Assembly: GCA_945885475.1 (NCBI GenBank)
Contig: CAMCYR010000034.1
Span: forward strand, 1 to 35,044
Reading direction: 5' to 3'
Source of the DNA: Chitinophaga pinensis
GTDB taxonomy: Bacteria > Bacteroidota > Bacteroidia > 2-12-FULL-35-15
Length of the DNA stretch: 35,044 bases
Shown here: positions 1 through 35,044 of the stretch, in pieces
Numbering within the stretch: the stretch's first letter is position 1
How the letters are laid out: each line of letters begins with the position of its first letter
Program-made: the position numbers and the translations under genes
The notes under the pieces: generated by a model
Seen by the model: only the letters and a program-made list of their open reading frames with translations
The model's database searches: none
What the model was told of the DNA's origin: nothing

Positions 1-612
1 CCCGCTGGCACCGTAAATTGTGCAGGTGCAACTGCAGTGGTAAATGTAACCAACCCAACAACAGGAAAAATATGGATGGATAGAAATTTGGGTGCATCAC
101 AAGCAGCAACAAGTTCAACAGATGCAGCTTCCTACGGGGATTTATACCAGTGGGGTAGAAGGGCAGATGGCCACCAGTGCCGCACTTCAGCTACCACAAC
201 TACCTTAAGCAGTATTGACCAACCCACAAATGGAAACTTTATACTAGCACCAAGTGCTCCAAACGATTGGCGCAGCCCACAGAATATAAATTTATGGCAA
301 GGCGTGAATGGGCTGAACAACCCATGCCCAAGTGGCTACCGTTTACCTACGGACACAGAACTTGATGCAGAACGTGTAAGCTGGGTCAGCAACAATAGCG
401 CGGGTGCTTTTGCCTCCCCGCTTAAATTGCCCATGGCGGGCAACCGCAGCACCAGCAGTGGTTCGCTCCTCGATGTCGGTACCTACGGCAGCTATTGGAG
501 CAGTACGGTTAGTGGTACCAATTCACGCGACCTCCTCTTCATCAGCAGCAATACCAACATGTACACCGCCGACAGAGCCTACGGCTTGACTGTGCGTTGC
601 CTTAAGGATTGA
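1..612 (+). CDS. FISUMP-domain surface protein, C-terminal part (5' end outside window)
   Basis: The frame is open from the first base and ends with TGA at 610-612, so only the C-terminal 203 codons are present. The residues match the Fibrobacter succinogenes major paralogous domain (FISUMP, TIGR02145): a WMDRNLGA block near the start, YGDLYQWGR, a DWR block, NPCPSGYRLPTDTEL, LKLPMAGNR, GSYWSST and the closing LTVRCLKD. This domain is typical of large secreted or surface proteins in Bacteroidota and Fibrobacteres; its function is not established. No T9SS sorting domain follows the FISUMP domain here, so any targeting signal must lie upstream. A GTG at 37 is in frame, but the domain reads through from base 1, so it is not a credible start. 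Domain assignment is confident; overall architecture cannot be seen. Confidence 0.85.
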   Translation, partial: PAGTVNCAGATAVVNVTNPTTGKIWMDRNLGASQAATSSTDAASYGDLYQWGRRADGHQCRTSATTTTLSSIDQPTNGNFILAPSAPNDWRSPQNINLWQGVNGLNNPCPSGYRLPTDTELDAERVSWVSNNSAGAFASPLKLPMAGNRSTSSGSLLDVGTYGSYWSSTVSGTNSRDLLFISSNTNMYTADRAYGLTVRCLKD

Positions 613-647
613 CACGTTGATTAGCGCAGCAATTTGATTTATTTTTA

Positions 648-678
648 CACTGAGCGCAGCTTTAGCGCAGTCGAAGTG
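648..678. repeat. Degenerate dispersed intergenic repeat (CACTGAGCGCAG...TCGAAGTG)
   Basis: The ends read CACTGAGCGCAG and TCGAAGTG, resembling a 20-base imperfect palindrome scattered between genes in many Bacteroidota. Here the centre is interrupted by 11 extra bases (CTTTAGCGCAG) that repeat the AGCGCAG core, giving an internally duplicated variant. Recognition of the family is from memory, not from a search. Confidence 0.5.
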
Positions 679-686
679 TGCCACTT

Positions 687-724
687 AACCATACCATTCC
701 GCTTTTTCAGCGGATGGTATGGTT
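687..724. terminator. Long hairpin downstream of FISUMP gene
   Basis: The left arm 687-703 pairs with 709-724 over about 16 base pairs with one bulged T, around a five-base loop. It sits 75 bases after the stop codon. It lacks a strong T-run directly after the stem, so on its own it is a structural hairpin or processing site; together with the next hairpin it probably ends the FISUMP transcript. Confidence 0.55.
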
Positions 725-729
725 TAATA

Positions 730-752
730 ACCGCGAAAGCGGTCGATTTTTT
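730..752 (+). terminator. Intrinsic terminator with GAAA tetraloop
   Basis: ACCGC (730-734) pairs with GCGGT (739-743) around a GAAA loop, and a run of six T follows at 747-752. The stem is short but GC-rich and lies downstream of the FISUMP gene in the right orientation. Confidence 0.5.
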
Positions 753-944
753 GAAAAAAACGGCAGCAACTCCTAACTTATTTGTTTTTGTCGAACCAAG
801 CAAAAATCACTGAATTAACATCATTGTGGGGAATATGTGAGGAAAATAAGTAACAATCGAAAAGGCTTTGATGAGGTGAAATACTGAACAAAAAGTAAGA
901 CTTAATTAACATTGTGGTGAATATGTGGGGAAAATATAAAAACA

Positions 945-978
945 AAAACCCCTTAACTATTGATAGTTAAGGGGTTTT
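945..978 (-). terminator. Terminator of tRNA-Gln
   Basis: A perfect 15-base-pair stem (945-959 with 964-978) closes a four-base TTGA loop. Read on the minus strand it lies 12 bases past the 3' end of the tRNA and ends in a T-rich tract. The A and T outer pairs make it usable in both directions. Confidence 0.8.
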
Positions 979-990
979 CTCTTCTTCTGT

Positions 991-1062
991 TGTCCGACTA
1001 GGGCTCGAACCTAGACTCTTCTGTACCAAAAACAGACGTGTTGCCAGTTACACCATCGGACA
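991..1062 (-). tRNA. tRNA-Gln, anticodon UUG
   Basis: The minus strand folds into a complete 72-base cloverleaf. The acceptor TGTCCGA pairs with TCGGACA (7 of 7), the D-stem GTGT pairs with ACAC, the anticodon stem TCTGT pairs with ACAGA around loop TTTTGGT, and the T-stem CTAGG pairs with CCTAG around TTCGAGC. The anticodon at loop positions 34-36 is TTG, reading CAA/CAG glutamine codons. The 3' CCA is not encoded. It is flanked by its own promoter and terminator and stands alone. Confidence 0.97.
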
Positions 1063-1095
1063 ATCTTTCTGAATGCACTTCTGCAATTCGGGATG

Positions 1096-1126
1096 CAAAA
1101 ATAATAAATTTAATTAACTCTCAAAA
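1096..1126 (-). promoter_or_regulatory. Promoter of tRNA-Gln
   Basis: On the minus strand TATTTTTG (1096-1103) matches the Bacteroidota -7 consensus TAnnTTTG exactly, and TTTTG at about 1122-1126 supplies the -33 element with a spacing near 18-19 bases. The box is 34 bases upstream of the mature tRNA 5' end. Confidence 0.65.
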
Positions 1127-1264
1127 TTTTATTTGAAATCTTCGGTATTTTCATCTTATTCCCTGCTTTTCAATTAACAAAAAATGGGTTGAAAATGTTT
1201 ATACACTTCATTTTATTAATTATCTTCGCAAGCGTTAAAAGAAAAAATATTTAAAAGACCAAAT

Positions 1265-4200
1265 ATGAACAATATCACTAATTACCAACGTCTTAACAAT
1301 ATCATCGGTTGGTTCATCTTTCTAATTGCCGCTTTCACCTATTTGAGCACCATGGAATCTACCGCTTCCTTCTGGGATTGCGGTGAGTATATCGCTTGTG
1401 CCTATAAATTGGAAGTAGGACATCCTCCGGGGGCTCCTTTATTTCTTTTAATTGGTCGCTTTTTTAGTTTGTTTGCCTTTGGCGATACTGCTAAAGTTGG
1501 GATGATGATCAACGCTGTTTCTGCTTTGTGCAGCGCGTTCACGATCTTATTCTTGTTTTGGTCAATTACTGCTTTGGCGCGTAAAATATACGATAAAGGG
1601 GAAGAATTTACCACTGCCAACATGTATGCTGTTTTGGGTGCTGGTGCCGTTGGTGCTTTGGCATATACTTTTAGTGATTCTTTCTGGTTTTCGGCTGTTG
1701 AAGGCGAAGTATACGCCATGTCCAGCTTCTTTACGGCCATTGTTTTCTGGGCGATCTTAAAATGGGAACGTGAAGTGGATGTTGATCCGCATGCTGATCG
1801 TTGGATCATCCTTATTGCCTACCTTATCGGTTTGTCGATTGGTGTCCATTTGTTGAATTTATTGGCGATTCCTGCCATCGTATTTATTTATTATTTCAAG
1901 AAAAATCAAAAAATTACCCGTAGTAGCCTCATCATTACCGGAATTATTTCCATTGTAATCCTTGGCGGTATTCAAGCGGGCGTTGTGCCAATGATCGTTA
2001 AGCTTGCAGCGAAAATCGAACTTTTTGCTGTAAATACTTTAGGCCTGCCTTTTAACAGTGGTACCATTCTTTACGGAATTCTCCTAATTGGGGGAATCGT
2101 TTGGGGCTTGCGTTATACTGCTCAAAAAATTAAGCCAATCATGAATACCGTGATCCTGTGCTTCACTGTTATTTTAATCGGTTATTCTTCTTTCTTGATC
2201 CTCGTTATCCGCTCACAGGCGAATCCGCCTATGGATGAAAATAATCCTGAAAATGCCGTTAACTTATTGTCTTATTTGAATCGTGAACAATACGGTACAT
2301 GGCCAATTGCTTATGGTCAGTATTATTCTGCTCCTGTTAGTGGTTACGAAGATGGAAATCCTGTTTATGTACAAGATGAAAAAAATGGAAAATACATTGT
2401 TAGTGATGACCGTAAAGGCTCTGTCCGCGTGTATGATAAAGATTTTTGTACCCTCTTTCCACGTATGTGGAGTGACCAGTCGCAGCACATTGCCGGTTAC
2501 CGCAGATGGACGAACCCTAAAAATTACAAGCATAAAACGATCCGTGATCCTCAAACCGGAGAAAATATTTCTGCTGAAATTCCAACGTTTGCCGAAAATT
2601 TAAAATTCTTTTTTGTGTATCAAATCGGACAAATGTATTCCCGCTATTTCTTGTGGAACTTTGTTGGCCGTCAGAACGATATTCAAGGTCATGGAAATGC
2701 TACAGATGGCAACTGGATGAGCGGATTGCCAGTTCTTGAAAATCCGAATATTGGTGTTCAGAAAGGATTGCCCGATGGCGCTGACAATAATAAAGCTAAA
2801 AATGTATTGTTTGGCTTGCCGTTTATTTTAGGCTTATTAGGTTTGTATTTCCACATTAAAAAGGATAAACGCAATGCAGCTGTTGTGGGTTTGTTGTTTT
2901 TCTTTACGGGTGTAGCCATCGTAATTTATCTGAATCAAAAACCAATGGAACCGCGTGAACGTGATTATGCATATGCGGCATCTTTCTACGCATTTGCTTT
3001 CTGGATAGGAATGGGCGTATTGGCGATTTTTGATTTTATACAGAAATGGATGGACAAAACAACCAGCGCAATTGCTGCAACAGTTGTGTGTATGTTGGCC
3101 GTTCCTGCGGTGATGGCAAAAGAAGAATGGGATGATCATGATCGTTCCGGACGATACATTGCAAGAGATTTTGCTGCAAACTACCTGAATTCATGTGCTC
3201 CGAATGCTATTTTATTTACCAATGGTGACAATGATACATTCCCCCTTTGGTATGCTCAGGAGGTGGAAGGGATTCGTACCGATGTGCGTGTTGTTTGTTT
3301 GGAACTTTTAAATACAGATTGGTACATCGATCAGATGGTTCACAAAGCGTATGATTCTGATCCTGTTCCTTTCTCATTTACCAAAGAACAATACCGTCAG
3401 GGAACACGTGAAGCAGTTCTTTTCAGTAACTTCCAGGGGCGTAAAGTGGAAGGATTTATCAATGTGAAAGAGCTAATCGACTTTGTAAAAAACGATGATC
3501 TTGACCATAAAGTTCAGGTTTCACAAGATACCTGGTACAATTTCTTCCCTACAAAAAACATGCGTATCCCTGTTGATAGTGCTACTGTTGTGAATAACGG
3601 AACCGTTCCTAAAGCATTGGCGAACCGCATCGTAAAAAGCATCGACTGGACACCTTCAGGAAATTACCTTCAAAAAAATGATGTGATGATTCTTGATTTG
3701 TTAGCGCACAATAATTGGGAACGTCCTATTTATTTTGCTGCTACCGCTCCTGCAAGCTCCTACTTGAATCTTGCGCCTTACCTTCAGTTAGAAGGGTTTG
3801 CGTATCGTTTGGTTCCGATCAAACAAAACGAGCAAGAGTCGCAGCAGGAAACTCGTGTTGCTTCAGATATTATGTATGACAATTTCATGAACAAATTTGT
3901 TTGGGGCGGAATGGAAAAACCGGGAACATTCCTGGATAACGTTTTCTTAAGTTCTTGTGTTTTAAATACACGTCAACGTGCAGGAACCTTAGCTTCTGTG
4001 CTTTCTGAAGAAGGTAAGAAAGATAAAGCGATTAAAGTATTGGATAAGTGTTTAGAGGTTACACCTTTTGAAAATGCGCCGATCGATGCTACTTTATATT
4101 CCGTTGTTTTAGCTTATTACCAGGCAGGAGCAAGTGATAAAGCCAATGCTTTGTCTAAAACATTGTTTGATAACTATGAAAATAACATTAGATATATTTA

Positions 4201-4390
4201 TGGTTTGGAGAGAGAGAAGATCGCTTCTTATGGTGGCGAACTAAAACAAGCGCAAGGTATTATGGAGCAATTGCTTTCCTTCGCTAACTATTTCAAGCAA
4301 ACTGCTGTAGCGAAAGCATTCGAAACAAGTTATATTAAATTGGTGCAGGAGTTTAATTTGCCTACTTCTCAGCGTGGCAGACAAGAATAA
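1265..4390 (+). CDS. DUF2723 / TMEM260-like membrane glycosyltransferase
   Basis: This 1041-residue integral membrane protein matches the DUF2723 family (PF11028), common in Bacteroidota and related to the human protein O-mannosyltransferase TMEM260. The N-terminal third is a run of hydrophobic helices. Between the first two lies a conserved WDCGEY segment, with acidic residues D38 and E41 where GT-C glycosyltransferases carry catalytic acids, followed by VGHPPGAPLF. A second helix cluster lies at about residues 515-625 and includes the family-type RERDYAYA segment. The remainder is soluble, with an NGDNDTFPLWY motif near residue 655 and helical, TPR-like repeats after about residue 925. Protein mannosylation in the envelope is inferred from homology. 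The ATG at 1265 follows an AT-rich leader; a near-consensus -7 box TATCTTCG lies at 1221-1228. A terminator follows the stop, so it is probably monocistronic. Confidence 0.9.
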   Translation: MNNITNYQRLNNIIGWFIFLIAAFTYLSTMESTASFWDCGEYIACAYKLEVGHPPGAPLFLLIGRFFSLFAFGDTAKVGMMINAVSALCSAFTILFLFWSITALARKIYDKGEEFTTANMYAVLGAGAVGALAYTFSDSFWFSAVEGEVYAMSSFFTAIVFWAILKWEREVDVDPHADRWIILIAYLIGLSIGVHLLNLLAIPAIVFIYYFKKNQKITRSSLIITGIISIVILGGIQAGVVPMIVKLAAKIELFAVNTLGLPFNSGTILYGILLIGGIVWGLRYTAQKIKPIMNTVILCFTVILIGYSSFLILVIRSQANPPMDENNPENAVNLLSYLNREQYGTWPIAYGQYYSAPVSGYEDGNPVYVQDEKNGKYIVSDDRKGSVRVYDKDFCTLFPRMWSDQSQHIAGYRRWTNPKNYKHKTIRDPQTGENISAEIPTFAENLKFFFVYQIGQMYSRYFLWNFVGRQNDIQGHGNATDGNWMSGLPVLENPNIGVQKGLPDGADNNKAKNVLFGLPFILGLLGLYFHIKKDKRNAAVVGLLFFFTGVAIVIYLNQKPMEPRERDYAYAASFYAFAFWIGMGVLAIFDFIQKWMDKTTSAIAATVVCMLAVPAVMAKEEWDDHDRSGRYIARDFAANYLNSCAPNAILFTNGDNDTFPLWYAQEVEGIRTDVRVVCLELLNTDWYIDQMVHKAYDSDPVPFSFTKEQYRQGTREAVLFSNFQGRKVEGFINVKELIDFVKNDDLDHKVQVSQDTWYNFFPTKNMRIPVDSATVVNNGTVPKALANRIVKSIDWTPSGNYLQKNDVMILDLLAHNNWERPIYFAATAPASSYLNLAPYLQLEGFAYRLVPIKQNEQESQQETRVASDIMYDNFMNKFVWGGMEKPGTFLDNVFLSSCVLNTRQRAGTLASVLSEEGKKDKAIKVLDKCLEVTPFENAPIDATLYSVVLAYYQAGASDKANALSKTLFDNYENNIRYIYGLEREKIASYGGELKQAQGIMEQLLSFANYFKQTAVAKAFETSYIKLVQEFNLPTSQRGRQE

Positions 4391-4407
4391 AAAATAAATT
4401 TTCATAG

Positions 4408-4438
4408 CGCTCCTGAATTTTTTCAGGAGCGTTTTTTT
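4408..4438 (+). terminator. Intrinsic terminator after DUF2723 gene
   Basis: CGCTCCTGA (4408-4416) pairs perfectly with TCAGGAGCG (4423-4431) around a short AT loop, followed by seven T. It is 18 bases past the stop codon. Confidence 0.9.
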
Positions 4439-4465
4439 ATGCTTTTTAATTATTAATTTTATTGC

Positions 4466-5077
4466 ATGTACATCGTACGTCCGACCTATCTGCTCCGAAA
4501 AATATATCCGAATGCAATTTGGAGAATGCCCTCCGTAGAAAAAAAGATCTACCTGACCTTTGATGATGGCCCTGTTCCTTCAATTACTCCCTGGGTTTTA
4601 GATGTTTTAAAACAAGAGGAAATACATGCTACTTTCTTTTGTGTCGGAGAAAATGTATCAAAAAATGTTGAGATCTATCAGCGTATTCTTGATGAAAAAC
4701 ATGCGGTTGGAAATCATACCTATAATCATTTGAAAGGCTGGAATACCCACGGAAATGAATATGTTCGAAATGTTATCAAATGTGCGGAGGTGGTTGAGTC
4801 GAAGCTATTCCGCCCTCCTTACGGAAGAATAAAAAAATCACAATTAGCCCTCATCACAAAACAGTATTCAGTTATTATGTGGGATGTGTTAAGTGGCGAT
4901 TACGATAAAAATACAAGCCCCGAACAGTGTTTGAAAAATGTTACTGCAAATGTCAGAAACGGTTCTGTTATTGTTTTTCATGATAGTTTCAAAGCACAGA
5001 AGAACATGGAATACGCCTTGCCTAAATTTATTCGTTTTGCGAAAGAACAGGGCTTTGTGTTTGATGTGTTGAAATAG
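4466..5077 (+). CDS. Polysaccharide deacetylase family protein (NodB homology domain)
   Basis: This 203-residue protein is almost entirely a NodB fold (carbohydrate esterase 4). Motif 1 is TFDDGP (31-36) with the catalytic-base and metal aspartates D33/D34. Motif 2 is HTYNH, whose metal ligands are H84 and H88. Motif 3 is RPPYGR (116-121), and H172 in IVFHDS is the likely motif 5 histidine. Such enzymes remove N-acetyl groups from peptidoglycan or other polymers of N-acetylglucosamine; the substrate here is unknown. No clear signal peptide is visible, although the first 20 residues (MYIVRPTYLLRKIYPNAIWR) may be a membrane-proximal segment found in short Bacteroidota members. It begins only 28 bases after the preceding terminator, and no consensus -7 box is evident in that space. 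Confidence 0.93.
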   Translation: MYIVRPTYLLRKIYPNAIWRMPSVEKKIYLTFDDGPVPSITPWVLDVLKQEEIHATFFCVGENVSKNVEIYQRILDEKHAVGNHTYNHLKGWNTHGNEYVRNVIKCAEVVESKLFRPPYGRIKKSQLALITKQYSVIMWDVLSGDYDKNTSPEQCLKNVTANVRNGSVIVFHDSFKAQKNMEYALPKFIRFAKEQGFVFDVLK

Positions 5078-5162
5078 TATTCTCTTTATTTCGCCGCTAA
5101 ATTTACTTCTCGAATACAAAACAACCTCGTTCTTCCACGAAGGAATTCAGTTTGTTGAATAA

Positions 5163-5576
5163 TTATTTTTTTAAACACATCACCACATATGTTTCGGGAA
5201 CAATTAATTCCTGTGTGCAATAATCGAGCTTGTCTTGCATAGCTGCAGGAAACTTTTCAATTATCTTAAAGCCAAACGGAATGAAATATTCGGGAATGAT
5301 ACAAACCAAATGAATCGGTTGCTTGCTTTGTTTGATGAGTGCTTCTACAATTGATTTTCCGATACCTTGTTTCCGATGTTGGGTGATTACTCCCAGAGAG
5401 CATAATTCAATACAATCGGAATGGTGGCGTAAACGGCCAAAACCAAGGAGTTCCTCTTCTCTGAAAGCGGCTATGAATTCATGTTGTTGAAGGTTACGAT
5501 CATCCAACTCGAAATCGTGGACGTGCTGCTTGATTTGTAAAAACGCTGTTTCGTTGGGTGTGCTGAAACGTAACAT
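5163..5576 (-). CDS. GNAT family N-acetyltransferase
   Basis: A 137-residue single-domain protein of the Gcn5-related acetyltransferase superfamily. The acetyl-CoA pyrophosphate loop is HRKQGIGKSI (67-76), preceded by the beta-4 strand ELCSLGVI, and the C-terminal half carries IPEYFIPFGFKII, typical of the region where the substrate cleft closes. The arrangement resembles the small ArgA-like amino-acid acetyltransferases, but the acceptor cannot be predicted. It lies downstream of the SlyD-like gene on the same strand, separated by 94 bases that contain a long inverted repeat, so the two may or may not share a transcript. It converges with the deacetylase gene. Confidence 0.85.
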   Translation of the reverse strand: MLRFSTPNETAFLQIKQHVHDFELDDRNLQQHEFIAAFREEELLGFGRLRHHSDCIELCSLGVITQHRKQGIGKSIVEALIKQSKQPIHLVCIIPEYFIPFGFKIIEKFPAAMQDKLDYCTQELIVPETYVVMCLKK

Positions 5577-5609
5577 CCGGTTCTGATTTTTACAATAAGG
5601 TGAAATAAA

Positions 5610-5667
5610 CTTCGTCTTCGCTCAGTATCACCGCTTTTACAAATTGGAATACGGAGCGAAGACGAAG
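5610..5667 (-). terminator. Perfect 14-bp inverted repeat between the SlyD-like and GNAT genes
   Basis: CTTCGTCTTCGCTC (5610-5623) is the exact reverse complement of 5654-5667, with a 30-base loop between. It starts three bases after the stop codon of the minus-strand SlyD-like gene, and the minus strand continues with a T-rich TTTATTTC. A terminator or 3'-end stabilising hairpin is the simplest reading. Confidence 0.6.
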
Positions 5668-5670
5668 GAA

Positions 5671-6177
5671 TTAGTGTTGGTGACCATGAGGACCATGAAC
5701 GTGTCCATGAGCCAATTCGTCTTCTGTAGCTTGACGAACTTCTAATACTTCACCTTTGAAATGAAGATCTGTTCCTGCTAAAGGATGGTTGAAATCCATT
5801 TTTACATGTTCTGCAGTAATTTCCATTACTTTTCCATATAAACGGTTTCCTTCATTATCTACCATTGGTAATGTAACGTCTACTTTTACATTCTCTGAAT
5901 CAAAGTTTCCGTCTTCTCCTAAAAATGCTTCAATAGGGATCATTACCACGTGTTGCTCATCGCGTAAACCATATCCACGGGAATGCTCAATGAAAAAGTC
6001 GAAGTTATCTCCTGCTTTTTTATTGAGTAAATTGGTTTCAAAATCTTCTAACAAACCACCTGTTCCGAAAATAAATACGAATGGATGCTCCTTGCTTGTT
6101 TGTTCTACTTGCTCGCCTGTTTCTTTTACAGTCAGTGTGTAGTTTACTGAAACTACTGAATTGTTTTCAATCGTCAT
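5671..6177 (-). CDS. slyD: SlyD-like FKBP-type peptidyl-prolyl cis-trans isomerase
   Basis: A 168-residue cytoplasmic folding helper. The N-terminal half is an FKBP domain (VVSVNYTLTV, FIFGTGGLLEDFE, then the GLRDEQ turn). An insert-in-flap chaperone domain spans about residues 72-125, and the hallmark DFNHPLAGTDLHF (128-140) returns to the FKBP core. The C-terminus is a short histidine-rich tail with six histidines in the last twelve residues, comparable to the nickel-binding tail of E. coli SlyD although shorter and without cysteines. Prolyl isomerisation plus chaperone activity is established for the family; metal binding is inferred. The start ATG is 29 bases from a consensus -7 box. A long inverted repeat lies immediately after the stop. 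Confidence 0.95.
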   Translation of the reverse strand: MTIENNSVVSVNYTLTVKETGEQVEQTSKEHPFVFIFGTGGLLEDFETNLLNKKAGDNFDFFIEHSRGYGLRDEQHVVMIPIEAFLGEDGNFDSENVKVDVTLPMVDNEGNRLYGKVMEITAEHVKMDFNHPLAGTDLHFKGEVLEVRQATEDELAHGHVHGPHGHQH

Positions 6178-6205
6178 TTTGTGAATTTTTTTAAAATTAA
6201 GTTTG

Positions 6206-6213
6206 CAAAGGTA
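6206..6213 (-). promoter_or_regulatory. -7 promoter box of the SlyD-like gene
   Basis: On the minus strand TACCTTTG fits TAnnTTTG exactly and predicts a leader of about 20-25 bases. No convincing -33 TTG was found at the right distance, and the repeat array begins only about 27 bases further upstream. Confidence 0.5.
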
Positions 6214-6239
6214 AACTTTTTATGGAAATCTGCCATACA

Positions 6240-6729
6240 TTCTCCAAGGGGGAAGAGCAAGATTTACATTACCAGTAATAGCCTCAAAAGAAGAAACGAA
6301 GTCAATCCCCCTAGCCCCCTTCTCCAAGGGGGAAGAGCAAGAATTGAAATCAATCCCCCTAGCCCCCTTCTGCAAGGGGGAAGAGCAAGAAGTGACAGTA
6401 ACAGTAATAGCCTCAAAAGAAGAAACGAAGTCAATCCCCCTAGCCCCCTTCTGCAAGGGGGAATAGCAAGAAGTGACATTACCAATAATAGCCTCAAAAG
6501 AAGAAACGAAGTCAATCCCCCTAGCGCCCTTCGGCAAGGGGGAAGAGCAAGAATTGAAATCAATCCCCCTAGCCCCCTTCTCCAAGGGGGAATAGCAAGA
6601 ATTGAAATCAATCCCCCTAGCGCCCTTCGGCAAGGGGGAAGAGTAAGATTTTACATTAGCAATAATAGCTTCAAAAGAAGAAACGAAATCAATCCCCCTA
6701 GCCCCCTTCTCCAAAGGGGAAGAGCATAA
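6240..6729. repeat. Composite tandem array: eight hairpin cores with two spacer types
   Basis: Seven full cores start at 6307, 6355, 6436, 6517, 6565, 6613 and 6694, and a truncated core lies at 6240-6261. Each core contains a hairpin of the type CCCCCTTCTCCAAGGGGG followed by AAGAGCAAGA. Cores are joined by a short spacer (ATTGAAATCAAT, period 48) or a long one containing AATAGCCTCAAAAGAAGAAA (period 81). From left to right the order is long, short, long, long, short, short, long. Loop bases vary (CTCC, CTGC, CGGC). Both periods are multiples of three, so stop-free frames run through the array on both strands; these are most likely by-products. Similar C-rich/G-rich repeats are common between genes in Bacteroidota. 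Confidence 0.9.
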
Positions 6730-6853
6730 AGTTCAATGTTTATTAGATCTATTCTGAAAACGTACTTTTAGTTGACTTTTTCAGATAAATAAATGCCGCA
6801 GGTTTAAATGTAAATTCATAAAACTTTCTAACTTTAAACTTTAAACCTACGAT

Positions 6854-8008
6854 ATGAATTATCCCAATCTGATCAACAGCAAACTTCCGAATATCGGTAC
6901 AACTATTTTTACCGTTATGAGCAAACTGGCAGCGGATCACAATGCAATCAATCTTTCTCAGGGATTCCCCGATTTTTCCTGTAATGAAGAACTGATCTCC
7001 CTTGTGAACAAATACATGAAGGCCGGAAATAATCAATATGCTCCAATGGCGGGATTAATCGGGCTTCGTGAAATTCTTTCCGAAAAAACAGAAGCTCTTT
7101 ATGGTGCAAAATATGATCCTGAATCTGAAATCACGATCACTTCAGGTGCCACACAAGCTATCTATACTGCCATCGCAGCCATCATCCGTGAAGGGGATGA
7201 AGTGATTATTTTTGAACCTGCTTATGATTGTTATCAACCGGCCATTGAATTAAATGGCGGTAAAACGATTTATATGCAGTTGTGTGCTCCCGATTATTCA
7301 ATCGATTGGGAAAAAGTGAAGAAAATGATCAACCACCGTACAAAAATGATCATCATCAATACGCCACATAATCCTACCGGAAGTGTGATGAGTATCGATG
7401 ACATGCTTATTCTTGAGAAACTGATCAAAGGAACGGATATCATTATTATTAGTGATGAGGTGTATGAGCACATTATCTTTGATAATCAACAGCATCAGAG
7501 TGTTGCCCGCTTTCCGCTTTTGGCAGAACGTAGTTTTATTATCTCCTCTTTCGGGAAAACATTTCATGCTACCGGCTGGAAAATAGGCTACTGCGTTGCT
7601 CCCAAAAACTTAATGACGGAATTCCGGAAAGTGCACCAATTCCTGGTTTTTTCTGCAAATACGCCTATTCAATTTGCCTTAGCCGAATTTTTAAAACAAA
7701 AAAATAATTACCTGGAACTGGGTTCTTTTTATCAAAAAAAACGTGATTATTTCATCAATGCTATTAAAGGCTCCCGTTTTGAGATCATTCCTTCTGCCGG
7801 CACCTATTTTCAACTTTTAAATTATACAGATCTCAGTAAGGAAAAAGATACCGATTATGCCATCCGTTTAACGAAAGAATTTGGTATTGCATCTATTCCA
7901 ATCTCCGTTTTTTATCATGAAAAGGAGGATAATAAAGTGCTGCGATTTTGTTTCGCAAAAAAAGAAGAGACCCTGGAGAAAGCAGCTGAAATTTTGAATA
8001 AGATATAA
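6854..8008 (+). CDS. PLP-dependent methionine aminotransferase (YbdL/kynurenine aminotransferase type)
   Basis: A 384-residue fold-type I aminotransferase. Visible landmarks are NLSQGFPDFSC (substrate loop), YAPMAGLIGLRE, TSGATQAIY (phosphate binding), NTPHNPTG with the pyridine-contacting Asn, SDEVYEH with the cofactor Asp and Tyr, and SSFGKTFHATGWKIGY carrying the Schiff-base lysine K235. The sequence is closest to the E. coli YbdL and eukaryotic glutamine transaminase K group, which use methionine, glutamine and aromatic amino acids. The next gene encodes an omega-amidase, which removes the 2-oxoglutaramate formed when glutamine is the amino donor. That pairing supports a role in methionine salvage or the glutamine transaminase-omega-amidase pathway. 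The 112-base gap suggests a shared transcript, though a degenerate repeat lies in it. Confidence 0.9.
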   Translation: MNYPNLINSKLPNIGTTIFTVMSKLAADHNAINLSQGFPDFSCNEELISLVNKYMKAGNNQYAPMAGLIGLREILSEKTEALYGAKYDPESEITITSGATQAIYTAIAAIIREGDEVIIFEPAYDCYQPAIELNGGKTIYMQLCAPDYSIDWEKVKKMINHRTKMIIINTPHNPTGSVMSIDDMLILEKLIKGTDIIIISDEVYEHIIFDNQQHQSVARFPLLAERSFIISSFGKTFHATGWKIGYCVAPKNLMTEFRKVHQFLVFSANTPIQFALAEFLKQKNNYLELGSFYQKKRDYFINAIKGSRFEIIPSAGTYFQLLNYTDLSKEKDTDYAIRLTKEFGIASIPISVFYHEKEDNKVLRFCFAKKEETLEKAAEILNKI

Positions 8009-8017
8009 ATTGAGTTT

Positions 8018-8101
8018 GTCATCGTTGGCAAACTTACGTTCCTTTAAGCATTGGCTAGGCAAGAGATCGCCAATGTCTAAAAACGCTTCACTGCAATGAC
8101 C
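8018..8101. repeat. Probable degenerate dispersed repeat
   Basis: The segment begins GTCATCGTTGG and ends TGCAATGACC, so its ends resemble, in opposite orientation, the GTCATTGC start of a common Bacteroidota intergenic repeat. An inner stem ATTGGC/GCCAAT spans 8050-8074. Homology is weak and judged by eye. Confidence 0.3.
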
Positions 8102-8120
8102 TTCTACTAGACCTGTTATT

Positions 8121-8903
8121 ATGAATGATTTAAAAATAACCATCATACAATCTGAACTGTTTTGGGAAGACAAACAGAAAAATCTGGAAATGTTTTCTCA
8201 GAAAATTTCTGCCGTCAATGAACCTACCGATCTGATCGTCCTTCCTGAAATGTTCAGCACCGGATTCAGCATGCGTCCGGATCTGTTTTCTGAAACAATG
8301 GATGGAATAACAATAAGCTGGATGAAGGCTGCTGCGAAAGAAAAAAATGCAGTGATTGCCGGAAGTTTTATTTGTGAATCTGATGGTAAATTTCTGAATC
8401 GCTTCGTGTGGATGAATGTTGATGGCACTTACAGCGTTTATGATAAACGACATCTTTTTAGAATGGGTGATGAAGATAAACACTATGCTGCCGGACAAAA
8501 TAAATTAATCATTGAATTTAAAGGTTGGAAAATTTGTCCGCTTGTCTGTTACGATCTTCGCTTTCCTGTTTGGGCAAGAAACACGAAAGAGCATATGTAC
8601 GATGTTTTAATTTATGTCGCAAATTGGCCCGAAAAACGCGCTCATCCATGGAAATCGCTGCTGGTGGCACGCGCAATTGAGAACCAGTGTTTTGTTGCCG
8701 GTATAAACAGAGTCGGAAATGACGGAAACGATATTTACCATTCGGGTGATTCTGTTGTACTCGATTTTAAAGGTGAACCTCTCAGTAAAATAGACTCCGG
8801 AATAGAAACAACGCAAACGATTACCTTGAAGTATTCCGATTTAGAAGCATTCAGAACTTTTTTTCCGGTGATGTCGGATGCGGATAATTTTGAAATTAGA
8901 TAA
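8121..8903 (+). CDS. Omega-amidase, YafV/Nit2-type nitrilase superfamily
   Basis: A 260-residue carbon-nitrogen hydrolase. The catalytic triad is visible: E43 in LPEMFSTGF, K109 in YDKRHLF and the nucleophile C143 in CYDLRFP. MGDEDKHYAAG and the ARAIENQCFVAGINRVG block are characteristic of the YafV/Nit2 branch. Family members hydrolyse 2-oxoglutaramate (and 2-oxosuccinamate) to the 2-oxo acid plus ammonia. This makes glutamine-dependent transamination irreversible, so placement directly after a glutamine/methionine aminotransferase is functionally coherent. The product is cytoplasmic and of normal length. The ATG at 8121 is the only start compatible with the family's N-terminal beta strand. 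Confidence 0.93.
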   Translation: MNDLKITIIQSELFWEDKQKNLEMFSQKISAVNEPTDLIVLPEMFSTGFSMRPDLFSETMDGITISWMKAAAKEKNAVIAGSFICESDGKFLNRFVWMNVDGTYSVYDKRHLFRMGDEDKHYAAGQNKLIIEFKGWKICPLVCYDLRFPVWARNTKEHMYDVLIYVANWPEKRAHPWKSLLVARAIENQCFVAGINRVGNDGNDIYHSGDSVVLDFKGEPLSKIDSGIETTQTITLKYSDLEAFRTFFPVMSDADNFEIR

Positions 8904-9006
8904 TCATTTACTATTCCAATGCCAATCGCGTTCGACCAAAGGGAGAGTTTAGAAATGCAGCATTGTTACAAAGAAATTGCTGGCATCAACGTATTGTAAA
9001 AATTTC

Positions 9007-10734
9007 TTAGTTGCTTATCTTCCACTCCAGCTCCGCATCCCAGTTCGAACGGATATTGATCAATTCCGAGTTGTAAATGACTTTTTCAGGTTGTACCTTT
9101 TTTATGTAATTCCCCGTATCCCATTTTTGATTCCTGTTTTCGTCAAAAATTATTTTTAATTTATACTTTCTGGGTGCTAAATAAGAATAGTTCAGTTCAG
9201 CAGATTGCATCACGAAGTTTTCTCTTACAACATTATTGCTTTCATCCAGCAACTGAATAATATATTCTCCGCTAGTTGGAGGTACTACTAAATTTAATTT
9301 CACACTTCCGTAAAATTTTTCTTCCCGTGTTTTGAAATCAATTTTTATAGAATCATTTGTCAAGCCAAATACATCGCTGATCGTTCCCGGAGGAATGAAT
9401 AAATGGTAAGTCGTATTTTCCTTCAGTACAAAGTTTTTAAACTCCGGACTATAGATAAATACTCCCGAATTATCTGGGTCTTCAGAGGTTTTGGTAGAGT
9501 CGCGGTAGCCAATGTTGATATGAGTTTTTAATGGTCCGTAGTTGGTCGCAATCGTTTTATCTGTTTTAAACAATAGCGTATCTTCTTTAAATTCAATCTT
9601 CTCGTTTTGCACTTCCGCGATCAAGGATGAGAACTGAATTTTAATTTCAGTTCCTAGGTCAAATCCCTGATTTCCATTCGGACTGTTTACTACTTTAAAT
9701 TTCAGGGGATTTTTTTTCGACTTTTCTGCCTCTACTCTGGAGATGAATTTTAGATCCAAGGTATCCAACACCATGTTGCCATTGCTGACTTGCAATATCA
9801 GTGAATCTTTTATGAAATTTTTGATCCAGTATACAAGCGTATCATTGTTCTTAGAAAATGTCCGGTACTCCTGAACGCCTTTCTTGTCGTTGTTCAATGG
9901 CTGAACACGAATGCTGTCCGAACCTTGATTAAATATCAATGTTACTTTTCCGTAAGAGTCGTGAATATATTTTTTTAAATACACTTTTTTGGCAGGCTCC
10001 TGAAATAGGTCTATTACTATATTCTGCTTCTCGCTTATATCTATTGACCCGTTTATAAAGCCGATACTTTCCGTTTCTCCATCGTATTTATAATTGGCAT
10101 TGCCATCTTTTATCGCAACAAGTTTATATTTCCCCGCTTTAATATTATTTATTCGAAAAGTGCCGTCTTTTTCTGTTTTAGCAAAATAATCAGGTTGATT
10201 CTTGTAAACTATGCTATCACTTAGATCGCTGTAAAGTAAGGCCAGTATGCCTTTTTCTGTCGACTGGTTAAATCCGTTTTGTATTTTACCAACTAATGAA
10301 AGGGAATCGATGAATGTTCCTGTAGAAAAGATATATTTAAAATCTTCGATGGCATTGTTTTCATTCAGATCCCGAATGGCATTCCCAAAACTCATGCAGT
10401 ATGTTGTATTTGGTTTCAATGTTTCTTCCTTATCTAATTCAATAATCAGCGTTTTACCTTTTACAGTGATGTCGGGAGTTTTTGCCAACAAAGGAGAAAT
10501 GATCAATTGATTATTCAGATCTTTTAATTGAATATATTCATCAAAAGTTATTTCAATTATTCTTGAATTAAAATTAAGTTGTGCGCTGTCCGGTATGTAT
10601 TTTGATGTTTTTGGAGGAAGAATATCTTTTGCCCCGCCACCCGGTGAAACAATTTGAGCACAAGACGACAGCAGCAGTATGCCGGCCAGCAGTAGGGTGA
10701 TTTTATGAGTGATATGATTCTTGTTGTTGTTCAT
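9007..10734 (-). CDS. Ig-like domain lipoprotein (Big_5/SbsA-type N-terminal domain)
   Basis: A 575-residue envelope lipoprotein. A hydrophobic signal runs to the lipobox LLSSC with the lipidated C25, followed by the glycine-rich SPGGGAKDILPP linker seen in this Bacteroidota family. Residues of about 40-140 form a bacterial Ig-like domain (IEITFDEYIQLKD, LKPNTTYCMSFGNAIRDLNE) of the SbsA/Big_5 type. A prealbumin-like module follows (TEKDGTFRINNIKAGKYKLVAIKD), then further beta-rich segments, the last ending with YKLKIIFDENRNQKWDTG. The role is unknown; a surface or periplasmic structural or binding function is inferred. The msrC gene lies 59 bases upstream on the same strand without an obvious terminator, so they are probably co-transcribed. 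Confidence 0.88.
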   Translation of the reverse strand: MNNNKNHITHKITLLLAGILLLSSCAQIVSPGGGAKDILPPKTSKYIPDSAQLNFNSRIIEITFDEYIQLKDLNNQLIISPLLAKTPDITVKGKTLIIELDKEETLKPNTTYCMSFGNAIRDLNENNAIEDFKYIFSTGTFIDSLSLVGKIQNGFNQSTEKGILALLYSDLSDSIVYKNQPDYFAKTEKDGTFRINNIKAGKYKLVAIKDGNANYKYDGETESIGFINGSIDISEKQNIVIDLFQEPAKKVYLKKYIHDSYGKVTLIFNQGSDSIRVQPLNNDKKGVQEYRTFSKNNDTLVYWIKNFIKDSLILQVSNGNMVLDTLDLKFISRVEAEKSKKNPLKFKVVNSPNGNQGFDLGTEIKIQFSSLIAEVQNEKIEFKEDTLLFKTDKTIATNYGPLKTHINIGYRDSTKTSEDPDNSGVFIYSPEFKNFVLKENTTYHLFIPPGTISDVFGLTNDSIKIDFKTREEKFYGSVKLNLVVPPTSGEYIIQLLDESNNVVRENFVMQSAELNYSYLAPRKYKLKIIFDENRNQKWDTGNYIKKVQPEKVIYNSELINIRSNWDAELEWKISN

Positions 10735-10793
10735 TTTGCCGCGAAATTGGTATGTCTTTTATAGGACTCTTACAATCTCTTTCTGCCTGTGTT

Positions 10794-11273
10794 CTATAGT
10801 TGTTCTATCAATCTCATTAGTTGTTCCAAATAGATGCAGTCGGTTTGGTCAAATGTTGCAAGTTGATCGCTATCTATATCTAGCACCAACATCACATCTC
10901 CGTTTTTATCAAATGCAGGTAATACGATCTCCGATTTTGAAAAACTGCTGCAGGCAATGTGACCGGGAAACTGATCTACATCCTCCACTACAATCGTTCT
11001 TTTTTCTTTCCATGCTGTTCCGCAAACGCCCTTTCCTAATGCAATCCGCGTACAAGCGACCGGTCCCTGGAATGGTCCCAATACCAATTCTGTCTCCTTC
11101 ACGAAATAAACGCCTACCCAAAAAAAATTCATCCCGAATTTCAGTGCAGACATGATATTGGAGATGTTGGCAATAAAATCACGTTCTCCCTCAATCAGCG
11201 CCTTGATCTGCGGAAGCAGTGATTCATACTTTTCTTTTTTTGTTATACCCGAAATGATTACCGATTCTGCCAT
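10794..11273 (-). CDS. msrC: Free methionine-(R)-sulfoxide reductase (GAF domain)
   Basis: A GAF-domain enzyme that reduces free L-methionine-(R)-sulfoxide in the cytoplasm, the same family as E. coli YebR. The three conserved cysteines are present in order within LGPFQGPVACTRIALGKG, VCGTAWKEKR and GHIACSSFS. From the chosen start they are C74, C84 and C108; their spacing of 10 and 24 residues is the same as in characterised family members. SEIVLPAF follows as expected. The ATG at 11273 was preferred over an in-frame TTG at 11297 because that TTG overlaps the -7 promoter box and would add eight residues not expected in the family. The product has 159 residues. It probably leads a two-gene transcript with the downstream lipoprotein. 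Confidence 0.95.
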   Translation of the reverse strand: MAESVIISGITKKEKYESLLPQIKALIEGERDFIANISNIMSALKFGMNFFWVGVYFVKETELVLGPFQGPVACTRIALGKGVCGTAWKEKRTIVVEDVDQFPGHIACSSFSKSEIVLPAFDKNGDVMLVLDIDSDQLATFDQTDCIYLEQLMRLIEQL

Positions 11274-11294
11274 TGTTGATTCTGAATGTGGTTG

Positions 11295-11302
11295 CAAAGA
11301 TA
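11295..11302 (-). promoter_or_regulatory. -7 promoter box of msrC
   Basis: The minus strand reads TATCTTTG, an exact TAnnTTTG match, 21 bases upstream of the chosen ATG. An upstream TTG exists, but at a shorter spacing (14 bases) than usual. Confidence 0.55.
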
Positions 11303-11412
11303 GGAAAAATGATGTGCAATTATTCGTTTATATCGTCATTGAGCAGCAAGAAGCGAGCTGTATTTTTTTAGAAAAATATCTTCCGTCCGCAAGCAGTGCC
11401 GCTGAAATGCTA

Positions 11413-12096
11413 CTAATTATTTGCAAAGGCAATGGTTGCAATACTGATTTTAATTCCCGGAATTTGCATTAATGTTTGTGCGCAAGCTTCGAGTGTTGCC
11501 CCGGTTGTAACAACATCATCCACCAGTAACACATGTTTCCCTTCCAACGACTTGAGTTCCTTTAGCTGGAAAATGGATGCTACATTTTGCCAGCGACTAA
11601 AACGCGATTTTCTGGTTTGCGTTTCCGATTCATGCGCACGGTACAAGGTCTTAAAATCTGCATCAACTTCCATGCTATTCGCTAAGCCTTCTGCAAAGGA
11701 TTCGCTTTGATTGTAGCCTCTCTTTTTGATCTTTTTAGGATGAAGCGGAACAGGGATAATTGTATCTACAGTATTGAAATCCGCAGATTTTTTTAAGTCA
11801 AAGCCATATAGTTTGCCAATGGCAAATCCGACTTCTTTTTGACCTTTGTATTTTAATTGATGTATCAGATGTTGAACTTTTCCTCCTTTGTTAAATCCAT
11901 AGTATGCCCCTGCGGAATGAATATTTATTCGTCCCCAGAAAATTTTTGCTATCGGATTGTCGTTATGTAAGTGGAAATTAGTTTTTGGTAAATGGTAGAT
12001 GCAATAGGTACATATAGTATGCTCATTCTTGTAAAGACTATTTCCGCAAGAGGCACATACTTGTGGAAATATCAGTGAAATAAAGTCGTTCAGCAT
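11413..12096 (-). CDS. comF: ComF family phosphoribosyltransferase-like protein
   Basis: A 227-residue ComF/GntX protein. The N-terminus holds a four-cysteine zinc-binding knuckle (C14, C17, C29, C32). A double-zinc-ribbon spacer leads to the type I phosphoribosyltransferase core, with IIPVPLHPKKIKKRGYNQS and the PRPP-binding VLLVDDVVTTGAT at 189-201. ComF proteins are needed for natural DNA uptake in several bacteria and bind single-stranded DNA and helicase partners. In Bacteroidota the gene is widespread, and a competence role here is only inferred. It is transcribed divergently from the coiled-coil membrane protein, with 66 bases between the start codons. Confidence 0.92.
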   Translation of the reverse strand: MLNDFISLIFPQVCASCGNSLYKNEHTICTYCIYHLPKTNFHLHNDNPIAKIFWGRINIHSAGAYYGFNKGGKVQHLIHQLKYKGQKEVGFAIGKLYGFDLKKSADFNTVDTIIPVPLHPKKIKKRGYNQSESFAEGLANSMEVDADFKTLYRAHESETQTRKSRFSRWQNVASIFQLKELKSLEGKHVLLVDDVVTTGATLEACAQTLMQIPGIKISIATIAFANN

Positions 12097-12100
12097 AAGT

Positions 12101-12134
12101 TTTTGTGCGATAAGGCTAAAAAGTATTACTTTTG
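12101..12134 (+). promoter_or_regulatory. Promoter of the coiled-coil membrane protein gene
   Basis: TTTTG at 12101-12105 and TACTTTTG at 12127-12134 match the -33 and -7 elements with about 21 bases between, and the ATG follows 28 bases later. Their position upstream of 12163 argues against a longer N-terminus starting at 12103. Confidence 0.6.
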
Positions 12135-12162
12135 TGTGTCGAAAATAAACAATCCTTTAAAT

Positions 12163-13080
12163 ATGGAAGCGAATAAAGAAGAAAAAAAGTCAAGTAACAA
12201 AATTTTATTAATTCTGTTGGCATTGTTGATGCTTGGAAACGTAACGTTTGCATGGCTTTGGTGGAAAGAAAAAAATAGAGCGAATACGGTAGTTGTTGAA
12301 AAAGACCAAGTGATCATCGAACGTGATAATGTAAAAGGCGACCTTTTGAGATTGCAAGATGAATATTCTAAACTGGAGACTTCTGACAAGCTGGTGCAAG
12401 CGGAATTAGATGCGAAGAAGGCGGAGATTGCCGAATTAATTATACAGGCAGAAAAACATAAAGGCGATGCGTACATCATTTCCAAATTGAGAAAGGAAAC
12501 AGAAACGCTGCGTTCTATTATGAAACATTTCGTTGTTCAAATTGATTCTTTAAATACATTCAGTAAAGTTGTAGTGGCTGAAAAAGCAAAAGTTTCAGCA
12601 GATCTTACAGCCGAAAGAGGTGTTACAACACAACTTACAAAAGATAAAGAGGCTTTGCAAAGTACTGTAAACATTGGATCTATATTAAAGGCTGAAAACC
12701 CAACTGTGAAAGGCGTTAAATTTAAATCGGGCGGCACTAAAGAAGTAGAAACGAACAAGGCTTCCCGTGTCGAGCGCATTAAAGTTTCCTTCGTATTGGG
12801 CGAAAATAAAATTGCGAAGAAAGGTGTTAAGCCTGTTTATGTGCGTGTAATGTCGCCCGATGGAAAAGAGATCACCAAGTCTGCAGATGAAGGAAACATC
12901 GTTAAATTCAATGGTTCAAAAGGATATTATGCTGCAAAACAGGATGTGAATTATAAGAATGAAGCGATTGGTCTTGATGTATTATGTCCGAGTCCTACTG
13001 GTTTTATTCCCGGTAAATATTTGATCGATATTATTTGTGATGATGTCATTGTAGGCCAAACCAGCATTATGCTTAAGTAG
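12163..13080 (+). CDS. Unknown single-pass membrane coiled-coil protein
   Basis: This 305-residue protein was not matched to a named family. A short charged N-terminus (MEANKEEKKSS) precedes one hydrophobic helix at about residues 14-34, so the rest probably lies on the far side of the inner membrane or is anchored to it. Residues of about 40-175 are strongly heptad-like and charged, with many E/K/D and L/I/V positions. The C-terminal 115 residues (RVERIKVSFVLGEN, VYVRVMSPDGKEI, GLDVLCPSPTGFIPGKYLIDI) look like a compact beta-sandwich. Related proteins occur as conserved hypotheticals in Bacteroidota; that statement is from memory. The ATG at 12163 is chosen because an in-frame TTG at 12103 lies on the promoter. 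ruvB follows after 149 bases carrying three repeats. Confidence 0.8.
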   Translation: MEANKEEKKSSNKILLILLALLMLGNVTFAWLWWKEKNRANTVVVEKDQVIIERDNVKGDLLRLQDEYSKLETSDKLVQAELDAKKAEIAELIIQAEKHKGDAYIISKLRKETETLRSIMKHFVVQIDSLNTFSKVVVAEKAKVSADLTAERGVTTQLTKDKEALQSTVNIGSILKAENPTVKGVKFKSGGTKEVETNKASRVERIKVSFVLGENKIAKKGVKPVYVRVMSPDGKEITKSADEGNIVKFNGSKGYYAAKQDVNYKNEAIGLDVLCPSPTGFIPGKYLIDIICDDVIVGQTSIMLK

Positions 13081-13112
13081 TAATTTATTATAAAGTGAAA
13101 TGATAATTCTGT

Positions 13113-13218
13113 GTCATTTCGAGCGGAGTCGATTGTCATTTCGAGCGGAGTTGAGAACGAGATTAATATAGGAAAGAAAAATGCTTGTCGCCAGTCATTT
13201 CGAGCGGAGTCGAGAAAC
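13113..13218. repeat. Three copies of GTCATTTCGAGCGGAGTCGA upstream of ruvB
   Basis: Copies start at 13113, 13135 and 13194. The second carries GTTGAGAAC and the third GTCGAGAAAC at its end. The 20-base motif is a dispersed Bacteroidota intergenic repeat. All three copies point the same way, and the last ends only 11 bases before the ruvB ATG, so it must lie in the ruvB leader or promoter. Confidence 0.85.
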
Positions 13219-13229
13219 TTTTATTATTT

Positions 13230-14261
13230 ATGAACCCAAACATTAACCCAGACGCTGAAAGCTTAAGTTCTTCTGAAAAGGAGTTCGAAAAGGTATTGCG
13301 CCCTGCCGAGTTTGATGATTTTACCGGTCAGTTTGAAGTTGTTGAAAATTTAAAAATATTTGTTCAGGCTGCCAAACAGCGTGGTGAAGCACTTGATCAT
13401 ATCTTGCTGCACGGTCCTCCAGGTTTGGGAAAAACTACCCTCGCGAATATTGTTGCTTCCGAATTGGGTGTGAATATAAAAATTACATCAGGGCCTGTTT
13501 TAGATAAACCCGGGGATCTGGCCGGACTATTAACGAACCTTGAAGAACACGATGTCTTGTTTATTGATGAGATTCACCGCTTGAGTCCGATCGTTGAGGA
13601 ATATTTGTATTCTGCAATGGAGGATTATAAGATCGATATCATGATCGACAGCGGTCCCAACGCACGCAGTGTGCAAATCAAATTGAATCCCTTTACATTG
13701 GTTGGCGCAACTACACGAAGTGGCTTACTGACTGCTCCCTTAAGAGCTCGGTTTGGGATCAACTCCCGCTTGAATTACTATGATTCCGCGCTGCTGAAAA
13801 AAATCATTACACGTGCTGCAGGAATCTTAAATGTTCCTATTTCTGAAGAAGCTTCCATTGAGATTGCCCGTAGAAGTCGCGGTACACCGCGTATTGCAAA
13901 TGCTTTGCTCAGAAGGATCCGCGATTTTGCACAGATAAAAGGTAACGGTTCTATCGATATTGAAATTGCTCATATTGGATTATCCGCTCTTAATGTGGAT
14001 AAAAACGGTTTGGACGAAATGGATATCCGTATATTATCTGCCTTGATTGAAAAATTTAAAGGCGGGCCTGTTGGATTAACTACAATCTCCACTGCTGTTG
14101 GTGAAGAAGCGGGAACTATCGAAGAAGTGTATGAACCCTTTTTAATTCAGGAAGGTTATCTTGTGCGTACACCACGCGGCAGAGAAGCAACAGAACTGGC
14201 ATATAAACACCTTGGTAAAATTCCTCGTGGATTCAATGGGAGTTTATTTGATACGAAATAG
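13230..14261 (+). CDS. ruvB: Holliday junction branch migration ATPase RuvB
   Basis: A 343-residue AAA+ motor that drives branch migration of Holliday junctions on RuvA. The Walker A motif is GPPGLGKT (62-69), Walker B is FIDEIHR with D113 and E114, sensor 1 lies in VGATTRSG, and the arginine-finger region is APLRARFG. The winged-helix C-terminal domain ends [17 protein letters not shown], as in the family. The ATG at 13230 gives the expected N-terminus [10 protein letters not shown]; an in-frame start at 13185 would translate the intergenic repeat and is rejected. The partner ruvA lies about 13.5 kb downstream rather than next to it. queG follows after 11 bases and is likely co-transcribed. 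Confidence 0.97.
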
Positions 14262-14272
14262 TTCATTCATCA

Positions 14273-15193
14273 ATGAACTCATCCAACCATACGTCACTCA
14301 TTAAAGCAGAAGCGAAACGACTCGGTTTCGACTACGTTGGAATTTCCAAAGCAGATTTTTTAGAGGAAGAAGCGCCCCGATTAGAAAATTGGCTGAATAA
14401 TAATATGCACGGACAAATGAGTTACATGCAGAATTATTTTGATAAACGCTTAGACCCTAGATTGCTTGTCCCTGGGGCAAAATCAGTGATCTCCTTATTG
14501 CTGAATTATTTTCCTTCCGAAAATCAAGTGGATGATACTGCTCCCAAGATCAGTAAATACGCTTACGGGAAAGATTATCATATCGTGATCAAAGAAAAAT
14601 TAAATCAACTTTTAGAATTCATCAAAGAAAATATCGGCGAGGTCGATGGTCGTGCATTTGTCGATTCTGCTCCAGTTATGGATAAAGCTTGGGCGAAAAA
14701 AGGCGGATTGGGATGGATCGGGAAAAACAGTAATCTGATCAATAAATCAAGTGGCTCTTTTTATTTTATTGCCGAGCTGATCCTTGATTTGGATCTGGAA
14801 TACGATGGTGCTGTAAAGGACTATTGCGGCACTTGTACAAAGTGTATCGATGCTTGTCCGACGGATGCCATAATTGCTCCGTACGTCGTTGATGGCAGTA
14901 AATGCATTTCGTATTTCACAATTGAATTAAAAGAAAATATTCCTGACGATGTAAAAGGTAAAATGGAAAATCGGATGTTCGGTTGTGATATCTGTCAAGA
15001 TGTTTGTCCCTGGAATCGTTTTTCAAAACCACATCAAGAACCCCTTTTTAAAGCCAATGAAGAGTTGTTGGGAATGAAAAAGGAAGATTGGATCGAGTTA
15101 ACTGAAGAAACCTTTAGACGCGTATTTAAAGATTCTGCGGTAAAGCGCACAAAATTTACTGGTCTAAAAAGGAATATAGCGTTTCTGAAATAA
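14273..15193 (+). CDS. queG: Epoxyqueuosine reductase QueG
   Basis: A 306-residue cobalamin-dependent iron-sulfur enzyme that performs the last step of queuosine synthesis, converting epoxyqueuosine to queuosine in tRNA wobble position 34. The N-terminal domain includes [23 protein letters not shown] with the conserved D131. Two ferredoxin-like cluster motifs follow: C185, C188, C191 and C195 ([11 protein letters not shown]), then C211, C238, C241 and C245 ([11 protein letters not shown]), enough for two [4Fe-4S] clusters. The length suits forms lacking the C-terminal HEAT-like repeat found in longer homologues. It starts 11 bases after the ruvB stop, indicating an operon. Confidence 0.95.
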
Positions 15194-15206
15194 ATAAAAA
15201 TCAAAC

Positions 15207-15240
15207 CGTCATTGCGAGCAAGATGAAGTAATCTTTTTCA
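15207..15240. repeat. Dispersed repeat (GTCATTGCGAGC...GAAGTAATCT type)
   Basis: The segment begins CGTCATTGCGAGC and continues GATGAAGTAATC. It matches the general form of a repeat found in many bacterial intergenic spaces, including those of Bacteroidota. It lies in the convergent gap between queG and the small unknown gene. The rest of that gap shows no gene. Confidence 0.5.
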
Positions 15241-15380
15241 TTTCAAGAGCGACTGATGCTTCCTGCGAAATAAAGTGATTTGATTAATCGCCCAATTTAA
15301 TTTCCTAGATTTAATGCAAAAGAATCATATGCTGTTGAAATACAGCTTTAGAAATAAGTAATAGGATGCGAAATTTTATA

Positions 15381-15575
15381 CTAAGATTGTACAACACTCT
15401 TATATACCTCGTTGATCACATCCTTGTATTGATGACCGAATGTTGTTAAGCACCAAATCATTAATAAAGCCTTCTCCTCTGGTTTAAGCCATTTTACAGC
15501 TTTTGTCAACTCTTTGCGAAAAAGTGTTTTATCAAAACTCACTTTCTCTAAAATATTTTTACTTAATTCAAACAT
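15381..15575 (-). CDS. Small conserved-looking hypothetical protein, 64 residues
   Basis: A short basic protein without a signal peptide or membrane segment, beginning MFELSKNILEKVSF. It is predicted to be all-helical, with an amphipathic N-terminal part and a central KAVKWLKPEEKALLMIWCL. I recall similar small proteins as hypotheticals in Bacteroidota, but no function is known to me. Support for a real gene comes from a good promoter upstream, codon usage like its neighbours, isolation between convergent and co-directional genes, and absence of an overlapping larger gene. A small regulator or RNA/protein-binding helical bundle is possible but unproven. Confidence 0.7.
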   Translation of the reverse strand: MFELSKNILEKVSFDKTLFRKELTKAVKWLKPEEKALLMIWCLTTFGHQYKDVINEVYKSVVQS

Positions 15576-15646
15576 GTGCTTTGTATTAAGGGTTTATCGA
15601 TTAATTATATAACTAAAATACTTCATTTAAAACGAAATATCAAGTA

Positions 15647-15679
15647 CAAAATTACTTTTTTAATAAAGTATTTCGCAAG
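15647..15679 (-). promoter_or_regulatory. Promoter of the small hypothetical gene
   Basis: On the minus strand TAATTTTG (15647-15654) fits TAnnTTTG, with TTG at 15676-15678 and a spacer of about 21 bases. This predicts a 5' leader of about 65-70 bases before the ATG at 15575, longer than the other leaders in the window. Confidence 0.55.
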
Positions 15680-15758
15680 AAGATTTTGTTAAAAAATGGT
15701 AAAGCCCCCGACTTCTAAACGTTTTTTTACCAGGCAGAGCCAAGCACGCCCTTTTTGC

Positions 15759-16340
15759 TTACTTCTCGCTCCAGCGATAACTCTTTTGTTCCAATCCCGC
15801 TAAGTCAATTACTCTGTCGATTACCGTAGCGGCAAGTTCATCAAAGCTTTGAGGTTTACTATAGAAGGATGGACTTGCCGAACAAATAATTCCACCGGCT
15901 TCTGTGATTGTTTTCATATTATTAATATGGATCAGGCTGAGTGGTGTATCTCGTGTTACCAAGATCAATTTTCTTCTTTCTTTCAATATTACATCAGCAG
16001 CGCGTGTTGTTAGGTCATTAGAAATTCCACTGGCAATACGAGCGAGTGTTCCCATAGAGCAGGGACAAATGATCATCGTGTCGTATTTTGCGGAGCCAGA
16101 TGCAAAGGGTGCAAAGAAATCTGATTTGCTATAAATTTTAAATGGTGAATTTTCGAAATCAGAATTGTCTAATTCAAATTTCCATACGTCCTTCGCATTA
16201 TCACTCATTACAATACCAACAGTTTCTATCTGCTCCTCCAGTTGTTGTAGTTTTTGCAACAATACTTTCGCATAAATAGAACCGCTCGCTCCGGTTATTG
16301 CAAGTACAATCTTGTGTTTATTATTCTTCACTTTTTCCAA
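15759..16340 (-). CDS. ubiX: Flavin prenyltransferase UbiX
   Basis: A 193-residue enzyme that joins a dimethylallyl group to FMN to make prenylated FMN, the cofactor of UbiD-type decarboxylases. The N-terminal flavin-binding segment is VLAITGASGSIYAKVLL. IICPCSMGTLARIASGISNDLTTRAADV and RDTPLSLIHINNM are family hallmarks, the second holding the conserved Arg and Ser/Thr contacts. No ATG is available: TTG at 16340 or GTG at 16331 must initiate. Either overlaps the end of the upstream barrel-protein gene (by 20 or 11 bases), implying translational coupling. The window contains no ubiD, so the client decarboxylase must be elsewhere. Confidence 0.95.
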   Translation of the reverse strand: MEKVKNNKHKIVLAITGASGSIYAKVLLQKLQQLEEQIETVGIVMSDNAKDVWKFELDNSDFENSPFKIYSKSDFFAPFASGSAKYDTMIICPCSMGTLARIASGISNDLTTRAADVILKERRKLILVTRDTPLSLIHINNMKTITEAGGIICSASPSFYSKPQSFDELAATVIDRVIDLAGLEQKSYRWSEK

Positions 16341-16938
16341 ACATATAGGTTAATGTAAATGCCAACACATTGTTCCGTTGTCCGGGATTATACCAAAAAC
16401 TCGCTCCGGAAGCATATTCCCGGATTGGAAGTAATGAGTTTGTAAAACGCCAGGTGATCCCCAGATTTTTATAGATAAGGTAATTGATCCCAATACTCGC
16501 ACTTACTTCTGTTCGTAAAAACGGAATCGGATTGTATACTTCTCCTGTCTCATCATATTCTTTTGAGTTGATCAGATAACCGATACCCGGACCAATTTCA
16601 AATGTAAATTTCTTTTGCTTGTATTGTAATAACAATGGAACTTCGATATAGTTTAATTGTAACAAGTAATAACGGTTATCACCTTTGTTCACATCACCTA
16701 CATGCTGGCTTCCCTTTTGAACAAAAAGAATTTCAAATTGCGCTGCCCACTTCTCGTTTATATTCGCATGGAGGGTTGCGCCTCCATCGAATCCAAATTT
16801 ATCGAATCCGCCATAGGTATCGCCTTCCACCTGGCTGGTTGCTAATCCGGCTTTTAATCCGGCTTTAAAACGGGTTTGTGCTTGTGCATGGATAGAGCAA
16901 ACAAAAAGAAAAATAAATATTGAAATGGGTTTTTGCAT
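16321..16938 (-). CDS. Outer-membrane beta-barrel protein (PorT-like family)
   Basis: A 205-residue secreted protein. The signal peptide MQKPISIFIFLFVCSIHAQAQ ends in a typical AQA-Q site, followed by RFKAGLKAGLATSQVEGD. Alternating strands then run to the C-terminal VLAFTLTYMFGKSEE, as in small outer-membrane barrels (outer membrane beta-barrel domain, PF13568, the PorT type). The ATG at 16938 places the signal peptide correctly; an in-frame ATG at 16998 would add 20 residues across the upstream terminator and promoter, and is rejected. A consensus -7 box ends only five bases before this ATG. The 3' end overlaps ubiX by up to 20 bases. Confidence 0.85.
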   Translation of the reverse strand: MQKPISIFIFLFVCSIHAQAQTRFKAGLKAGLATSQVEGDTYGGFDKFGFDGGATLHANINEKWAAQFEILFVQKGSQHVGDVNKGDNRYYLLQLNYIEVPLLLQYKQKKFTFEIGPGIGYLINSKEYDETGEVYNPIPFLRTEVSASIGINYLIYKNLGITWRFTNSLLPIREYASGASFWYNPGQRNNVLAFTLTYMFGKSEE

Positions 16939-16943
16939 GTGTA

Positions 16944-16976
16944 CAAAGTTAATTAAAATACAAACGCCCGCACAAA
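16944..16976 (-). promoter_or_regulatory. Promoter of the barrel-protein/ubiX unit
   Basis: On the minus strand TTTG (16973-16976) and TAACTTTG (16944-16951) are separated by 21 bases, fitting the Bacteroidota consensus. The -7 box ends five bases before the ATG at 16938, so transcription would start at or next to the start codon. The -33 element lies inside the preceding terminator hairpin. Confidence 0.6.
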
Positions 16977-16991
16977 TGCTGTGCAGGCGTT
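16963..16991 (-). terminator. Terminator after the Omp28-like lipoprotein gene
   Basis: AACGCCCGCACA (16963-16974) pairs with TGTGCAGGCGTT (16980-16991), 12 base pairs with one mismatch, around a five-base loop. On the minus strand it lies 20 bases past the stop at 17012 and is followed by TGTATTTTAATT. Confidence 0.75.
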
Positions 16992-17011
16992 CATACAATT
17001 AGAATTATTTT

Positions 17012-17899
17012 TTAAGGAATAAGTTTCACCTCTTCCACTTGAATCACCTCTTTTGTAACATCGTTATATATAAAAGCAACGATGTGGCAACGATTCGCAT
17101 TAAAGGCTGTTGCGCTTGAACCACCTGCAGCAGGATAGGTTGCAGGGAAAGTGTAATTGTAACTTTTGTTTATTACAGCGTTTGCAACGATCGACCCTGT
17201 AACCAGATTTTCGCCCCAGGTTCCATTCAGGTTGTCTCTTAAAACGTGACGGTGAATATATGTAGGTACATAAACTCCGGCATCCAACTGATCAGCTGTA
17301 ATACTATCCTGTGTTGCAAGTACAATTAATTTATATGGTCCTCCTGTTAAAGTATCATATAAAAAAGTAGAATTTACATTACATGTCAGCACTTGAGTGG
17401 AAGTATTGTAGCTGCTAACAATTTCTAATTTAGCTAAAGCAGGCTTTGCTAATTCAATAGCCACTTCTGTTGCCCAAGTCCCGTATGATAATACGTGAGC
17501 TGTAGTAGATGAGGTATAATATTTTCTGTTTATCATCCCATTTGGATTTCCAATATTTGAAATTCCAAAATAAGTATCGTAATTCGTTCCTGCACTTGTT
17601 CTTAAATCGGTTAAATATTGAGTTCCTGTTGTCGATGGGTTTGCAAAAAAGCCAGAATGCACTCCAATTACAACTACGTTTTCACCATTTGCAGTAAGCA
17701 GTGAATTAGCTACAATCGCTGCAGCAGGACAAGCGGTACATTTGTGTCCGGTAAAATCTTCAACCAAAACTTTTCTCACAACAGTTGTAGATGAGGTATC
17801 AATTACACTTCCGGGTTGATCGGGAACATTAATAAAATCGCACGAAGAAATGCTTATCGCCAATCCCAATATTAGTGTGATGAATACTATTTTTTTCAT
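17012..17899 (-). CDS. Omp28-like lipoprotein with CxxC thioredoxin-type motif
   Basis: A 295-residue lipoprotein with lipobox ISSC (C20). The segment VLVEDFTGHKCTACPAAA (C54 and C57) is the start of a thioredoxin-like fold as in the Omp28 family (PF11551), followed by VVVIGVHSGFF. The later part (LEIVSSYNTSTQVLTCNVNSTFLYDT, YKLIVLATQDSI, HRHVLRDNLNGTWGE) is the beta-sandwich domain seen in Omp28-related proteins. Omp28 of Porphyromonas gingivalis is an outer-membrane lipoprotein described as a putative adhesin; enzymatic activity is not established. The ATG is 19 bases after the stop of the DUF6029-like gene, so it is the last gene of that unit. A terminator follows. Confidence 0.88.
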   Translation of the reverse strand: MKKIVFITLILGLAISISSCDFINVPDQPGSVIDTSSTTVVRKVLVEDFTGHKCTACPAAAIVANSLLTANGENVVVIGVHSGFFANPSTTGTQYLTDLRTSAGTNYDTYFGISNIGNPNGMINRKYYTSSTTAHVLSYGTWATEVAIELAKPALAKLEIVSSYNTSTQVLTCNVNSTFLYDTLTGGPYKLIVLATQDSITADQLDAGVYVPTYIHRHVLRDNLNGTWGENLVTGSIVANAVINKSYNYTFPATYPAAGGSSATAFNANRCHIVAFIYNDVTKEVIQVEEVKLIP

Positions 17900-17918
17900 T
17901 CTGCTAAATCTTATACGG

Positions 17919-19586
17919 TTAAAAACTACTTGTAATGCTTAATGAAACACCATTTGATGCCGGAACGTTTCTGCAAACTCCGCCTACACAAAATATCCCT
18001 TCTCTTTGTTTTCCATAACTAAGTGTGATGCGATTCGCATTTTTTGCATATCCAATATTTCCTAAGTAATAATGAGAGCGCTTTTTCACATATTCGTTAC
18101 CATAATTATATTGATCACCCGCAGCAATAAACCAATTTTCATTTATTGTATATTCTAATAAAACGTATGCCCAATCTTGTTGGTCTTGTTTCGTTTGCAT
18201 GTTTTGCAATTCAAGACGAATTGAACTGGTTGGCTTTAATTTATAAGTGATATCAGCTACCACAATGTTTGTGTGTATCGTTGGCGAACCCGGTTTTTGA
18301 ATAATTGATTTATTGTAAATTTGGTGAGAGTATACTAGCGTTCCTTTCCAAGATTTATTGATTTTTTTTGTTACTTCAACATACAAATCTCTGAAATAAA
18401 CTTCCTTTCCAACACCTAAATAATTAGATGTATAGCCCAAATGTTTGGGGTCAGATTCTTTAATTTGAGTTGTATCTAAGCTGTTCGATCCTGAATAGTT
18501 GATGGTGATTTCTGTACCATATTTTCCACCCAATGCAGTTTCTTTTTTGATTTTATATTTCAGTTCTCCTGAATATTCCATTTCGCCACGAGATTGCGAA
18601 GCGTATGGATAAAATGCTAATAAGCTATAAGAATGTTGTTTGGATAAAGCAGGAATATAATTTATAAGTAAGTTGGTTAGTTGTGCTGTTCTGTCGGAAC
18701 GAAAACTCATGTTGTCGATGCGTGAGCCACTGAGTGATAAGGCAAAACCTTTTACGGCATAATTGGCTTGTAATAAAATGGCATCACCATATTTATAATT
18801 GAAACCGTTATCTTGTGAGGGGTCATTTATTTTATAAGCGTACTCACCATTCATCTGAAAATTATTTCTTGTTAAAGAAAATCGGCCGGCTGAAGTACCC
18901 ACATTCTGAGGCAATACAAGAGTCGGATCTGCATCCGTTTGGAATTTACTTACGAAGCTTCCACCCAATGTTACTATTGTTTTTTTATCCGCTAATTTTT
19001 TAAATGCTTCATTTAATTGAATTTCTCCATCAAAACCACGAACCAGACCCGCAGTAGTGAAAAATGTCCGTTGTTTACCAACAAGTGCTTTAAAATAAAG
19101 TCCTTTAATGGGCTGGTATTTTAATCGAATTCCATCAAGTGCGTTGTCTAACCCAAGGTTGCGTTCTTCATAGCATCTTAATGTAAATCCATTTCCAAAT
19201 TGTTCGTAGAAACTTCCCACCGTTACTTCTAGCTCATCTGATTTATAACTAGCAAAACGATATGGAATTCCTGTGCCTTTAAAACCGGTTGGATATCCTT
19301 GAAGACCGTTTAAATAACTTTCGTAACGAATACCTGCTGTGAATTTGCCTTTCGTATAAATAATATTAGCAAAGCCGTTTAGCAGCATTTTTTCGGGCAC
19401 TTCCGCAGCACCAATTGTAGAATCGGGGAAATAATATTGTGCATTTGCCTGAAAATTGCCATGCACTTCTCCTAAGTTTAAATTATTTAGTGTGTTTAGA
19501 TTTATTTGTGCAAAGGTGTTGAAGCAACTAAATACAGCAAATAAAAAAGCAAAAAGTTTTATTAATGCAAAATATTTTTTTATCAC
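17919..19586 (-). CDS. DUF6029-like outer-membrane beta-barrel protein
   Basis: A 555-residue protein with a signal peptide ending near CFNTFAQ. From about residue 70 it shows regular alternating beta strands through to the C-terminus, which ends in an aromatic residue (SLSITSSF), as outer-membrane barrels do. The blocks YEQFGNGFTLRCYEERNLGLDNALDGIRLKYQP and FKALVGKQRTFF are the best-conserved-looking parts, and I associate them with the Bacteroidota family DUF6029; that match is from memory. Around 20 or more strands are plausible. The function is unknown. It sits 21 bases downstream of a TlpA-like thioredoxin gene and 19 bases upstream of an Omp28-like lipoprotein gene, so the three are almost certainly co-expressed. 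Confidence 0.8.
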   Translation of the reverse strand: MIKKYFALIKLFAFLFAVFSCFNTFAQINLNTLNNLNLGEVHGNFQANAQYYFPDSTIGAAEVPEKMLLNGFANIIYTKGKFTAGIRYESYLNGLQGYPTGFKGTGIPYRFASYKSDELEVTVGSFYEQFGNGFTLRCYEERNLGLDNALDGIRLKYQPIKGLYFKALVGKQRTFFTTAGLVRGFDGEIQLNEAFKKLADKKTIVTLGGSFVSKFQTDADPTLVLPQNVGTSAGRFSLTRNNFQMNGEYAYKINDPSQDNGFNYKYGDAILLQANYAVKGFALSLSGSRIDNMSFRSDRTAQLTNLLINYIPALSKQHSYSLLAFYPYASQSRGEMEYSGELKYKIKKETALGGKYGTEITINYSGSNSLDTTQIKESDPKHLGYTSNYLGVGKEVYFRDLYVEVTKKINKSWKGTLVYSHQIYNKSIIQKPGSPTIHTNIVVADITYKLKPTSSIRLELQNMQTKQDQQDWAYVLLEYTINENWFIAAGDQYNYGNEYVKKRSHYYLGNIGYAKNANRITLSYGKQREGIFCVGGVCRNVPASNGVSLSITSSF

Positions 19587-19607
19587 AATGAACTATTTTT
19601 TTATTTT

Positions 19608-20129
19608 TTATCTTGTTATCTTTTCTCCTTTTGCAACTTGTTTCAAAACTTCAAAAATATGCTCTTCGCCACCATCTACATATCCGCTATGTTGCCAAAC
19701 AATTTCGCCTTTACCATTTATAATAAATACCTGAGGAATGTCCCCAACATTTAAAGCTCGTTTAAAATCTTGATTTTCGTCTAAGTAAACTTCATATTCC
19801 CATCCGTGTGTTTTAACGTCTGTCGCTGCTTTTCCTGAGCTACGAGAGTCATCAATAGATATGGCAATTAATTTTACACCCGTTTCTTTTTGCCAATCAG
19901 TGTAAATTTCTGAAATCGCATCCAATTCTTTTTTACAAGGTTTGCACCACGTTGCCCAAAAGTCAATAATCATTGGTTTGCCATCATTGGAAATTTTCCC
20001 AGTATTAAATGTTTTGCCATCAATAGTTTTTACATCGACTGATGGAATAATTCTTCCTTCAGAATTTTGAGCGATTGTTGCAGCGGTTAAACCAGTAATT
20101 AAAAATAAACCAAGAACTATTTTTTTCAT
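19608..20129 (-). CDS. TlpA-like periplasmic thioredoxin
   Basis: A 173-residue secreted thioredoxin-fold protein. The signal peptide ends near TIAQ. The active-site motif WCKPC (C62, C65) lies in IDFWATWCKPCKKEL, followed by VKLIAISIDDSR and the cis-proline segment DIPQVFIINGKG. These are features of the TlpA/ResA group, which reduces or isomerises disulfides outside the cytoplasm. The downstream barrel and Omp28-like genes suggest that its clients or partners are outer-membrane proteins carrying CxxC motifs; that is inference. No lipobox was seen, so it is probably soluble in the periplasm. It is preceded by a long inverted repeat that separates it from the T9SS cargo gene. Confidence 0.92.
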   Translation of the reverse strand: MKKIVLGLFLITGLTAATIAQNSEGRIIPSVDVKTIDGKTFNTGKISNDGKPMIIDFWATWCKPCKKELDAISEIYTDWQKETGVKLIAISIDDSRSSGKAATDVKTHGWEYEVYLDENQDFKRALNVGDIPQVFIINGKGEIVWQHSGYVDGGEEHIFEVLKQVAKGEKITR

Positions 20130-20156
20130 AAGAGCGATAAAGTTGAATTAATAATA

Positions 20157-20213
20157 AAAAAATAAATCAGTCATGGTATGTCAAATAACAAGCCAAAAAC
20201 TGATTTATTTTTT
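20157..20213 (-). terminator. Perfect 15-bp inverted repeat between T9SS cargo and TlpA-like genes
   Basis: AAAAAATAAATCAGT (20157-20171) pairs exactly with 20199-20213 around a 27-base loop. On the minus strand it starts 13 bases after the stop of the 20226-22130 gene and its last arm ends in a T-rich tract. It is AT-rich, so it may act as a leaky terminator that lowers expression of the downstream three genes. Confidence 0.6.
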
Positions 20214-20225
20214 AGTACTATTTTT

Positions 20226-22130
20226 TTATTTGCTTACTGATACTTTTTTAACTGAAATGCTGTTTCCAACACGAATATTAATAAAGTACAAGCCATTATT
20301 TAAGTTAGAAGCATCAAGTGAATATGTTTGATCACCAACGCTTAATGTACCTAAGTTTGCAGTTGATACTAATTGTCCAAGTGCATTTACTACTTCAATA
20401 GATACTTCGTTTGATTCAACCATGTTAAAGTTAACGATGGCACTATTAGAAATAGGATTTGGATAAACAGTAACGTTGTTAGCTAATTGATTTGCTTCAG
20501 TAATTCCAACAGAACCGTTTACTAAATTGATATCATCAATATAAGCGTTGTTACCATAATTACTAGTAGCAACAAATTCTATCATTACATTTGCTTGTCC
20601 AGCAAAAGCATTTAAATTAACGGACTCTGCTCTCCATTGTGTTGCAGTCGGTGTGAATACAGCTGTTTGAGCAGGAACAGTTTTTAATGTAGCTCCAGCC
20701 TTATTGTATACAGATGTCCAAGTAGTACCACAATCTGAAGAAGCTTTTACTTCAATTCTATCATTTTCAGCAGCATATTGGCAATAAGCAACGTTGAATG
20801 TCAAAGTTGCAGTAGAAGTACCAGAGAAATCAACATTTTTCGCGTACAATATATCCACATTTCCACTAGGGATAGTATAGAAATCAATTTTAGAACATGC
20901 TGTACTTGTTCCGAATCCACCAGCTCCTGTTTTTCTAGTCCAAGTCAAACCGTTATCAGCATTTCCAATAAACCAACCTGTTGGAGGGTATGTTGTAGCC
21001 GTAAATCCTTCTGTTAAAGGAGCAGCAGAACCTGTACTGCTTATAATTGCAAAAGGAACAACTGTTTGATCGTTGATTGCATCAAAATCTAGTCCGCCGT
21101 TTGGAGCAGAAGTAAACGATGTAAAAGTGTGAGCTCCAACAGCAGCGGTAAGTGCAGGTAAAGTTGCAACAGCAGTTGCACCAGTTGCTAATGAACCTGT
21201 CCAAGCTTGAGTCATTACAGTTCCAGCATCTACTTTATAATTAATAGTACAGCTAGTTAATGTGTTTGTTCCGAAGTTTTTTACAGTAACAGTTGGTGTG
21301 AAAGATGTTGTACATTGAAAAGTTGGAACACCAGAAACTGCAGTAGCTCCGATATCAGAAGTAATTGCCTGTTTAGCATCACGTCCTGCTTGTTGAACTT
21401 TTTTGTCTCCATCACTTTGAATAAATCCAACCATATAAATTTCAGACTTTTTGTAAATGTAAGCTGGGATTGGCGCACCAAACGAAATTGTTTGTGTTTG
21501 CCCAGTCGTCCAAGTCCCTGGCAAGGTAGTTCCAGCAGCAGAAGGATACATTTTACGCATAACGTTGTAAAAATCTGTTTCCCCGTTAGATCCTGGAGCA
21601 GAAGCGAAACTAATTGTTTCTTCCGCCATTGCAATATGAGCTTTTAATGCTCCAGCCGATGTATAAGCTTGGCTAGCAGTAATTACACATGTAACAAAAA
21701 TAGAATCGTAATCAGCAGAAAAAGTGTGACTCATAGCAATTGTAAATGGGGAAGAAACTCCATATGCAGAATCAATTTTTACCTGCGTGTAATTTGCGGG
21801 AGCCCCTGCATAACTTGCACCTGCTAGATAAGTGGCGCCATTCATTGGTGCTTCTGGAACACCAGATACACCATAATAAGATACTCTAGGCGCAACATCT
21901 GTTGGATTTTGCGCGTTCATTGGATCAACACCAGGCCAGCTAGTTTGATATTTTAAAGAAACAACTTTAGCTAAATTTGCGGCTAAAAGAGCATTAAATG
22001 CAGGGTTTTGTGAAGCACAAGGCGGACATGAAGCTTGAGTGAACTCTTCTGCAAGAACAGTTCTTTGTGATTGAGCCATTCCAATGCTCGAAATAGCAAG
22101 GGTAGCAACGAGAAATGTAATTTTTTTCAT
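20226..22130 (-). CDS. Omp28-like thioredoxin-fold protein with T9SS sorting domain
   Basis: A 634-residue secreted protein. After a signal peptide (MKKITFLVATLAISSIGMAQ), the segment VLAEEFTQASCPPCASQNPAF holds a CPPC motif (C35, C38) like the Omp28 thioredoxin fold, with VSLKYQTSWPG and YGVSGVPEAPMNG behind it; the proline there resembles the cis-Pro loop. A CARDB-like domain spans about residues 270-355 (IGATAVSGVPTFQ, VTVKNFGTNTLTSCTINYKVD). A cleaved-adhesin/choice-of-anchor-type jelly roll spans about 370-540 (EGFTATTYPPTGWFIGN, YIDDINLV). The last 80 residues are a type A T9SS sorting domain (VYPNPISNSAIV, ALGQLVS, GLYFINI, KKVSVSK). The product should reach the cell surface or medium through SprA. 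It leads the minus-strand block. Confidence 0.93.
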   Translation of the reverse strand: MKKITFLVATLAISSIGMAQSQRTVLAEEFTQASCPPCASQNPAFNALLAANLAKVVSLKYQTSWPGVDPMNAQNPTDVAPRVSYYGVSGVPEAPMNGATYLAGASYAGAPANYTQVKIDSAYGVSSPFTIAMSHTFSADYDSIFVTCVITASQAYTSAGALKAHIAMAEETISFASAPGSNGETDFYNVMRKMYPSAAGTTLPGTWTTGQTQTISFGAPIPAYIYKKSEIYMVGFIQSDGDKKVQQAGRDAKQAITSDIGATAVSGVPTFQCTTSFTPTVTVKNFGTNTLTSCTINYKVDAGTVMTQAWTGSLATGATAVATLPALTAAVGAHTFTSFTSAPNGGLDFDAINDQTVVPFAIISSTGSAAPLTEGFTATTYPPTGWFIGNADNGLTWTRKTGAGGFGTSTACSKIDFYTIPSGNVDILYAKNVDFSGTSTATLTFNVAYCQYAAENDRIEVKASSDCGTTWTSVYNKAGATLKTVPAQTAVFTPTATQWRAESVNLNAFAGQANVMIEFVATSNYGNNAYIDDINLVNGSVGITEANQLANNVTVYPNPISNSAIVNFNMVESNEVSIEVVNALGQLVSTANLGTLSVGDQTYSLDASNLNNGLYFINIRVGNSISVKKVSVSK

Positions 22131-22185
22131 TTAGGATTAATTTTAGTGATTATACGAATAGTTTGCATGCTTGTTTAATGAGTTA

Positions 22186-22217
22186 CGAATTTAGGATAAA
22201 ATTTTAATTATGACAAA
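22186..22217 (-). promoter_or_regulatory. Possible promoter of the Omp28-like T9SS cargo gene
   Basis: On the minus strand TAAATTCG (22186-22193) is one base from TAnnTTTG, and TTTG at 22214-22217 is 20 bases upstream of it. The implied leader is about 50 bases. The mismatch makes this a weak call. Confidence 0.35.
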
Positions 22218-22333
22218 TAATTATTTTTTTTGATTTTTTTTTAATTAAAAGTGACGAAAATTTGATCTTCTGGAATTTTCAATTAGATCAACAAACCGTT
22301 TTCTTTCTTTGATTAAGTTTTTTACAAATTTTG

Positions 22334-22364
22334 TTGGAATAGTTTGAAACAAACACTAAATTTG
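22334..22364 (+). promoter_or_regulatory. Promoter of the 22403 T9SS cargo gene
   Basis: TTG at 22334-22336 and TAAATTTG at 22357-22364 are 20 bases apart and match the -33 and -7 consensus exactly. The ATG at 22403 would follow a leader of about 30 bases. Confidence 0.7.
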
Positions 22365-22402
22365 TAGGTATTAATCTGAAAAAATAATTTTAAAAGATAA
22401 AA

Positions 22403-23161
22403 ATGAAAAAAATACTTACTTCTATTCTTGCATTGTCTTTTGCAAGTTTTACGTTTGGGCAAAGTCTTCGCATTTTTGATTTAGGTGTGGATGTAACCAA
22501 TGATACTGTTATTGTTCCTATTGTGGCTGGTTCTGCAATGGTTAATGATTTAGAAATCCACAATACTTCTACTGTAGGAGTGAATTTTAAAGTAGGTAGA
22601 ATTATTACTCCGATTGATTCTTGTGCAAATGTTTATTTTTGTACAGGAACTTTATGTTATAGTCCTCAAACAGCTTTAGTATGGTATCCAACCGGAGCAG
22701 GTCAATTAATTGCTGCCAGTTCAGTTTTACCGAATGGTCCCGGAACGTATGGAATTGCAGCGCATTACGATGCATGCCCTACTGTTTGTCAAGATTTCTT
22801 TGTGAAATATCAACTTTACAATACACTTGCTGGATCCTCAGATACGGCTGTTGTAACGATTAAATATGTTTGTACGCCAGCTGGACTGAACGAAAATTTT
22901 CAAGAAGCTTTTTTAACTGCTTTTCCAAACCCGGCAAATTCATTTGTAAACATCAATTATGAAGTGAAAGATGCTTATAAATCAGGTAAAATTATTCTTT
23001 ACGATATGCTCGGAAAAGAAGTAAGAGCGATCTCTATTTCAGATCAACAAGGTTTGACCAAGCTTAGTTTATCAGATTTAATGACTGGTATTTATTTCTA
23101 TTCAATTGTTTTGGATAACAAGATTGTTACTACAAAAAAATTAATAGTCAGTTCAAAATAA
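22403..23161 (+). CDS. T9SS cargo protein of unknown function
   Basis: A 252-residue secreted protein. The signal peptide MKKILTSILALSFASFTFGQ is followed by an all-beta domain of about 150 residues that I do not recognise, carrying several cysteines (SCANVYFCTGTLCYSP, DACPTVCQDFF, KYVCTPAG) likely to form disulfides outside the cell. The theme VDVTNDTVIVPIVAGSAMVNDLEIHNTS suggests an Ig-like fold. The C-terminal 80 residues are a type A sorting domain (AFPNPANSFVNINYEV, ILYDMLGKEVR, GIYFYSIVLDN, KKLIVSSK), closely similar to that of the next gene. It has its own promoter and a terminator-like hairpin after its stop. Confidence 0.9.
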   Translation: MKKILTSILALSFASFTFGQSLRIFDLGVDVTNDTVIVPIVAGSAMVNDLEIHNTSTVGVNFKVGRIITPIDSCANVYFCTGTLCYSPQTALVWYPTGAGQLIAASSVLPNGPGTYGIAAHYDACPTVCQDFFVKYQLYNTLAGSSDTAVVTIKYVCTPAGLNENFQEAFLTAFPNPANSFVNINYEVKDAYKSGKIILYDMLGKEVRAISISDQQGLTKLSLSDLMTGIYFYSIVLDNKIVTTKKLIVSSK

Positions 23162-23182
23162 AATTAATTTTCAATAAATGTG

Positions 23183-23215
23183 AAAGGCCAATATTCAACG
23201 TATTGGTCTTTTTTA
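23183..23215 (+). terminator. Terminator between the two T9SS cargo genes
   Basis: AAAGGCCAATA (23183-23193) pairs with TATTGGTCTTT (23201-23211), 11 base pairs including one G-U, around a seven-base loop, with more T following. It ends only 15 bases before the next ATG, so part of the transcription may read through. Confidence 0.65.
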
Positions 23216-23229
23216 TTCCCCTAAAAAAA

Positions 23230-24654
23230 ATGAAAAAGCACCTGTTTTTTTTATTCTTTCCAACCTTTATGTTTGGCCAAACAACTTATTTTGAAAAAGT
23301 TTTTGGAACATCTGGAATTGAAATCTCTAGATCAGTGAAGCAAATAAACACGGGAAGTATCTTTGTTTTTGGAAATTCTGATGCAGGGCCTTTTGGTGGA
23401 AATGATATATCTCTTTCTAAGTTAGATCGTCAAGGAAATGAAATTTGGACACACTATTACGGAACAAGTTTTACGGAAAATGGTTTTTATTTAAATACAA
23501 CTGCAGATGGAAATTTTGTGTTTGTTGCTGAAGGACAATCAGCTTCAGGCTTATTGGATATATTAATTTACAAAGTAGATTCAGCAGGGTCTGTGATTTG
23601 GAATAAAACATACGCTACTCCAGTAAATGAAACGGCTAAATACATTGAGCAAACATCCGATGGTGGATATATTATTGCCGGCTCTCAAAATGATGCACTC
23701 GGATTGAATGATATATTGGTTCTAAAGCTTGATTCGAATGGAGATTACGAGTGGCATCAAACCTTGGGGAGAGCGGAAAATGAAATTGCTGATATGATCC
23801 ATGAAATAAATGGCGGTTATATTTTAACGGGCGTTACAAAAAGTTATGGAGCTGGAGGATACGATATTATTTTATACAGACTCGATTTATTTGGAATAGA
23901 AAATTGGTCGCAACCGTATGGTGATTCACTTCAAAATGGCTGCCAAGGCTTGCTTTTAACGGCAGATGGAAATTATTTGTCGTATGGAGAAACAGAAATA
24001 GCTCCTGCTTCAGCCTTTGATTTTTATTTAGAAAAAATAGATACCAATGGTGTTAGTTTGTGGAAAAAAATTTTTGGCGGGATCGGCTCGGATGCCATTT
24101 TTTCTGTAATAAATAATGGGACAGGAGGCTATATATTTACTGGTTACAGTAATAGTTATAGTGGAAGTGGGCCTCTCGATCTTGTTATAATGAATCTAGA
24201 TTCCTTGGGTAATCAAATTTGGGTTCAAACGTATGGAGGTTCTGGAATTGATATTGGTTATGAAATAATAAAATCGGTTGATAATGATGGATTTATTTTA
24301 ACAGGAAAAACAGTCGATTCAACTGAAGAGTACTATTTATTAAAATTAGATGGAAGTGGAGTTGTTAGCGAAATAGTAAATTACCAAAATACTTTTTATT
24401 CGATCTCAAACGCTTTCCCTAACCCAGCAAATATGTCTGTTTCAATGAAGTACGACATCACAGAGTTTTCACACAAAGGCCAGATTGTAATTTATGATCT
24501 GTTAGGCAAAGCAGTAAAAGAAATTGCGCTTTCTGATAAAAAAGGGACTGCAAAAATTAATGTGTATGACCTGAATGCCGGAGTTTATTTTTACTCTTTT
24601 CTGATAGATGGTAAAGCCGTTTCAACAAAAAAATTAGTTGTAAGTTCTCAGTAA
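23230..24654 (+). CDS. T9SS cargo with seven propeller-like repeats
   Basis: A 474-residue secreted protein with signal peptide MKKHLFFLFFPTFMFGQ. It contains seven repeats of about 50-55 residues, each with a strand GGYI(L/I)(T/A)G, a D(I/L)xxxK(L/V)D segment, an NG or G turn and W(x)3YG. Examples are GGYIIAGSQNDALGLNDILV, GGYILTGVTKSYGAGGYDII and GGYIFTGYSNSYSGSGPLDL. Seven such units suggest a closed beta-propeller. The C-terminal 80 residues are a type A sorting domain (AFPNPANMSVSMKYDI, VIYDLLGKAVKEI, GVYFYSFLIDG, KKLVVSSQ). The ATG at 23230 is preferred over an in-frame start at 23203, which would place nine extra residues before the signal peptide and overlap the terminator. Its binding target is unknown. 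Confidence 0.9.
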   Translation: MKKHLFFLFFPTFMFGQTTYFEKVFGTSGIEISRSVKQINTGSIFVFGNSDAGPFGGNDISLSKLDRQGNEIWTHYYGTSFTENGFYLNTTADGNFVFVAEGQSASGLLDILIYKVDSAGSVIWNKTYATPVNETAKYIEQTSDGGYIIAGSQNDALGLNDILVLKLDSNGDYEWHQTLGRAENEIADMIHEINGGYILTGVTKSYGAGGYDIILYRLDLFGIENWSQPYGDSLQNGCQGLLLTADGNYLSYGETEIAPASAFDFYLEKIDTNGVSLWKKIFGGIGSDAIFSVINNGTGGYIFTGYSNSYSGSGPLDLVIMNLDSLGNQIWVQTYGGSGIDIGYEIIKSVDNDGFILTGKTVDSTEEYYLLKLDGSGVVSEIVNYQNTFYSISNAFPNPANMSVSMKYDITEFSHKGQIVIYDLLGKAVKEIALSDKKGTAKINVYDLNAGVYFYSFLIDGKAVSTKKLVVSSQ

Positions 24655-24684
24655 AAAAATTTCACCCAGACCTTAGAAAAAGGT

Positions 24685-25371
24685 TTACTTTAAAAGTTCT
24701 GAAGCGAGCTTGGGTAAACCAATGCTGGCTTTTTCTTTGATGATTGTCAGATTCGCGATACCCTTTACTTTTATGTCGCTCGGATCTATTAAATATTTGC
24801 GAATCTGCTGTGGTGAATAGTCGATGATTCCTGCTGCAGGGTAAACAGCCATGGATGTTCCGATAACGATAAAGATATCGGCATGCTCAGCCATCAGATT
24901 AGCGGTGTCCATCAGCGGAACCATTTCACCAAACCAAACAATATGAGGGCGTAATTGTGAGCCTTTAGTGCATTTATCTCCTACTTTAATTTCAGTTCCT
25001 TTGATCTGATAAACTAAGGATGGATCAAGCGTGCTTCGGCTTTTGGTGATCTCGCCATGTAAATGAAGCACTTTTTTGGACCCTGCTCGTTCATGAAGAT
25101 CATCAATGTTTTGGGTGATAATCTGAACATCGTATTTTTTCTCCAGGTCCACCAAAGCAAAGTGCGCCTTGTTGGGCCGTGCATCTAAAACTTGCTTTCT
25201 TCGCTTATTATAAAAATCCAATACCAAACCTTGGTTTTTTTCCCAAGCCATTGGAGTCGCAACCTCATTTATGTCGAATTCTTCCCACAAGCCACCGCTG
25301 TCGCGGAAGGTCTTTATCCCACTCTCAGCGCTGATTCCAGCACCTGTAAATACGACTAATTTTGGTTTCAT
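24685..25371 (-). CDS. Sirtuin, NAD-dependent protein deacylase (Sir2 class III-like)
   Basis: A 228-residue Sir2 protein. The NAD-binding GAGISAESGIKTFRDSGGLW, TQNIDDLHERAG (86-97), the catalytic H105 in LHLHGE and IVIGTSMAVYPAAG are all present. Y54 and R57 in FYNKRRKQ match the Y-x-x-R pocket that lets SIRT5 and E. coli CobB accept succinyl and malonyl lysine. C134 is the only cysteine, so the four-cysteine zinc site of many sirtuins is absent. Removal of acyl groups from lysines of metabolic enzymes is the expected role. It is divergent from maeB with 117 bases between and converges on the propeller gene. Confidence 0.95.
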   Translation of the reverse strand: MKPKLVVFTGAGISAESGIKTFRDSGGLWEEFDINEVATPMAWEKNQGLVLDFYNKRRKQVLDARPNKAHFALVDLEKKYDVQIITQNIDDLHERAGSKKVLHLHGEITKSRSTLDPSLVYQIKGTEIKVGDKCTKGSQLRPHIVWFGEMVPLMDTANLMAEHADIFIVIGTSMAVYPAAGIIDYSPQQIRKYLIDPSDIKVKGIANLTIIKEKASIGLPKLASELLK

Positions 25372-25436
25372 TTCTCACTAAAGTAAATATTATTCTTGGA
25401 AACACAATTTAATAGCTTCAATTTCAAGTAAACGAC

Positions 25437-25465
25437 TTGTATCTATTGAGAAATTGTTATATTCG
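25437..25465 (+). promoter_or_regulatory. Probable promoter of maeB
   Basis: TTG at 25437-25439 and TATATTCG at 25458-25465 (one mismatch to TAnnTTTG) are separated by 18 bases; the ATG follows 23 bases later. Confidence 0.4.
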
Positions 25466-25488
25466 CAATTCAAAAAAAATACCCGAAA

Positions 25489-27759
25489 ATGGCTAAATTA
25501 AGAAAGCAGGATGCATTGGATTATCACGCTCAGGGAAGACCCGGTAAAATTGAGGTTATTCCCACGAAACCGCATAGTTCGCAACGCGATCTTTCATTGG
25601 CTTATTCTCCCGGTGTTGCCGAACCCTGTTTAGAGATCGAAAAAAATCCGGAGGATGTATACAAATACACAGCAAAAGGAAATTTAGTGGCTGTGATTTC
25701 CAATGGAACCGCTGTTTTAGGCTTGGGGAATATTGGAGCCTTGGCGTCAAAGCCTGTGATGGAAGGAAAGGGCTTGCTTTTTAAGATCTTTGCTGACATT
25801 GATGTTTTTGATATTGAAGTGGATGCGACAGATATTGATCTATTTGTAAATACGGTTAAAGCAATTGCTCCAACGTTCGGAGGTATAAATTTAGAAGATA
25901 TCAAAGCTCCTGAATGTTTTGAAATTGAGCGCAGACTGAAAGAGGAGTTGAATATCCCATTGATGCATGATGATCAGCATGGAACAGCAATTATTTCCTC
26001 TGCAGCCTTATTGAACGCATGTGAAGTAGCTAAGAAAAAAATTGAAAAGGTGAAGATCGTTGTTAATGGTGCCGGTGCATCCGCGATCTCTTGCGCAAAA
26101 CTGTATATCGCTGTAGGAGCAAAAAAAGAAAATATATTAATGCTCGACAGTAAAGGGGTCATCTCTGTTGATCGAACTGATTTAGATGGTCAGAAATCAT
26201 TTTTTGCAACAACCAATAAAAAACCGAAAACATTGGAAGATGCCATGAAGGATGCCGATGTTTTTGTGGGTTTGTCCAAAGGCAATATTGTGACTCAGAA
26301 AATGATTCAGTCCATGGCAAAACGCCCAATCGTTTTTGCATTGGCAAATCCTGATCCCGAAATTCCATATGCTTTAGCTATTGCGGCGCGTCCCGATATT
26401 ATAATGGCTACAGGTCGCTCGGATCATCCTAATCAGGTGAACAACGTACTTGGATTCCCTTTCATTTTCAGAGGGGCACTCGATGTGCGTGCCACACAGA
26501 TCAATGAAGCCATGAAACTGGCAGCGGTTTATGCAATTGCTAATCTTGCAAAGGAAACCGTTCCCGAAACGGTAAATCTGGCCTACGATTCAAAAAATAT
26601 AACATTCGGTCCCGAATACATTATACCTAAGCCGATCGATCCGCGATTGATTTACACCGTTGCTCCAGCTGTTGCTAAAGCGGCAATGGAATCAGGTGTT
26701 GCCCAGCATAAAATTACCAACTGGGATGCTTATGTTCAGGAGCTGATCAACCGCTTAGGTTTGGATAATAAATTAATCCGCAACATCACCAACAAAGCAA
26801 AACAAAATCCAAAGCGTGTTGTATTTGCGGAAGCGGATCATTACAAAATATTGAAAGCAGCTCAACAGGTAAACGATGAAGGTATCGCTAAGCCGATACT
26901 TCTGGGGGATGTTGAAAAGATCAAAAAATTAATTGCTGATAATAATCTCGATTTAGGAGATACGCCCATCATCGATCCAAGAAGTAAATGTGAAGATGAT
27001 CGCAGAAATGCATTCGGTGATATTTTCTTCAAGAAGCGTCAGCGTAGAGGTTTTACATTGTATGAGGCGCGTAAGGTAATGAAGGAGAGGAATCATTTTG
27101 GTGCAATGATGGTGGAAACCGGTGCTGCAGATGCGATGATATCCGGACTTACCAGAAAATACGCAGATCCAATCCGTCCTGCTCTGCAAATTATCGGGGT
27201 GCAGGAAGGCGTGAAGCGTGTGGCTGGCATGTACATTATGAATACAAAACAAGGTCCTTACTTTTTTGCGGATACAACCATGAACGTGGATCCTTCTGTT
27301 CAGGATCTGGTTGATATTACCGTGCTGACCGCTAATAGCGTGAAGCAGTTCAATATCACTCCGCGGATCGCTTTGTTGTCATACTCTAACTTTGGTTCTG
27401 CCGAAGGCGAAGTGCCAAACAAGATGCGTGAAGCAACAGAAATTCTCCACAAAAATTATCCGGGGATGATCGTTGACGGCGAGATGCAGGCGAATTTTGC
27501 CTTGAACGATGAGTTGATGAAAGAGCAATTTCCATTTTCGGATCTTGCCGATAAAAAAGTAAACACGCTTATTTTTCCAAACCTTGCTTCTGGAAATATT
27601 GCCTATAAGCTGATCCAGGAAATGGGTGGTGCTGAAGCAATCGGCCCCGTATTGATTGGAATGAAAAAACCGGTGCACATTTTACAGTTGGGAAGCTCTG
27701 TTCGAGAAATCGTGAACATGGTCACGATTGCTGTTGTGGATGCGCAAGCAAAGAAATAA
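25489..27759 (+). CDS. maeB: NADP-dependent malic enzyme fused to a phosphotransacetylase domain
   Basis: A 756-residue MaeB-type enzyme that oxidatively decarboxylates malate to pyruvate with NADP. The N-terminal malic domain shows SLAYSPGVAEPCLEIEKNP and VISNGTAVLGLGNIGALASK. The metal and substrate region is MHDDQHGTAI, and the NAD(P) fold has VVNGAGASAISCAKL. From about residue 430 the phosphotransacetylase-like domain begins (RVVFAEADHYKILKAA) and runs to the end. In E. coli MaeB this domain is catalytically inactive as a phosphotransacetylase but mediates acetyl-CoA control and oligomerisation; the same is inferred here. The length equals the usual family length. ruvA follows after 40 bases and sprA after that, an arrangement I recall from other Bacteroidota. 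Confidence 0.96.
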   Translation: MAKLRKQDALDYHAQGRPGKIEVIPTKPHSSQRDLSLAYSPGVAEPCLEIEKNPEDVYKYTAKGNLVAVISNGTAVLGLGNIGALASKPVMEGKGLLFKIFADIDVFDIEVDATDIDLFVNTVKAIAPTFGGINLEDIKAPECFEIERRLKEELNIPLMHDDQHGTAIISSAALLNACEVAKKKIEKVKIVVNGAGASAISCAKLYIAVGAKKENILMLDSKGVISVDRTDLDGQKSFFATTNKKPKTLEDAMKDADVFVGLSKGNIVTQKMIQSMAKRPIVFALANPDPEIPYALAIAARPDIIMATGRSDHPNQVNNVLGFPFIFRGALDVRATQINEAMKLAAVYAIANLAKETVPETVNLAYDSKNITFGPEYIIPKPIDPRLIYTVAPAVAKAAMESGVAQHKITNWDAYVQELINRLGLDNKLIRNITNKAKQNPKRVVFAEADHYKILKAAQQVNDEGIAKPILLGDVEKIKKLIADNNLDLGDTPIIDPRSKCEDDRRNAFGDIFFKKRQRRGFTLYEARKVMKERNHFGAMMVETGAADAMISGLTRKYADPIRPALQIIGVQEGVKRVAGMYIMNTKQGPYFFADTTMNVDPSVQDLVDITVLTANSVKQFNITPRIALLSYSNFGSAEGEVPNKMREATEILHKNYPGMIVDGEMQANFALNDELMKEQFPFSDLADKKVNTLIFPNLASGNIAYKLIQEMGGAEAIGPVLIGMKKPVHILQLGSSVREIVNMVTIAVVDAQAKK

Positions 27760-27799
27760 GGCAACTGTTTTGAAATAATACGTCATAAAAATTGAATAG

Positions 27800-28387
27800 A
27801 TGATCTATCATATTGAAGGGAAATTAATAGAGAAAACACCAACCTACGCGGTAATTGATGCCGGTGGTGTTGGCTATGTGATGCAGATTTCGTTAAACAC
27901 TTTTTCGAAGATTGGTGATTCCGAAAAATGCAAACTTTATACCGAACAACTTTACGTGCGTGATGATATGCCCCGTTTTTTTGGTTTTGCTGATATCGCT
28001 GAACGGAATTTATTTCGATTATTGGTTTCTGTTTCCGGTGTTGGCGGCACGAGTGCATTGTTAATGTTGTCTTCCTTAAGTGCAGCGGAGATCCAGACGG
28101 CAATCGCGACAGCGAATGTTGCAGTTATTAAGAGCGTTAAGGGAATCGGTGAAAAAACAGCACAACGGGTGATCGTTGATCTGAAAGATAAAATGGGAAA
28201 AAGTGATCTTTCTTCTGAAATATTTGCCGGACTTAACAATACTTTGAAGGAAGAAGCGTTATCTGCTCTTGTGATGCTTGGGTTCAATAAGTTGGCAGCA
28301 GACAAAACGCTTGATAAAATTATCAGAACGGAGGGTACAGGACAAACAGTGGAACAACTGATAAAATCAGCACTTAAGAATCTTTAA
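27800..28387 (+). CDS. ruvA: Holliday junction DNA-binding protein RuvA
   Basis: A 195-residue protein that binds four-way junctions as a tetramer and recruits RuvB. Domain I is an OB fold (MIYHIEGKLIEKTPTYAVID, GYVMQISLNT). Domain II has two helix-hairpin-helix motifs (LLVSVSGVGGTSALLML and IKSVKGIGEKTAQRVIVDLKDK). Domain III, the RuvB-binding three-helix bundle, is at the C-terminus (LKEEALSALVMLGFNK). It lies between maeB and sprA, with 40 bases before it and 15 bases between its TAA and the sprA TTG. ruvB is encoded separately at 13230-14261, and no ruvC is in the window. Confidence 0.96.
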   Translation: MIYHIEGKLIEKTPTYAVIDAGGVGYVMQISLNTFSKIGDSEKCKLYTEQLYVRDDMPRFFGFADIAERNLFRLLVSVSGVGGTSALLMLSSLSAAEIQTAIATANVAVIKSVKGIGEKTAQRVIVDLKDKMGKSDLSSEIFAGLNNTLKEEALSALVMLGFNKLAADKTLDKIIRTEGTGQTVEQLIKSALKNL

Positions 28388-28402
28388 TTTTTATTTTACA
28401 TT

Positions 28403-31400
28403 TTGACTAAGTCGTTCGCAAAATATATTCTTGTTACCGGTGCTTCATTTGGAATGCTTTCGCTTATCGTTAGTTCCGATGCGAAAGTCAGTTCATATAA
28501 TCACGCAAATGCTGCAGACGAAAATCAACCTGTTTTTGCAATTGATACCCCTGTCGATGAGGACACCCCGATTATTCTCCCTTACAATTTTCAAGACCAA
28601 TCCAACAACGATCCGCTGAATTATCCGAATGCAGGTGGATTGATGCTCAATAATCCTTCGAATATTAACACCTCAGTTGATTATGATCCTCTAACCGGTC
28701 AATACAATGTCAACCAAACAATGGGTGGCATCAATTACCGCCCGCCCACTTATCTTGAAAGCGAGGAATATCAAAAACTAATGTTCGATAAGCAGGTGAA
28801 AGATTATTGGAATGCCCGCTCACATGCTGAAAGTCAGAATGCGCAGTCAAATACTGTCATCCCGAAATTAAATGTTGGTGGCGAAATTTTTGATCGGATC
28901 TTCGGTGGAAATACAGTTGATATCCGCCCGAATGGTTCGGCTGAATTGATATTCGCCTACAATGGCACAAAAACCGAAAATCCAGCTATTCCTGTTAGAA
29001 ACCGTAAAACAAATACGTTTGATTTTGATGAAAAAATTCAATTGAATGTTGTTGGTAAAATCGGTGACAAGTTAAAATTAACAACCAGTTACAATACTGA
29101 AGCAACTTTTGATTACGAAAATCAAATGAAGCTGGAGTATACCGGCTATGAGGATGAGATCATCAAAAAGATTGAAGCGGGGAATGTGAGTTTGCCACTG
29201 AATGGATCTTTGATCACTGGAAGTCAAACGCTGTTTGGTATTAAAACTCAGTTGCAATTCGGGCGGTTGACCATTACAAGTGTTTTGTCTCAGCAAAAAG
29301 GTAAAAAATCAGAAGTGGAGGTTACCGGTGGTGCACAGGTTACTAAGTTTGATATTCCGGGTGATCAGTACGAAGCAAACAAACACTTTTTCTTAGCACA
29401 TTATTTTCGCGATAATTTTAATTCCGCATTAGCTGGTTTACCATTTGTAAATTCTCAGGTAAACATTACGAGAATGGAAGCCTGGATTTCAAATACCAAC
29501 GGTGCAACAAACGATGTCCGCAGTGTGGTTGCATTTGCTGAATTGGCGGAAGATTCTGCACATGTGCCTACTAACCAGTTCGCCTACGTCGGTGATAATC
29601 CGCTCGATAAATTACCATACAATACGCAGAATGATCTGTATTACAAGATGACCGACCCAACCGCTGTGCCTTCAAATATTGGAGTGAGGGTTATCAATAC
29701 AACAGTTGCGAAAATCTATTCCATCACCGGGGATATTGTGAAGCCGCAAACAAATTATGAATTGGTTGCTAGTGCAAGAAAACTTCAGCCTTCCGAATAT
29801 ACATTAAACGCTCGTCTTGGTTTTATCTCCTTAAACCAACAATTAAATCCAGACCAGATCCTTTCTGTTGCCTACGAATATACATTTAATGGTATTGTGT
29901 ATCGTGTCGGTGAATTTTCAACGGATGGTGTCAGTGCTCCAGATGCCTTGATAACAAAGATGTTGAAGAGCTCCGCAACAAACACAAAACATCCGATGTG
30001 GAATTTGATGATGAAGAATATTTATTCCATAGGCGCATATCAGGTAAATTCTCAGGATTTTAAATTGGAAGTTTTTTATACCAATGCTCAAAGTGGAACC
30101 GACATTAATTATCTTCCTGTTTCTGCTGCTGAGGTGTTGATCGCTGCAAAACCTTTAAATCAGGTCTTGTTTGTCGATAGATTAAATCAGCAAAACGATG
30201 CAACTCCCGATGGCGCATTCGATTTTATTGACGGGGTAACCATAAATGCGACCAATGGACGCGTTATTTTTCCGGTCGTAGAGCCTTTCGGAGACCATTT
30301 GCGGAGCAGATTTACTCCCTCTTCCACGGAAGCAAATTCCTACGTTTTCGATCCTTTGTACGACTCCACGATCACAAGTGCACGAAATGTTTTCGCGAAT
30401 TTAAATCGTTTCAAATTAAAAGGTTCCTACCAATCAACCGGTGGCTCCGAAATATCCTTAGGTGCACCCAATGTTCCGCAAGGCTCTGTTACTGTTACTG
30501 CAGGTGGAATTCTATTACAGGAGAATGTTCAGTATACCGTTGATTACACCTTGGGTCGCGTGAAGATCATTGATGAGGGGGTTTTAAATTCAGGAATGCC
30601 GATTAAAATTTCCCTAGAAAGTAACGCACTCTTTGCCATTCAGCAAAAAACATTGTTTGGCACTCACCTCGATTACCGTATCAATAAAGATTTCAGCATC
30701 GGTGGTACCGTTTTGAATTTAACGGAACGACCGCTTACTAAAAAGGTAAATATCGGTGATGAACCAATCTCAAATACCATTTGGGGATTAGATGCCAATT
30801 ACCGCACCGAAGCACCTTTCCTTACACGCTGGATCGATAAGATTCCCTTTATTGAAACCAAGGAGATGAGCACGATTACTGCTGCCGGGGAGTTTGCATA
30901 TTTGGTTCCTGGGCATAGCAAAGCAATCGGTAAAAGCGGTAATTCATATATCGATGACTTTGAAGGCAGTCAGTCGGAAATAGATCTGCACGCTCAAAGC
31001 GCCTGGAGTTTGGCAAGTACGCCACAAGGACAAACAGCATCCGGGATGTTTCCCGAAGGAGCACTTTCTGATTCATTACCAAACGGTTTTAACAGAGCAA
31101 AATTAAATTGGTATCACATCGATCCGTTGTTTTTGCGGAATCAATCGGGAACAACTCCCGGTTATTACAGCACAACGGATATGTCGAACAATTTTGCACG
31201 TGAAATCCCTGAAACGGAAGTTTTCCCGAACAAGCCTTCATCATCAGGAACTCCTGTGATCACGACAACACTCGATCTGGCATACTATCCGACGGAACGC
31301 GGCCCATACAATTACGATGTAACGCCTACTTCTTTGTCTGCAGGATTAGATGCAAATGGAAATTTGAATAATCCGACATCCCGCTGGGGTGGTATCATGC

Positions 31401-34400
31401 GCTCTATCAATACGAACGATTTTGAAGCGGCAAACATTGAGTTTATTCAGTTTTGGGTGATGGATCCATTCAACAGCGATCTGCCGATTGCCGATCAGAT
31501 TACTTCCGGAGAATTGTATTTCGATCTTGGAAATATTTCTGAAGATGTCTTGAGAGATGGATACAAAAGTGCTGAAAATGTTTTGCCTGCTCCAAGTACA
31601 GCGGCTCAGAATAATGGAAATAATTTACCTACCGATACCACCGCATTCGGTATTGTCCCTCTAATTCAACCGCTTGTAAATGCTTTTAACAGCGATGAAG
31701 CCGATAGAGCATTTCAGGATATTGGTCTTGATGGTATGAGTAATGTGCAGGAGCAAACCTTCTTTAATGATTATTTGACACAGGTTGCTCTTACTTCACC
31801 TGCCGGTTATGGCGGCATTGCTGCCGATCCATCCGGTGACGATTACCGCTATTTCAGAGATGGTATTTACGATGCGGCATCGAGTAAAACACTTGAACGG
31901 TACAAAAAATTTAACGGATTGGAAGGAAACTCTGCTATTACTACCGGCTCATTTCCTACCGCTTCCACTACTTTACCTAACGTTGAAGATATTAACCGCG
32001 ATAACAACTTAAGTACTGTTGAGAGTTATTATCAATACAAAGTTGGTTTAACTCCGGGTGCTTTTGCTGGTGGTGTGGGAACAAATTACATTACCAATGT
32101 GTATACTACAACCGGACAAAATATTAAAGACGGAACCACAAAACCAATTACCTGGTACCAATTTAAAATTCCTATTAAAGATCCGAACGCGTTGCGTGTT
32201 GGTGCAATTGAAAATTTTCAATCGATTCGTTTTATGCGGATGTTCATTAAAGGATGTGATAAACCGATTGTATTGCGCTTCGCCCGACTAGAATTGGTTC
32301 GTAACGATTGGAGAAAATATGCTTATGATTTGTTGTTGCCGGGTTTATACCAACCGAACGACGATGCCAACACCCAGTTTGATATTGGTGCTGTGAATAT
32401 TGAAGAGGATGGAAGCAAGCAGCCCGTTAACTATGTGTTGCCACCAAACATCGATAGAGAAATCAATACAGGTTCTGCAAATTTGGTTGCATTAAATGAG
32501 CAGGCAATGTCCTTGACCATCTGTAATCTCGAAGACGGTCATTCCCGTGCGGCATATAAAACTTCTAACCTGGATGTGCGTTCGTACAAAAAATTAAAAA
32601 TGTATATCCATGCAGAAGCTTCCGCGAATACCGCTACTCCGCTTAGTGATGATGATCTGTATGCCTTTGTCCGTTTAGGAACAGATTATACGGATAACTA
32701 TTATGAATATGCAATCCCTTTAAAAGTTACTCCTCCAGGTTATTACAACGGTTCGGATGTGGACGATCAATACCGTGTTTGGCCCGAAGCGAATGAAATG
32801 ATTTTGGAGTTTGAAAAATTGCAAGCAGCTAAACAACGAAGAAATATTGATATGTTCAACGGCGGCAGCGTTACGCTTACTTCCGAATATATAGTGCCGG
32901 ACGGAACACGACTGATCACCATTAAAGGAAATCCGAATTTAAGTGCCATCAAAACGATGATGATCGGTATCCGTAATCCGAACAAAGGCGGACCAACAGA
33001 CAGTGATGATGGTTTGCCAAAATGCGGACAGGTTTGGGTGAACGAATTGCGTTTAACTGATTTTGATGAGCAAGGTGGATGGGCTGCTACTGCAAGAGTT
33101 ACAGCTAAATTAGCCGATTTCGGAAATTTGTCTTTATCCGGAAACATGTATACTCCTGGTTTTGGTAGTATAGAAAATAAAATTCAGGAACGTAAAAGAG
33201 CGACCTTAAAACAATATGATGTTTCTTCAAGTTTGGAATTGGGTAAGTTTTTACCGGAAGAATATAACATTCATATTCCGATGTATGTTGGATATTCTGA
33301 AACATTCATCACACCGCAATACAATCCGCTTGATCCGGATATCTTGCTTGCACCCGCTTTAAAGGATGAAGCGATTCCAAAGAGTGTGCGCGATTCCCTG
33401 AAACGCGTTACACTGGATTATACCAAACGGAGGAGCATCAATTTTACGAATGTAAAAAAAGACAAAGGAAAAAATTCCAAGAAGAGTCGTATCTATGATA
33501 TTGAAAACTGGGCTGCATCTTATTCTTATAATGAAACGTATAAGCGTGATGTAAATATAGAATATAATACACAACGTAATTACCGCGGTGGCTTGATTTA
33601 TAATTTCGCTCCTACCCCAAAAAATTATAAACCTTTTGCGAAAACAAAAATATTTCAGAGCAAATACCTGCAGCTGATCAAAGACCTGAATTTTTATTTG
33701 ATGCCGAATAAAATTGGTTTTGGAACGGATGTCGACCGCGATTTCAGCACTTCTAAAAGCAGAAATACAACGGGTGGGGATTTATTAATCCTACCGACCT
33801 TTAATAAGCGTTTTACAATGAGTCGTAACTATGAATTTAAGTACGACCTTACAAAAGGATTGAAGTTTGATTATACCGCCACAAATGATGCCCGTATCCT
33901 CGAGCCCGCTGGCGAAATCGATACAGGTGAAAAAAAGGATACCGTTTGGAATAACTTTATTGAAGGCGGTAAAACAACACGCTTTAATCAGCAGGTGGGT
34001 GTAAATTATACGATCCCAATCAATAAAATCCCACTGCTTGATTTTACAACTGCTTCTGTGAGATATGGAGGAACATACGGTTGGGAACGCGCACCGTTCA
34101 ATGCTGATTCGTTGGGTAATACGATCCGGAACTCCCAAACAATTAATTGGAATGGTCAGTTAAATATGATCACGCTGTACAATAAGATTCCTTATTTTAA
34201 AAAGATCAACCAGAAGGGGAATAAAGGACAGAACAAAGGTGGAAAAGCGAGTGCCATTTCAAAACCGGATGCTCCAAAGACAGCAGCAGAAATTGCTGAT
34301 TCTACAAAAAAGGCGAAAGAAAATAAATTTGAAATATTAGAATATGTTGCCAGAATAATCATGTCGATTAAAACGGTAACGGTTACTTATTCGACAACCG

Positions 34401-35044
34401 AAGGGACAATACTGCCCGGTTACGGACAAAATACAAGTATGGTTGGTATGGATGACCGCTTGCAGGGTCCAACAGCAGGTTTTGTATTGGGAAGCCAGAA
34501 AGATATTCGACCTGAAGCAGTTGAAAAAGATTGGCTCGTCCAGACACAATCAATCAACCTGCCCTATACGCGGACCTATAGCCAGAATCTAAATATCCGT
34601 GCCAACGTTGAACCCTTGCCCGATCTGAAAATTGAGTTGACCGGTACACGAACGAAAGCAAAAAGCAACAGTGAGTTCTTTAGGTGGGATGGAGACGAAT
34701 ATGTATCTCAATCACCGATGGAAACAGGGAATTTTAGTATGTCCTATGTGACCTATAAAACTTCTTTTGTAAAAGATGGTGACGAAACCTTCCAAACATT
34801 TTTGAATATCCGTCCGGGGATTTCTGCCCGCCAGGGAGATGAAAATCAATTTTCAGACGGTACAGTTGGCGGTGTTTATCAGGAAGGGTATAATGCAACG
34901 TCTCAGGATGTATTAATTCCGGCATTCTTAGCGGCTTATTCAGGCAAAAGTGAAAACAATATCAGCCTGAGTCCATTCCCAAAAATCCCGAAACCAAATT
35001 GGAGAGTGACCTATGATGGTCTTTCAAAAATGGAAAAAATAAAA
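28403..35044 (+). CDS. sprA: T9SS outer-membrane translocon SprA, 3' end outside window
   Basis: An uninterrupted frame of 2214 codons that continues past the right edge. Characteristic blocks are SVDYDPLTGQYNVNQTMGG and YRPPTYLESEEYQKLMF near the N-terminus, repeated barrel segments, SYIDDFEGSQSEIDL near 30948 and CGQVWVNELRLTDFDEQGG near 33020. SprA is the giant outer-membrane barrel (about 2400 residues in Flavobacterium johnsoniae) through which T9SS cargo crosses the outer membrane, and it is also needed for gliding. The best start is TTG at 28403, giving a lysine-containing signal peptide (LTKSFAKYILVTGASFGM...). An internal ATG at 28454 would cut the hydrophobic core. No ATG exists between the ruvA stop and this TTG. 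Roughly 200 residues are missing at the C-terminus. Confidence 0.95.
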   Translation, partial: MTKSFAKYILVTGASFGMLSLIVSSDAKVSSYNHANAADENQPVFAIDTPVDEDTPIILPYNFQDQSNNDPLNYPNAGGLMLNNPSNINTSVDYDPLTGQYNVNQTMGGINYRPPTYLESEEYQKLMFDKQVKDYWNARSHAESQNAQSNTVIPKLNVGGEIFDRIFGGNTVDIRPNGSAELIFAYNGTKTENPAIPVRNRKTNTFDFDEKIQLNVVGKIGDKLKLTTSYNTEATFDYENQMKLEYTGYEDEIIKKIEAGNVSLPLNGSLITGSQTLFGIKTQLQFGRLTITSVLSQQKGKKSEVEVTGGAQVTKFDIPGDQYEANKHFFLAHYFRDNFNSALAGLPFVNSQVNITRMEAWISNTNGATNDVRSVVAFAELAEDSAHVPTNQFAYVGDNPLDKLPYNTQNDLYYKMTDPTAVPSNIGVRVINTTVAKIYSITGDIVKPQTNYELVASARKLQPSEYTLNARLGFISLNQQLNPDQILSVAYEYTFNGIVYRVGEFSTDGVSAPDALITKMLKSSATNTKHPMWNLMMKNIYSIGAYQVNSQDFKLEVFYTNAQSGTDINYLPVSAAEVLIAAKPLNQVLFVDRLNQQNDATPDGAFDFIDGVTINATNGRVIFPVVEPFGDHLRSRFTPSSTEANSYVFDPLYDSTITSARNVFANLNRFKLKGSYQSTGGSEISLGAPNVPQGSVTVTAGGILLQENVQYTVDYTLGRVKIIDEGVLNSGMPIKISLESNALFAIQQKTLFGTHLDYRINKDFSIGGTVLNLTERPLTKKVNIGDEPISNTIWGLDANYRTEAPFLTRWIDKIPFIETKEMSTITAAGEFAYLVPGHSKAIGKSGNSYIDDFEGSQSEIDLHAQSAWSLASTPQGQTASGMFPEGALSDSLPNGFNRAKLNWYHIDPLFLRNQSGTTPGYYSTTDMSNNFAREIPETEVFPNKPSSSGTPVITTTLDLAYYPTERGPYNYDVTPTSLSAGLDANGNLNNPTSRWGGIMRSINTNDFEAANIEFIQFWVMDPFNSDLPIADQITSGELYFDLGNISEDVLRDGYKSAENVLPAPSTAAQNNGNNLPTDTTAFGIVPLIQPLVNAFNSDEADRAFQDIGLDGMSNVQEQTFFNDYLTQVALTSPAGYGGIAADPSGDDYRYFRDGIYDAASSKTLERYKKFNGLEGNSAITTGSFPTASTTLPNVEDINRDNNLSTVESYYQYKVGLTPGAFAGGVGTNYITNVYTTTGQNIKDGTTKPITWYQFKIPIKDPNALRVGAIENFQSIRFMRMFIKGCDKPIVLRFARLELVRNDWRKYAYDLLLPGLYQPNDDANTQFDIGAVNIEEDGSKQPVNYVLPPNIDREINTGSANLVALNEQAMSLTICNLEDGHSRAAYKTSNLDVRSYKKLKMYIHAEASANTATPLSDDDLYAFVRLGTDYTDNYYEYAIPLKVTPPGYYNGSDVDDQYRVWPEANEMILEFEKLQAAKQRRNIDMFNGGSVTLTSEYIVPDGTRLITIKGNPNLSAIKTMMIGIRNPNKGGPTDSDDGLPKCGQVWVNELRLTDFDEQGGWAATARVTAKLADFGNLSLSGNMYTPGFGSIENKIQERKRATLKQYDVSSSLELGKFLPEEYNIHIPMYVGYSETFITPQYNPLDPDILLAPALKDEAIPKSVRDSLKRVTLDYTKRRSINFTNVKKDKGKNSKKSRIYDIENWAASYSYNETYKRDVNIEYNTQRNYRGGLIYNFAPTPKNYKPFAKTKIFQSKYLQLIKDLNFYLMPNKIGFGTDVDRDFSTSKSRNTTGGDLLILPTFNKRFTMSRNYEFKYDLTKGLKFDYTATNDARILEPAGEIDTGEKKDTVWNNFIEGGKTTRFNQQVGVNYTIPINKIPLLDFTTASVRYGGTYGWERAPFNADSLGNTIRNSQTINWNGQLNMITLYNKIPYFKKINQKGNKGQNKGGKASAISKPDAPKTAAEIADSTKKAKENKFEILEYVARIIMSIKTVTVTYSTTEGTILPGYGQNTSMVGMDDRLQGPTAGFVLGSQKDIRPEAVEKDWLVQTQSINLPYTRTYSQNLNIRANVEPLPDLKIELTGTRTKAKSNSEFFRWDGDEYVSQSPMETGNFSMSYVTYKTSFVKDGDETFQTFLNIRPGISARQGDENQFSDGTVGGVYQEGYNATSQDVLIPAFLAAYSGKSENNISLSPFPKIPKPNWRVTYDGLSKMEKIK

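Follow-up and report, generated by a model that had tools for sequence, protein, structure and literature searches.

A conserved gene unit of the Bacteroidota, arranged around an outer-membrane barrel of the DUF6029 family, suggests that thiol chemistry may be conveyed to the cell surface across the outer membrane. The unit was studied in a window of 35,044 nucleotides from Chitinophaga pinensis and in related loci across the phylum. We observed the genes themselves, invariant cysteines, a conserved neighbourhood, the predicted folds and the replacement of thioredoxin-fold partners at the same destinations, and from these we infer what the unit would do, be it a thiol relay or something else. 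The reading we favour, with a probability of roughly 0.45, is a relay across the outer membrane from a TlpA-like protein through the barrel to surface thioredoxins of the Omp28 and T9SS kinds.

Organization of the locus

The four minus-strand open reading frames lie where the initial annotation had placed them, in coordinates as well as strand (Table 1). Its spacings of 21 and 19 bases within tlpA-barrel-omp28 are correct, and the motifs CPPC, WCKPC, CTAC and FCVGGVCRNV were all found in the four proteins. The cargo gene is separated from tlpA by 96 bases. Because strong hairpins stand on both sides of tlpA-barrel-omp28, the transcription unit probably consists of these three genes, with the cargo gene alongside but outside the core operon. 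The hairpin between the cargo gene and tlpA is possibly a terminator or attenuator, and the one behind the Omp28 gene is the probable 3' boundary of the unit. Matches to sigma-70 promoters at the locus were at chance level only, and a scripted scan for the Bacteroidota -7/-33 promoter pattern gave no minus-strand site. The OMP_b-brl_2 and UbiX genes further downstream were set aside as members of the unit, since a terminator-like hairpin lies between and they are missing from many loci; nonetheless, they come after the unit in several families.

Table 1. Positions of the genes, cysteine motifs and hairpins of the unit in the window
Feature	Coordinates	Strand	Description
T9SS cargo	20226..22130	-	634 aa; Omp28-homologous thioredoxin + Ig-like unit, then choice-of-anchor J / MAM-like domain and type A sorting tail
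CPPC motif of the T9SS cargo (aa 35-38)	22017..22028	-	from sequence and ortholog conservation
Strong A/U-rich hairpin followed by U-rich stretch, cargo gene-tlpA interval	20150..20222	-	MFE -25.1 kcal/mol, z -7.3 vs shuffles
TlpA/ResA-like thioredoxin-fold protein	19608..20129	-	173 aa; WCKPC at aa 61-65; signal-like N-terminus
DUF6029 barrel	17919..19586	-	555 aa, GTG start; PF19494; 24 strands predicted
CVGGVC (C533...C538) of the DUF6029 barrel	17973..17990	-	C-x-[GNS]-G-x-C; predicted beta-hairpin 530-534/537-541, last extracellular loop
Omp28 family lipoprotein	17012..17899	-	295 aa; lipobox C20, CTAC-P (C54, C57, P58), P119, Ig-like C-terminal domain
Intrinsic-terminator-like hairpin directly 3' of the Omp28 gene	16958..16996	-	18-bp stem + T tail; MFE -25.4, z -6.9

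Proteins of the unit

The barrel matched PF19494 (DUF6029) over model positions 7-538 of 538 (E = 1.4e-181, 605 bits against a cut-off of 27), and this was the sole match in the Pfam scan, which gave no TonB plug, LptD or Wzi domain. Its AF2 model, built with 79 sequences, was all-beta with a mean pLDDT of 92.2. The best solved folds were 24-stranded usher pores (Z 18.5), an LptD model being well below them (Z 14.2); these matches, with those to Occ porins and AlgE, were read as generic for large barrels and not as kinship. A search of PDB sequences with the barrel profile returned nothing but RecA entries, aligned across 33 residues with E values of 0.003 and above, which we took as chance. 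The initial annotation had pointed to two cysteine sites in this protein. The first, in the N-terminal block TLRCYEERN, was kept in 2/40 sequences only and was ruled out as a functional residue. The second, FCVGGVCRNV, proved stronger than claimed: in 79/80 homologues C-x-[GNS]-G-x-C stands at a constant distance from the C-terminus, the exception being frameshifted, and C533, G536 and C538 are among the 9 invariant columns of 32 barrel sequences with identity down to ~17%. Other cysteines are nearly absent (0.0006-0.0009 per residue) and most members have exactly two beyond residue 60, although the cysteine counts of the genome_contigs set are biased toward the CVGG motif because the search pattern was the motif itself. 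By sequence, the C-terminal pair is the sole conserved cysteine feature of the barrel. In the predicted 24-stranded fold it sits on a beta-hairpin that belongs to the last extracellular loop, and it presumably forms a disulfide.

The TlpA-like protein matched AhpC-TSA (E = 1.4e-19), and its AhpC-TSA/thioredoxin fold and WCxxC motif identify it at the sequence level as a TlpA/ResA-like thiol oxidoreductase. It was not assigned to ResA proper, since its score against the ResA model NF002854 (84.2 bits, E = 9e-24) was under the curated cut-off of 170. The protein presumably resides in the periplasm. Eight TlpA-like matches were found in the host genome at E ≤ 1e-3, the gene itself counted, and the same genome encodes a DsbD-type reductant importer.

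The Omp28 lipoprotein matched its family with E = 4e-23 and scored 163.4 bits against NF033782 (lipoprot_Omp28), above the cut-off of 150. Lipobox C20, at the end of the signal peptide, was invariant among 62 Omp28 homologues, as were the columns T50, C54, C57, P58, P119 (the cis-Pro-type residue), Q204 and G229. The AF2 model (pLDDT 91) combined a thioredoxin with an Ig-like domain. These lipoproteins share a conserved start, C-D-K-[VI]-x-x-P, which is not among the surface-export signals known to us; the protein may be exposed at the cell surface.

The C-terminal sorting domain of the cargo scored above the cut-offs of both PF18962 (51.9 bits vs 27; Por_Secre_tail, E = 9e-14) and TIGR04183 (42.3 vs 23), and this domain classifies the protein as a T9SS type A member. 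Its N-terminal part aligned with the Omp28 lipoprotein at an hhalign probability of 98.1% over 223 columns, profile to profile, through the thioredoxin and Ig-like regions. The PF11551 search of the host genome did not reach the cargo gene, so the cargo is best regarded as a distant Omp28 member, and at the sensitivity used its N-terminal part had no paralogue in that genome.

Conservation across the Bacteroidota

The initial annotation had suggested a neighbourhood analysis of DUF6029 homologues. In an unbiased sample of 40 loci from 15 families across the phylum, TlpA was located within 3 kb of DUF6029 on either strand in 38 loci and in 13 of the families. Adjoining genes on the same strand with a gap below 300 bases were found in 34/39, 33/40 (phylum-wide) and 71/75 loci of three sets, against a chance expectation of less than 1/40 even if each genome is credited with 40 TlpA-like genes; the adjacency of TlpA and DUF6029 thus exceeds chance, while sequence counts of this kind are not counts of independent events. 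An Omp28-type protein followed the barrel in 34/40, 19/40 and 71/76 loci of these sets, and about 36/40 phylum-wide loci had a surface-destined CxxC partner near the barrel. TlpA or the outer partner was missing nearby in 5/40, 6/40 and 6/80 loci.

At the genome level, the Omp28 lipoprotein (at least 50 bits) was present in 26/42 genomes with DUF6029 and in 1/116 without it. A DUF6029-positive genome may be without the lipoprotein, and in two genomes where Omp28 is missing next to the barrel it is encoded at another site. The T9SS marker PorV occurred in 42/42 DUF6029-positive genomes, and the listed PorV-negative genomes came, all but one, from a single family.

The CxxC cysteines proved to be conserved among orthologues. 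Of the two outcomes that the initial annotation had named as speaking against its proposal, unlinked genes and variable CxxC cysteines, neither was thus obtained. In the cargo, C35, P37 and C38 and the cis-Pro-type loop G90-V91-P92 were invariant among 9 orthologues, WCxPC was present in 35/35 barrel-adjacent TlpA homologues of the relatives set, and C54 and C57 of Omp28 did not vary. In one family (f42), redoxin/AhpC-fold proteins take the place of both Omp28 parts; the first of them has a lipobox, and the second a T9SS tail (CPHC). In another (f40), the gene after the barrel was an Omp28 with a T9SS tail. Both families retained the barrel, its cysteines and TlpA, with the lipoprotein Omp28 absent or replaced. 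Redox partners that recur even from different thioredoxin-fold domains support the earlier proposal of a thiol-redox unit around one barrel. That proposal thus stands for the partners, which recur at periplasmic, lipid-anchored and T9SS positions, whereas the electron direction and the role of the barrel are what we infer.

A proposed thiol relay and its alternatives

In the favoured relay, periplasmic TlpA would be recharged via the inner-membrane DsbD/CcdA system and would engage the barrel's C-x-x-G-x-C pair in thiol exchange. The prediction is that this pair, on its hairpin, forms a cross-strand disulfide under strain, a type reduced by thioredoxins; such disulfides are considered cognate substrates of thioredoxin-like enzymes (PMC4354306). 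The barrel would hand the reducing equivalents to thioredoxin-fold proteins outside, that is, the Omp28 lipoprotein and the Omp28-type T9SS cargo, and these Omp28 proteins would then attack disulfides of surface or extracellular proteins. TlpA, barrel and partner would have to be in direct contact, with electrons flowing outward. The weakest step is how TlpA would gain access to the two cysteines, which lie in an outer loop and in the predicted topology face away from it; perhaps the hairpin is folded inside the broad lumen, or Omp28 enters the lumen. That DUF6029 is the first beta-barrel to pass reducing equivalents from periplasmic to surface thioredoxins, providing a powered extracellular disulfide reductase system in T9SS-positive Bacteroidota, is a larger claim which we hold to be rather doubtful. 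Counted for the relay were the neighbourhood, the sole cysteine pair, partner displacement, CxxC-rich cargo, Omp28 co-occurrence, PorV, the likeness to HBP35, cross-strand disulfide chemistry and the DsbD-type importer.

Alternatively, the barrel may carry a structural disulfide, with a logic like that of LptD: TlpA would serve as dedicated reductase or isomerase of the C-x-x-G-x-C disulfide at assembly, the Omp28 proteins would be either clients or subunits assembled together with the barrel, and there would be no electron transfer across the outer membrane. We think this unlikely, even though TlpA is the most constant neighbour, a structural bridge would give invariant cysteines too, and a fixed bridge at the predicted hairpin would hold the last loop. 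It leaves unexplained the recurrence of CxxC outer partners, their swap for other thioredoxin folds with the same destinations, and the enrichment of CxxC in T9SS cargo near the unit over that elsewhere in the same loci (33/39 vs 11/61, 28/36 vs 3/12 and 41/62 vs 10/62). Moreover, TlpA, ResA and CcmG proteins are typically reductants, not oxidases, and a C-x4-C bridge across a two-residue turn would be expected to give little rigidity.

Less probable still, the barrel could be a platform on which the Omp28 lipoprotein is held at the surface, threaded through or anchored as a plug in a barrel, comparable to LptE in LptD or RcsF in OmpA/OmpC, with TlpA reducing the Omp28 CxxC before export and the barrel pair acting as a docking or mixed-disulfide site. 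The two genes co-occur across genomes and are closely linked, mostly with gaps below 100 bases; 24-stranded ushers, to which the predicted pore is similar, let folded Ig-like domains through, and Omp28 has such a domain. However, families f42 and f40 speak against a barrel devoted to presenting this lipoprotein.

It is very improbable that the barrel transports a ligand that is thiol-sensitive or a metal (copper, haem or small thiols) at a C-x-x-G-x-C site kept reduced by the thioredoxins, or, in a variant, that it serves Wzi-like polysaccharide export. HBP35, the closest solved Omp28 relative, binds haemin and is required in haemin-poor medium (PMC2907840), and a likeness of DUF6029 to Wzi was reported with polysaccharide secretion suggested (PMC9603273), but the Pfam scan of the barrel gave no TonB plug domain, no polysaccharide or metal-uptake cluster was noted in the inspected neighbourhoods, where most neighbours carried no annotation, and export has no need of multiple CxxC partners. 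A kinship with Wzi may exist even so, although Wzi gave no Pfam match to the barrel and was not among the fold matches listed.

Significance and comparison with known systems

Thiol relays are known from the inner membrane, and to our knowledge the cell surface is usually assumed to be without a powered reductant. If the relay is true, a phylum-wide unit would revise this assumption of unpowered surface thiol chemistry. DUF6029, a domain of unknown function, gains a testable role, and the unit bears on the recharging, if any, of Bacteroidota surface thioredoxins such as HBP35 and Omp28.

In the literature searched, neither a link between DUF6029, TlpA and Omp28 genes nor Omp28 together with a selenoprotein was found; DUF6029 appeared in a single paper, and the two papers that name TlpA with Omp28 dealt with unrelated matters. 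By sequence or profile, the two Omp28-type proteins of the window are members of the Omp28 family (PF11551, NF033782, NF045500; PDB 2r2c), a membership that carries no information on a barrel partner; NF045500 is a related selenoprotein family named by NCBI. The thioredoxin and Ig-like domains of Omp28 are shared with HBP35 of Porphyromonas gingivalis (PDB 5y1a), the best solved match of the lipoprotein model (TM 0.63). HBP35 is delivered by T9SS whereas the Omp28 of the window is a lipoprotein, and we know of no tie between HBP35 and a DUF6029 barrel. Paraprevotella 00502 has in common with the window cargo an Omp28 annotation and T9SS surface delivery, and its trypsin target is a disulfide-rich protease. 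Thioredoxin activity was measured for HBP35 as a T9SS surface protein (PMC2907840), and 00502 was required for trypsin recruitment and autolysis; the text on it describes a WD40 domain at the N-terminus and a mechanism of oligomerisation, and leaves disulfides and thioredoxin unmentioned (PMC9477747). If surface Omp28 reduces disulfides, one may speculate on another reading of the role of this protein in trypsin self-destruction (PMC9477747).

LptD with its LptE plug is, like DUF6029, a large outer-membrane barrel whose function may require both a disulfide and a partner lipoprotein. However, the DUF6029 barrel had no match to the LptD family in Pfam, its fold score with an LptD model was well below that with the ushers, and its cysteines are differently arranged. 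The proposed logic is shared with DsbD, CcdA and ScsB, in which the cysteine pair of a membrane protein relays reducing equivalents between thioredoxin-fold proteins across a membrane. These are helical proteins of the inner membrane; the barrel, with DUF6029 only and no DsbD_TM/CcdA helical domain, was not counted as a member, and its predicted all-beta fold, set in the outer membrane and bearing the two cysteines on a single hairpin, represents an unrelated architecture.

Gene unit and its flanks

The four minus-strand genes were found where the initial annotation had placed them, and each family was confirmed by both Pfam and NCBIfam. The host genome, from Bacteroidota, comprises 84 contigs totalling 3.06 Mb, and the window is the whole of contig C34. 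Among named relatives, an uncultured Bacteroidetes MAG (locus L122, 85% identity) is the closest. The Omp28 gene is followed by a terminator-like hairpin with an 18-bp stem and a T tail (MFE -25.4, z -6.9), and the 96-base gap between the cargo gene and tlpA holds a very strong A/U-rich hairpin (z -7.3), which may act as terminator, attenuator or mRNA stabiliser. The core operon is likely tlpA-barrel-omp28; the preceding cargo gene would form a unit of its own or be coupled to it in part. The listed TTG start of the gene after the unit falls at the terminator-like hairpin, and an ATG is the likelier start. In several families OMP_b-brl_2 barrel and UbiX genes come after the unit on the same strand; relatives of the two divergent T9SS-tailed genes recur near it within the same genus.

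Features of the window and of related loci
Feature	Position	Strand	Product or remark	Source
T9SS cargo		minus	634 aa	Pfam, NCBIfam
TlpA/ResA-like protein		minus	173 aa	Pfam, NCBIfam
DUF6029 barrel		minus	555 aa	Pfam, NCBIfam
Omp28 lipoprotein		minus	295 aa	Pfam, NCBIfam
Omp28 lipoprotein N-terminus	17822-17842	minus	post-lipobox residues
A/U-rich hairpin	20150-20222		cargo gene/tlpA gap
Start of gene after unit	16998		TTG, listed
Start of gene after unit	16938		ATG, likelier
OMP_b-brl_2 barrel and UbiX flavin prenyltransferase genes	15759-16938	minus	past the terminator-like hairpin
Two genes divergent from unit	22403-24654	plus	252 and 483 aa, T9SS-tailed, without CxPC
Open reading frame	28403-35044		2214 aa, continues past contig end
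Redoxin/AhpC-fold CPHC genes	L118:10036-11381		example from L110-L121
Only DsbD_TM gene of the host genome and its only other PF11551-matching Omp28 gene (701 aa)	G000:C19:30276-39516		~8 kb apart on one contig

Conservation of the neighbourhood and of the cysteines

Three sets of DUF6029 loci were compared: relatives (40 loci from a protein search of 59 genomes), phylum (40 loci in 15 families, from a PF19494 search of 158 evenly sampled genomes, of which 42 were positive) and named (80 loci from GTDB species genomes). Among loci with enough flank, a same-strand TlpA gene lay just upstream of the barrel in 34/39, 33/40 and 71/75, respectively, and an Omp28-type protein was encoded just downstream in 34/40, 19/40 and 71/76. 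When outer partners were counted more widely, as Omp28-type proteins, T9SS-tailed CxxC proteins and lipoprotein redoxins, TlpA and an outer partner were both present at 35/40, 34/40 and 74/80 loci; some of the others are contig ends and some are true absences. The relatives set alone is weaker evidence, because a common same-order block extending to UbiX, QueG and RuvB is also conserved there. Across families the core is constant whereas the genes around it vary. The proposed unit is real and strongly conserved, with better support than the initial annotation could draw on.

The CxxC cysteines are conserved: all 35 adjacent homologues in the relatives set carried WCxPC in TlpA and CxxCP in Omp28. 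Across 62 Omp28 lipoproteins the invariant columns were C20 (the lipobox), T50, C54, C57, P58, P119, Q204 and G229. The residues after the lipobox fit C-D-K-[VI]-x-x-P (D in 56/62, P in 59/62), a pattern that exceeds the needs of lipidation and is possibly a sorting or docking signal. In the barrel, the N-terminal cysteine that had been cited was present in only 2/40 (the window and L053) and was discarded; the C-terminal pair, C-x-[GNS]-G-x-C, became the central feature. It was kept in 40/40 relatives and 39/40 phylum members, two sets chosen without regard to this motif, and the single exception is a copy with a broken frame. Counted from the C-terminus, its first cysteine occupies position 23, or 24 in three members; the barrels have almost no other cysteines (0.0006-0.0009 per residue). 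An alignment of 32 barrels, with identity down to ~17%, left nine invariant columns, including C533, G536 and C538.

Barrel structure and the proposed relay

The predicted barrel (pLDDT 92) has 24 membrane strands, counted from the DSSP line of the model, and its C-terminal strand ends in Phe. Turns from even to odd strands are almost always short (periplasmic) and loops from odd to even strands mostly long (extracellular); by this count the C533/C538 pair is predicted in the last extracellular loop. It sits on a small predicted hairpin (530-534/537-541) with a two-residue turn, G-G here and N-G or S-G in distant members; in the model the cysteines would be the first pair past the turn residues, in a non-hydrogen-bonded cross-strand position. 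The best fold matches were 24-stranded ushers (Z 18.5, rmsd 4.5 over 375), with many further large barrels, which we read as common strand number, not kinship.

We favour a relay in which TlpA would pass thiol chemistry via the barrel pair to Omp28-type proteins on the surface, powered by DsbD, of which the host genome has one DsbD_TM gene. The genes, motifs, conservation, association, partner replacement and predicted folds behind it were observed or computed. Its weak point in the model is that the pair lies outside and TlpA inside, so that the relay would require either a hairpin facing the lumen or an Omp28 domain within the wide pore. For thioredoxin-like enzymes, disulfides of the cross-strand type are regarded as cognate substrates (PMC4354306). 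The pair could also be a structural disulfide assembled with the help of TlpA, a live reading that we consider less likely than the relay.

Outer partners

The outer partners vary in fold. Family f42 has the order TlpA, barrel (CTSGIC), redoxin-fold lipoprotein (C-P-H-C) and redoxin-fold T9SS-tailed protein (C-P-H-C), neither outer part being Omp28; in family f40 the barrel is followed by an Omp28 with a T9SS tail and no lipobox. Different thioredoxin folds with the same two destinations beside the same barrel are otherwise hard to explain, which argues for a shared thiol function. Loci L110-L121, of one divergent family, show this replacement of both Omp28 parts, lipoprotein and T9SS cargo, by redoxin/AhpC-fold CPHC proteins, one bearing a lipobox and the other a T9SS tail. 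In the three locus sets, CxxC occurred in 33/39, 28/36 and 41/62 T9SS cargo proteins near the unit vs 11/61, 3/12 and 10/62 elsewhere in the same loci. Counting genomes, which are not independent events, an Omp28 lipoprotein (at least 50 bits) was encoded in 26/42 DUF6029-positive genomes vs 1/116 others, and PorV in 42/42 vs 124/158 overall (P 6e-6, taking genomes as independent); all but one of the PorV-negative genomes listed belong to family f36. G099 and G074 have no Omp28 lipoprotein beside the barrel but one elsewhere in the genome. That the barrel serves as presenter of Omp28 would suit this co-occurrence; with Omp28 replaced in f42, we regard it as a live reading but less likely than the relay.

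The Omp28 lipoprotein model (pLDDT 91) comprises a thioredoxin domain, whose CxxC opens the first long helix and whose P119 precedes the next strand, followed by an Ig-like domain. The T9SS cargo has an N-terminal region homologous to the entire Omp28 unit (98.1%, 223 columns), with a G-V-P loop and an invariant C-x-P-C, and therefore one two-domain protein uses two export routes. For the relay, the location of each protein, the barrel disulfide, the contacts and the direction of transfer are all presumed.

Comparison with known systems

A likeness of DUF6029 to Wzi has been pointed out and polysaccharide secretion suggested (PMC9603273), the only paper in the open-licence literature searched in which we found DUF6029. 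Transport of metal, haem or glycan is a less likely reading than those above. TlpA together with Omp28 returned unrelated papers only from the same literature. In the portions consulted, none of PMC2907840, PMC9477747, PMC13404670 and PMC9603273 named a reductant source or barrel partner. In Paraprevotella, a T9SS protein related to Omp28 recruits trypsin, whose autolysis depends on it (PMC9477747), and a 2026 preprint proposed a Muribaculaceae T9SS thioredoxin as protector of surface proteins (PMC13404670). Among solved structures, the window's Omp28 lipoprotein best matches Porphyromonas gingivalis HBP35 (E 7e-10, TM 0.63), with Omp28 domain 2r2c within the top four; HBP35 is described as a T9SS surface protein that loses thioredoxin activity upon mutation of its two cysteines (PMC2907840). 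The proteins of the unit agree with their known families as far as tested, and what appears new is their combination.
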